In this document: positions 1-64,000 of the stretch, in pieces
How the letters are laid out: each line of letters begins with the position of its first letter
Position numbering within the stretch: position 1 is the first letter of the stretch
DNA from: Limonium bicolor
Lineage: Eukaryota; Streptophyta; Magnoliopsida; Caryophyllales; Plumbaginaceae
DNA length: 64,000 nt
Direction of reading: 5' to 3'
NCBI GenBank assembly: GCA_023374045.1
Contig: CM041780.1
Coordinates: 95,265,005-95,329,004 of the forward strand
Position numbers and translations under genes: made by a program
Notes under the pieces: generated by a model
The model's database searches: none
What the model was told of the DNA's origin: nothing
Seen by the model: only the letters and a program-made list of their open reading frames with translations

Positions 1-1198
1 CCACTAATGACATGGAGGCTAAGTATGTCACCATCATCGAAGAGCTGAAAAGCAAAATCAATTCCCTTGAGGTTGGTCATCAGGAAAACATTTCAGGAAA
101 GATTGCTGACTCTAGGAACGAGCATGGCCACATCGAAGTTAACTCCATTGGGGCCCAGGGTACGCAAGGATTCGTAGGTGAAGCCTCCCCAGATCACCAG
201 CTAACTGCAGAACTCAAGAAGGCTCTGAAAAGGATCGAGCGCATGGAAAAGGCTAGCAAGCCGGCTGGTTTTGATTACTCCTCTATGGCATCGTACCCCG
301 AGGTTGATCTCCCCCCAAAGTTGAAGTTGCCCACACTTGCTCTATACAAGGGTTCCTCAGACCCGCAGGTCCATCTGGCGATGTTCGATAGGGAGATGTC
401 CATCCTCAGGTTGAATGACATGCAAAAGGCCAAGGTCTTTGCCCGTTACCTCGATGAAACACCTCAACGTTGGTATTTGACTCAGAGGATGAACACCAAA
501 ACCTATGAGGAGGTTTGTGGGGCTTTCTTGCACCATTTCGAGTATGCTAAAAATCTCGAAGTCACCAGGTCCGACCTTGCCAGCACTCGGCAGAGAGACA
601 GTGAACCAATGTCCGACTTCATCAAACGGTGGAGGATGAAGGCCGCTGCTATGCCTACAAAATGGATGAGCAAGAACAGATTCGAATGATTGTGGACAAT
701 ATGCAGAGACAATACAACAACGAGCTGAGTTGCACATACTTCCCTAATTTCGACATGCTGATGGGACAGGTAAGAATCATGGAAGAAAAGATTCACAAAG
801 GCGAGCTAAAGCTGGAACAACCCAAAGCCCAGGGTGTGAGTATCGAGACCTTTAAGTCAGGACCGGCCAAAACAGCTCAAGTTTCATACCAAGTGAGCAC
901 CATACAAAAACCCAGTGCTGTAAAGCAGAACATCAAGGCCTCACCCCGATCCAAGAGGTTCTCTACACCGAGACAGTTTACCGACATTGGCCGGCCTCTC
1001 AGTCAAGCACTCGTGAAGCTACAAGAGCTAGACCTACTACAGCCTCTCACACCTAGCCCTGGGATCACCCAAGCCGGGGAACATCTCCATCAATTCTGCC
1101 AGTTTCATCAACTACCAGGACACAGTACTGACGACTGCAGAACATTGAAGCACAAGATTGAGGACCTTATCGAGCAAGGACTCCAGTTTGTCGAGTAG
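1..1198 (+). pseudogene. gag: Gag of element A1, frameshifted
   Basis: This is the capsid/nucleocapsid polyprotein of a Gypsy-type element. Reading is open from the window edge to 689, then continues in another frame from about 650 to 1198; a one-base indel near 657 separates them. It matches the intact 419-residue Gag at 47975-49234 throughout, including the retrotransposon-gag core (LYKGSSDPQVHLAMFD, then RWYLTQ). It ends in a zinc knuckle of spacing CX2HX4HX4C (CQFHQLPGHSTDDC), followed by LKHKIEDLI. By comparison with that copy, roughly 20 N-terminal residues are outside the window; the first methionine at 12 is internal. Known for the family: Gag packages element RNA in cytoplasmic particles. 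This copy cannot make a full protein. Confidence 0.85.
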
Positions 1199-2310
1199 GC
1201 TAGTGTCTAGTTGCATTTTGCTTTCTCAATTTTTCTTTTCTATTTTGTAAGGGGTTTATGATATTTCCATTTTAATGAGGCTTAGATGTTCGAATTTCAG
1301 TCTCTTGTCTTTTCGATTTACAATCTCAAGAAAAAAATGTTTGTTCATTTTGCACCTTCAACCAAATCATCTTTCAAAACTAATGTTCATCTTCTGGCAA
1401 TTGAATAAAATGATTTGTCTTTTTGTTTCCAAAAGGATGAACATGTCCAACCAAACGCCACAGCTCACCCCTATGCATCCAAACAAACCACATACAAATG
1501 TTGTCATAAACCCTGGACTAATACTGGGGGCAATCTGAGTTTAAAGACCAACCACGATTATTTCTTTTGTTTAATTGTGTGAACAAGTCTCAGAGTGAGA
1601 ATTCACGAGAGTGTCTTGAGCGGAAAAACCATGAGTGAACGGGCGTGTCATTTTTACACGACTCCGGTGGGACCACATACGAAGGAAAATGTAAATGGCA
1701 TAACTCCGACCGAAGGAGATAATTTGTAAATTTACTCTTAGACCTGCGAAAAGTAACAAAGAACGGATACACAACTCAGGAATGACGAAGCACCTAGGTA
1801 CAGCACCACATAGCCAAAAGCTTGTAAACCCTGTCATTAAACCCTAGGCACCCCCGCTGAGCCTTTCATATATCCCTTTTCGATATTATGAACTCCACAA
1901 AATAACCCAGCCAACGATGAATGTCCGACCCGGTGACCAAAGGACGCGAGGAGTCCGACTCTCAAATAACGTTCTCATCAGTCCAAAGAAGCAACGCCGC
2001 TATCAGCATGACAAAGTGATCCGCAAATGGTCCCAGAGTGACACAGGATCCAAAAAGCTCACATCAAAACAGCTCTCGAAGCCCAAAACCGGGAGACACA
2101 AGAACCCCGAAGGCGAAGTCAAGAAAGGACAAAACAAAGAGGCAAACCCAAAGTGCCTCGAAGAAATCCAAATGACAAAGAGAAGAGAAATGGTGTAAAG
2201 GACAACTTCAAAAGTCCAAGTCCAGAAGCTCGAAAACAACGTCAACACAAAGCAGCTAGACGACTTCAAGACAAAGAAGATGAATCCGAGAGAAGACACA
2301 AGGTGCAGCT

Positions 2311-2613
2311 TTGGTCACCCATTTAGGCTCCACATACCTCAAATATCCCTCCATGATCCCGTCGTCTTTCATCACACCCTATGGCCACGTTATAAGCTCT
2401 GAAGACTTCCGACTTGATAGTTGTGTGTCCAATCACGTGAAAGTAACAGATCAAATGTGTAAATCCATCAAATATCAAATTCAATGGTCTAGAGGTTATG
2501 ACCATGAGCGAGAAATGAGTGCAAACACCAACCACGTTGAGTGTAGGATAGGAAGCACCACATCAAAGCATAAGCCTCGACCCTGTGAGGATGAGACTTG
2601 TTCGCACGTTTAA
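2311..2613 (+). other. 100-codon open frame shared by A1 and B
   Basis: An open frame of 100 codons beginning MVTHLGSTYLKYPSM has an equally long counterpart in B (46690-46992, minus strand) with about 11 amino-acid differences and no indel. The corresponding part of A2 (about 6870-7180) is interrupted. No domain is recognised and there is no membrane segment or motif. It sits far downstream of gag in the 3' non-coding region, so translation would need reinitiation or a separate transcript. It may simply be open by chance in two recent copies. Confidence 0.2.
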
Positions 2614-2630
2614 TCAAAGAAAATACTGGG

Positions 2631-2657
2631 GGCAATTGATCGTTCCGATCAATTGCC
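2631..2657 (+). other. Perfect stem-loop 1 of A1
   Basis: Arms ggcaattgatcg and cgatcaattgcc (12 bp) enclose the 3-base loop ttc. The 5' arm overlaps the purine-rich motif ctgggggcaat. B has the same structure at 46646-46672 with one base pair exchanged on both arms (T-A here, C-G there). A2 carries a decayed version at 7181-7207. Confidence 0.7.
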
Positions 2658-2696
2658 ATGAACTCTAGCTCAGATTGTCCTAAGGAAAATACTGGG

Positions 2697-2722
2697 GGCA
2701 ATTGTTGGTTCCAACAATTGCC
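2697..2722 (+). other. Perfect stem-loop 2 of A1
   Basis: Arms ggcaattgttgg and ccaacaattgcc (12 bp) enclose a 2-base loop, 39 bases after stem-loop 1. It is again fused to an upstream ctgggggcaat motif. The same hairpin is present in B at 46579-46604 with identical arms, and a degraded one lies in A2 at about 7251-7277. Confidence 0.7.
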
Positions 2723-2759
2723 ATGCCAACACCAATTGAAACCTAAAGCTTGAGCACCA

Positions 2760-2890
2760 CCATCCCACCACAGGCATAAGCCCTTACCACCACATCAAAC
2801 ACCACAAGCCCACATAAGCCCTTACCTTCACTTCATACACCACACAGGCCCACATAAGCCCTTACCTTCACATCATACACCATACCCCCC
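2760..2890 (+). repeat. Short ~40-bp tandem repeat (A1)
   Basis: Two to three imperfect units of about 40 bp contain caggcccacataagccctta. The same motif is expanded to five copies in A2 at 7340-7540. In B it is seen only as scattered variants around 46380-46560. Confidence 0.6.
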
Positions 2891-3177
2891 GACGGCATGT
2901 TCATCTTGTAGGAGATAAATTACAAGTCCGAAGTCTATAGTTAGGAGATGATAATTTCACTTTCCTTTTCACTAAACAAAATTTTCTTCAAACACTACCA
3001 CGTTTGGCACATTTTCCAACGATTTCTTGTTTTGGACAAGTTTCCTACATACACTTTGATTGTAATTTGACATGCACATCATCATAGCCACGTTTGGCAC
3101 TTTCATAATCAACTTTTCATGATCATTTGCATAAAGTTTACCTTGCATCCGTCTGCATGAAACTCCTCATCATAGAC
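2891..3177 (+). other. Unique 3' non-coding stretch of A1
   Basis: There is no reading frame or array. The motif ccacgtttggca occurs near 2999 and 3091 and again near 3872, and related gccatgtttggca/gccaagttcggca motifs flank the array in B (about 46140 and 46230). It probably belongs to the hypervariable 3' region. Confidence 0.4.
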
Positions 3178-3825
3178 TAGAGATACAGATTCTCACCCCG
3201 AGGATACAGATTCTTCAGAGATACAGATTCTCACCCCGAAGATACAGATTCTTCAGAGATACAGATTCTCGCCCCGGAGATACAGATTCTTCAGAGATAC
3301 AGATTCTCGCCCCAGAGATACAGATTCTTCAGAGATACAGATTCTCACCCCGAAGATACAGATTCTTCAGAGATACAGATTCTCACCCCGAAGATACAGA
3401 TTCTTCAGAGATACAGATTCTCGCCCCGGAGATACAGATTCTTCAGAGATACAGATTCTCACCCCGAAGATACAGATTCTTCAGAGATACAGATTCTCAC
3501 CCAAAGATACAGATTCTTCAGAGATACAGATTCTCGCCCCGGAGATACAGATTCTTCAGAGATAGATTCTCACCCCGAAGATACAGATTCTTCAGAGATA
3601 CAGATTCTCGCCCCGGAGATACAGATTCTTCAGAGATACAGATTCTCACCACGAAGATACAGATTCTTTAGAGATACAGATTCTCATCCATAGATACAGA
3701 CTCTTCAGGGATACAGATTCTCGCCCGTAGATTCAGATACAGATTCTCACCCGTAGATTCAGATACAGATTCTCACCACGAAGATGCAGATTCTTCACAG
3801 ATACAAATTCTCACCTGAGTAGAAG
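3178..3825 (+). repeat. 38-bp tandem array (A1)
   Basis: About 17 head-to-tail units are built from two half units, agatacagattcttcag and agatacagattctcacccc(ga), with a combined period near 38 bp. Units drift toward the 3' end (3680-3825). The array occupies the slot between the 40-bp repeats and the gtagtc repeats. The corresponding slot in A2 and B holds different, unrelated arrays. Confidence 0.9.
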
Positions 3826-4165
3826 AACTCACCCTCAAGCTTGTCATAAGTCTTACCCACTTCCTTAGCACCAGCCACGTTTGGCACTCTCAGTCCTTAA
3901 CCTTTTACACACACTTCGGAATAGGTTCCGGTCCCTAGATGCACCTAGGTCTTACAATTCATCATCACATTAAGCACATTTCACTCATTATAGGTAGTCA
4001 ACGCCTTAGAATAACTTGACATCATTTTCATCGTTTAGGTAGTCAACGCCTTAGAATCGCTTGACATTACTTCATCTTATAGGTAGTCAACGCCTTAGAA
4101 TCGCTTGACATCTTCTCATTCTCACTCATAGGTAGTCGGCGCCTTAGAATAGCTCGACGCAATCT
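3826..4165 (+). repeat. gtagtcaacgcc repeats (A1)
   Basis: From 3990 there are four units of about 45-49 bp starting aggtagtcaacgccttagaa. The same unit recurs in A2 (8400-8600) and B (45060-45340), so unlike the upstream array it is shared by the family. 3826-3989 shows no further feature. Confidence 0.8.
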
Positions 4166-4243
4166 GCATATAGGGCCTTTTAAGATCCAAAATTTTAGGG
4201 TATCACTCAGGCATCAACTAGTCTTTTCATCTTCATTACAAAG

Positions 4244-4264
4244 CCTAGTTGACGGGGGGCAATC
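4244..4264 (+). promoter_or_regulatory. Polypurine tract of A1
   Basis: The sequence gttgacggggggcaatc directly precedes the LTR start tgttataccc. The same tract is present at the mirrored position in B (44955-44975). This is the expected primer for plus-strand DNA synthesis. Confidence 0.75.
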
Positions 4265-5035
4265 TGTTATACCCAAAATTTCAACCCCCCCCGGAGTGGT
4301 CTCTAAGGCATACGTGTTACAAAGGGCAAAGTGGTCAAAATGCACCAATGCAGGATTTTCCAAGGACATTATCGGGGTTTCTATTTTCATATGACTTGTT
4401 CATTATCTCCAAACACTTCCAAATATCATAGTCATTATGAAAGGTATTTCATGATTTTCTGATAATATTTATTCTGGAAATTTAGCTTTTAATTCATATT
4501 ATAAGCTAATTTCTTTAATTAACACATGAAATAACCTCAAAATAGAAATAATAAAAGGTTTCCAAAATTAAAATAAAATTGTCACATGGTTAGAATGACT
4601 ACATACAGTCATAAACCTGAAATTATTTTATTTGGAACCTTATCCCAAATTTAAAGAGAAAAATTCAATCATTTTTGCAATTTTCTCTCTCCTCCAGAAA
4701 ATACCGAAATCGAAACAAAATGTCATGCAATTTTAACACAACATAGAGGATGATTTTTAGAGACTAATGCCGTTGGAATTTCGTTATTTCGACTTTCCTA
4801 TAATTAGTTATGAATTATGAGAGATTCCATATTGTGCGATTTTTATCTAATCGATTATTTATCAAACTAATCCGATTCCAACTCTCAAAATTCTTAAAAA
4901 TGATTCTTTACCTTCAGTTAAATTTTCATAATTTTTATCGGCTTGCAACATATTCTAAAAAATCAGATTCCCTTAGAGCACAAAATCAGTCTTTTAGATA
5001 AAGATCTTGCTCTATCAATTTGACCATGCTATTTC

Positions 5036-5044
5036 TATAAAAGG
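5036..5044 (+). promoter_or_regulatory. LTR TATA box (A1)
   Basis: TATAAAAGG occurs about 770 bp into the LTR. The equivalent site is TATATAAA at 9219 in A2 and TATATAAGG at 51713-51721 (minus) in B. It is the likely start region of element transcription. Confidence 0.55.
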
Positions 5045-5753
5045 ACCCCCCAAGAACGAACTAGGGCAAAAGGGAGAACACCTCCAAAGTCAGAGAACAC
5101 AGCCACGAACCTTCTTCCCACGTTTTTACACTTCCAAGCCTCAAATCAATACCGAAACACTGCAGAAATCACCCCAAAATCACCAAAAACTCATCCTTTC
5201 TTTTCCTATTGAACTTCCAAGCACCCAAAACACCACAAAATCAGAAGCAAACCGTCCTTAATCATACAAGGAAGAAGAAATCAGAAACTCGGGTCAAAGT
5301 TGAACCAGATCGGCTACCAACGACGTGTTCGAAGTTTCCCGACGTGAAGGAACAACCAAATCCCGAAGCCAAAACAGGTTAGAATTCGAATTCTTTAACT
5401 ACACTGATCACAATACGCTTCTGGTTGAAATTCCTATTCGAACTAACTTTTCTTTGCTTCTGAATTAAGGTTTGTTTGCGTTTCTGTCCACTAACTTGTT
5501 CAATAAGTTTCGTCCTTAATTCGTAGTCAATTGAAAACTTTTGATCACTAACATGTTTAGAATCTTTCTGGCTACGTACCCATAAATTTTGAGCCAAAAA
5601 CACCGCCGGGAACAGCCTCAACGCCGCCATCCGAGGTCGGTCCGCACCCACGGACGCTATGTCCGGGGTCCCGGACGCTCTGTCCGAAAGCCGGACGCCC
5701 CCGGATGGTGGCGGGATATTTTTATTTTCAAAATTTAGGGTTTTATAAAACAT

Positions 5754-5790
5754 GTCCGGGCCCACGGACGTCCTGTCCGTGGCCCCGGAC
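5754..5790 (+). other. Long GTCCG dyad in LTR (A1)
   Basis: Sixteen-base arms starting gtccggg and ending ccccggac are complementary except for one pair, around a 5-base centre. Further GTCCG/CGGAC motifs occupy 5636-5890. The dyad recurs in the other LTRs of the family. Confidence 0.65.
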
Positions 5791-5985
5791 TTTTCAAAAT
5801 CTCATTTCTGTTTAAATTTGACTTTTCTGTGTAATTAGGTTAACTGGGGTCCGTGGTTTCGGACATTAGGTCCGTGGCTACGGACGGAAACAAAATTCGA
5901 CCTAATTCTGCCTCCGAAACCCTAGTTTAGGTAATTTTAATTTCCACTTTAATTTTCTGTCAAAAAATGCTAAAAAACCAAAAAT

Positions 5986-7339
5986 GAGTCACTCAACGGT
6001 CACCTCATCACCACTCACCACCATCATTTACCATCACACATGTAATCACCCTCCATAAATAACTTGGACTTTCAAAGGTTTGTTAAATAAACCCCACAAC
6101 AATACTGGGGGCAATCTGAGTTAAGGAACGATAATGTTTATTTATTTTGTTTAAACGTGCAAACAAGTCTTTGAGTGTACGTCTCGCGAGAGTGCCTTGA
6201 GTGGTAAAACCATGAGTCAAAGAGCATGTCATTTTTACATGACCCCGGAAAGATCACATTCAAAGGTAAGGTAAATGACATAACTCCGACCGAAGGAGAT
6301 AATTTCTAGATTTATGCTTAACCTATGAAAAGTAACAAAGAACGGATACACAATTATTAGGGATGACGAAGCACCTAGGTACAGCACCACACAACCAAAA
6401 GCTTGTGAACCCTGACATTATACCCTAGGCACCCCCGCTAAGCTTTTCACATACGTCCTCTTTTACAACGCTACAAACTCCACAAAACAAGCCAGCCAAT
6501 GATGAATAACCGACCCGGTGACAAAAGGGAGCAAGGAGCCCGACTTCCGAACAGCAACTTCACAAGTCCAAAGAAGCGATAGTACTACCAGCATGACGAG
6601 ATGATTCGTAAATGGTCCCAAAGTGACACAGGATCCAAATGAGCTCACATCAAAAGCAGCTCTCAAAGTTCAAAACCGGGAAACACAAGAACCCGAGGAG
6701 AAAGAGATTCAAAGAAGGGCAAATCAAAAAGCCTCGAAGAAATCAAAATTGGAAGAACGAAGGTGCAAGGAACACCCAAAAAGTCCCAATCGAAGTCATC
6801 ACGAAGTAGCCCAAACGACTCCAAAACAAAGAAGGCAAGTCTGAAAGACGGTGCAAGTTGCAGCTTTGGTCACCTTTATAGCTCCACACATCCCAAACAT
6901 CCCCTCATGGTCCAGTTGTCACCACACCCCATAGCCACGTTATAAGCTCAAAAGACTTCCGACTTAGTAGTTGTGAATCCAATCACGTGAAAGTAACAGG
7001 TTGAACGTGTAAATCCAACAAAATGTTAAATTCAATGGTTGAGATGTTTTGTCCAAAGGAGGACACGAATGCAAACATTAAACACTTTGAGTGTAGGATA
7101 GAAAGCACCACATCAAGATAAACCCTGACCTTGTGAGAGTAAGACTTGTTTTTGCGCAATTAATCAAAGAAAATACTAGGGGCAATCGATCGTTCCGATT
7201 GATTACCATAAAATCCTAAAAACTCAGATCGCCTTAAGGAAAAATACTATGGCCAATTGTTGGTCCCAACGATTATAACAACGACACCGATGGAGGCCCA
7301 AAAACCCGAAACCCAAAGGTTTAAAACCCTCTCATATCA
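5986..7339 (+). other. 3' non-coding block of A2
   Basis: It is homologous to 1500-2760. It includes aatactgggggcaatctgag near 6103, the caccta/accctaggcacccccgct block near 6370-6440, and decayed stem-loops at 7181-7207 and about 7251. The short frames here (for example 6623-6844) do not match between copies and are not called as genes. Confidence 0.6.
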
Positions 7340-7540
7340 CTCAGGCCCGTCCTAAGCCCTACCTCCACATTCAAACATCCTCAGGCCCCTCCTAAGCCCT
7401 ACCTCCACATTCAAACATCCACAGGCCCGTCCTAAGCCCTACCTTCACATCAAAATTCACTCAGGCCCGTCTAAGCCCTACCTCCACTTCGAATTTCCAC
7501 AGGCCCGTCTTAAACCCTACCATCTCCAGGTTTGACATAA
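7340..7540 (+). repeat. 40-bp tandem array (A2)
   Basis: Five units of 40 bp starting tcaggcccgtcctaagccct lie at 7341, 7381, 7421, 7461 and 7499. It is the expanded version of the A1 repeat at 2760-2890. Confidence 0.85.
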
Positions 7541-7607
7541 ACCCTAATCTTTCTACATTTAGACCCATCATACATTTCACTCACTTTCACTTAGATACTA
7601 CCTTTAG

Positions 7608-8065
7608 GCTCATCATAAGACCTAGTTGCATTCCTTTAGGCTCATCATAAGACCTAGAACCATCCTTTAGGCTTATCATAAGACCTAGATCCAACCTTTA
7701 GGCTCGTCATAAGACCTAAAACCATCCTTTAGGCTCATCATAAGACCTAGTTCCAACCTTTAGGCTCGTCATAAGACCTAGAACCATCCCTTAGGCTCGT
7801 CATAAGACCTAGTTGCATTCCTTTAGGCTCGTCATAAGACCTAGAACCATCCTTTAGGCTCGTCATAAGACCTAGATCCAACCTTTAGGCTCGTTATAAG
7901 ACCTAGAACCATCCCTTAGGCTCGTCATAAGACCTAGTTGCATTCCTTCAGGCTCGTAATAAGATCCTTTAGCTTACCCACTCTCATCAAACACATTGCA
8001 TTCATCTCATCCATATAGGCTCGTCATAAGACCTAATTGCATTATTCAGGCGTGTAACAAGACCT
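7608..8065 (+). repeat. 31-bp tandem array (A2)
   Basis: More than a dozen units of about 31 bp contain taggctcgtcataagaccta. The array is in the same slot as the 38-bp array of A1 and the ggtctcgcactga array of B but unrelated to both. Confidence 0.9.
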
Positions 8066-8400
8066 GGCGACAAAAAAGTTGGCGAGGTGATGGCAATAAA
8101 TCCTCCTGTAGTTATGTCATCTTATTTGGGATCAATGATGGTGGGCGAAGCAATAAGTCCCCAGGGTTTTTACCAGGAGTTATCCCTACACACACAGCTT
8201 GGGGGGGCGACGACAATAAGTCCACATTGGGTCCAGCCAGAGCATTGGTATGGTTTTGGTCCCCAGAAGCATCCGAGCATCATCAGCATCATCAGCATTG
8301 TCAGCATCATCAACATCATCAGCATCATCAGCATCATCAATACATCATCATCATTAGCATTTCAACATCCTTGCATTTGCATACCACCCAGTTTTCACTT
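8066..8400 (+). repeat. Non-coding stretch with CAT/CAG trinucleotide run (A2)
   Basis: 8276-8345 is a run of catcatcag-type triplets. Its inverted counterpart lies in B at 45390-45470. The histidine- or isoleucine-rich frames across it are products of the triplet run. 8070-8260 has motifs such as ggcaataaatcc that recur as ggggacttattgcc in B. Confidence 0.75.
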
Positions 8401-8600
8401 TTTAGGTTGTCAACGCCTTAAATCGCTTGACATTGCTTTATTTCACTTTACTTATAGGTAGTCAGCACCTTAGAATCGCTTGACATCCTCTCAATTGCAC
8501 ATCTTAGGTTGTTGACGCCTTAGAATCGCTTGACATTACTCCATTTCACTTATAGGTAGTCAGCACCTTAGAATAGCTCGACACGACTTGTTAGTCTCCA
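8400..8600 (+). repeat. gtagtca repeats (A2)
   Basis: Four units contain cgccttagaatcgcttgacat and are homologous to 3990-4165 and 45060-45340. They are followed by a polypurine-like tract (gttgatagggggcaat, about 8686-8702) before the LTR. Confidence 0.75.
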
Positions 8601-9218
8601 ATGGCACGCAGGGTCTGTTCATTATCCAAAATTTTGGGGCATCACTCAAGCATCAACCAGACTTTTCATATTCATTACAAAGTCTAGTTGATAGGGGGCA
8701 ATTTTTTATACCCAAAATTTTGACCCCCCTGGCTAGGGACTGTAAGGCTTTGGTGTTGTGAGAGGTACTTCAATCAAGTCACGAGGGACTTCGGCTTGAT
8801 CGGCGCATTCCAGGACATGGGGAGCAGTTTCGTCATCGTCAGGGGCATTTTCCTAATTTTTCAAGGCTCCTAAGACCTCCTATAGGCTTCCGCTCTCCTC
8901 TAAATGATGCTCAAATCAGCTTGAAATGTTTTGAAATTTTAACCCATGATAGAGGATGACATTTTAAGCATGATGGCGTTGGAATTTTGATTTTTCGAAT
9001 TTCCAATAATTTTCTAGCAATTTTTGATTGAATCTGACGAGAAATTAAATTTAAAAATATATCAACATTTAAAAAATTCGATTCCACTTCAGAAAAATCA
9101 TAATTGCCATCCTTGACTCGTGGTTAAAATTTCACAGCAATATTCCTTTGGGAAGTCACTTAATTAAAATGCCAAAAAATCTTACTTTTACTAGATTTTC
9201 TTTATCTTTAAGAAAGTT

Positions 9219-9226
9219 TATATAAA
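9219..9226 (+). promoter_or_regulatory. LTR TATA box (A2)
   Basis: TATATAAA occurs at the position equivalent to the A1 and B LTR TATA boxes. Confidence 0.5.
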
Positions 9227-9911
9227 GGGATAGATCTTTTGATAAAAGGGGAATCTCATAAGTTCAAGAACCCTAGGAAGTCAGAAAGCACTGCCTCCTC
9301 TCTCTCTCTCACGTTTTTCAATACCCCTACCCGAATCATACCAAAAATCCCCCGAAATCATCATCTAAACACGTTTTTCAATTCCCAACGCATCAAACAA
9401 CCTTCAAAACGTGAAGAACACCACCAACAATCAACACCAGATGCTCGGGTCGAACTCAATCCAGAACCGGCATCATCGGAGCCTCCGAAGAATCCCAACG
9501 TGAAGGATCATCTAGAATTTGAAGGTAAAATAGGTTATAATTCTACTTTGCTAACTCCCCACAACCTTATTAACTCTCTGTTAAATTTTGGGCTCAAACC
9601 AACCCTTTTCGGCTTCTGTATTGCTAATTGCTTTTGTTTCTACATAGTTACTTGTTTGTCAAGTTTCGTGCATAATTAGATTTCAAACTGCAATCTTTCA
9701 ATTACTAACGTATTGTATACCTTTCAGGCTACACGTACATAATTTTTTAGCCGAAAACACCGTCGGGAACCACCAGAAAACCCTTGTCCATGGGTGGTCC
9801 GGGATCTCGGACCTATGGTCCTGGACCACGGATGGGTTGTCCATGGCAACGGATACCCACGGACTGCGGCGGAATTTTAAAATTTTAAAAATTTAGGTTT
9901 TGCTAAACTAT

Positions 9912-9948
9912 GTCCGGGCCTACGGACACCCTGTCCGTGGCCCCAGAC
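9912..9948 (+). other. Long GTCCG dyad in LTR (A2)
   Basis: This is the same dyad as at 5754-5790, with a few arm mismatches. It starts gtccgggcc and ends ccccagac. Confidence 0.55.
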
Positions 9949-10581
9949 TTTTCAAATTTGCGTTTTTATTTGAGTTCTGTTTTCGTAATTATTTAAATCA
10001 ATTGGGGTCCGTGGTCTTGGACATTAGGTCCGTGGCTACGGACGTAATTAAAATTTGACCTAATTCTGCCTCCGAAACCCTAGTTTAGGAATTTTCAGAT
10101 TTCACTTTAATGTTCTATCAAAAAACGTTAAAAATAAAAAAAATCAGAAGCGCGCACTTAGGTTAAAAAATGATTCATAATAAGCCGTAATTAAACCAAG
10201 TAGAGGAAAAACAACTTCTAGGGGTAATGAAAGTAATTGAACCCTAAATAAGTTGTAAACCAAGCCCCTGAACCCAAACTCTCTTATCCTAATTTGATCT
10301 AGGTAAAAATTAGGTGGAGACTCATGATAGGTTCCAGTGAGCTAGCTTAGGTTTTAATAATTAATGTTATATGACATAGTTATTAAACTTAGGTTATAAG
10401 TGGACCTAAAACCCGGTTAGATCCTAATCAGCTTTAATCAACATAGGATAGGGTTTAAAATCGAGGCTCACACCCAGTACACGGCGAGAGGATCAGCTCC
10501 AGGTATATACTTTGTCTTGTTAAATTTAGTTTTGTTTCTAATTACTTTTAATACTAACGTGAAATTTATACTTTACTATAG

Positions 10582-11074
10582 TATTGGGATGAGACAGCTC
10601 CGCTTATCTTAAGCCTTGCACCGGAGAACAACTTGAGCTGGCCTACCGGCTTCCCCGCCTGGGCGGCTGATAGGCTAAATATGGCCTTTGAGTATTATCG
10701 GCTTAATGTCAGTACCACCCCTGATTTGCCCACACGTCACACAGGAACGCTAACCAGCCTTATGCTGGCATGGAGTGGTACATCGCAGGGCATCACACCG
10801 AGGGCTTAGGCCAAGAGGGAGGGTATGTACCGTATACACATGGAGCAGGCACATCGGCATGGGGATGATGGCGGGCTCGATGATGATATGGGAGGACGTG
10901 GAGATGAGAGGGGAGGACGTGGTGATGGCAAGGGAGGACGTGCTGATGGCGGTGCTAGGTATAGTGGGGTGGTGGTGGGGTGGGTATGATGGGGGTGGGT
11001 TTGGTGGGGGTGGGTATGGTGGGAGTGGGTATGGTGGGGGTGGGTATGATGGGGGTGGGTATGGATATTTTTAG
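10582..11074 (+). pseudogene. Degraded plant-mobile-domain-like fragment with Gly-rich tail
   Basis: A typical intron precedes it: a donor after cagctccag at about 10500 and an acceptor ctttactatag at about 10581. The frame after the acceptor reads YWDETAPLILSLAPENNLSW and is then shifted. Another frame near 10765-10830 reads AGMEWYIAGHHTEG, resembling the E-WY-x-H pattern near the end of plant mobile domains. A Gly/Asp/Arg-rich tail and GGG-Y repeats follow to 11074. The family link is a weak inference. It lies just outside the A2 LTR, in front of the MULE remnant, and may be MULE cargo. Confidence 0.3.
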
Positions 11075-11201
11075 ACTGTTTAGTTAATGTTGTTATTTGA
11101 ACCTTTGTTTTTTGTACTAATGCTTAAACTGGTATGGTGATTGTATGTTTAATATTTGTTTATTTGCTTTTCAAATAATTCATTCTTTTTATGTCATTAG
11201 G

Positions 11202-11643
11202 ATGTCAATTCCCTTTGCAATTCACGTGAACCATTACACCGCATTCACTGAATATGGGGCACGGTTCCAACGTGGTTTGAGGTGGGTTGTGATCAATATA
11301 GAAATTGGAACTCCAAGAAGTGTTAACCATCTGACATTGTCATTAAATCAAATTGTGAGATCACATTTTGATAATCATCAGCTGCACATCTATTTGATTG
11401 TCTATCTTAGGATGGACCAAGATCTATACAATGACTCTATCGCCCACATACTAACCGATGCAGACAGACGTATGCATGATGTTGCAGAACTACTTAGACC
11501 TTCGAGAAATAATGGAAAGAGTTAGGATTCTTATGAAGTACGAAGATGATTCAGACTTCGAAGACCCTGGTATGATACGAGGCAGGGCTGAGGCGGACCG
11601 TAGAGAATACATTGCATGCTATAGGGCTAGTACGATGAGATGA
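11202..11643 (+). pseudogene. Unrecognised ORF pair
   Basis: The frame 11202-11525 starts MSIPFAIHVNHYTAF after a possible acceptor (atgtcattag). A second frame, 11458-11643, reads YLDLREIMERVRILMKYE and ends ASTMR. They overlap by 68 bp and could be one protein split by a frameshift. There is no signal peptide, membrane segment or domain that I recognise. It could be the C-terminal part of the preceding gene or transposon cargo. Confidence 0.25.
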
Positions 11644-11793
11644 CGTCCCCCAACTTGATTAGTATAACTACATTTGGATGTCATCTATTGTTAGTCCATG
11701 TAAACAGACTTGTTAATTGTTGTGTGATTTTAAATAGTGCTTGTGTTGACTAAGTTGTAACATTATGACGAATGACGTGTGACTAAGTTGTAA

Positions 11794-12234
11794 CATCAGT
11801 TGTCGTAGTATGAAACTCCGAAGCAGAATCGCTTTTGAAGTCCTAAAAATATGTTTCAAACATGTTTCTAGCTTGTTTAAAAAATCATTTTTTAAGCAAT
11901 CTCCAACAGCAAACCAATCTCATTGTGAATAATAAGAAGGCACTAAACATATCAGAGTTGTGCTGTCGTACATAAAACATGAACTGCTTGAGGATTGTGG
12001 AATGCATTTCGGGCATCAGTTGTCAAAAAATGAAACTCCGAAGCAGAATTGCTTTTGAAGTCCTGAAAATATGTTTCAAACATGTTTCTAGCTTCATTCA
12101 AAAAATAATTTTTTGAGCAATCTCCAACGGCAAACCAATCTCATTATAATTAATAAGAAGGCGCTAAACATATCAGAGTTGTGATGTCGTACTAGAAACA
12201 TGAACTGCTTGAGGATTGTGGAATGCATTTCGAG
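11794..12234. repeat. 220-bp tandem duplication
   Basis: Two adjacent copies (11794-12013 and 12014-12234) begin with catcagttgtc and end near gaatgcatttcg, with scattered substitutions. A further short repeat, aacattcaactagcgtgaaatc, occurs at about 12236 and 12450. There is no coding potential. Confidence 0.85.
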
Positions 12235-12900
12235 AACATTCAACTAGCGTGAAATCGGTGGAAATGACAGACAATAATTATCAAGATGAGAATTTATTGA
12301 TGTTTAAAACTGAAAAGAGACATTTGTAGTAGGTTTAGGCGGAGCAAAATCATCTTCTAGCTCAAAATCCAACGGTTCGTCCATATCCAACTGCATTGTC
12401 GATAGGATAGCCCTTTAGTATATCATGATTGTCGTGGATTCTATTTAGAGAACATTCAACTAGCGTGAAATCAGTGGAAATGATTGATAATTTATATATG
12501 ATGCGACTCTGTTAATCAATATAAGACACTACACTCTTAGCTCATCTAGTATTCGTATAGATATTTAGCTAAGCAATCATTAACACACTTGCTTTGAAAT
12601 AGACTGTACCTACGATGAATTTGCTTTTATTAGAAAAAGTATATTTTTAATCAACATAAGACACTAAACTATTCAACTATCTATCGCACTTTTAAGTAGA
12701 TTCATGTTGCAAAACACTCCATCACCTCTATATTGTTTTTACTGTTATACAAGAATTCAAAAAAAAAAAAAATCAACACTGTAATCTTCTAAAACCATTA
12801 TTCCTGCTCCACCAACCGGGGGAAACAAACTAAACTAGTGTTTGTTGTGCGGTATGTACTGATCCAGATAATGCGTAACCGCGGGTTCATGCCAACATCA
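12235..12900. other. Intergenic AT-rich stretch
   Basis: No gene is seen. A 13-base A run lies near 12760. It lies downstream of the MULE reading frames (which run leftwards) and could hold their 3' end. Confidence 0.4.
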
Positions 12901-13382
12901 CTATATGGGATTCATGCATGGGACCGGACAATCTTCGACTGTTTGCACTCTAATGAAATGAGATTGATCACTGACACATGCAATACAGACCTCTGCTAGT
13001 GGACGACCTAACCCCTGATCATCACGTAGCGGTAGTGCGACCAAGCCTCCTGCCCTATGAGTCGTACTTGTTGCAAAACTAATAAGCACAATGTTGTACA
13101 CAGTGGGCACGATAAGACCAAGATCGAGAATTTCAATCCAATGTCGCGTTGGTGTAAATGAGTCTCCAAACTAATTCAATCGTGCGTACTGTCTGTCGTA
13201 CCAATCTTGTGCACATCGCGCCAACCACCCATCTCTTTACTCTCTAGGTCATCAATGCATGCACGTCTAACCGCTTTCCATTGGTTTTCATCATTGTACA
13301 CAAAATCGGTAATAGCTCGAAAACCACAGTTTCCATCGCCCACTATCTCCCTATAACCTGTAATATAATCAAGTAATATCAC
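12901..13382 (-). pseudogene. OTU-like cysteine protease domain of the MULE
   Basis: GDGNCGFRAITDFVY contains the Asp-x-Asn-Cys motif of OTU proteases with the catalytic cysteine. Further on, in another frame, SDQSHFIRVQ supplies the catalytic histidine, followed by CPVPC as in OTU C-termini. The two halves are split near 13110-13176. OTU proteases cleave ubiquitin-like conjugates; their role in MULEs is not known to me. Confidence 0.65.
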
Positions 13383-14066
13383 ATCGAAGTCAGTCCAATA
13401 TGGCGAGGAGTTCCAGTATGTCGACAGTGGTGAATGTTGTTGCAGTCATTGTCGGGCCTTCTCTAGTTTGACTCATTCGCCCAGATGACCATCGCTGTGA
13501 TTGACTGTGTTGCATTGTCAGCCCACGATCACTTTGACTTTCTAGTGCTGTGGAGTGTCGCTGAGACTGGAAACGTCGTAGGGGCGGGCCACGGTTTCCA
13601 AGACCTAAATGCTCGTGCTTGGACTTGTCCCTGGTGTTTGGCCTCTTCTTCTTTTTTGTAGTAGGCCTACCCTTAGGCACCTTCACCTCTGGGGGCTGTA
13701 AACCAGTGTGATCATCCGGGGGCTCTCGTAGTGGCTTCCACACGTTGAACGCTTGTTCGATTAAAGTAGGATCAAACCGCTCAAATAGATCCTTATACCA
13801 CAAACCTACACATGAGAGTTGTTCCTCTGTGGTATACGACTCATCACATGTTTGGCGTTGTGCTTCAAACTCTTGTTGTTGGTCATATCTGAGTGTCCGC
13901 CATAAGATATGCACTTCTTCTAGTGGTATATTCAAACCAGATTGAATGTACTGATACATACGAAACTCGTATGGTAATCCCATTGTTGAAGTAAATGCAC
14001 AAACATCTTTGTACGACGTTGTGTGATCATATCACAATGACCGTTTCTCAGCTCCTTCTGGAGTAT

Positions 14067-14974
14067 TTACATGCATTTAAGGCTCACTTGATTGATCAAA
14101 AATAAAAATGGGACTTGCTGGTCTTCTGAAACTCTTCTATCAAAGGAAAACTCGAAGTCTTGTTTAATGTGAAAGTGCTGACCTTCTATGAACCTGTGTA
14201 TACTGTCGAAGCATGTGTCCAGAGATCCAGTGGATGTGTGCAGCCAGCACTTTAGAGCAGAGTGGGTGCTCTCCGCCCTATACATGAAAAGGCCATTAGA
14301 CACAGATAAATGAGAAACATAGCAAAATTAAATCAGAAAACATCTTAAGAATGGAACTTGAACAAACTTGTTGGTAGATGTGTTGCCGAAATGCATGAAT
14401 CTCCTAACCCATCGCTCATATTCTCACGCTGACTTAGCCATGTCGTATTCAAGTACACAACAAAGGGATTTTTGGCTCCATACGACTCTAACAATTTTTC
14501 GTATTGTTCTTCGTACTCTCCGCGATAGTGGGGGCGTAAACTAATCGTTTCCACCGATACACTATTGCTTCGGCTCTTTCAGCATTAACCCCCAATATCT
14601 TGATCGCTTTGGCAGCCACGTTCTTGAAGATATGCCATTGGCGTAGAAGGTGGGACAAAAGGAAATACCACTACAAGAGCTTTCACTAGCGCCTTCTCAT
14701 TGTCATTGACAAACACGTAAGTAGGATAGGTCAACACCTTCATCAGCTGATTAAGCATCCATGTGTATGCAGACTCGTCCTCTCTGACTGCAAAACAAAA
14801 CGCTATACAAAAGTTCTTACTGCACGACGTCACTCCCACGAACTCCACTAAAGGCATCTTGTACATGTTCAGCTTGTAAGTGCTATCAATGAGCACCACA
14901 TAAAGGAACATCTTAGTGAGCGTCAGCGAAAAAGGGTGCACAAATAAGACAAGACCAAGCCTAGATGTATTCAC
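14067..14974 (-). pseudogene. MULE transposase catalytic region
   Basis: LIDSTYKLNMYKMPL holds the first catalytic aspartate and YVFVNDNEKALVKA the second. A later frame has NPFVVYLNTTWLSQREN and the next ESTHSALKCWL, both matching conserved blocks after the catalytic domain. The third acidic residue was not located with certainty. The pieces are separated by stops or frameshifts near 14570 and 14320. Confidence 0.7.
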
Positions 14975-15316
14975 TGTAGTGAGTACATTTAATTAGAACA
15001 AACATTCAAAATGATTAATATCCAAATAAACCAACACTAAACAAATGTGCAAACACTTACTTGCATCTTTCTCAGACCACCAACTATAATTACGTTCATC
15101 TAGCGAGTGCATGAAGGATGCTACATCTGTACATCCGCCACGATCCTCTCTTCTGAATTTCACAACTAGGTTATGAATTGATATCTTGTCTGCGGTAGTT
15201 TCGGGGTTCTTGTCATGCAAATGGGCCCACATCTGCCTAGGCGCAACACCGCTCCTGTGCAAACTTTTCATGCTTGCTCTTTCGTCAACGCTAAAGCAAG
15301 GCCGGACAAAGTGAGA

Positions 15317-15598
15317 TTACGGGTTACTAGCTAACTCGTGGTTGTGCGTCGGGACCATCACCAGGATAGACCAGCCCATAGACTGCCCACCCTTAATGCT
15401 TAGGCAGAATGAGCAGTTACATTTCTTCGTGCCACGGCGTAGCCTTTGACTGGATAACGACAATTCTCCTATGCTAACCCGTGGCTTATACTTGCTGTAC
15501 CTCTCACACGTTAGTACTAATTCACCATCATCTCTCTTAGTCTTACTGATTAGATAAATGTTATTATTCCGGCCGATGCGAATCACATGACTAACCAC
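15317..15598 (-). pseudogene. FAR1-type DNA-binding domain of the MULE
   Basis: The 93-codon frame contains TKKCNCSFCLSIKG and, 20-odd residues on, a terminal THNHEL. These give the Cys-Cys-His-x-His arrangement of the FAR1/WRKY-GCM1 zinc finger that precedes many plant MULE transposases. Confidence 0.65.
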
Positions 15599-15599
15599 C

Positions 15600-16153
15600 T
15601 CCTCCTCTTATCCACAAGTAATTGACTCGTACTAAACACATGACCCGTGTTTATCTCCACGTCCTTGAATTCAGCATCATTCTCACTCTAAGCAGAAAAA
15701 TGTTGTTCATCACAAAGTACGACACGTAAACCCTAATACTACATACTTTAGAGTAAATAACACATAAGACATGCAAATAATCAGCAAAGTAGATCATCGC
15801 AAAGTACATGAAAAGACAAACGCAATAACAAAACGGATAAAAAAACGGAGAAATAACGAAGAAGATACAGTATTTTGAAGAAACGGGCACCGACGTAGGC
15901 ACCGACAGAGAGTGGCCGGCGCCGGCGCCCACTGAACTGACTGCGCGCGGGTGCGCGTTTGAAGGGGCGGCACTGGTGCCGCTAAGGAGGGGGCGCGCCG
16001 GCGCCTGAAGTATGGAGTGGACTCCGGAGCCGGACCTCTTTTGCTACTAGGAAACCCGTTTTTTGCTTTTCTCATTCATTTTTGTACAAATTCTACGTAC
16101 GTTTGTACATAAATTGTTAAAATAACAACAGAAAATACCTCAGAATGGGCCCC
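15600..16153. other. GC-rich upstream region of the MULE
   Basis: 15900-16030 is much more GC-rich than its surroundings and has gccggcgccggcgcc. The minus frame across it (15794-16075) is Pro/Arg-rich and may be composition-driven. It lies upstream of the FAR1 frame and could be the 5' leader or promoter region. Confidence 0.35.
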
Positions 16154-16285
16154 TTATGAGTACTTCTCGCTGTTAACATCATCTGCATAATCGTCATGCA
16201 TTTCCGGATCACCACCTTCGGCATTTCCTTCATCTTTTTTACTCTTCTTACCGAAGAGTTTTTTCTTCAAACTTCCGAAATCCAT
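16154..16285 (-). CDS. Small Lys/Asp-rich ORF of about 43 codons
   Basis: An open frame starts at ATG (16285-16283) and ends at TAA (16156-16154). It begins MDFGSLKKKLFGKKSKKDEG and ends in an acidic stretch with HDDYADDVN. The strongly basic then acidic layout and even codon usage look less random than the surrounding AT-rich DNA. It is on the same strand as the MULE and 0.5 kb upstream of it, so it could be a first exon or an independent remnant. No family is recognised. Confidence 0.25.
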   Translation of the reverse strand: MDFGSLKKKLFGKKSKKDEGNAEGGDPEMHDDYADDVNSEKYS

Positions 16286-16299
16286 TTCCTTTCTTTATC

Positions 16300-17468
16300 T
16301 CTCTAACTTTAGTATTTTTGAATTTGAATATGATTTCATAACATATTCACTTCCTTTATATAATTAAATTTGGGGTCACCTTGTAATATGTCACAAGTAG
16401 TGGGTAAATATAGTAATTTCTAAAAAATATTAAGCATGGGTAAAGTGGTCATTTTCTAGCTGTGCGAAGTGAAAACATGACTGTACGTATCGACCCTCTA
16501 GAACTATATGAAGTGAGGTAAAAATCGTATGGTATGATTGGATAATCATATAAGATTAATGATAGAATGATATGAGTGTTACATTATACATAAGTCTTAA
16601 TATTCATTAAAGGTGAGAATGAATATAAGTTAAAAGATTATATAATTCACATAAAATGATGTGAATACCTTGGGAAATAGATTCATAAAATAATGTGGGG
16701 AATTTAATAAACTTTAGAGTTTAATGTAATGTATGATATAATATTATGACATTAGGAATATAATCTTAATGTTAGGTTGTGAAGGATAGCATAAATAAGA
16801 ATTTTAAGTGCTTCACATGAAATAATAAGGAATGTCATTTATATAATGAGCTTTATAATTCGTATATATTATATGAATATAAGATGGGATGAATTATATA
16901 ATATGGTTGGATAACATAATGAGACTAAGGTGTAGGACATTGTAAGTGGGGAATACAATTATAAAACATTAGATATGAAGCTCTCGTGTTAAGATATAAG
17001 ATATTAAATAGTGGGTGAATTATATAATTCAAGAGGTATAATATGAGTTATATAAGCTTGCATACTTGGATAAACTAACCAAGTTAATACAATTGACCAA
17101 GTCAACTCAATTGACCAAAGAGAGTCATGTTGACTAACTCAAATATTGAATGAGAGTTTCAAAGATAATAACATTATAAGGTCATATACCGTATGGACAT
17201 AATACTATATAGTTATATATACATGCATATATACAAATAATATACAAGTGAGTATGTATATATATAATTAAGACTAATAACCTATAGATAAATAATATGG
17301 GTTATAAGGATTTAGTCCTTAGTAGTAATATACTACTAATAGTAATTTATAACCTAAAGGGGGGAATTAAACTAAACCCGAACAAACTTAACTGGTTGGG
17401 TTACGGGGGTTAATTGTCGGGATGTAGCATTTATTCAGACATACCGGATTGAGTTAATCTTAGGGATT
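16300..17468. other. AT-rich left flank of element C
   Basis: There is no coding potential. It was continuous with 37028 onward before element C inserted (target duplication ggatt at 17464-17468 and 37023-37027). Because 37028-38659 resembles the end of a chromovirus-type LTR, this flank is probably the upstream part of that LTR; I could not fix its start. Confidence 0.45.
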
Positions 17469-17554
17469 TGAAACTGTGTGTAGTATCCTAGTCCAATTCG
17501 ATCTGATTTACTATCCTACGTTACCTGGTCTCGATCACAAAATCTCGTAGGGGG

Positions 17555-17562
17555 AAGAGAGA

Positions 17563-17605
<43 letters not shown>

Positions 17606-17606
17606 C
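17555..17606. repeat. GA microsatellite in the C LTR
   Basis: A (GA)n run is interrupted by a single gata. The equivalent in the other LTR (36679-36700) is much shorter, so it changed length after insertion. Confidence 0.9.
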
Positions 17607-17684
17607 CTTTTGAGCCTTTTGTCAGAATCAAGTTTAAATCCGATTGTCCCAACGTTACGTATCTTATTCCATGGGGGTACACCC

Positions 17685-17693
17685 CTATTTATA
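17685..17693 (-). promoter_or_regulatory. TATA box of the C LTR
   Basis: On the minus strand this is TATAAATAG followed by GGGTG. The same site is at 36771-36779 in the 5' LTR, where it would drive gag-pol. Confidence 0.55.
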
Positions 17694-18473
17694 GAGTTTT
17701 AGGGCCTGGTCTCATGCTGTCAGCCTGTATTTTACATGTATAAGTACGGTTTTGCCCCTTCCTAACATCTTTGGCCGACCACAGACGGCTGGCCATACTA
17801 TACTTTGTCCTGCCTAAGTCCTACTTTTCGTCCAGCCGGATGCTTTATGTACTCCTATTTCCATCCGGCTAGAGGCAGCCGGATGCTCCATGTGTCTTTT
17901 TAGCTTGGTACCATTTCTTCCCTTCTCATCAGTCCCACAAGTTCTATCTTTCTGAATTTTCGGTGAAGAAAATAGAACTTTTGAGTCTCGTGCTTCGGTG
18001 AAAAATTTTGCGACTGCGGCCAACTCTGAGGCTCTTTGGTCTGTCTGTGCTTCGTCTTTTCCTTATCCCAGTCCCACAAGTTCTTTTTCTTCATACTTGG
18101 AGAGAAAGAACTTCTTATCGGTCATATGCGAAGCTCGTGACTCGAACCTGTTTTGTACCGCTTTTTTTGAATTTTGTCGCCTGTTTCCAGTGTAGAATAC
18201 GTAGGGCCCCTCTTCTGACTAATCGTCGGAACCGTCTTTAGGAAGCGTGTGGCCCTTTCTTTTTCCTGTAAAAAGTGTTTTTTGTTTGGTCATATATATG
18301 TATTATTTATTTGAGCGGGAGAAAACTTCCCCTAAAGTCCAAGTTTTTGAGCTTCCTCTTCATTCCTCCTCTGCCTTCTCGCTTTGACTATCTTCGCCTC
18401 TCGCCACTCTGTTATCGTGCTCTGCCCTCCCTTTTGTTGTCGCTACTTTTTTCGATTTCGTGCCAAGCTCATC

Positions 18474-21400
18474 AATGTCGACCTCTGCTGCAAAAAAGAG
18501 TAAGCTCGCTATGAAATTTCCGCCTGCCATCGAGGCGATTCAGGGCTCTCGCTCTCCCAATGGCTTTTGCCCCACGCTCCTGAAGCCTTCGAAGCCTTTT
18601 TTGTCCGGACGCGAGCCCTCTCCTTCTTCTCTCGACTTCTCCACCCTTTGCGATTGTCTCAGGGACGTCGAAGCTCCACTTGGAACCCAAATTTGCCTAC
18701 CATCCCCCGATTCTCACCCCAACGACGACTTTGGCCTTGGGTATGTGGTCTATGCCGATTTTTCCGCTCCGGCCTGACTATTCCCCCACACCCTTTCGTG
18801 TTGGGCTTCCTGCTTCGCCGTTGCTACTCTCTCGCTCATCTTCATCCAAAGGCTATTTCGCATCTCCATGCCTTTGTTTCTCTTTGTGAAGAGAACAAGA
18901 TTCGGCCGGAAGGTACTGACTTTGCCCGGTTCTTCACGGTGAGGGTTGATCCTGACAGCTTAACCCTAATTGCGAAAGCCGGATACTCCTTTTTTTACTA
19001 CAAGAAGGTTCATGAGTGGAGTTCGCGGTGGTTCGTCATCGTTCCTCCACCCGACCGCTGCCTGGGCATCCCATACTGTGCGGAAGTCACCAAAGGCCAG
19101 TTGATCTGTCCCCCAATTCCTCCGGCCGAGCTGCCCATCTCGAAGATCCTGAGGACACTAAACAAAAAGCCACCGACTGTCGAGGCATTTTTTACAAATG
19201 CACGTTTATCTTCTCTGAAGACTTATCACAGTAAGCGTTTTAATTTTTAGCACAAATTTTGCTGTCTCTATTGGTTCTCTTATCACTTTGGTGTGTTGTA
19301 TGTAGATTTCTTCCAGAAGGGGGACAAGATCGGTCCCTTCTGTAGCTGGAACTTCGTCACCTTCAAGAATGGGGACGAGAAAATCATTATTACTACGACA
19401 CAATGGATGCAGCTGTTGATGCGGCTGAGCAAATCTTGGGAGACGCTCCCCTGCTTACAAAGCGCTCCAGGCAAGAAGCCGGAGATGGCCAGGCTGGCCA
19501 TTCGAAGAAAAAGAAAAGGCTGGAATCTCCCGAAGGTGCTAACGCCGGATTGCCAGGTACATGGCACGTGAGCCCCGAATCCGGGCGCCGCGTCTTTCTT
19601 CCCCTCACCCCTGGTTCGGGTCTAGACCTTGGTTCTCGCCTGGGGCGGGAGTCTGGTCATCCGACCCCAATTTACGAGCAGTTTCCTGACTTGTCGGGCT
19701 ACTTTTCTTCAGATCTTGCCCGAGAGAACACTTTGGAGATCACAGGGCTCCGCACCGACCCTCCGGCCGAACAAGTTTTTGATCAATTCCTTGTTATTCC
19801 TTTGCTCTTTTGCCTTTATAGTGCCTTCCTGTTTCCGGCTTTGTATATGCTTGAACCTTTTGGTAATGAAATTACATCTTGTTTTTCTATTATTGCGGCA
19901 GTCTCTGTTCCTGTCAAACAAAGACTAAAGAAGAAAACTACGTCAAAGCCAAAGGCTCCACAACCAGGAACATCAGTAGAAGAACAAACTGCTGACAACC
20001 CTGGGGCCTCGGCCCCATTCTCCATTGATGTGGCTGCGGCGAAGGATGCGGCGCGGGAAAGAGCGACGGAATATCGGCAGGTGCCCGAAGATCCCGAGCT
20101 TCGGAGCAAGCAAAGAGAGGACATCATGGCCTCTTCTTCTTCCTCTCCCTCCCTCCTCCTCCTGCCCAGGAGTCTTTTACCGGTCCTTCTCAGAAGGAAG
20201 GATGGTTTTACCCACTGCGGGCACCCTCTTCCCTTGATCTCTTGTGAGTCCTCCAAGTATTCTGCTGTCTGGAAGGAGGCAATAAAGAGATCCGATCATC
20301 TAGACGGGATCTTCGCCCCTCCGGCAACTGTTACTGCTACCAAGGAAAGGTTGTGGCGGGGGGATGGGGGGGCAGATGCCATCATGCGGCACTCCCTCCC
20401 AATAAAAGATGTGTTTGACTTCATGTGGGAGGGCATTTTTCGGGTTGGCGTACATCCCTTTTAAGTGTCTTTTGCTCTCCTTTTTTGATTTCTTGCTTTC
20501 TTCCTAACTTCATGAACTGTGTTACTTGTTCTAGGTGATGTCCATGGCCCAAAGTGCTGAGGTTCACTCCGGTAACCTCCAGTCCAGGCTCCGCTATGAG
20601 GAGAGCCGAGCTGATAATGCTCAAGAGGAACTAAAGCGGAGCCGCTCCTCCCATGAAGCTTATATCGACCAGATTCACTACGAGATTGACCTCAAGGTGA
20701 AGGAGAGGACTGAGGCATAAACAGGGATCTGTAGCTGTCTCGGTAGGAATGCACTCGTCAGCACGATGAATATGAGCTGCAATTGAAGAAACTTCGAGAA
20801 GAAAATTCTTCTCTAAGAAGCCGGATCCTGCATGCCGATGATACTTTGATAGAGGTACGGAACCGTCTTGCTTTTGGAAAAGATGAGCTGGCTCGGGCCT
20901 TTTCTGATCTAGACGTTTTGCTGAATCAGGTGCGCACTGCTCATCAGAATGAGGTGGCTTCCCTCCAGGCCGACAAGGCCTTCTTCTATGAGGAGAGGAA
21001 TTCTTTCAAGCAGGAAGCTGAGGCGCTTGAACTGGAGAAGCAGGCCCTTCAACGAGAGAATCAGGCCCTTGTAGAGGAGAAGGAAAAGCTCGTGCAGGAG
21101 CTTAACTGCTCGTCGGAAGAAAAGGCCGCACTGGAAGAGCAGTCAAGGGCTTCTTTCGAACAAGAGAAGCAGTCTCTGCTCCGGGATTTTGCTACCCTAG
21201 AAGAGGAGAAGAAGTCCCTTGCCGTAGAAAAAGTTGCCTTGGCTAATGAGAAACCAGGCTGGAGGAGAGGGTGAAAGTTGGAGGGAACCGCGTCTCGTCT
21301 TCAAGTCGAGAATGCTGAGTCGTCGAATCAAGGTAATCCTTCAGATCTTCAGACTTTGATTTTTTGCTTCTTCCTTTTTCTCCTTTATTTCTTACCTTTC

Positions 21401-21957
21401 TTGTGCTCCGGTCAGGCTTGAGCTCTGCCAACCTTCTGAAGCATGTCCGGCAGCTGAACAGTCGGGTAATTAGTGCTAAAGAGGAGCTGTCTCTGGCCAA
21501 TTCTGAACATGATAAATATCAAGCCCAAGTCCTTACCCTTGAGTCCCAAGTGGCCAGGTTCATGTCATTTTCACGGCAATCTCAAGAGGAGATACAGAAG
21601 TAAGGCACCATTAATGCTCATCTAAAGGAATCCTTCGCCTCTCAGTGCCGCAGGATAGTCGATATCTGCCAGCAGATTGTCTCGGAGTATTTTCTTGAGA
21701 AAGGGGAGTTATTGGACGATGACCTGTACAACAAGCTGGAATTCAAAGCTGTTGCCCAGAAGTCTAACTTCTTCGAGGAGCTCGAGAGATTCTGCTGTAG
21801 TCCAGGAGAGACATGCTTTGGGTCTGGCCAAGCTTCTTTCCTTCCGGCCGGAAGCAACATCCAGCCATCCGCCAGAGGGGTGCAGCGTCTTACAAGGAGG
21901 TCAAAATCTTCTGAAAGTGTGGCTGGAAGTGGCGATAAGTTAGTTCCAGAAAAATAG
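18474..21957 (+). pseudogene. Antisense ORF (gypsy-type transposon domain) of element C, with introns
   Basis: A multi-exon gene lies opposite to gag-pol. The start at 18474 gives MSTSAAKKSK. A frameshift near 18770 leads into a conserved core (LTIPPHPFVLGF, EGTDFARFFTVRV, HEWSSRWFVIV). This core resembles the putative gypsy-type transposon domain (PF04195) known from antisense extra ORFs of Tat elements. Introns are indicated at 19230-19306 (GTAAGC...TATGTAG), ending at 19901 (GCGGCAG), ending at 20534 (TTCTAG), and at about 21331-21416. The 3' half (20535-21600) is a Glu/Lys-rich coiled coil. Stops near 20718 and 21601 break it. The function is unknown. Confidence 0.7.
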
Positions 21958-22339
21958 AGTGGGGTTTCTTTTCCCTTTTTTTTTGGTCTTTTGGGCATGT
22001 ATCTTTTGTGCTTGTCGAATTTTCGTAATGATTACACCCTTGTGACTGCCTCTACCCCATTCTTGGGAAAATATAAATTACATTCTTTAAACTTTGTTCA
22101 ATCTTACTTGCCGGAGCTGCCGGTCTCTTATTATACTATTGCCTTTATTTTTAGCCAATTCGCCGACTACTGGGTTTTTTCCTCCTTTCGAATGTCGCAT
22201 ATATGATCATCTTTACGTGAGCCTAGTTAGCTAAGTGCCCATCCTTACAAAACAAAAAGCTTTACGGTTTACTGACCGAATCTCCTTTTTGCCGAATCTT
22301 TTTCTCTCTTTTTTGAGATGCCGGTTTTAGTTAAGGCAA
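21958..22339. other. Spacer between antisense ORF and 48-bp array
   Basis: No gene is seen. It likely carries the 3' ends of both the antisense ORF and the minus-strand element transcript. Confidence 0.4.
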
Positions 22340-23220
22340 GACAGCCTGCGGCTCACCGGCCGGAGCTTATTTTCAAGGCATAACAGCCTTTGGCTCGTTG
22401 GCCGGTGCTTACTTTCAAGGCATGATAGCCTGCGGCTCGTTGGCCGGTGCTTTCTTTTACTTTCAAGGCATGATAGCTTGCGGCTCGTTGGCCGGTGCTT
22501 TCTTTTACTTTCAAGGCATGATAGCCTGTGGCTCGTTGGCCGGTGCTTTCTTTTACTTTCAAGGCATGATAGCCTGCGGCTTGTTGGTCGGTGCTTTCTT
22601 TACTTTCAAGGCATGATAGCCTGCGGCTCGTTGGCCGATGCTTTCTTTCAAGGCATGATAGCCCGCGGCTCGTTGGCCGATGCTTTTTTTTACTTTCAAG
22701 GCATGATAGCCTGTGGCTCGTTGGCCGGTGCTTTCCTTTACTTTCAAGGCATGATAGCCCGCAGCTCGTTGGCCGGTGCTTTCTTTTACTTTCAAGGCAT
22801 GATAGCCTGCGGCTCGTTGGCCGGTGCTTTCTTTTACTTTCAAGGCATGATAGCCTGCGGCTCGTTGGCCGGTGCTTTCTTTTACTTTCAAGGCATGATA
22901 GTCTACGGCTCGTTGGCCGGTGCTTTCTTTTACTTTCAAGGCATGATAGCCTGCGGCTCGTTGGCCGGTGCTTTCTTTTACTTTCAAGGCATGATAGCCT
23001 ACGGCTCGTTGGCCGGTGCTTTCTTTTACTTTCAAGGCATGATAGCCTGCGGCTCGTTGGCCGGTGCTTTCTTTTACTTTCAAGGAATGATAGCCTGCGG
23101 CTCGTTGGCCGGTGCTTTCTTTTACTTTCAAGGCATGATAGCCTGCGGCTCGTTAGCCGGTGCTTTCTTTTACTTTCAAGGCATGATAGCCTGCGGCTCG
23201 TTGGCCGGTGCTTACCTTTA
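22340..23220. repeat. 48-bp tandem array in element C
   Basis: About 18 units of 48 bp contain gcatgatagcctgcggctcg then ttggccggtgctttc, with small deletions near 22600-22690. Because 48 is a multiple of 3 and the unit is nearly stop-free, at least four overlapping frames stay open across it (up to 295 codons). None is a real gene. It sits just downstream of the integrase stop. Confidence 0.95.
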
Positions 23221-23267
23221 CTCTTTTCTTTGAAAAACAATACCTCTTTATTGAAGAATCATGAATT

Positions 23268-24299
23268 TTATACATAGAATTTTTTCAAACATTCTCCATG
23301 CCATGAATGTGGCAATTCGTACCCCTCGCCATTTTTCAGGCGATATGAAGCCTGCCCCGTCTTTTAGTGTATGATATACGGTCCTTCCCATTGGGGCTCT
23401 AGTTTTTAGGTTGTTTAACTTCCCGGAGGACCAACTCTCCTGGAGCGAAACTCCGCTCTCTTATCCTTTGATTGAAATATCGTTCCACTTTGGACTTGTC
23501 TTTCGCCATCCTTATTGCGGCGGCCACCCTGGTTTCCTCAAGGAGATCTAGATGGTCTTGTATTCCCTGATTGTTGACATCTTCATCGTATGATTCCCAC
23601 CTTACTGATGGTGCCACAATCTCTGCCGGAATGACAGCCTCAAAACCATATGTTAGTCTGTAGGGTGTTTCTCCTATTGGCCCCCTTTCTGTTGTTCTGT
23701 ATGACCAGAGGACCTGGGGTAACAGCTCTGCCCACTTTCCCTTTCTTTCATCGAGTTTTCTCTTTATTGCTTTTACTATCTGACCATTCACATTCTCGAC
23801 TTGCCCATTCGCCTGAGGGTGCGCCACTGATGCGAATCTTAAGTCAATCTTTCACTCTTCACAAAACCCGGAAGCTCTCGCAATTGAATTGCGTTCCGTT
23901 ATCAGTTATTATTGCTTTCGGTATACCAAACCTGCATACCACATATTTCCAGATGAATTCTTGTGATTTTCTGGCTGTGATGGAGATAGTAGGCATTGCC
24001 TCAACCCACTTTGTGAAATAGTCAATGGCGACATATATGAATTTGAACCTCCCTGGCGAAGCTTCTGGGAATGGTCCCACAATATCTAATCCCCACATAG
24101 CAAAGGGGATTGGGCAGAGGATAGATTTTCGTTCTGCCAGTGGATTGTGTATTTTGTTTCCGTGCTCTTGACACTTGAGACACTTTTGTATGTATTCTTT
24201 GCAATGTTCCATCATTTTGGGCCAAAAGTATCCGAGCCTCAAGATTTTGTGCGTTGTGGTTCTTTCTCCTTGATGATTTCCACAGAGTCTGTCATGCAC
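23268..24299 (-). pseudogene. pol: Integrase of element C
   Basis: It encodes the enzyme that inserts element cDNA. The zinc-binding region ends with CLKCQEHG. The catalytic residues are seen as GLDIVGPF (first Asp), ITDNGTQF (second Asp) and NGQVENVN (Glu). The C-terminal part continues past a stop at about 23399 to QWEGPY and ends near 23268. A frameshift plus stop near 23830-23860 separates the second Asp from the Glu. Only the 48-bp array and the spacer separate it from the antisense ORF. Confidence 0.85.
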
Positions 24300-24362
24300 C
24301 TCTTTTATTAGCTTTGTCCCTTCGGCTATGGTAACACACTTCAGTGCCGGTCTTGCGAAAGA

Positions 24363-25290
24363 TCACTTATATAGCTGGTTATTATCAATGAAGAATGATG
24401 CGGCCCGCCTTTTTATTGTCCTGGCCTTCTTTTCCTCTTCCGGCAACTTTCTTTGTCGTATGTAATCTATGATTGGAGTCATCCAGGATTCTGCCTCATC
24501 ATTTGACTCTATTGTAAATACTTGAGCCTCATCTATGCTTGACGCAGTTTTGACTTCTAGCCAGATTTCATTGGGTACTCTTTCGGCCATACTTGCCAAT
24601 TTCACCAAGGCATCTGCCTCGACATTCTCTTCACGAGGAAGGTGTTTTAGTTGGCATCTTTGGAAATTTGCCTTTAGCTCCTGGACTTTGAGCAAGTACC
24701 TCCACAGCTTTTTCTCTTTGACTTCATAGATGTTGTTGTTTTGTCTTGCTACCAACATAGAGTCTGAGTATACCTCTAATTCTCCGAAAAGTTATATTTT
24801 ATAAGCTTTATTTCCAACAGGATTTTATAGGAAGGAAAGAATAGAGAGGGTATCTTCCTATGAAACCTGTTGCCCCTAGGGCAGTAGCCACCTCCAAACC
24901 CTAGATAAGGGCTTCGTATTCGGCTTCGTTGTTGGTAACGTCAAAGTCTAGCCGAAGGCGTAGTTCAAGCTTTGTCCGTCCGGCGCTTGCACTACTATTC
25001 CAGCGCCTGCCCCACTTTTGCATCGGGCTCCATCAACCAAGATGACGTATGGATTCTGGGGTTGTTTTTCTTCTTTTGCAAAGTTTGTTTCTGTTATGAA
25101 GTCTGCCAAGGCTTGGGCTTTAATGGCTGTTCTGGGCAAGAAGTGAATTTCATATTGCGTTAGCTCTACTGTCCAGCTTACCATCCGGCCGGAAGCATTT
25201 GGATTGTTCGCTATTTGCTTGAGCGGCCAATTGGTCCTGACAAAGATCCGATGTGACTGAAAATAGGGCCACAATTTCCTTCATGCCACC
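24363..25290 (-). pseudogene. pol: RNase H and second RNase H of element C
   Basis: After RT, VRTNWPLKQI and RMVSWTVELTQYEI belong to the end of the RT-linked RNase H. Then VDGARCKSGAGAGIV begins a second, plant-type RNase H whose later part is LPREENVEADALVKLAS in the next frame (24758-24363). Frame breaks lie between 24948 and 24758. A second RNase H is diagnostic of the Tat group. Confidence 0.8.
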
Positions 25291-25291
25291 A

Positions 25292-26377
25292 CTAATGCAA
25301 ACAAGATTTCTCTATGTTAGTATACTGTCCTTCTGTTGGGCTCAAAATTTTACCGGTATAGTAGACTGGTACCTCCCTTTTCTCTTCCATGATCAAGACA
25401 GCTGCAACCGCCCAATCTGTTGCGGACAAATAAAGGTAGAGGTCTTGGCCAGGGGCAGGCATGCCCAATTTAGGCATATCCCGAAGCATTTCCTTGATCT
25501 TTTCGAATGCGTCTATACACAATTTGCTGTTCTTCCTTAGAATATTGAAGAACGGGATTGACTTTTCCTGAAGCTTGGAACAAAACCTGCTTAACGCCGT
25601 GAGTCTCCCGTTCAGAGCTTGGACATCTTTGATATTTTTCGGAGGAGAAAGGTTGAGAATTGCTTGACTCTTTTCCGGATCTACTTCAATACCTCTTTGT
25701 CCAACAATGAAGCCGAGAAACCTTCCTTTAGTCACACCAAATACACACTTCTCCGGATTCAGCTTGATTTGATATTTGTCCAGAGTATCGAATGTTTCCT
25801 CTAAATCTTTCATGTGCTGCTCTTTTGACGGGCTTTTTACGACTATATCGTCAACATAAGCTTCCACATTCCGGGTAAGTTGTTGACAAAATACCTTGTC
25901 AATCATTCGCTTAAAGGTAGCTCCTGCGTTCTTCAGACCAAAAGGCATTACTTTGTAACAAAATGTTCCAGCTGAAGTGATAAAGGATGTTTTTTCCGAA
26001 TCTTCTTCTTTCATTTTTAACTAATTATAGCTAGAGAAAGCATCTAGAAAACTTAACACAGAGCTCTGAGCAGTTGAAACCACCAATCTATCTATTGATG
26101 GTAGGGGATAGAAATCTTAAGGACATGCCTTATTTAAATCTGTGAAATCCACACACATTCTCCACTTTCTGTTTGCTTTTTTTACCATGACAACGTTAGC
26201 CAGCCATCGTGGGTATGCTACCTCCCGGATGAATCCAGTCTTGAGGAGTTTTTGAACCGCGGTTCGTGCAGCCAAATCTCTTTCTTCCCCTATTACGCTT
26301 TTCCTTTGCCTAACCGCCGGATGCCTTGGGTCTACCCTGAGCTCATGCTGGATAACGCTTGGGTCTATTCCAGGCAT
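25292..26377 (-). pseudogene. pol: Reverse transcriptase of element C
   Basis: Two frames (26377-26117 and 26014-25292) give the RT fingers and palm: WRMCVDFTDLNKACP, then TSFITSAGTFCYKVMPFGLKNAG, then the active site YVDDI at about 25847-25858, then FLGFIVGQRGIEVDPEK. It continues into the first RNase H (YLYLSATDWAVAAVL). In-frame stops between 26117 and 26014 inactivate it. Confidence 0.9.
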
Positions 26378-26898
26378 TTCGTCCTTGCTCCAGGGTCGTC
26401 CTTCTTTTTTCCAGGAACCTCATTAAGTGAGTTTGCTCTCCATTGTCAAACACAGTTCCTATTTTAAAAAAATTAGAAGGATCAGATTTTAAATGTACCT
26501 CTATGGGGGTCTTGAGTTGTTTGACGCCCTTCCTTTTCTTGACTTGGCTCCAGGGAAGAATGTAACTTTCCCTTAAACTCCTTTTGTGATCCTACAGTTT
26601 TGACCATCTCCTCGCTAGGAAGACTGTCCATGATGCGGACTTCACACATCCGGGCCATCTTCTGGCTTCCCCTTATCGTAACCACATTCCGTTTGTGGTT
26701 AAATATTTCAATTTCAAGTGATGGGTGCTGTGTATGGCTTTGAAAGCATTGATTCCTGGCCTTCCGAGATACATGTTATATCCAGACAGACCTGGCACAA
26801 TAAAAGCTGTGAGTTTTCTCCGTTCTCCTTTCATCCCCTTGACCCAGGGTCATTGTAAATCTATACTGCCACTGCCGGAGGACGTGGTAGAGACCCCT
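26378..26898 (-). pseudogene. pol: Protease-RT linker of element C
   Basis: The minus frame 26685-26482 (MVTIRGSQKMARMCEVRI) and upstream fragments encode the spacer between protease and RT. Its upstream end at 26898 is cut by element D and resumes at 34523. Confidence 0.6.
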
Positions 26899-28427
26899 TG
26901 ATAAGTGTCCAAATGAGCATATTTATTAGGTGTATTTCATGTATAATATTAGCACTTTTCTTGCTCATTTCTCCACTTCGGTTGATTTTCCTCTAGTTTA
27001 TGTTTTATTGTTTATCTCACAAAATTATTGGTTTAACATGAGGAAAACCAAGCCGGGAGTGAAGTAGACGAAGAGACGAACGCGTAGGCGCAAACGGCTC
27101 AGAAAACGGAGTCCAAACGAAGAAACTAGGGCCAGTCAAAGTTGGAAGGAAAATAGGTCAACACATATTGCAACCGCCTGGTATAAGGCGGTTTGGGAGG
27201 CGGACAAGCTACAACCGCCTGGTATTGGGCGGTAACCGCAGGCGGACGTGAGTAAGAACTCGCGCGCGCAAGAAACATAGACACAACCGCTCATATAGGC
27301 GGTTCCACAGGCGGTCATCAAGCGGACAACACACAACCGCCTCATATAGGGCGGTTCCACAGGCGGACAAGGGTAAATCGCGCCCGAAACAGTTTTCTTC
27401 TTCGCGCGCCGACTCTGCAACTCGCCCACTCGCCCACTGTCTCTGCAACTTATCCATCTACCCCATCACGCGTTGATCTCTGTCCCCTGCAATAAATGAA
27501 GCAATCAATGCTCAATCACGTACGGATCTGCCTCTGCTAATTCTCTATATACCCCAGCACCAATACTGCAAAAAACACACCACCACGCACGACTGTAGTC
27601 TGAAGAATATTTCACCACACTCATCCATTCGCTTCACTTTTATTCCTCCCGTATCACCACAACAGTCCACACTCACGCAGTAACAAAAGAAATAGAAGAG
27701 CAGCAGTGAGAGCTAGAGCAGACCAGTTCTTCCTCTGAATTAATGTCAAAATCTATCTGTGTAATCTTCTTATCTCCGTTAATGTCTGAGTAATTTTCTT
27801 TTGTATCCTAGGATGGGGGTTTGATTTCTAATATTACGTAAATAATATTTATCACCTGTTTTCTCTTATTTAACTTGTTTTAATTCCTTTCAACTAATAT
27901 TGCTAAATGTTTTGCGCGACAAACGACTACATTTATTTGGTAACTATCAACATATGATTTTGAGATAGTCTAGGTACCACAAAGGAATTAATCTTAGTAT
28001 TTACACTCCGGACTGAGCAGGAAAATATTAAGGCTTTTATTAAGAGTTCGTAACTGACAATTATTAACTCTAATAGGCAATAAATAATTGAGACAAGGTT
28101 ATATGTTTAAGTAATTTAGGAAATTCCCCCGCTATCCTAGGATACATTTTTCCATCCACATCAATTAATTCACCTTTTAACTGTTTTTATTATTTCTGTA
28201 TTAATTTAACAACAAATCAAGCTTGCCTCCGGCTAAACCCCTTTTTACAGTTTTTAAGTAACTACCAAGACTAGGGTAAATTGAACAATCTCCCTGTGGA
28301 TACGACACTTGTTTTACTACTACGACCGGGATTTTGTTTGCAGCCCGACATTTAATTTGAGTTTTAATTTCTTTTCTTTCTTTTCTTTAATTACACCACT
28401 TTAACCACTCAGAAATAACACTCTGCA
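26899..28427 (+). repeat. 5' LTR of element D
   Basis: It begins tgataagtgtcc and ends actctgca. It contains a cluster of short dyads aaccgcc/ggcggtt (27177-27365, for example 27335-27356). It matches 32981-34517 with small indels and substitutions, so a moderately recent insertion. Frames inside it are not called. Confidence 0.92.
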
Positions 28428-28430
28428 AAT

Positions 28431-28447
28431 TGGCGCCGTTGCCGGGG
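28431..28447 (+). promoter_or_regulatory. Primer-binding site of element D (tRNA-Asp type)
   Basis: TGGCGCCGTTGCCGGGG starts three bases after the LTR. It is complementary to the 3' end of plant tRNA-Asp as I know it, including the CCA tail. Confidence 0.85.
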
Positions 28448-29005
28448 AGATTGATTCCATCAATTTCCCTAGTTTCCGGTAGTTCACCTGTTTTATTATA
28501 ATAATCTGTCAATATTTCTTGTTAATAATCTAACCTGGACATCGGACTTATAATCTGACTTGGACATCGGACTTCTGACCTGACTTGGACATTTGACTTC
28601 GGACTCTGGACATCTAACTCCTAACATCTTAATATTATTGTCATTCGTTCCATTGTCATTTCGTTCCATTGTCATTTCGTTCCATTGTCATTTCGTTCCA
28701 TTGTCCTTTCTTTCCATTGTCTCTAACTACTAACTTTAAATTTCCTGTCATTTCGTTCCATTGTCATTCTTTCCATTGTTATTTCTTTCCATTTCCTTAA
28801 CATTTAATTTCCATTGTCCTTAACATTTCTTTCCATTGTCATTTCAATTTTCTGTCATTTCTTTCCATTGTCTCTAACTACTAACTTATAATTTCCAGTA
28901 CACTAACTCCTAACGTTTATCAGCCTAACCAATATTTCTGTCTTTCTTATTTTATTTACTAACTAATTTTGCAGTTTCTGTCAAACCACAAGTTATCTTC
29001 TGTGC
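28448..29005 (+). repeat. Leader of element D with ~17-bp repeats
   Basis: 28636-28870 repeats cattgtcatttcgttc many times with drift, and 28540-28620 repeats gacttggacatcggactt. There is no reading frame. It is likely the 5' untranslated region upstream of gag. Confidence 0.7.
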
Positions 29006-30581
29006 ATGCCAAATACTCGAACCCGAGGCTCTCCACCTATCAGTCCGAGCCCCGAACCCGAGCGTACTTTATTTCAAGCGCAGAGAAACCTGAGAAATCA
29101 AGCCATGGCCAATAACGAAGTTATAAATGAAATGGACCATGCAATTCAACCAGAACACCGTGCCTTATCTGATTATCACCAACCTAACACCGAAGGAAGA
29201 GCATCAGCCATAGTTCTCCCCGAACTAACACCAGAAGAAGCCGGACGATGGGTTTTCAAAACCCACTACATCACCGCCGTCCGGGATCTAGGCAAGTTTA
29301 GTGGAGCGAACCCAGATGAAGCCCCAAATCATCTGAGTCTCTTCCTAGACTTTTGCAATTCCTTTGGTCAAACCGGCAATGTCAAAGAAAGAATTCGACT
29401 CCAACTTTTTCCTCACTCATTATCGGATTCAGCAAACCGGTGGTACCGAAGCCTTCCCTCCCGATCAATAACCACATGGCTTCAAATGGCCCAAAAATTC
29501 CTTGCCAAATACTACCCAACCAGTAGAACGAGGCAATTGATCGGTGAGATCAACACTTTCTGTCAAGAGCCAGGAGAGACGTTGTACGACGCATGGGATA
29601 GATTCAAAGATATGCTAATGAAGTGTTCCCACCATGGTCTTGACGATCAATCCCTCTGCCTGTCATTCTTCAACGGTCTGGATGATGGGAACCGACTACT
29701 CGTCAATTCCTCTGCAGGAGGAAGTTTCATGATGAAATCTCCTAAAGAAGGAATGGACCTTCTCGAAACCATGACGAGCAATACGAGACAGTGGACGAGA
29801 TCCAAAGGAAGAACGCCACGAGCAGCAGGCCTACTCCATGTTGAGCCTACAGATCATTTATCAGCTCAGATCTCGTCCCTTGCAAAGATGGTGGAAAAGC
29901 TAAACACGTCACAAAACGAAATCGTAAAGACAATAGCTTCCCCACCTACAAGTTCATCGTCAGTTCCACCAACAGAAGGATGTGTCATATGCGCTGGTCC
30001 TCACGAAACCCATCAGTGCGAAGGCAAAGGCCAGTACGAGGAAGTACAATTCATAGGAAACCGCCCCGGTAATTCCTACAACAATAACATCAACAACAAC
30101 TATCCATGGAGAAATCACCCGAATTTCTCATGGAAAAATAATGATCAGAACCAAGGAGGGCAGAACAACAATTCCAATGCCTATCAGGGGAACCGACCCC
30201 AACCAAACTCTAATATGGGTTACAGAGCACTAGGTGCCCCTCCAGGTTTCCAACAACAACAACAACAACACACAACAACCATCTTCATCCTCTTCTGATC
30301 CAAACGCAGAACTCAAAGAGATGATGAAGGGATTCATGTCCATAACTCAGAACCAGCTTTCTGCGCAAGAAGCCTTCAACCAGAAAATCGAAGGAAAATT
30401 CAATCAACTTGCAGAACATCTTGCTCGAAGACCGCCAGGGGCTCTCCCCAGCCAAAATGAACCAAATCCAAGAGAGCAAGCCAAGTGCATCTATGTGAAG
30501 GAGCACGATGAAGAAAGACGGAGGTGGCTAAAACAGTTACGATTCCAGAACTACACCCTTCCCTCCAAGAGTGGGTTGTAG
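29006..30581 (+). pseudogene. gag: Gag of element D, frameshifted at a CAA run
   Basis: A 430-codon frame (29006-30298) starts MPNTRTRGSPPISPSPEPER. It holds the Athila-type gag core (LHLSLFLDFCNSF-like block, RLQLFPHSLSDSANRWYRSLP, QEPGETLYDAWDRFKD) and a zinc knuckle CX2CX3HX4C (CVICAGPHETHQC, about residue 325). At a CAA-triplet run (about 30250-30275) the frame shifts, and the protein continues in the frame 30234-30581 (SSSSSDPNAELKEMMKGF). The break is at a slippage-prone repeat. The start at 29006 fits the position about 560 bp after the primer site. Confidence 0.88.
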
Positions 30582-31008
30582 CAATCGAAACTTCCAAAAG
30601 GAATGTAGCTGAACTTGAAAGCACCGCCAATCTATAAAAATCGTATTCAATCTGAGAATACCTACCTTGAGCACTTGGTGGCTGGTTATGAAAACGAAAA
30701 GCTCGACTTCGAAGAAGAAGAAGAGGTTAAGGCGATAACCTTGAGAAGCGGTAAGAAAACCGACGAGATTCACATCCCGCAACAATCAGAAGAATCCAAA
30801 GAGGATAGTGAAGAAAAAGCTGAGGCCCCAGAGAAAAGACATCTCCAAACCTCACTATTCCACCAGCTTCAGAACCTTCTTCACAAGAACCGCCTATACC
30901 ATTTCCTCACCGACTCCAGAAGCAGAAATTGGATAATGAATATGGTAAGTTTCTGGCAATGCTGAAGCAACTAACGTCAATATACAGTTTGTCGACCTCA
31001 TTGCCAAA
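30582..31008 (+). pseudogene. Gag-protease linker of element D
   Basis: The frame 30615-30965 contains EEEEVKAITLRSGKK, the conserved Athila segment before the protease, then an acidic stretch and a frameshift. Stops at about 30580 and 30965 break continuity with the neighbours. Confidence 0.7.
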
Positions 31009-31776
31009 ATGCCAAACTATGCCAAATTCCTCAAACACCTCATATCCAACAAAACTAAATTGGCCGAAGTCGGTACGGTACCTCTCAATGTAGCTTGCTC
31101 AGCTACTCTACAAAAACCACTACCTTCAAAATGCAATGATCCGGGCAGCTTCACTATTCCAGTCACAATTGGTAGCACCTCATTTCCATACTCCTTATGC
31201 GATCTGGGTGCCTCCATTAATTTGATGCCCCTCTCCACTTTCAAAAAGCTGGGAATTGGAGAGATGAAAAAGACTAAGATGACCCTGCAACTGGCAGATG
31301 GTTCGGTAACATACCCAAGCGGAGTGGTGGAGGATGTTATCATTAAAGTGGAGCACTTATACTTCCCATGCGATTTTGTCATTCTAGACATCGAAGAGAA
31401 CTCCACTACACCTCTCATCCTTGGACGACCATTCCTTGCCACAGCCGATGTGCATATTTGGGTAGCCCAGGGGAAAATCACCCTTCAAGCTTATAACGAA
31501 AAGCTGGAGTTTGCATCAGGAAGATCTCCAGATAGCAAATCCAAAGATCTCAAGTTCGTAAGGGATACTCAATCATCATCATCCCCACTTCTGTTTATCA
31601 CCCTTCCAGACGGCATGTCTATTACAGAGTTACCACCACCAATCCCGGACGAAGAGCGGGATAAGAAAGAAAACATGCATCCCGGTGGACTCTCAAAAAC
31701 ACCATCGAGTCATGCTTTGGATCTACCCCTCATAACCACCCCCCAGGATCGATCTAACGACAAAGCGTCTAGCTAA
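31009..31776 (+). CDS. pro: Protease region of element D
   Basis: The open 255-codon frame starts MPNYAKFLKHLISNKTKLAEV. It contains DPGSFTIPVTIG, then the active-site block CDLGASINLMPLSTFKKLG, and then PLILGRPFLATADVHI. These are the conserved blocks of Athila aspartic proteases, with DLG in place of the usual DSG/DTG. It cleaves Gag-Pol in the particle. The frame ends at 31776 with no RT after it. The ATG used is internal; in the parent it would be part of a longer polyprotein. Confidence 0.85.
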   Translation: MPNYAKFLKHLISNKTKLAEVGTVPLNVACSATLQKPLPSKCNDPGSFTIPVTIGSTSFPYSLCDLGASINLMPLSTFKKLGIGEMKKTKMTLQLADGSVTYPSGVVEDVIIKVEHLYFPCDFVILDIEENSTTPLILGRPFLATADVHIWVAQGKITLQAYNEKLEFASGRSPDSKSKDLKFVRDTQSSSSPLLFITLPDGMSITELPPPIPDEERDKKENMHPGGLSKTPSSHALDLPLITTPQDRSNDKASS

Positions 31777-32959
31777 AGACGTTAAAGAAGGGCAGCTTTC
31801 CGGGAGGCAACCCGGACGAACTTATCGTTTATATGCTTTTATGCTGTTTTAATTTTCAGGTTCCCTTTAATTTTATTTTTGCTAAACTTTTAACCCGTTT
31901 GTAGTATGGTTGCTTCTAGTGTCTTTTGCAGTGCAATTTCATGACTACACCGCAACCAAGCTACGCTACTTGAGGCTGAAGCTCAAGTGTGGGGGACCTC
32001 TTATAACGCAAGCAAAAATAATATCAGGGGAGTACCAGTTTCTTTAACCTTGCTTTTATTTAAATAAAATATGCAGAGGAGAATTTATATGCTTAAATGA
32101 ATATTCGTGAGCTTCGTGTTCTCTCTATTTTATCTACTTACCGAAAAGGCCTTCTGAAACTTCCCTTGTTTTTCTGGTGAACAATGAGGACATTGTTCAA
32201 TTTAAGTGTGGGGGAGTGTGCCCTTTTCGGTGACATTTTATGCTAAAATGCTTAATCTCTCTGCTTATCTTGCGTTTGTCAAATTCAATATCGTGAACCC
32301 TTTATGTGTAGGTTGTTCTCTTTAAGAATAAATATTGTTATGAATTGTGGGATAAATGGTATTAAATGTACAAATATACAAAATTTTAAAATTTTGATTA
32401 CTTTTGAGGAGCATTTTTATGCGGTGTGACCAAATGATCTGAAATGGTTGGATTTTTATTGCTCAGGGGTTCTTTCTGTCTTCTTTCTTAGGGATTGCTA
32501 AGGGGTGCTTCTCTGTCAAAAAAAAATATATACAAAAAATATATAAGGGACTTGCGAGACACCATTGGTAACCAACAAAGAGAGTTGAGTGTTCTTAAAC
32601 GAAGGCTTAATGCCTACATATTATCTTCTCATCTCTTATGCAAAAGTGAAACAAATGCATAATTCTATTTTTCCTTTTGTTTTCTCCTCAATGCCCATTC
32701 TTGAGAGAAGTTGGCCATGGTAAAAGTTCTCAAAGTCACCTTAAAAAGAAGCATTGAAGTACTCCGGATCATACCCCGAAACTCTAATTTTTATTTTTGC
32801 CCTGAGTACACCTATGCCACCAGTAGGTGATGGATCACACTCCTCTAAAAAGTTTAAGATCATGTACTATTGACTTTTTTATCCTACCCTTCATAATAAT
32901 ATTTGTTAGTATTGAGCATTCCCTACTTACTTGGGTATGTGATTTGCTTGAGGACAAGC
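31777..32959 (+). other. Non-coding 3' region of element D
   Basis: No RT, integrase or envelope-like frame is present. Two aagtgtgggggac/ag motifs (31985 and 32204) resemble the true polypurine tract at 32968. An A/T-rich run with tatatacaaaaaatatata lies near 32520. Confidence 0.75.
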
Positions 32960-32980
32960 AAAAAGATAAGTGTGGGGGTG
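32960..32980 (+). promoter_or_regulatory. Polypurine tract of element D
   Basis: aaaaagataagtgtgggggtg directly precedes the LTR start tgataag. Confidence 0.8.
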
Positions 32981-34517
32981 TGATAAGTGTCCAAATGAGC
33001 ATATTTATTAGGTGTATTTCATGTATAATATTAGCACTTTTCTTGCTCATTTCTCCACTTCGGTTGATTTTCCTCTAGTTTATGTTTTATTGTTATCTCA
33101 TCTCAAATTATTGGTTTAACATGAGGAAAACCAAGCCGGGAGTGAAGTAGACGAAGAGACGAACGCGTAGACGCAAACGGCTCAGAAAACGGAGTCCAAA
33201 CGAAGAAATAGAGCCAGTCAAAGTTGGAAGGAAAATAGGTCAACACATATTGCAACCGCCTGGTATAAGCGGTTTGTGAGGCGGACAAGCTACAACCGCC
33301 TGGTATTGGGCCGGTCCCCGCAGGCGGACGTGAGGTAAGAACTCGCGCGCAGCAGACCTCGACACAACACAACCGCCTCATATAGGCGGTTCCACAGGCG
33401 GTCCATCAAGCGGACAACACACAACCGCCTCATATAGGGCGGTCCACAGGCGGACAAGAGTAAATCGCGCCCGAAACAGTTTTCTTCTTCGCGCGCCGAC
33501 TCTGCAACTCGCCAACTCGCCCACTGTCTCTGCAACTTATCCATCTACCCCCATCACGCGTTGATCCTGTCCCCTGCAATAAATGAAGCAATCAATGCTC
33601 AATCACGTACGGATCTGCCTCTGCTAATTCTCTATATAAACCCAGCACCAATACTGCAAAAAAACCACCACGCACGACGGGAGTCTGAAGAATATTTCAC
33701 CACACTCATCCATTCGCTTCCACTTTTATTCCTCCCGTATCACCACAACAGTCCACACTCACGCAGTAACAAAAGAAATAGAAGAGCAGCAGTGAGAGCT
33801 AGAGCAGACCAGTTCTTCCTCTGAATTAATGTCAAAATCTATCTGTGTAATCTTCTTATCTCCGTTAATGTCTGAGTAATTTTCTTTTGTATCCTAGGAT
33901 GGGGGTTTGATTTCTAATATTACGTAAATTAATATTTATCACCTGTTTCTCTTATTTAACTTTTTTTAATTCCTTTCAACTAATATTGCTAAATGTTTTG
34001 CGCGACAAACGACTGCATTTATTTGGTAACTATCAACATATGATTTTGAGATAGTCTAGGTACCACAAAGGAATTAATCTTAGTATTTACACTCCGGACT
34101 GAGCAGGAAAATATTAAGGCTTTTATTAAGAGTTCGTAACTGACAATTATTAACTCTAATAGGCAATAAATAATTGAGACAAGGTTATAAATATGTTTAA
34201 GTAATTTAGGAAATTCCCCCGCTATCCTAGGATACATTTTTCCATCCACATCAATTAATTCACCTTTTAACTGTTTTTATTATTTTGTATTAATTTAACA
34301 ACAAATCAAGCTTGCCTCCGGCTAAACCCCTTTTACAGTTTTTAAGTAACTACCAAGACTAGGGTAAATTGAACAATCTCCCTGTGGATACGACACTTGT
34401 TTTTACTACTACGACCGGGATTTTGTTTGCAGCCCGACGTTAATTTGAGTTTTTAATTTCTTTTCTTTCTTTTCTTTTAATTACACCCACTTAACCACTC
34501 AGAAATAACACTCTTCA
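32981..34517 (+). repeat. 3' LTR of element D
   Basis: It matches 26899-28427 and ends actcttca, followed by cccct and then the interrupted protease of element C. It carries an intact TATATAAA at 33633-33640, which is changed in the 5' LTR. Confidence 0.92.
33633..33640 (+). promoter_or_regulatory. TATA box of the D LTR
   Basis: TATATAAA precedes cccagcacc. The 5' LTR has TATATACCC at the same place (about 27546), which would weaken its promoter. Confidence 0.5.
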
Positions 34518-34522
34518 CCCCT

Positions 34523-34815
34523 CCTACAAATCCTCCTAGAACCGCCGAATATGGCTTGATCCGGTCCTCAGGCACTTCCAATCTTTTAACCGCTTCGGCT
34601 GATATGATATTCACCCCGGCCCCACTATCAATCAGGATTCCCTCCATCATTCGATCATTTACTTGTGCACGAATGACAAGTGGATCGTTGTGTGGATATA
34701 GCACTCCATCTTCATCTTCGTCGGAGAAGAAAATTGGAGGAAAGCTTTCTCTTTTGGCAATCTTCCTTTCCGGGAGTTCCTGATGCACTTGATGAATGTG
34801 CCTTTTTTCTTTCAT
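34523..34815 (-). pseudogene. pro: Aspartic protease of element C (cut by D)
   Basis: ILIDSGAGVNIISAEAVKRL contains the DSGA active-site motif. The frame then runs to the D insertion after VLGGFVGG. The insertion separates it from the rest of pol by 7.6 kb. Confidence 0.8.
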
Positions 34816-35075
34816 TAGGGGTTAGTGGTCCTACCTCCGAAAAAAGTCCTGTGATTTTTCTTAGAGAAAGTTTTTGTTAGCCTTCTTGCTGTAAATGAAG
34901 ATGCGAAAAATGAAAAAAGAAAAATCCATTTCTCTTATTTCGTAATGCGGTGCCTGTCAAGGTTTATGCCTACACATTCAATTTTTAGAGAAATAATCTA
35001 TGACCAGACTCTTCTTGAGAAGCTTGTTTCCTAAAGGAAAAAGGAAAAAACTTTTATCTTCCTTCCTTTACAGAC
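34816..35075 (-). other. Gag-protease junction of element C
   Basis: A short stretch between the gag stop and the recognisable protease frame. It has stops in all minus frames and is presumably the decayed link between them. Confidence 0.4.
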
Positions 35076-36390
35076 CTGTTATCATACCAACCGACTTGCC
35101 AGGGTCAAGCCTGGGGTGAACTTCCTCCTCCTGCCGGCCTCGTGGTGCATTCTGGGCGCCGCCCTGCTGACCGCCGTATTGCCTTTGTGCTCCGGCTTGT
35201 TGCTTTCCCTTCTTCTTATTCTCCTCAATGATTTGGAGTTCTTTGGCTAGGGTAGCACAGTTTACAGTCCGGTGGCTGCGGTTTCCATGGTATTCACAGA
35301 ATGCAACTGGAATTTCTCCCTACGGCGGCTTTCTCGGCTGAGGAAGGTATCCTTCTCTTACTGCGGCAGCATACTTTCCCGGGTCGATGTAGACAACGGT
35401 CCTCGCCCCCTAATGCCACGGCCCCTGAGAGGAAGATCCGGCGGTTGACTTGTAATAATATGGTTTGTGTCTTGATCCCCCTCTTCCGACATTTCCATCT
35501 TGCCCCTCTTTCTTTTCCGATGCTGTTGTATTTTTGAAGCTATCTGCTAGCTCCTTAGCCTTGTTTTTTGCTATCTCAGATTTCAAGAAATCATGGATCA
35601 TTTCAGCTAATTCTCCATGAGTTTTTGGTGCTTTTGTTGCAATTTTTCCAGCAAGCCGAGGCTGAGCCAAGCTATTTCCAAAGGACTTAATCAAGATTTT
35701 CTCATCGACATCATTAATTTCTGCAACCTTCTTATGGAAGCGCTCACTATACTCCTTCACAGTTTCTCCCTTTCGCTGCTTGACGTCCATCAACTCTATT
35801 GTTTCCTTCTTAACCCTCTTGCTTGCGGTGAAGTATTGTTGAAATTCTTCAGTCAACTGTTTGAAGCTGGTGATGGACTGCGGCGGCCTTGTGGAGATTC
35901 ATCCCAATGCTCTCTTTGTAAGCGTTCCAGGGAATAAGTTGCAAAGAGCGAGAGAGTTGATCCCCTGAGTATTCATGGCAAACATGAATTTTTTAATATG
36001 TTGGGCGGGATCTCCCGTCCCATCATATTTCTCAATCACCGGAGCAACGAAATGCGGCGGGAGCTTTGCTTTCCTTATCCTCTCCGAGAAGGGGTACAGG
36101 CTCATGTCTATCTGGTCGTCTTCTTCCATTTCTTTCTCGCTAACGACTGTATTGTGCTTCCGATCCTTACTCTCTTCGCCATTACTGCCTCTGGAATCCT
36201 TGTTTCTCAACTGCTCTATGGCCTCGGTCATTTCGTCCCACTTCCTCTGATATTCCTCATCTCTTTGCATTAATTCTTGTTGTAGAGTCTCGTTTCCCTC
36301 CACAATCTTCTCGTCAATCGATCTGACTAGTCCCTTCAGTATATCCTCGAGATCTTTCTTAGAGATGGCTTCTGGCATCTCAGAACTCAT
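35076..36390 (-). pseudogene. gag: Gag of element C
   Basis: The first frame (36390-35899) has PHFVAPVIEKYDGTGDPAQH, the start of the gag core. The second (35856-35410) has ETVKEYSERFHKKVAEI. A third region (about 35300-35076) has CEYHGNRSHRTVNC, a zinc-knuckle-like segment, and ends at a stop near 35076. A frameshift near 35870 and stops break it. The start is taken as 36390, about 0.2 kb after the primer site. Confidence 0.85.
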
Positions 36391-36572
36391 TTCCTTTTCA
36401 ACTCGATCATTATCCTCGGTAGTGCTCTATGGAGTTTTCTTGGATCTTGGAGCCATTTCCTGTATTTAGATCCTGCAAAAAATACCATTAGTCATTTCAG
36501 GATTTTCCCTACGAATGTCAAAGATCACTCCTCTGCTTCTATATGGTCTTGTGGTTGCTTCTTGCTGTTCGC

Positions 36573-36590
36573 TTCCCACAGACGGTGCCA
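36573..36590 (-). promoter_or_regulatory. Primer-binding site of element C
   Basis: On the minus strand TGGCACCGTCTGTGGGAA follows the 5' LTR after two bases. The TGG start and position fit a tRNA primer site; I could not assign the tRNA from memory. Confidence 0.6.
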
Positions 36591-36592
36591 AA

Positions 36593-37022
36593 TGAAAATG
36601 TGTGTAGTATCCTAGTCCAATTCGATCTGATTTACTATCCTATGTTACCTGGTCTCGATCACAAAATCTCGTAGGGGGGAAGAGAGAGAGAGAGAGAGAG
36701 CCTTTTGTTAGAATCAAGTTTAAATCCGATTGTCCTAATGTTACGTATCTTATTCCATGGGGGTACACCCCTATTTATAGATTTTAGGGCCTGGTCTCAT
36801 GCTGCCAGCCTGTATTTTACATGTATAAGTACGCTTTTGCCCCTTCCTAACATCTTTGGCCGACCACAGACGGCCGGCCATACTATACTTTATCCTGCCT
36901 AAGTCCTACTTTCGTCCGGCCAGAGACGGCCGGATGCTTTATGTACTCCTATTTCCATCCGGCTAGAGGCAGCCGGATGCTCCATGTGTCTTTTTGGCTT
37001 GGTACCATTTCTTCCCTTCTCA
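36593..37022 (-). repeat. 5' LTR of element C
   Basis: It starts tgaaaatgtg and ends cttctca on the plus strand and is followed by the target duplication ggatt at 37023-37027. It matches 17469-17928. Confidence 0.9.
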
Positions 37023-37027
37023 GGATT

Positions 37028-38659
37028 AACACGTAGCATTAAATATTTATTCCAGATCCTAGAACTACGAGGAGTACCGGGTGAGCGTGAATCTTCACGC
37101 TAGCATATTTGTCAGTGTACGGTATGTTAATTGTGTGGTTTGAATATCCTGAGGGCTTCCTTGGGTTTAGATGTTATGTGATTTAATTTCTTAAGAGTGA
37201 TATGTGTGCCATATATGTATGCATGCAATTATCTGTTTTAAATTGTTCGTCTTTTACACGTTATGTAAATTGTGCGTGAACGTCCGTTAGACTAAAGTGA
37301 TATCGATTACCACTCGACCTATATACGAGTAAGATTAAGAGATGTCGTTACTTATTATAGTTCAACGGGTATATATATATCCTTAATCAACCTAAGTAAA
37401 AGACTATGGAACGAGGTTTGGCAATACCGATCTCTAGAGCTTTGTTATCAAACATGAATATGATCTAGATGACTTCTGGGAAATTGCGTAAGACCTCGAT
37501 GACAGCTATATGAAATTGTATTCTCCATAACCTAAGAGTAGATCTTAGGAAATTGATTAAGTTACTTAATCATATGAGAGAATTGGTATAAGATGAGGGG
37601 AAAAACCCAGTGTAGTCTCCGAACTGTTGGTTACGCATATTGATCACTTAAGAGGATACCGGAATCGGGTCCGCTCTAGTTAAATTCCAACAAGCCTAAT
37701 ATGATTGTTGGTCAGAATGTACTGCTGATGGTACCTGGCTCCGGCCGCTTAAGGACGCCTTATTAGGCAGAGAGGAAGACCCGGGATCTTTGGATCCTTG
37801 GCAAAATGAGCACCCCCATGGAGCACTTAGGATGACTGTCCAATTAGACAAACATTATAAATTTAAAATGGGATTAATTTTCCTAACATGACATCCACTA
37901 TATGATAAGAGTAAAAGTAAAACGATTAAGACTACGAGTATCCGACATACCATAGTACGAGACCTCAATATCTCTTGTAACATGGTTAACAACCATAGGG
38001 CTTCAAAGGCCGTATAACGAGTACTGATCGAAGGAAACAACTTTGTGTTATTACCGCTTTACTCGTTGTTTTTCATTTATATGAATGACTACTTGTGTAA
38101 ACAATGTATCGATATTGGTGATTGCTGAGTGTTTATTTGTATTAAGTACAACTTTCATTATATAACTGTAAACCGGAACAACATGAAACGAATCTCATGT
38201 TAAAGATGGCTAAATGACCTAAGTGACCTAAAGGGTCTAGGATTACACTTTATCATATTCAGGGTTTTGCTGAGTCTATATGGAAAATCATTACAAGTCT
38301 TTGATCAAGACACAAAGCCGAAATATGGGACTTTTGGGGTAGTCGACATTATGTTATTTACCGCACTTATTAGACTCCGTTTGTATTATATTAAGGTCAC
38401 ACACTTTGGGGATTATGTAGTAGCTCACTTGTTATAGAATTTTTAATTATGGTTCATTATGTAAGTATTAGTGGTGAACTATCATCACATTAGTTTTGAG
38501 TTAGATGTATTTGGTAAGTGGTAGTCTTGTTGCTCACATGGGTGAGTGACGGCATGTAGCACCTGAGTTTATGAGTTAGATTTACTTTCCGTTGTGAGCC
38601 GTCTTTAATTCAGCTACGAGCTTGTGATTATTACGAGATTAGAAGTAGGGGTGTTTACA
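37028..38659 (+). repeat. Old chromovirus-type LTR end (E1)
   Basis: It shares blocks with the reverse complement of 40807-42250: gggtgagcgtg with a following cacgcta, tcctgagg-cttcct, ttgctc-catggg, and the terminus taggggtgtttaca. The 56077 LTR end has the same layout. It is read on the plus strand and ends at 38659 with no primer site after it, so it may be a solo LTR. Element C is inserted in it. Confidence 0.5.
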
Positions 38660-38890
38660 ACCTTTGACCCACAAGGGTCGTGCTCGAGCGAATTTTTAGC
38701 ATGTTCATCATTTTCCATTGAAGAAGGTATAGTTACATGCTCGAACTCAACTTGCACTGCCAAGCTATTTATCATCTGGTAATGTTGAAGTGGAAGAAAT
38801 GAAGTGGATGGATCTTTTCTCTCTAGCTTTCGATAAACCATGTCGGTAATCACATAGTCTTCCTCTAACTGTAAATCGACAAGATTTTGT
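38660..38890 (-). pseudogene. Exon-like fragment next to E1
   Basis: The minus strand is open from about 38890 to the LTR boundary (QNLVDLQLEEDYVITDMVYR, later VEFEHVTIPSSMENDEHA). A possible acceptor tttttgag lies at about 38908. The frame reads a few codons into E1 by chance. No family is recognised. It may be an exon of a gene disrupted by E1. Confidence 0.25.
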
Positions 38891-40252
38891 AAGATTGATG
38901 TGTGACGAACTCAAAAATTTGTGTGAATATAAACTTTGACCAGTGAGATTTATGAAAATTCATTCCATAAGGGTTTTATTTGAGATTTACGTTTAGGAAG
39001 AGAGTACATGAGATTTCCGTCTCTGAAGTTTGACGTAAAACAGGAAGAAAGTTGAGTTGGAAGTGATAATTGGGCAATACAAGGGAAGAAGGTTGAAGTT
39101 GAGCTTAAAAAAACAACACAAGCCTGTAAACACCAAAAATTCTCACCCCAAAAAGTAAAATTCAGAAAAAATAAATAAAATGAGAGGGTTTTCGCCTTTG
39201 TTTTTCAAAAGGTACTAACGTGCATGCCAAAACAAAACCATCATTTTATGACAAACTTCTCAAATCAATTTTTAAAGCATTTCAGAAAAACACGATCCTT
39301 TAAAATGAATTTCCAATGGCATTCTTGTTTCAAACGTGCCTGTTATGTTTATTTACTTATTTTACTATTTTATTTTATTCCATTTGCATTTGTGTATGAT
39401 TGTTTTATATTGGTCTTATTATATGCTATTTTATCAATTGTGTATCTTATCTTGTTTTATTGTTATTTTACTTGCATTTTTATTTGCCTTTATTTTGTTT
39501 TTTATCATTATTATTTTTAGTGTTATTTATATCATTTTATGTACCTTTCACTATTATATTCCATACTAGTATATTTCGTTTTGTCGCTAATTCGAACAAA
39601 CCCCCTCTCATCTCATTTTATTTTGTTACTTCTATTTTCTATCTTATTTTCCACGACTCATACATATATAATTCAATTTCCATTTTTATTATATTTATGT
39701 GTTATTTTATCTTTATCATAGTAGTACTATTCCATTTTTTCATGTACTCATTATTGTGTTAGTTCGTTTACTATGTTTTCGTATTTTTAAAAGATGTCAT
39801 TCAAGTCGAATTAGAGCTCTAGTATTATTTCTCTCGTTGGTATTTCAAATTTTATTGTTACCGCATTTACTGAGGAAGCTACTGGTCTTGGGTTTTAATT
39901 GTGACAAGAGCACGAGGGCATTATATTATTTTTGTTCACCTCGCTTCGGAGCTTAATTTTTAGTTCCCGTGTTTATATGATAAGTTCTATCTTAGTGAAG
40001 CTGGTTAGTGTATATGTGGAGGAGAATAAAAACCTAGGTTCATATCTGAGCAAGAGCAAGGTTGGTCTTTATTTCAATTTTTTACGCCAGGCATGTAGAA
40101 CCCGTGCCAAACGCGTCTCAAGGGTCGTGGACCCATGGTCAAACCCCGCCCCGAGTAAAAAATCCTAGTTAATCAGCCCATATATGTAAAAAAACCCTAG
40201 TTCTCTATATAAAATGACATGAGTAAACCCTCTAGAGAGACAGAAAAGAGCC
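38891..40252. other. AT-rich intergenic DNA
   Basis: No gene is seen. 39330-39760 is T-rich and produces overlapping hydrophobic frames that are composition artefacts. Confidence 0.5.
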
Positions 40253-40440
40253 AGCTAGACCTGTCAATTTTGGCCCAACCCGAAACCCAACCCATACTTT
40301 TGTGGGTTAGGGTCTTGATTATTGACCCATCTATTTTTTTGGGTTGGGTTAGGATCATAAGCTAATTTTATGGGTTGGGTTAGGGTAGAGATCTAAACCC
40401 ATGACCCAACCCGAAACCCAAAATTACATTTGTTAATAAT
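40253..40440. mobile_element. Possible small hAT-type non-autonomous element
   Basis: The start tagacctgtcaattttggcc followed by several gggttgggttagg and cccaacccgaaaccc motifs is typical of plant hAT-derived small elements. The right end and target duplication were not found. Confidence 0.3.
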
Positions 40441-40806
40441 AAAAAATAAAAATATTAATTTCCATATATATTATATTCAGATCAAACTATACCTTAGCCT
40501 TAAGCCTAAGTGCAGTTGGACTATCCAGCCTTTAATAATATCACATAATCTTAACTAAACATACGGCTAAACAAGTTACATGTCAAATGATGGGTCCAAC
40601 CAGACCTTAACATAATGTTAAACACCCTAATGCTCTCGTCTTTCAGACTCACACCCATCTTTCTTCCCTACACCGTTGTTCATGTCTATGTCGCTCTTCA
40701 TCTCTGCCTAATGTTTGTTTTTCTTATTCTCACTGCCATTACATTCTTGAGAGCATAGGTATGTTTAGATTATCTAGAAGGGTGAACAAAAGTAGGTGAT
40801 ATATAT
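40441..40806. other. Intergenic stretch
   Basis: AT-rich, with no gene or repeat recognised. Confidence 0.4.
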
Positions 40807-43186
40807 TGTAATACCCCTACTCTAAAATCCAGCTTAACTTGCGCGCCTAACATAATAATCAGTCGATTCGTAACGGTAATTAACAGACATATACAGAATA
40901 ACCCGGGTGTTACCCGCCATTACCCGCCCATGCGAGCAACGTAGCGTTTACCAATTATCCAACCTACACTACCGCTGTGATGACAGAGATTTATAACAAC
41001 CAAAGTTTACAACCGAATAACTCCAAAAGAACAGTGAGCCGTCTAACTATCCCAATACCACAATGTTCGAAAAGCAATAAACAAAAGTGACGGTATCGTA
41101 CGTAGATAACTGCTAACTATCCCAAATCCCGCGCTCCGGTACGGTCTCGATCAATTACCTGTAATTTGTTGGCCATAAAGGCTCAACACAACCGCTGAGC
41201 ACGAAACTACATAATCCTCATGAACTCTAAGACTACTAAAGTTAATTAGCCCAATTGTTAACATGTTGTTCCAATTTCATGCCGTACCATTTTCATTTAC
41301 AGTAGCAATATAACAATAACCATCACACATATAAGTTCATACAATAAATTCATACAATCACCAAACCATTCCACAACAAGCAAGTATATGAACAACATCA
41401 ATTAACAGCATGAGAGTTATACTCTCTTGAACAATCCTGTTATGCGGCCTTGAGGCCTTCTTGTTTCGTTGTTCAGGGCTAAGAATATTTCCTTGAGTCA
41501 TTTCTTAACTTTTACTTAATTTGTTCAGTTAAGGTGGGCGTCATGTTAGGACAACCCGTATAAGCTTCCTCTTCTAGAGCAGTCGCTCAGGTGCACTATA
41601 ATAGTGCGTTTTGTTAGGAGTCCGCAAAGACCTGACGACCGGAGCCATTGCACCAACAGTAGTGCCCTCTGACCAATGATCGTATCCGGCTTCCTGGAAT
41701 TTCCACATCGAAGGAACCCTATCCAGTCCTTCCCTCTCTTCGGTGATCACCCATGCGCAACCATGTAGTCCGTGACTACCCTGGATTTTCCTCATCTTAT
41801 TTAATTCTTAATCCCACCATATAATTCGGTCTGTGACCTTTACCTAAGATCTATGCTTAGGTTATGTAGAGTATAATCTCCATGTAAGGACCTTTAAGGT
41901 CGTTAACTTTAGCCTAGACGTCACCTAGGATACATTCATCCTCAGGTATATATAATAAGATCACAGTCATTTTCTTTTTGCCATTTCCATATTGTCATCC
42001 ACAAACCGATCCGAATTTTCATGAACGATTTCCAAATTGTAAATCATTGCACACAATAAAATCGTGAAATATAGACAATTAAATCCACAACCATAGCACA
42101 TAGCAAACATATCACTCTTGTCATGCATTCACACATACCAGAACCCGAGGAAGTCCTCAGGAACACTTGGACCATATAGAACGTATCGTACACCGATGTA
42201 GTATTAGCGTGCAGAACCACGCTCACCCTCTAGTCCTTTGTAACTCAACTCTCGCAACACGGTCTACTAGAAATGTAATCTAACATTAGTATCTACATCT
42301 CGAACCCACCGCACCGTACCAAGATAAGTTCTAACCTCTATCTTATAATAAATTCTTAGTCGGTTATTCATTCGACTGGATCTTTCGTTACTATTGGGAT
42401 TTAGATATTATTGTACATTACTGTTTGTGAGTGCGCATCATTCGGTAATTCGACAATGTTTTCTCATTGAGAATTAAATCCTTTGATAACTTACATATTA
42501 CCGGGTCATTTACGTGTATGTATACATTTTCCGTATATGCAATACCCCAAACCTTGATATGCTGTTTAAATGTTAAACTATGATATTTAAAGGCTAAAAA
42601 GTGCCTTAGAAACATTAGTGAACAATTTAAACCATAGTAAACACAATAAGCACTAAGACACAGTTGAAGCAAAAACATGCTCTAAGCTTGGAGTAAACTT
42701 GGTTAGGACCCAAAGAGCCTACCAAGACTTTATAACATTCAATTATGACTTAATAAGGCTAATTAAGTCCTTATGAAACTTTGGTAGAAAATTAAACCAA
42801 ACAAAACACAAATAAATACCTTAAAGCCAATATGGGCGAAAATGTGCTCTAAGCTTGGGATAAGTTTGGTTAAGACCTAATAAGCTTACCAAGACCTTAT
42901 TTATATGTTAATGAACATATTAAATCAATTACTAAGGAAAACCAAGCTTGAAAACAAGCTAAAACACAAAATGTGCTTTAAGGAGCCTTAAAGCACATTT
43001 CTGAAAAATTGTCTTGTAAATGAGTTTTGAGTGGCTAAATGTTCATCATTACTCTTTAATCAACATGTGTACTACTTAGTATCACATTAGGAAGTCTAGA
43101 TCAATGGGAAATCAAAAATTGCACAAATATGTGCCTTAGTTTGTGAATAGTGCTCAAATAGTGCTAGTTTAAGTCATAAGTCAACA
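40807..43186 (-). repeat. Old chromovirus-type LTR (E2), left part
   Basis: It begins tgtaatacccc, the inverse of an LTR end ggggtattaca. Read on the minus strand it carries the blocks shared with E1 (see 37028). A candidate splice donor acaggtaattgatcg (rc of about 41150-41165) matches acaggtatcgatc in 59639-64000. No primer site lies beyond 40807. Element B interrupts it at the duplicated caaca; it resumes at 52230. Confidence 0.5.
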
Positions 43187-44954
43187 TGTGAGCCTCGATT
43201 TTAAACCCTATCCTATGTGGATTAACTTGATTGGGATCTAATCGGGTTTTAGGTCCACTTATAGCCTAAGATTAATAACTATGTCATATAACAATAATTA
43301 TTAAAACCTAAGCTAGCTCACTGGAACCTATTACGAGTCGCCACCTAATTTTAACCTAGATCAAATTAGGAAAGGAGAGTTCGGGTTCGGGGGCTTGATA
43401 TTCGACTTAATTAGGGTTCAATTACTTTCATTACCCTTCCTAGGTCGTTTTTCCTCTACTTGGTTCAATTACGGCTTTCTACAAAGTTGTTTTTAACCTA
43501 GGTGCGCGCTTCTGTTTTTTATATTTTTTAACGTTTTTTGACAGAAAATTAAAGTGGAAATTAAAATTACCTAAACTAGGGTTTCGGAGGTAGAATTAGG
43601 TCAAATTTTGTTTCCGTCCGTAGCCACGGACCTAATGTCCGAGGCCACGGACCCCAGTTAACCTATATGAAAATAAAAGTCGAATTAAACATAAAACAGA
43701 AAATTGTAAAGTCCGGGGCCACGGACAGGCTGTCCGTGGGCCCGGACATTATTAGAAAACCTAAATTTTTTAAAATTTAAAAATCCCCCGCCGTTCGTGG
43801 GCGTCCGAGCTTACGGACAGGGAGTCCGGGACCCTGGACATGACGTCCGTGGGTGCGGACCGCCCTCGGATGGCGGTGTTGAGGCTGTTCCCGAAGGTGT
43901 TTTTGGCTCAAATTTTATGGGTGTGTAGCCTGAAGGATGTACAAGACGTTAGTGATTGAAAGTTTTCAATTTGAATTCGAATTAAGCACGAAACTTAGCA
44001 AACAAGTTATTGGATAGAAGCTTAAACAAACAACAATACTGAAGCGTAGAGGGGTTAGTTTGAGCCAAAATTTTGAGGCAAGACAGATAATACCATGGAG
44101 AGTTAGGAAAGTGGGATTTCTACCTGTTTTACCTTCGGATTCACGGTGATTCTTCACACCGGGATTCGTCGAGTGCTCCGTTGATGGCAGACCCGAGAGG
44201 ATTTCGAAACCAAGGTTCTGGTTGTTGGTTGTTCTTGCTGTTCTTCACGTTTTGGTGGTGTTTTTGTGGGGTTTTGATGATTGATGATGTTGTGGGAGTT
44301 GAAAAATATGTTTTGGTGTTGATTTTGGTGAGATTTCGGTGTTTGATTGTGGCTCTGGAGTTCAAAAACGTGGAGAAAGAGAGACGGCTGCCTTCTTTGA
44401 GAATCTAGGGTTCTTGAGGTTATTATTTGATCATGGGATAAGGCTCCTGATATAGGCTTCCTTAAAGATAGAAAAATCCGGTAAAAACCGAGATTTACCG
44501 ACGTTTTAGCTCAAGGGCTTCCAAAAGGAATTTGATTATGAAATTTTACACGTGGGTAAAGGATGATATTTCTGAATTTTCTAAAGTGGAATCGAATTTT
44601 TGGATATTGGAATATTTTTAAATTCAATTCTCGTCAGTTTCAGTCAGAAATTGCTAGAATATTATTGGAAACTCGAAAAATCGAAATTCCAAGCCATTAT
44701 GCCCAAAATGTCATCCTCTATCATGGGTTAAAATTTCAAAGAATTTTGAACTGATTTGACCCTTATTTGGAGGAGAGAGAAAGCCTATAGGGGGCTTAGG
44801 AGCCTTGAAAAATTATGAAAGTGCCCCTGGAGATGACTAAGCTGCCCCTGGTACTCTGAAATGTTCCGATCGAACTGGGAACCCTCGCTACTTGACCAAA
44901 CTAGCCTATTAGTAGAGACTCTCTTCCGGGGGGGTTGAAATTTTGGGTATAACA
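43187..44954 (-). repeat. 3' LTR of element B
   Basis: It begins tgtgagcctcg and ends gggtataaca on the plus strand. It contains the GTCCG cluster 43616-43880. Its TATA site is altered (gatatagg) compared with the 5' LTR. Confidence 0.95.
43711..43747. other. Long GTCCG dyad in LTR (B)
   Basis: Eighteen-base arms (starting gtccgggg, ending cccggac) have one mismatch and a single-base centre. The inner part is ccacggacag/ctgtccgtgg. The other B LTR (about 50983-51017) has lost part of one outer arm. Confidence 0.75.
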
Positions 44955-44975
44955 GATTGCCCCCCGTCAACTAGA
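44955..44975 (-). promoter_or_regulatory. Polypurine tract of element B
   Basis: Minus-strand gttgacggggggcaatc abuts the 3' LTR, identical to the A1 tract. Confidence 0.8.
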
Positions 44976-45059
44976 CTTTGTAATGGAAATGAGAAGGCTA
45001 GTTGATGCTTGAGTGATACCCCCAAAATTTTGGATCTTAAAAGACCCCACATGCAATTG

Positions 45060-45340
45060 AAGTCCGACTAGTTGTGTCGAGCTGTTCTAAGGCGCTGACT
45101 ACCTATGAGTAAAGTGGAAGGGATGTCTAGTGATTCTAAGGCGTTGACTACCTATGAGGATGATACGATGTCAAGCTATTCTAAGGCGTTGACTACCTAT
45201 GAGGATGATACGATGTCAAGCTATTCTAAGGCGTTGACTACCTATAATGACTGAAATGATGTCAAGCCATTCCAAGGCGTTGACTACCTAAAATGTGAAA
45301 ATAAGATAATGTCAAACGATTCTAAGGCGTTGACAACCTA
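45060..45340 (-). repeat. gtagtcaacgcc repeats (B)
   Basis: About six units of ctaaggcgttgactacctat (plus strand) are homologous to 3990-4165 and 8400-8600. Confidence 0.85.
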
Positions 45341-45389
45341 ACGAGTGAAAATTGGGTGGTATGCAAATGCGAGAATGCTGAAATGCTAG

Positions 45390-45470
45390 TGATGCTGATG
45401 ATGCTGACGATGCTGATGATGCTGATGATGCTGACGATGCTGATGATGCTGATGATGCTGATGATGCTCG
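45390..45470 (-). repeat. Trinucleotide run (B)
   Basis: gatgatgctgatgatgctgac-type triplets form the inverted counterpart of 8276-8345. Confidence 0.85.
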
Positions 45471-45640
45471 GATGCTTCTGGGGACCGAAACCCGTTCCAA
45501 TGCTCCTGGTTGGTATACTATGGGGACTTATTGCCTCTGCCCACCAACTGGGGTGCTGGGATAACTTCTAGATTACCAAGGGACTTATTGCCACTGCCCA
45601 CTAGTTGTTTCTCCCAAAAGTTGACATGAAGATGGGGACT
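45471..45640 (-). other. Spacer with ggggacttattgcc motifs (B)
   Basis: Three copies of a gggacttattgcc-ctgccc motif match 8070-8260 of A2; A1 lacks them. Confidence 0.5.
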
Positions 45641-46115
45641 TATTGCCTCTGCCCCGCCAACTTAGATCACGCTCCGTCTCGCACTTGTCTCGCACTGAAG
45701 ATGATACTAGGTCTCGTAATGGTCTCGCACTGGATGATGACGATAGGTCTCGCATTGATGAAGATGATAGGTCTCGCACTGATGAAGATGATGGGTCTCG
45801 CACTGACGAAATTGATTGTCTCGCACTGATGAAGATGCTTGGTCTCGCACTGAAGTCTCGTACTAAATGGATGAAGAAAAAGCTGGATTCCGCACTGATT
45901 CTGGGTCGCGCACTGAATGAAGATGTCTTGTACTAAAGTCTTGAAAATGATGGGTCTCGCACTGATGAAGATGGTAGGTCTCGCACTGAAGGAAAAGATG
46001 GGTCTCGCACTGAATGAAGATGCTAGGTCTCGTACTGAATGAGGAAACTGCAGGGCCTCGCACTGTTTTGGGTCTCGAACTAAAAATGAGTTAGGAAGAT
46101 AATGGTCTCGTGCAA
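45641..46115 (-). repeat. ggtctcgcactga tandem array (B)
   Basis: Fifteen or so units of 20-40 bp each begin with ggtctcgcactga and then gaagatga-type sequence. The array is in the same slot as the 38-bp array of A1 and the 31-bp array of A2 but unrelated. Frames across it (for example 45667-46173) are array products. Confidence 0.85.
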
Positions 46116-46570
46116 ATGATGAGAACTGATTACTGGAGTGCCAAACATGGCAATGATGATAAGATGTATGCAATCAAAATATATGAAAGATACTCGTTCA
46201 AAACAGGAAACTGTTGGAAAAGGTGCCGAACTTGGCAATGCTTGATAAAAACCCTGCTGAAAAAGGAAAGTGAAATGATCATTTCCTGACTAAAAATTTC
46301 AAATCTGCAATTTGCTTCTTGAAAAATGAACATGCCATTGGTGGAAGTGTGTGGTGTTTGTTGTGGTGCTGAAGGCTTTTTGCCGGTGTTCAGGATTTGT
46401 GACAGACCTGGGATTGGGTTGTGATTTTGGATGGAGGTCAGGGTTATGACGGGCCTGATGTTTTTGTGGAGGTAAGGCCAATGACGGGTTTGAGAGTGTG
46501 TGTGTAGTGGTAAGGGCTTATGTGTGCCTGTGGTGGGATGGTGGTGCTCGAGCTTTGGGTTTTAATTGGT
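46116..46570 (-). other. 3' non-coding spacer of B with degenerate ~40-bp motifs
   Basis: It contains variants of the cataagccctta motif on the minus strand (46380-46560), corresponding to 2760-2890 and 7340-7540. There is no gene. Confidence 0.5.
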
Positions 46571-46578
46571 GCTGACAT

Positions 46579-46604
46579 GGCAATTGTTGGAACCAACAAT
46601 TGCC
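46579..46604 (-). other. Perfect stem-loop 2 of B
   Basis: Arms ggcaattgttgg/ccaacaattgcc have a 2-base loop and are identical in arm sequence to 2697-2722. Confidence 0.75.
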
Positions 46605-46645
46605 CCCAGTATTTTTTCCTTAGGACAATCTGAGCTAGAGTTCAT

Positions 46646-46672
46646 GGCAATCGATCGGGACGATCGATTGCC
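46646..46672 (-). other. Perfect stem-loop 1 of B
   Basis: Arms ggcaatcgatcg/cgatcgattgcc have a 3-base loop. Compared with 2631-2657, one position on each arm is changed so that pairing is kept. Confidence 0.75.
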
Positions 46673-46689
46673 CCCAGTATTTTCTTTGA

Positions 46690-46992
46690 TTAAACATGCG
46701 AACAAGTCTCACCCTCACAGGGTCGAGGCTTATGCTTTGATGTGGTGCTCCCTAACCTACACTCGATGTGGTCGGTGTTTGCACTCATTTCTCGCTCATG
46801 GTCATAACTTCTAAACCATTGAATTCGATATTTGATGGATTTACGCATTTGATCTGTTACTTTCACGTGATTGGACACACAACTATCAAGTCGGAAGTCT
46901 TTAAAGCTTATAACGTGGCCATAGGGTGTGATGAAAGACGACAGGATCATGGAGGGATATTTGAGGTATGTGGAGCTTAAATGGGTGACCAA
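46690..46992 (-). other. 100-codon open frame (B copy)
   Basis: Counterpart of 2311-2613, starting MVTHLSSTYLKYPSM; see that entry. It ends 18 bases before stem-loop 1. Confidence 0.2.
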
Positions 46993-47974
46993 AGCTGCAA
47001 CTTGCGTCTTCTCTCAGATTCATCTTCCTTGTCTTGAAGTCGTCTAACTGCTTCATGTTGATGTTGTTTTTGAGCTTCTGGACCTGTACTTTTGGAGTTG
47101 TCCTTTACACCATTTCTCTTTTTTTGTCATTTGGACTTCTTCGAGGCACTTCGGGTTCGCCTTTTTGTTTTATCCTTTCTTGATTTTGCCTTTAGGGTTC
47201 TTGTGTTTCCCGGTTTTGGCTGGGTTATTTGTGGTGTTCATATTATCGAAAAGGGATATATGAAAGGCTCAGCGGGGGTGCCTAGGGTTTAATGTCAGGG
47301 TTCACAAGTTTTTTGGCTATGTGGTGCTGTACCTAGGTGCTTCGTCATTCCTGATAGTTGTGTATCCGCTCTTTGTTACTTTTCGCAGATCTAAGAGTAA
47401 ATTTACAAATTATCTCCTTCGGTCAGAGTTATGCCATTTATCTCACCTTTGAATGTGGTCTTACCAGAGTCGTGTAAAAATGACACGCTCGTTCACTCAT
47501 GGTTTTCCCACTCAAGACACTCTCGTGAGATTTTCACTTGGAAACTCGTTCGCACATTTAAACAAAAGATAAAAGACGACGAACTTAAACTTAGATTGCC
47601 CCCAGTATTGATTTGGGGTTTGTGACAACAATTCGATAGATGTGGACTTTGAACCTCTTTGTGGGTTGTTTGGATATTATAGGGTGAGTTGTGGTGTTTG
47701 GTTAGGCATGTTCAAATTTTTAGAAACAAGAGACAAGCCGTTCCATTGCATAGTCAGAAAATGATTGCTTCGTGATCCTTTTCCTTAAAAAACTATTTTG
47801 TTTTCCTTCTTTTTTCGATGAATGAAAAATGGTTTGTACAGGAGTTGTGAAAATGGAACTATGATTTTATTTATGAATCATGAAAGAAACGTAAAGATTA
47901 CAATCAGAGGTGACTGAAAACTAACTAATAAGCTACTAGGAAAATTTGAAGATGCAAGAAAACGATCTGCACAC
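46993..47974 (-). other. Conserved 3' non-coding block of B
   Basis: It is homologous to 1199-2310 of A1, including the cctaggtacagcaccac block (near 47330) and caatactgggggcaatct near 47600. There is no conserved frame. Confidence 0.65.
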
Positions 47975-49234
47975 TTAGAAAAATTGGACTCCTTGCTCGA
48001 GGAGGTCTTGAATCTTGTGCTTCAATGCTCGGCAATTGTCAGCATAATGGCCAGGCAACTGATGGTAGTGGCAGAATTGATTAAGATGCCTCCCCAAATG
48101 AGTGGTTCCTGGCCGAGGGGCCAGGGGCTGTAGCAGGTTTCTCTTCTGAAGCTCTTCAAACGCCTGACTTGGTGCTCGGCCAATGTTGGTGAATTCCCTT
48201 TGCGATGAGTCTCGGCGTGGTAAGGGTACTGTCCTAAGGTTTTGATGCGGAGATCTAGGTCGTTGAACCATATTCACTTCTGGGAAACTGCTTTGAGCGC
48301 AAGCTACTGTCTGAAGATAAGCCTTTTCTGGTCCTGGCTTAGATAATTTGGAGCCACTGCCGGAGTTTCTTGAGCACTCGAGCTCCAAACCTTCCTTATG
48401 AATCCTTTCCTCTAGAATACCGACTTGTCCCATCAACATGTCCAAACTCGGAAAGTACATAAATTTTAGCTCATGGTTGTGTTGTTTTCGCATGTTCTCA
48501 ATTATCATGCGGATTTGCTCCTGCTCGTCCATTCTGGTAGGCATGGCTGCAGCCTTTCTCCTCCAACGCTTGATGAAGTCAGACATGGACTCACCGTCTT
48601 TCTGTCGAGTTCCTGCCAGATCGATTCTGGTGACCTCGAGGTTCTTAGCATACTCGAAATGATTTAGGAAAGCCTCGCAAACCTCCTCGTAGGTTTTGGT
48701 ATTCATCTTCTGAGTGAGATACCAACGCTGAGGAGTCTCGTCTAGATAGCGTGCGAAAACTTTGGCTTTTTGCATATCGTTGAGCCCCAAGATGGACATT
48801 TCTCGGTCGAACATAGCCAAGTGAATCTGTGGATCCGAGGAACCCTTGTACAAAGCGAGTGCAGGCAGCTTCAGCTTTAGGGGAAGATCAACTTCGGGAT
48901 ACGACGCCGTGGAGAAATAATCGAAGCCAGCTGGTTTGTTGGTTTTCTCTATGCGCTCAATCCTTTTCAAAACCCTTTTGACCTCTGCAGCTAGCTGGTT
49001 GTCAGGAACATCCTTCCCCATACGTGTTTGAGGATCTTGGGCCCTAACAGAGTCAATCTCGATGTAACTACGATTAAGATTTTCATCCACAAGCTTTTCC
49101 AGAGTGTGCTGATTTGTCTCCTGGAGATTAGCCTTACTCCTCAGTTCCTCGACAATGGACTCCAAGACCTTGTACCCTTGCAGCACAGCGGCCAACTGGG
49201 CCTCGGTGTTGATCGGATTTCCTCCTTCTGCCAT
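47975..49234 (-). CDS. gag: Intact Gag of element B (419 aa)
   Basis: This is the structural polyprotein of a Gypsy-type element. The start MAEGGNPINTEAQLAAVL is followed by a coiled-coil-like region (about residues 15-110). The gag core is at about 115-265 (LYKGSSDPQIHLAMFDREMS, RWYLTQKMNT, SDFIKRWRRKAAAMPTR). A Pro/Ser-rich linker follows, then a terminal zinc knuckle CHYHQLPGHYADNC (CX2HX4HX4C, about residue 388) and LKHKIQDLLEQG. These resemble Ogre-type Gag by family knowledge. No frameshift or stop is seen, unlike A1. It is the only intact full-length element protein in the window. The protein would assemble particles; packaged RNA would need an outside reverse transcriptase and integrase. 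Confidence 0.9.
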   Translation of the reverse strand: MAEGGNPINTEAQLAAVLQGYKVLESIVEELRSKANLQETNQHTLEKLVDENLNRSYIEIDSVRAQDPQTRMGKDVPDNQLAAEVKRVLKRIERIEKTNKPAGFDYFSTASYPEVDLPLKLKLPALALYKGSSDPQIHLAMFDREMSILGLNDMQKAKVFARYLDETPQRWYLTQKMNTKTYEEVCEAFLNHFEYAKNLEVTRIDLAGTRQKDGESMSDFIKRWRRKAAAMPTRMDEQEQIRMIIENMRKQHNHELKFMYFPSLDMLMGQVGILEERIHKEGLELECSRNSGSGSKLSKPGPEKAYLQTVACAQSSFPEVNMVQRPRSPHQNLRTVPLPRRDSSQREFTNIGRAPSQAFEELQKRNLLQPLAPRPGTTHLGRHLNQFCHYHQLPGHYADNCRALKHKIQDLLEQGVQFF

Positions 49235-50440
49235 ATCTGGATTCGGGCTTGCCTGTTTCCAAGAAGTCCATTATTAGCTAACAAGAGGAAGTGGGTTGAA
49301 AGACACTAAGGTGATAATGACACTTCACAAGGTAGATCGAAACAGGCTTAGGCTGAAAGCAAGTGGGCCAAGATACCCAGAAAATGAGGTGCTGTGGGCT
49401 GAAGTATCTCTCAGGCTATGAACTGGAATTTGGACTGAAATGTAAACAGATGGCTTTGATTGGGCCTGAGAGGTGACACCTAGATCTAGGGTTTTGGGCC
49501 AGGGCCCGAATAAGAAGTCTGCCTAGATTAGAATGAGCCCTTGGGCCGGAATGTGTTTGGGCCTAGAGCAAAGCACATGGGCTGGAGTGGTCCCTAAATC
49601 ACAAATGAGCCTAACTTTCTTTGGGCCAGAGAAGATGGTTGCTAAACCGAAAAAGATTTTATTTTCAGGCCTTGTGAGTTATTTCAAGTTCATGTGGATT
49701 TTCTTTTTTGGGCCTAGAACTAATTGGATAATTCAAATTGGGCCAGAAGAGAAATCACCTAAGTCTAAGCTTTTGGGCTGAAGCCCGAACGACTCACATA
49801 TTAAACCAAACAGGACCTCTGGGCCGCAAACAAGTAGAGCCGCCAATTCGGGTTGGGCTAGGTTAATGTAGGAGAAGTTCCTATCAACCTCTAGGCTAGG
49901 TAATGGACCGATCATACAAGCAAACAGGGCTCACACAAATTCAACATGTCCTCACTAGATGTTTAAATTCAACCGGGTATGGATCGATCCGGAGAGGTGC
50001 TTGGGGCTTGGGCCCAGGTCACCACAAAGGAATAGGGCTTGCACGCTATTCTCTTTGGGCTTCCCCACTTTTTTCACATCACCTGAAGGTGTGCGTCTAC
50101 GGCCGGGTCTTTGACTGACCAAACAATGGGCTTGGTAAGGACACTGCCAGGAAAACGCTTGGGGCTAAGGCCCAGGTATTAAGGGGATGTGGTTAGACGA
50201 CATCCTCCTCTTTTTCCCCGCTTATTCACATCACCTAAAAGGTGTGAGTCCCTGACAGGGGACCCTAGATGGGTCCCGGGGTGAAACTGGTTTGTGTGGG
50301 CCCTCGCTCTCATATGATGCAGGGGTGCAAAAATTTAAAGTGCGCACGAAAGTAAACAAACAAAGTAATAAAGCCATAAATAAACAATTTTTCGAGTTAA
50401 GCCCTCTTTCTTAAAATTAAACAGGTTAAAGTTAAGAATT
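49235..50440 (-). other. Leader of element B
   Basis: No gene is seen. It is rich in gggcc/ggccc motifs, with a loosely repeated segment gcttggggct-aggcccaggt (about 50000 and 50157). It is the 5' untranslated region between primer site and gag. Confidence 0.6.
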
Positions 50441-50460
50441 CGTCCCCAGCAGAGTCGCCA
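50441..50460 (-). promoter_or_regulatory. Primer-binding site of element B (tRNA-Arg type)
   Basis: Minus-strand TGGCGACTCTGCTGGGGACG starts three bases after the 5' LTR. It resembles the tRNA-Arg primer sites I know from Ogre elements. Confidence 0.65.
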
Positions 50461-50463
50461 GTC

Positions 50464-52224
50464 TGTGAGCCTCGATTTTAAACCCTATCCTATGTGGATT
50501 AACTTGATTGGGATCTAATCGGGTTTTAGGTCCACTTATAGCCTAAGATTAATAACTATGTCATATAACAATATTAAAACCTAAGCTAGCTCACTGGAAC
50601 CTATTACGAGTCGCCACCTAATTTTAACCTAGATCAAATTAGGAAAGGAGAGTTCGGGTTCGGGGGCTTGATATTCGACTTAATTAGGGTTCAATTACTT
50701 TCATTACCCTTCCTAGGTCGTTTTTCCTCTACTTGGTTCAATTACGGCTTTCTACAAAGTTGTTTTTAACCTAGGTGCGCGCTTCTGTTTTTTTTATTTT
50801 TAACGTTTTTTGACAGAAAATTAAAGTGGAAATTAAAATTACCTAAACTAGGGTTTCGGAGGCAGAATTAGGTCAAATTTTGTTTCCGTCCGTAGCCACG
50901 GACCTAATGTCCGAGGCCACGGACCCCAGTTAACCTATATGAAAATAAAAGTCGAATAAACATAAAAAACAGAAAATTGTAAAGTCGCACACGGACAGGC
51001 TGTCCGTGGGCCCGGACATTATTAGAAAACCTAAATTTTTAAAATTTAAAAATCCCGCCGCCGTCCGTGGGCGTCCGAGCTTACGGACAGGGAGTCCGGG
51101 ACCCCGGACATGACGTCCGTGGGTGCGGACCGCCCTCGGACGGCGGGTTGAGGCTGTTCCCGAAGGTGTTTTTGGCTCAAATTTTATGGGTGTGTAGCCT
51201 GAAGGATGTACAAGACGTTAGTGATTGAAAGTTTTCAATTTGAATTCGAATTAAGCACGAAACTTAGCAAACAAGTTATTGGACAGAAGCTTAAACAAAC
51301 AGCAATACAGAAGCGTAGAGGGGTTAGTTTGAGCCCAAATTTTGAGGCAAGACAGATAATACCGTGGAGAGTTAGGAAAGTGGGATTTCTACCTGTTTTA
51401 CCTTCGGATTCACGGTGATTCTTCACACCGGGATTCGTCGAGTGCTCCGTTGATGGCAGACCCGAGAGGATTTCGAACCAAGCTTCTGGTTGTTGGTTGT
51501 TCTTGCTGTTCTTCACGTTTTGGTGGTGTTTTTGTGGGGTTTTGATGATTGATGATGTTGTGGGAGTTGAAAAATATGTTTTGGTGTTGATTTTGGTGAG
51601 ATTTCGGTGTTTGATTGTGGCTCTGGAGTTCAAAAACGTGGAGAAAGAGAGACGGCTGCCTTCTTTGAGAGTCTAGGGTTCTTGAGGTATTATTTGATCA
51701 TGGGATAAGGCTCCTTATATAGGCTTCCTTAAAGATAGAAAAATCCGGTAAAAACCGAGATTTACCGACGTTTTAGCTCAAGGGCTTCCAAAAGGAATTT
51801 GATTATGAAATTTTACACGTGGGTAAAGGATGATATTTCTGAATTTTCTAAAGTGGAATCGAATTTTTTGGATATTGGAATATTTTTAAATTCAATTTCT
51901 CGTCAGTTTCAGTCAGAAATAGCTAGAAAATTATTGGAAACTCGAAAAATCGAAATTCCAACGCCATTATGCCCAAAATGTCATCCTCTATCATGGGTTA
52001 AAATTTCAAAGAATTTTGAACTGATTTGACCCTTATTTAGAGGAGAGAGAAATCCTATAGGGGGCTTAGGAGCCTTGAAAAATTACGAAAGTGCCCCTGG
52101 AGATGACTAAGCTGCCCCTGGTACTCTGAAATGTTCCGATCGAACTGGGAACCCTCGCTACTTGACCAAACTAGCCTATTAGTAGAGACTCTCTTCCGGG
52201 GGGGTTGAAATTTTGGGTATAACA
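50464..52224 (-). repeat. 5' LTR of element B
   Basis: Near-identical to 43187-44954, with a few substitutions and short indels. It is followed by caaca. Confidence 0.95.
51713..51721 (-). promoter_or_regulatory. TATA box of the B 5' LTR
   Basis: TATATAAGG on the minus strand, about 500 bp into the LTR. The 3' LTR has lost it. Confidence 0.55.
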
Positions 52225-52229
52225 CAACA

Positions 52230-53100
52230 TAAGTTGTTTAGATGGTCAACAAAGACCATATATATCTCTAATATGTAAGGGGCCACGGTTTTAGTGGTGT
52301 GAGTCATCACACTTGGCTAGCCAATTAAAATAAAGAAAGAAAAGTAAGTAAAAGGGTTACTTTTGCTTTATAACTTAAATATCTCCAAAACTTACCTCTC
52401 TCCTCACTTTCTCTTCTTTTCTTTTTGATTCCCGCCGTCTCCAACCTCATCCTCCCTTCTCCATTCTCGTTTTGCTACAGCAAGTAGCCATTCTCCATCT
52501 TTGAATGCTTGTAACTTATGACTCCATGCTCCAAAATCAATTTCAAGACTACATTTGTCTTAGTTAGAGTGAGCTCTTCATTTCCCTCTTTTCAAATCTT
52601 CAAGGACTCAATTTTGGTGCCATGGAGATTCACCATTGAAGGAGCTTGAGCTCATATTTCCATGCCTTCTCATTCTCCTTTGTTTCAAGGTGAGGAAAAT
52701 CAAAGAAAATCCAAGTTTCCATCATTATCTTTGTATAGCCAAAAATTCACCTTACAATGGTGCCTTGTCTTGCTATTTTCTTAGCTTAATTCAATCTTCA
52801 AGGGACTAGAAGGAGTCCTATCTTGCCACTTAACTAAGCTCTCTTTCAAATTCCAAAGGTAATCATCAAATTTTAGTGTTTTAAGACACTTATGTAAACC
52901 TAGGGTTTAATTATGAGTTTGAGTATTAAACTTAATACTCATTACCCTTATATGTGTATTGGTTAAAAGGTTGACAAGTGATAAAAGCTCCTTGCCGATT
53001 TTCAATCAAGACAAACAAGAGAAAACAAGTGAGAAAGCTTGGAAAACAAAGAGGTAAATGACCTCTCTTAATGTAGTTTTATGTACTAGGAAATTGAGCT
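52230..53100 (-). repeat. Old LTR E2, right part
   Basis: It continues E2 after element B. Blocks cttacctctctcctcac, tttgctacagcaa and ggagcttgag match the E3 region at about 63215-63460. Read on the minus strand, gagaggtaagt is a likely splice donor. There is no gene. Confidence 0.4.
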
Positions 53101-56077
53101 ATATTTGCTTAATAATTAACCTAAAGAGCCAATGGGAAATGAGCTAGAAAACTATCCACTAGGTGGACTAAAAAGACATGGGAGCATTGTTGTGTGTATT
53201 CGCAGGTTGAAGGCATTTAAATGTGGAGATTCAGTGTTTAAGTTTAATGCAATTTAAGGGCCTAAGAGCCATGTTATTTAAGGGCCTAAGTGCCAAGCAA
53301 TTTAAGTTTATGCACTATATTGTGATGTAGTGTAGTTTAAAGGTTTAGTTGTGTGTAAAGAATATCTCTTGTGAAGGTGAATGTGTTTGATGGTTAAAGG
53401 ATGAAAAACCATATGTTTGTGTATAAGAGTGTGTATTAAGAGATTGAATGTTCTTGATTGTCTAAAGGTGAAAAACAATGTGTTTTGGTGTAAGGTGATA
53501 CAAGAGAAGCTATGGCAAAATTTAGTTGATAAACAAAAGAGTTTATGTGTTGTAATGAGATTTTATGACCTAGAAGGTACTAGGAATTGTTAAGTGTTAA
53601 GATGGTGAAAGAAAGTGAATTAAGGTGTTCTTAAGTGTTAAGATGCCTTGGGCATAGTCTTGGAGATTTAGAGAACTAATGGATGAATTTTGGATACACC
53701 CAGGTCATAGTGGAGATGTGGTAAAGTCTTGTGCAAAGTTTGGTGAACAATGGAAGTGTAATGCCTTGTGAAGGTTTAATGAGGAACTTGTGGGAAAGAC
53801 TTGAGGAGTGTGTGTAAAGGGGATTGAGTGTGATACAAAATGATGCTATAGGAGGGTTATCTTGTGGTCGAAGAACACTTTGGTTAGTGGAAGTTTTAAG
53901 CAAAAACTACAAGTTACAAGTGTAAGTAAAATGTTCTAAGTGTTAAGGATTTAGTAAAGTTTGAGTAAAAGTTTAAGGATTTTTTGGGATGATTATAGAG
54001 GGGTTTAGTGTGCCGAAAAGATGTTTAAACATGTGGGAAAACATGTGTAATGCATAGGAAAAGATTGGGGTGAATTTGGAGTTCTAAATGAGGAGAAAAA
54101 CGGTTTTTAAAATGGGGTATGTTCTGGACCGCCCCTAGGGACCGCCCCTGTGGGGAGGTCCAGTGCTGAGAAGTGAAAAAAAAAACGTGTAGCTTCTGTT
54201 GTGGACCGCCCCTATGACCGCCCCAGAGGGGCGGTCTAGACCAGAGATGAAGGAAAAAATTTGTTTAAGGCTCCTAATGATGGGGGATTGAATGGTAATG
54301 GTTTTAGATGATGTTTAGGCCTTGTTTGGTGACATATAAAGGCCTTAAAATGTGTAAATAAGAGTTAGGTTTGATGTGAGAGTTGTGAACTTAAGATCAC
54401 AAGAGTAACTTAAATATAACGGGATGACGGGGTTAACTATGGGCGCATTAGACGTTAAACAAGCATGTTACTCCAATGTTAATGAAAGTAATTGTGATGT
54501 TACCAGTTGTATGGGATATGTTCGAGGAAACTAGGAGGACACAATATAGTGGACCGTGGTGAAAGGTATGGTTTTCTTGCAACCTGTGTCCTACCGGATT
54601 ACACCGGCTTGTATGCCAATGTGTTTTCTGAATGTTTGCCACGTTATAAGATAAAAGTATGTAATGAGTTTATAGTAATTCATGTATGTGGTGTATTTAG
54701 TTCCGATACCATTTAACCTCGAAAGTGTTAAACCTTAGCTAACAGAGTCTAGGATCACATGAGAGATCGGTATTCGGATTTAACGACCCAAACCATGGGA
54801 ACGTTCTAACCACGGCTATGCGTGAGTTAATTGTGTGATGTTTGTGTGTGAATGTATGGACCTCCCTTGTGTGTTTAACCCAGTTGTAATACTGTAAGGT
54901 GTATGATGTGATAGGTTCCACAGTGGAGCCCTTAACTATGTTTATATATATATTATGGGGGGTGAGGAATCCGGTTGTTCCGGTCGCGCGTTGTTTGGGA
55001 GTTGATGTATACAGTTTCTTCAGCTTCCTCTCTATTGGTTGTTTTCCTTCATTGGTCTTCAATCACCCCTGAGCTTAACCAAGGCTTTTGACTCACGTCT
55101 GTTGGGGATTATGTACGGTGTGTTCGGATCACTATATCCGATCCATCTTTAAGTTAAGTTACTCGTCCGACTAACAGGACGGTAATGAGTGATGTAACAA
55201 GCTTATCATGAGTGTGTATTCATTCTCTAGGCTTACCAAGTTAACTAACTATGTTTGGGCCGGATCGTAAAGGGAACCGTTCCCGTTATGTTATGTGTTA
55301 TTATTGTGCTGCAATTCTTATTGCGATATGATGTTATATGTTTGTTAAGATGTGGAGTATGTGGATCATGGATATGAATCCCAGTTTATAATAAAAGGCG
55401 TTTTAAGGATAACCCAATTATTGGCTAAGTGTCGTCTATTAAGGAAGTAGCTCCATTAGAGGCGAACCCTCTAGGGTTAAAGAACACAATGAGTGATTTA
55501 TCAAGTATGGATGTGTTGTCTGTTTTGTTGAGCCCATTGCGGGGGAATGTAATGTGTTGTGTGTTTATAGTTTACATGCATGATTCAAATATAATCAACC
55601 GCATGTTAAGACGACGATTAGTTGTGCGTGGCCCGGTAGCATGCGGACTGCGGGATTACCATACCAGCAAAGGTGCTGAGCCCCTTGGGGGCCACCCTTT
55701 CTTCCAATTCTATTTCAGGTACAAGGAGCTGGAAGCCATTCGAGAGTAGGACGGGGTAGTCATTTGTACATGGGTAGCCATTTTAACTGTGTATGTATTG
55801 TAGGTGTGGTAAGACCAAAATTGTTATCGGCGTCAGTTTTTAAATACTCGGTACAGTTATAATGTTTATGTATGTTGGTTGTTGTTAATGGAAAGGGATA
55901 GTAATGTATAGTTGCTCGGGAATCTAGTCCATCAGACCGATACAATGTATATGTATTAGCCTTGTTAGCCACGTGGGTGGTTAACGGCGTGTAACACCAA
56001 TGAGTTAAGTAATGTGTTGAGTTAAGTTTTCCACTGTAGTTTGTTGTTAAGTGTGTGTTGTTAGTTGGGGTGTTACA
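53101..56077 (+). repeat. Chromovirus-type LTR (E4)
   Basis: It ends ttggggtgttaca and is followed by a tRNA-iMet-type primer site, so it is a 5' LTR on the plus strand. The end region (gtgggtggttaacggcgtgtaacacc) resembles E1 and the inverse of E2/E3. A GC-rich dyad cluster lies at 54124-54236. The left boundary against E2 is not resolved. No protein-coding frame is supported. Confidence 0.5.
54216..54236. other. GC-rich hairpin in E4
   Basis: gaccgcccc and ggggcggtc (9 bp, 3-base loop) form a perfect dyad. A related one with outer arms ctggacc/ggtccag lies at 54124-54163. Confidence 0.65.
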
Positions 56078-59000
56078 AAAAGTGGTATCAGAGCGAAGTA
56101 TCGCTCTGATGACTGAATTACCGTACTTAGGAAGTATCGAGTTAGGATTTTAGTACCTTGGGTTAAGGGTTGAGTGATAGCATGAGCGATACGCTAGTTA
56201 GGAATTACCAATGTATACTGGAAACCTACAATATCCATCCCGCCCTCCACAATCCCTGTTTTATAACTTGGGAAAGAACGCCAGAGAGATGGAAATCCTC
56301 TCTTACTCGGGAATACCCGATCTGGCTATTATTAAGTACCACTGTGAGTACGGAGAACCTGTCATATGGTGGATCCCGAAATGTGGGAATCCCGGAGACG
56401 GTTTCCATTTGAACAATGTTAACCGCATTTAATAGCGAAGAATGAAGAATCTTGTGTATAGAAGAATGGAATTTCCGGCAACCTGGGTCGACATGTCGAG
56501 CAGTCGAGAGCAACCAGCTGCAACACACCAACCGTGCAATAGGCAAGAAGTGAAGTAATGAAACCCGAGACGAGTGTCTACGGGACTACAAATGTTAAAT
56601 AATACACCGACGGTATACCAACCGACTAAGGAATTACAACGTAGTACCCAAACAAGAGACAGATCTCAGTAACCACGACAAATGCATGGAATGGGCTACG
56701 AAGAGGATACAATACTAGGTAAAAGGGGACTCCAAGAGTGGGGAACATCCCAGTTAATTATTATCATGTGAAGACAGTGAGAAGTCACCCAGAAGAATTA
56801 TTATCAAGACTGTAAGACCAAGTAAGGGCCGACAAGGCCACTGATGACAGTGCGAGTAAAAATGATACCGCAACAGGTGTGTGTGTTGAACTGATAGCCA
56901 GTTAGCATGGCGTACTTGCCATGGCAAGTGCTGCTATAACAAGACTGTTCGGGAAATTTTTAACAAATACGAAGTACCTAGTGAATTAACATGAAGTTAA
57001 GTGAGATCGTCGTAACTGTGGAAGGACTTAATAGCCTAACCTTTGTAGATGGGAATACACCAGTCAGCAAGAAGCTAGACTTGGTTAAGGCAAGAAGACG
57101 TTGTGAAACCACGATAATTTTTCTTTCTAACTCAGATTTATTTCAAACTCTTTTCTTTCAAAACCAAATTTTCTTTCAAACCTTCTTTTAAACCAAACCG
57201 GAGAACCTACACAGGCCTCAGTGCCACACGGTAGGTAAGTCATACCCAGTATTCTTTTGAATAACCAGACGGAAACCGGTAAACCCAAGGGTAGCAACCC
57301 GAGGGAATGGATTGAGTTCATAATAATACAACGGTGGAGAGACTTTCCCTCGATTAAGTTCGGGAAGCAAGGAATGCATATTGTCACAGGACAATATAAG
57401 GGAGTTGACAACATAATACTTCACCTAGGCATGTGACGGACACTACGAGTGTACCAACTGTAATGTGGGACGACCGCACTCCGATAGGAGCTTGTGGGCC
57501 TGACAGACCTACTGATGGGTTAGTCGGGTAAGTAGCAATGTATCAGTATGGTACCCCACATACCGGAACATGGGAAGTAGTCGACTCCATACTACGGTCA
57601 GCAATGAAAGTCAAGCAAGAGCAAAGGATTACCAAGAATGGTTGGAGTAGAAGAACTCAGTTAAGCCAACAAGACTAAATGAATTAGTGAATTCATTTCA
57701 AGGAAATGTTTAAGAGTCAGGGAATACGAAGTGCACTGACTGTTATGTAAAGACATCGCATATGTCTTAAGGATCCTCAAGGATAAACATGATAGCTGGA
57801 ACGGTGACCCAGCTTGTACGTGGCAAGGCAGATGCCTAATTTGGGCACGTTAATGTGCAATAAACGGGATGAAACTCCCGGAATGATCGCCTGGACTATA
57901 GGAAATATCAATCTTCACAAAAGAGGATAGTTAACCCAGCTAAGAACGCAAAACGGCGTAGTTAATTAAACACACTAATAAGTACGAGCCAGATGTGACG
58001 GCATAACTTAGCAACACCCAGGAGCAATCTTTGAGGGGTGATTCGATCATCAATGGTCGAATGACATAACGTGATTATAACACAAGAGTTGAAACACTTA
58101 TTCGGTTTAAACACCGAAGGGAACCCACCTAACAGTAGGACCCTAAGTTGCCAAAGAGACAACTTGGAAGGAGTCGTGACGCAACGACCTTGTCAGGGAG
58201 TTAATACTACCTCTAAACCATGTAATGTTGTACATAGAAGTAAATGAGTGTGAACAACCAATGATGAGCAGAGCTCGAGGCAGTAAGGCTTATAAGCCAC
58301 AAGTAATACGTGTTAAGTACATTTTTTTGATTATTTATGTTATACAAGTGAATAGAGCGGAGAACGAACCACTACTTTAAGAGTGGGGATACCTCTCGAT
58401 ATTGAGAGATCGGAAGAGTAATAAGTCTAATAGCAACCACCATAGATGTGTGATGTTAAATGTGTAGTGAACAACGCTCAAGGAGCATAAAGACTCGAAG
58501 AATAGCATATTCAACAATCAGCCAAATAAGTGGCGAAACCCAGTGTAATGGCGGAAGCTAATATAATAGCGGATGCAGTGTAAGTTGATGTTGTATAATG
58601 AGTAAGGATACAGTGCGCAATAGCGACTATTGTATAAGTATTGTTAAATGATAAAATGTGTGAATGAGCAGAGTTATGAGTTAAACCCAGTGGTGATACA
58701 ACAGTAAGTGTTACAAACGAACCAGGCAGTAAGCCAGTAGCCAGTATTACGAAATAAGAATCTCAGTGAAACATAGTGTGAATTCCATTGCAATCGCATA
58801 AGAGATTTACTGCCAAGAGTTTACGCCTCAGCACTCTGTATGACTGAGTGTTTTGGTATTGCACTTGTGCAGTAATGATCGAGTGAGATAGCTAGGAATT
58901 TGGGAAAATGTTAAATGTGGTGGAAGTAGAAACAGACTTATAACGCTATAAGGACCAAGGCATAGGAAATTCAAGGTCGTACCAATGAAAGGATACATGT

Positions 59001-59638
59001 ACAAAACCAGATGTGGAGACTGTTTAGCAATAAGTGACTGCAATAACACGGAATACCAAATATCGGTATGGAATATACCTCAGGTGCAGGGAATAACCGA
59101 GAGAGCACTACACATTAGGTAGTGGCTCAACCTCAACCGACAGTAAGTCGGAAAAAACCAAGTCAATCATTGTGAAGTACATAGCAGTATACACAGTAAA
59201 TTATTATGGAAGTGAATAGAAAGTTTGAAACTCACCGAATTCGCTCACAGTAAGAGATACCACGCATCGGTTAAGAAACCATTCTTCACAAGATAAGGTG
59301 AACCCATGCTTCAGATACTAAATATGCATTGTGAATACGAACAAACGGCTAATTATTAATGCCTAGAAGCCTCACAGGCCAGAACCGAAACCGGTTATGA
59401 GTTAACGAACTCCAATGAGAATTCTTGGTTTAGGCACTAAACCGCCAATATGGTTAAGATCCTCTAACCAGAACACATTGTATAACAGACCGCGTGGAAG
59501 TTAAAACACTTCACGACGGTAGAACTTTTTAAACCAATATTCAGTGGTTGATTACGTGGCGTAATCCCTTTTAAGAGCGGTAGAGCGCAAAACCGCTTAG
59601 TGTGTTTTACCGTACAAGGTACGCGAACTATGTTGTGT
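56078..59638 (+). other. Non-coding internal region after the primer site
   Basis: 3.56 kb lie between the primer site and the next LTR. No frame exceeds about 106 codons and none shows gag, protease, RT or integrase motifs on either strand. It could be a decayed element or a non-coding large derivative. Confidence 0.5.
56083..56094 (+). promoter_or_regulatory. Primer-binding site, tRNA-iMet type
   Basis: TGGTATCAGAGC lies five bases after the LTR end. It is the standard initiator-Met primer site of many plant Gypsy elements. Confidence 0.75.
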
Positions 59639-62600
59639 GTAACACCCCAAATATTTTGAGTTTTTTAAGACAGCGGAAGACTAACTTAATCTGGGTGTTA
59701 CCGCCACGCCCAAAAGGGCGCTAAGGCTATAAGTTAACAAATTCAAATCCTTACTCCAATTAAAATTTATCCTTTGAAGGAACTTATCCATACCCATTAA
59801 TTACATTAATCACAACTGTTCCCGACATAAAGTAACCTAAGATAATTAAACTAAAAGCCTTAACATCCGTCAAAGTTACAAATTCAATTACAAGCCAAAC
59901 TCTTAGACTAGTTTTATTCTGGTCTTAACTCTATACAATTTGAAATCCTAGTCTTAGGTGATCACTCCCCATTCCCGCGCACTCAATCCTGATCGATACC
60001 TGTTTAACAACACATTTTAAGCAACACGAAAAACAATAGTAAGCAAAGCTGAGTAACACTAGCATCGAGAAACAACATATACAAACTTTTAATGTGGGGA
60101 AATTATGGCCTTATAGCATATTAATCCATCCACTTTTCACAACCAATTAAGATACCATCAAGATATTCAGTATTGACAACCAACCCACACGCTCGCTTTT
60201 TATCAATCAATTTTTAACCATCAATCCAAAACAATTTACCTCACTCCAGTTATTCACTGAAGCTTGCTGCCAGGCTGTCCGCGAGACACCAACGCTAAAC
60301 CATTCATCAAATCATGCCATAATAACCAAATATAACCATAAACTTTGCCAACAGATCTCAACTTTAACCATTCCATAAAATTCATCATATAATTCCATAG
60401 AAAAATATTTCATTCATAATCATCAAGCCATAGTAATTTAACCTCACTCCAGTTTAACACTGGAGCTTGCTGTCGGGCTCTCCGCGAGACACCGACGCCA
60501 CCACCTCACTCCTCCTAGCATCCTTAAGTGTGCACACCCCCCAGATAGCTCAAAAACTATAAGGAGTAGATTACTAGAGCTTAAGATCCGAGCCTCCGGG
60601 TAACCGGTAAATACCAAACCATGTCATTCCATAATAACCAAATATTAACCAAACCAATTCATAATAATCAAGCCATATTAATTTAACCTCACTCCAGTTT
60701 AACACTGGAGCTTGCTGTCGGGCTCTCCACGAGACACCGACGCCACCACCTCACTCTAGCATCCTTAAGTGTGCACACCCCCCAGATAGCTCGAAAACTA
60801 TAAGGAGTAGATTACTAGAGCTTAAGATCCAGGCCCTCGCGGGTAACCGGTAAATACCAAACCATGTCATTCCATAATAACCAAATATTAACCATAAACC
60901 AATTCATAATAATCAAGCCATATTAATTTAACCTCACTCCAGTTTAACACTGGAGCTTGCTGTCGAGCTCTCCGCGAGACACCGACGCCACCACCTCACT
61001 CTAGCATCCTTAAGTGTGCACACCCCCCAGATAGCTCGAAAACTATAAGGAGTAGATTACTAGAGCTTAAGATCCGGACCCTCCGGGGTAACCGGTAATA
61101 CCAAACCATATTGTTCCATAATAACCAAGTAATCCAACTGATATTCAATTTAACCATTCCCTAACAATTGTCATCACACAATTCCATATCAAATATTACT
61201 TTACCTTTACCATGTCAATCCGTCACTTATGCTTTTGAATCATAAGAACCAAGGGCCTAACATATCAGTGTTAAAATATCATAGCAAATAAAACACATAA
61301 TTCAATATATTTACAAAAAGCATGGTTGTCCCAAGAACAAGTAGATGTCTAGGTTACCTTTTGAAGTTAAAAATCACAAACTTTTTCTATGGTTCACTAG
61401 GTTAACCCGATACTTCACAGAAACAATGGCGCCTTGGAAGGTTTCCTCAAAATTATGCACTCAAGAGGAAGGAGTTGATGGCGTCGCCTACTAGAAGAAT
61501 TCCTGAACCAGCTCAGATTACCAATTACTAGGATGGAGAAGGATTGAGGTATGTGTCCAAAACGCATCGGTTTACATCCCTATATATAGTGCAAGGAGGT
61601 GAGAGAATACCTAGGTAATTTAGAGGTGTTTGAAAAATTTCGGGAAGTTGGAAAATTTAATAGGGTGGAGACTGATTTAAAACGGAATGTAATTTAAAAT
61701 AACCGGTCTAAATACTTAATGAGGAGTAATGAGTCGTTTGGAGATAGACCATGGAAATCCAAAGGTCATTATGACAATTAAGACATAAGTGGGATGTAAT
61801 TCAGTGACCGCAAGAAGAGATGGTAATTATCTTTGAATATTGAATCTCAAGTCTTATTTAATAGTGATGAGTTCTGTAGCACTGGAAAATGATTACCCAA
61901 CGTCAAAGATAAGTCCAATGTTTTAATGACAATTAAGGTTTAAAGAGGATTGAATTGGTAAAAGGGATACTTTGAATATTGATATTCCTGAATTAATTAA
62001 GAAAGATAAGGCATTTGAAAACTGGAAAAAGAAGACCAATGGTCAAAATAAGACTTTAAAGCCATTAATGACATTATTTTTTGTGTCAAGGAATTAAAGA
62101 GGGTTTGATTTGGTAAAAGGGATGGGAAATTTTGAATATTGATCTTACTGGATTAATAAGAGAGAGAAGGCATTTGAAAACATTAAAAGAATACCAAAGG
62201 TCAAGATATGACTTTAAGACCATTAATGACATTTTTGTACTTTAAGGCATTAAAGAGGATGCAACTATTAAATGTTGATTGAAACATCTGTTTAAATGGA
62301 TTAGCTAATCTGGAATTAAATAAATATTTCCAGCACATTTAGTAACCAACCAAGAATAATAAATTATTTAAAGGACACCAAGGCACTTTTCGTGCTTTAA
62401 AGGATTAATGAGGATTTGATCATGTAAATATTAAACGCTGAGTAGAAATTGTTTTTCTAACTTAAATAAGAGTATAAAAGTCCTGGTAGCACATTAATAA
62501 CCACCCAAAAGGATAAATTCTCTTTTAAGGACAAATGGATACTTTTGTGCTTTAAATAAGATATCGTCTTTAATTTAATACCCCGGATCTAAAAATGGTG

Positions 62601-64000
62601 ATTTAATTACTCTAATAAAATTATTAAGGGCCTAATGGTGCCTAAAGAGTATTGGTAAAAGAATAAAACCAAAGAAAAGAGAAAACGCTTGAAAAGCGAA
62701 AAACGCTAAAATGCGTATTAAATTTAAATAAGAGATATAAGATCTCGTAAGGGTCCGAGATGGATTCCTAAGGCTTAGTTAGGCCTAATTAGTGAACGGG
62801 AATGATTCCCGAAGAAAACGGATCCAAATAATGGATTAAAAATGCTAACGGAGTTTTAAGCACGTTTTTCGAGAAAACCCGAAAACGCAACTTTAAGTGG
62901 TCAAAAGGACCCGTAAAAATTATAGTTGATTAAATAACTATAAATAATATTAATGGAAGCTTAATAACATTAAAATTAATTAAACGAGAAAATTCCGGAA
63001 AACGGACCCGGTAAGTGAATAGTGACGAAACCGGGAGACGAAACGCGTTTAATTCGAAAAAACGAAAAACGACCCGGGCTATTAATTAATGTGGGCCGGT
63101 TCTAATTAATAAGTGTACACCCTTTAATAGCTTGCTAGCTATTAAGTAATAACAAGACAAATAAATAAATAAGTAAAGTAAATAGTATAAAGTAAAAAGT
63201 AAAATAAAAATACATACCTCTCACTTCTCCTCCTCATTTTACGATTTGCTCCAGCAACTCCTTCTTCTTCTTCCTCTGTTAGTCGCGACACCAACAGCTC
63301 ACAAGCCTCACCTTCTTCCTCCTCTAACTTTCTCATTTCTTCACCGAATCGCACGAAATTGGTACCGTTGGACTCGTATCGGTGAGAGCTTCGATTTCCA
63401 CCCAACAAAGTTTCGATTCCTCCACCTTCATCTCCATTGACGTTGGAGCTTTTGAGGTTTGAAGAGTTGATTTCAACCCTTCTTTTCTTCCTTAATGCCT
63501 TAAGGTATTAATAAGTAAGTGTTTGGACCATTTCAAGCTCATTCTTGCCATTTGTGGGATTTTTCCCTCACGTTGGAATTTTCCCTCATTTCAGCCGAAC
63601 CACCTTGTTTTTGTGGGGGTTTTGGAAACTCCTCCAAACGAATGCCAAGCCACTCATTTGAGTTCTCTAAGGTAAAATCTAAACTAAGCTTTGTAAACTA
63701 GCTCTTTAAATATTAGGTTGTGTGGAGGGAAAATTGAATTGACTTGTGGTTATATGTGCGATGGAATATGGTTGTAGTTAGCAAACCATATTCCTTGTGT
63801 GGTGTGGAAAACAAGAAGTGAAGGAGAGAGCAGGATAAAGAAGAAGGAGAGGGTGAAAACCGAAAGAACAAGATGAGGAAGAAGAAGGGAAAAAAAACTG
63901 AAACTAACAAGGTAAAGAGCTTACTTTGAGTTGGTTTATTTCCTTGTAAAACAGATTTTTGAATGGGAATAAATGACCTTGTTTTAGTGTAGTTAAGATA
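59639..64000 (-). repeat. Chromovirus-type LTR (E3), running off the window
   Basis: The start tgtaacaccccaaatatt mirrors an LTR end. Read on the minus strand it has ctcagctttgcttac and a donor acaggtatcgatc (about 59990-60060), as in E2. The splice-donor-like gagaggtatg lies at about 63215. It lacks a primer site left of 59639. Frames at 63142-63910 are not supported as genes. Confidence 0.45.
60437..61130. repeat. 245-bp tandem repeat in E3
   Basis: Nearly three units start with acctcactccagtttaacac at 60441, 60686 and 60931. Each unit also has gtgtgcacaccccccagata. A degenerate fourth start is at about 60240. Confidence 0.9.

Follow-up and report, generated by a model that had tools for sequence, protein, structure and literature searches.

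The twin hairpins of element A1 go back to one cassette, AAAATACTGGGGGCAATTG joined to a palindrome, of which they are two copies that have diverged. The hairpins are real and their host context is ordinary, and a single matched base change between element copies is weak evidence that their shape matters. Judging from the arrangement of the sequence, a fold-back or template-switch duplication around a copy of the polypurine tract may well have made the cassettes, without selection on structure, a reading that we favour tentatively. Gag-only elements depend on foreign enzymes to copy their RNA, and a defined cassette of hairpin and primer tract would be a concrete handle on how such elements get copied. 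If the fold-back reading is true, a matched base change between copies can stem from copying and is no proof of a functional RNA.

The host family consists of gag-only retrotransposons

The 64-kb window (the whole stretch of DNA that was analysed) contains three copies of one LTR-retrotransposon family, A1, A2, and B.

1-5985, plus strand: element A1; 5' side cut by the window start, 3' LTR match stops at 5985
4252-4264, plus strand: polypurine tract of A1, ACGGGGGGCAATC, directly upstream of the 3' LTR start TGTTATACC at 4265
6089-10472, plus strand: element A2; 5' truncated, LTR from about 8705
43187-52224, minus strand: element B, a complete gag-only LTR retrotransposon
47975-49270, minus strand: gag open frame of B; 431 codons stop to stop, Retrotrans_gag (PF03732, E 5e-6)

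B is an LTR retrotransposon with near-identical LTRs (43187-44954 and 50464-52224, 97.8% identity), LTR ends of the TG...CA type (TGTTATACC...GGCTCACA), and a 5-bp target-site repeat, TGTTG, on both sides. The predicted priming site TGGCGACTCTGCTGGGGA lies three bases (GAC) past the end of the 5' LTR, and the polypurine tract GACGGGGGGCAATC is followed by TGTTATACC, the start of the 3' LTR. Gag is the sole long internal frame. The next frames of at least 100 codons measure 168, 143, 115, 107, 104, and 103 codons, and pol is absent from B, where no internal frame beside gag reaches 170 codons; among the frames of B, the Pfam run covered gag alone.

By anatomy, the family is a gag-only element of the TR-GAG type, in agreement with the sequence-only reading, which had called the element gag-only. 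The TR-GAG type (Chaparro et al. 2015, known through the citing paper PMC8704663) shares with B the two LTRs, the single gag frame between them, and the lack of pol; B also has the priming site behind the 5' LTR and the polypurine tract before the 3' LTR. Features of the present family beyond this anatomy, as far as the citing paper describes it, are the duplicated cassettes of polypurine tract and hairpin and the 3' UTR built as an inverted repeat.

The other two copies are less complete. The gag of A1 is split into two reading frames by a shift near 660, and the 3' LTR match of A1 runs to 5985 without the LTR end present in B. No gag match is found in A2 in the window self-comparison. A protein search against a 5.8-billion set returns two distant plant gags with 24-27% identity.

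The hairpins far exceed chance expectation

The hairpins of A1 and B are located in the 3' untranslated block of the element, 3' of gag.

2631-2657, plus strand: hairpin 1 of A1; 12-bp perfect stem, arms 2631-2642/2646-2657, loop 3 nt, RNA MFE -16.7 kcal/mol
2697-2722, plus strand: hairpin 2 of A1; 12-bp perfect stem, arms 2697-2708/2711-2722, geometric loop 2 nt
7181-7207, plus strand: hairpin 1 of A2; decayed, with a C-A mismatch and a G-U pair
7252-7277, plus strand: hairpin 2 of A2; decayed, outer three pairs gone and one G-U
46579-46604, minus strand: hairpin 2 of B; perfect, same sequence as hairpin 2 of A1
46646-46672, minus strand: hairpin 1 of B; perfect, C-G at pair 7

The coordinates and pairing that the sequence-only reading gave for A1, two perfect 12-bp hairpins with 39 bases between them, are correct, and the two hairpins that it placed in B are confirmed on the minus strand. 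When folded as RNA, hairpin 2 of A1 forms 11 bp and a tetraloop. Single-strand folding energies range from -14.9 to -18.5 kcal/mol for the hairpins of A1 and B and are -9.7 and -6.1 kcal/mol for those of A2.

Perfect 12-bp arms separated by loops of 2-8 nt occur at 8 start positions in the window, which fall at 5 sites: the four A1/B hairpins and one at 42969. Under the same criterion, 100 dinucleotide shuffles yield 0.07 start positions on average and never more than 3. The A1/B hairpins are thus far beyond chance, yet inherited, so that they count as two objects and not four. Rfam gives no match above the curated cut-off in positions 1-10600 of the window, the side of A1 and A2.

The two hairpins derive from one cassette

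In a six-hairpin table that was aligned by hand with the gap set in the loop (MAFFT put its gap in the stem), AAAATACT(G/A)(G/T)GG(G/C)CAAT is common to all six hairpins, and ATTGCCATG, on the 3' side of the stem centre, is common to the four hairpins of A1 and B. All four begin within ACTGGGGGCAAT, as the sequence-only reading had it. Hairpins 1 and 2 of A1 and B differ in the centre of the stem, and their loops differ by one base. Pairs 9 (A-T/T-A) and 11 (C-G/G-C) are double transversions between hairpins 1 and 2. Pair 7 reads T-A, C-G, and C-G in hairpin 1 of A1, B, and A2, respectively, and T-A, T-A, and T-G in hairpin 2. Across the six hairpins, double changes occur at 3 of the 12 pair positions and 68 of the 72 cells pair, two of them as G-U; all four failures are in A2.

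The hairpins are accompanied by copies of a motif that resembles the polypurine tract.

1520-1536, plus strand: motif 1, AATACTGGGGGCAATCT; polypurine-tract-like copy without a hairpin, same in A1, A2, and B
2622-2636, plus strand: motif 2, AATACTGGGGGCAAT; runs into the 5' arm of hairpin 1
2688-2702, plus strand: motif 3, AATACTGGGGGCAAT; runs into the 5' arm of hairpin 2

The 15-mer AATACTGGGGGCAAT occurs three times in A1 as a direct repeat, in the two cassettes and at 1520, and GGGGGCAAT is the core both of the true polypurine tract in A1, A2, and B and of the internal motif copies. All 17 positions of motif 1 are the same in the three copies, and its flanks show pairwise differences at 25/82, 29/84, and 31/82 positions (30-38%). 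This constancy suggests purifying selection at least on motif 1. Since the motif is unchanged within diverged flanks, the best sign of constraint is in the motif and not in the stems. The homology of the two hairpins to each other and the hairpin-less third motif copy at 1520 are both absent from the sequence-only reading, as is the block-wide inverted repeat described below.

The 3' untranslated block is an old inverted repeat

1524-2684, plus strand: 3' untranslated block of A1, an inverted repeat that is old and imperfect and whose predicted fold joins its two ends

The best stretch of the inverted repeat pairs 1559-1592 with 2625-2592 (82% over 34 bases). In none of A1, A2, and B does any of 1000 dinucleotide shuffles match the score of the outer arms, which were picked after the repeat was seen. 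The whole arms score 64, 58, and 63 against shuffle maxima of 54, 56, and 59 (200 mononucleotide shuffles each), in tests that are not independent, as the three copies are related. The majority sequence of the three copies is a better inverted repeat than any single copy, with a score of 81, which would fit a decaying ancestral duplication.

The minimum-free-energy fold pairs the first 120 nt of the block with the last 220 nt through 55, 72, and 49 pairs in A1, A2, and B, respectively; in A1 and B, hairpin 1 is a side arm inside the long stem and hairpin 2 is outside it. The consensus fold of the block has 272 pairs, 13 of them with a double change, and its stability exceeds that of column-shuffled alignments with z -5.0, or -3.8 when the hairpin columns are removed (40 shuffles each). 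The long-range structure has 95.6% paired cells compared with 27-44% in slid versions, a figure that says little given that the structure is derived from the same three sequences on which it is counted.

Within the repeat, every copy has about as many G-U as A-C departures (14/17, 19/16, and 21/22), and lineage changes over the whole inverted repeat comprise 21 G-U, 14 A-C, and 14 transversions. In the outermost long helix, the single changes are 5 G-U and 0 A-C, alongside 4 transversion breaks and 2 double changes. Covariation in the long stem is seen at 3 pairs, against 2.3 +/- 1.1 in shuffles and about 2.5 expected from independent rates.

The sequence-only reading described the non-coding DNA around the hairpins as otherwise drifting, which is inaccurate. 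A1 (1499-2831) and B (46466-47630) are 88-91% alike over the block, compared with 77% in matched gag, 84% in the tail, and 85-86% in the LTR. This high identity may reflect either mosaic exchange between copies or strong constraint. Overall, the block differs by about 23% from that of A2. Near 47219, B lacks about 170 bases that are kept in A1 (1914-2083) and A2. The longest runs of the block that all three copies share without a difference measure 29 bases (1782-1810) and 22 bases (2428-2449) and lie roughly opposite each other in the inverted repeat.

Other readings of the block were considered. An antisense or extra coding frame is rejected, the longest frame overlapping 1200-3000 on either strand being 116 codons, and so is derivation from the LTR, to which the block has no match. 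A nested TIR DNA transposon was considered given the inverted repeat; by eye, no matching target-site repeat is seen.

Fold-back copying may account for the cassettes

The region between gag and the polypurine tract contains direct copies of the tract motif, palindromes just behind them, an inverted repeat, and fast-changing tandem arrays. One process, error-prone reverse transcription near the plus-strand start, could make all four types of feature. Errors near the plus-strand priming site would generate the cassettes as follows. Slippage or strand jumping would duplicate the GGGGGCAAT segment, giving three internal copies beside the true tract. Fold-back copying, a template switch onto the nascent or complementary strand, would then yield the palindromes and the larger inverted repeat. 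The arm-copying step would alter both sides of a stem at once, leaving perfect stems and apparently paired changes without selection. The sequence shows directly that the cassettes are homologous, that the motif is present in several copies, that the block is an inverted repeat, and that differences are paired; a fold-back origin and the lack of a selected function are what we infer.

A double transversion cannot pass through G-U, and one-step copying of an arm fits those between hairpins 1 and 2 better than stepwise compensation. The tandem arrays of the 3' UTR extend over 2775-4158 in A1, 7340-8583 in A2, and 45075-46039 in B. A 44-48-nt array near the tract is common to all three copies and a 9-nt array to A2 and B, and the main arrays have units of 38 nt in A1 (3179-3815), 31 nt in A2 (7601-7964), and 24 nt in B (45721-46039). 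Because the main arrays differ between copies, duplication is taken to be frequent in this region. The balanced G-U and A-C departures and the similar folding of sense and antisense strands (below) also count for a fold-back origin. Counted against it are the constancy of motif 1, the 24 of 24 intact pairs in A1 and in B, the excess of G-U over A-C in the outer helix, and the stability of the consensus fold. No template-switch intermediate or donor event is seen, and the step is read from the pattern.

The available text of PMC8794818 reports that template switching can create and repair hairpins, with several paired changes at once, and that patterns consistent with it are present in microRNA and rRNA genes. 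Relative to simulation, multiple paired changes are enriched there and, as a point against the fold-back origin, paired changes combined with loop changes are depleted; isolated single paired changes are uninformative on the mutation process, a view that applies to the T-A/C-G change here. The hairpins of that study and the present ones share perfect stems and multiple paired differences. The former arise in DNA replication, whereas we propose reverse transcription for the latter. In Tat-lineage elements, 3' UTR tandem repeats are hypothesised to form during element replication (PMC7004042, in its available text).

Tests for selection on pairing are mixed

As an alternative, selection could maintain pairing during copy activity because the hairpins act in cis within the genomic RNA, or within the single-stranded minus DNA (serving, for example, dimerisation, Gag binding, or packaging); we regard this as less probable than fold-back copying but as a serious contender. 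One T-A pair of hairpin 1 of A1 is a C-G pair in B, with both arms changed and pairing kept, a difference that the sequence-only reading had noticed and that is real. Because A2 has C and G at both positions, parsimony suggests that A1 is the lineage in which both sides of the pair changed. Given two arm substitutions, the chance that both hit one pair and restore its Watson-Crick pairing is 1.1% (no CpG effect) to 5.3% (8-fold CpG effect), which favours selection on structure, and so do the double changes at a quarter of the pair positions across the six hairpins.

All 24 pairs are Watson-Crick in A1 and in B. In simulations of independent substitution, with rates that we set at 0.05 and 0.085 (bracketing the local and whole-block A1-B rates) and a perfect ancestor assumed, this outcome has a probability of 0.003-0.09, and the joint outcome with at least one double change has a probability of 0.0007-0.003. 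Against selection, 4 of the 24 pairs of A2 are broken, two are G-U, and none is compensated. The 5' arm of hairpin 1 in A2 is of the C type and the 3' arm is decayed, as had been described, with two 3'-arm changes, one leading to G-U and the other to C-A. Orthologous hairpins provide one covarying pair, from three copies only, and two of these copies are truncated or broken.

The rate comparison between stems and flanks that had been proposed as a check gives a divided result. Arms carry 2/48 substitutions and flanks 7/143 between A1 and B (p=0.60); between A2 and B the numbers are 7/48 and 41/143 (p=0.036, uncorrected), which would be expected of a selected element, and the remaining three comparisons give p=0.12-0.22. 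Four of the five comparisons are thus not significant. Unpaired substitutions as common in the arms as in the flanks had been named as the finding that would speak against selection, and A2 shows this in part.

Folding of the block yields z -2.5, -1.7, and -4.3 for the sense strand of A1, A2, and B and -2.2, -2.3, and -7.0 for the antisense strand. Among the controls, the gag and 5' UTR of B fold unremarkably (+1.2 and -1.5), in line with a selected element, whereas LTR segments of about 1.1 kb reach -4.3 (B) and -2.2 (A2). The folding excess therefore has no strand preference and is not beyond the LTR level. The consensus-fold stability, with or without the hairpin columns, and the single changes of the outer long helix favour a selected element, and the covariation in the long stem, which is not above shuffles, does not. 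Taken together, the paired change supports the proposed selection on structure, and the arms, which are not clearly slower, and the antisense folding do not.

Further copies were sought by pattern scans of viral contigs and genome contigs and by a gag-based scan of viral contigs, and no relative was found. The 11 pattern matches are unrelated: none extends the six pattern-fixed pairs to a 12-bp stem by eye, and a blastn search with the window against them is empty.

Dimerisation sites of known retroelements provide a partial parallel. According to the available text of PMC11381356, dimerisation of yeast Ty3 RNA relies on a short palindrome on the 5' side that occupies the apical part of a hairpin; the Ty3 polypurine tract is base-paired with lower probability. 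Ty3 PAL6, alongside which Ty1 and HIV-1 are described, and the present hairpins both place a short self-complementary sequence in a retroelement RNA hairpin, which lends some support to a selected element. However, PAL6 is near the 5' end and apical in a short hairpin, and the dimer palindromes of Ty3, Ty1, and HIV-1 belong to the 5' end and not the 3' UTR in that source. The present hairpins carry the palindrome in the stem arms, have loops of 2-4 nt, and lie 3' of gag, not near the RNA 5' end as a dimerisation site does.

Extra polypurine tracts and chance are less probable explanations

It is improbable that the three internal GGGGGCAAT copies are extra polypurine tracts for accessory plus-strand priming, each hairpin just downstream setting the primer end or halting the upstream plus strand. 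The presence of GGGGGCAAT in the true tract of all three elements as well as in the internal copies is consistent with such a role, as are the match of motif 1 of A1 and A2 to the tract and LTR start over GGGGGCAATCTG and the invariance of AATACTGGGGGCAATCT. In B, however, motif 1 has CTAAG and no longer matches the LTR start; in A2, motif 3 is decayed and motif 2 has one change; and the part upstream of the core differs from the true tract (AATACT compared with TTGAC, A1 and B). A narrow literature query on central polypurine tracts, limited to plant retrotransposons, yielded no paper.

Similarly improbable is a broader version, in which the whole 3' UTR would serve cis-acting functions as a single domain: a long-range stem would close ~1.1 kb of it, and the additional polypurine tracts, two of which carry hairpins, would act in plus-strand priming and punctuation or in packaging by the element's own Gag. 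Our literature search, outside which most subscription papers lie, returned no description of a cis-acting 3' end made of a long-range stem and extra tracts, nor of any plant element in which internal copies of the polypurine tract are joined to hairpins.

Tat/Ogre-lineage Ty3/gypsy elements have an additional (archaeal-type) RNase H domain (PMC6317226), and the tandem repeats of their 3' UTRs are hypervariable (Macas et al. 2009, via PMC7004042), both sources being taken in their available text. They share with the present family tandem arrays, partly copy-specific, between the gag-side block and the polypurine tract. In contrast to them, the present family has no pol to carry an extra RNase H, and its hairpin cassette lies upstream of the main arrays. 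The hypervariable 3' UTR repeats are thus present, which without pol does not prove the lineage.

Plain chance, in which the perfect palindromes were inherited and A1 acquired two independent matching transitions of the C-to-T type at CpG, is the least likely explanation: both A1 changes are CpG transitions, the second CpG is altered differently in A2, and 1-5% is not extreme for a feature selected from 64 kb, but the double transversions between hairpins 1 and 2 are left unexplained, and CpG sites of the block, counted without the second hairpin CpG, at which A2 differs, have changed at 1/28 (A1) and 2/30 (B) compared with 16/330 and 17/330 other C/G sites. The CpG sites of the block are thus not faster, and low weight is given to deamination at CpG as the source of the paired change.

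Neighbouring features of the window

A second LTR retrotransposon, which we take to be Athila-like, lies at 26899-34514, with LTRs of about 1.5 kb (96.5% identical), TGGCGCCGTTGCCGGGG behind the LTR, gag and aspartic protease frames, and no pol frame of 180 or more codons. A reverse transcriptase/RNase H fragment of another element (PF00078, PF17919) is found on the minus strand at 25292-26020. A 48-base unit is repeated about 18 times at 22367-23222, and both strands of this array have more than one open frame. The 3' LTR of B contains a 22-nt palindrome at 43707-43751, 91% complementary with 1 nt between the arms, around which words of the CCACGGAC/GTCCGTGG type recur by eye.
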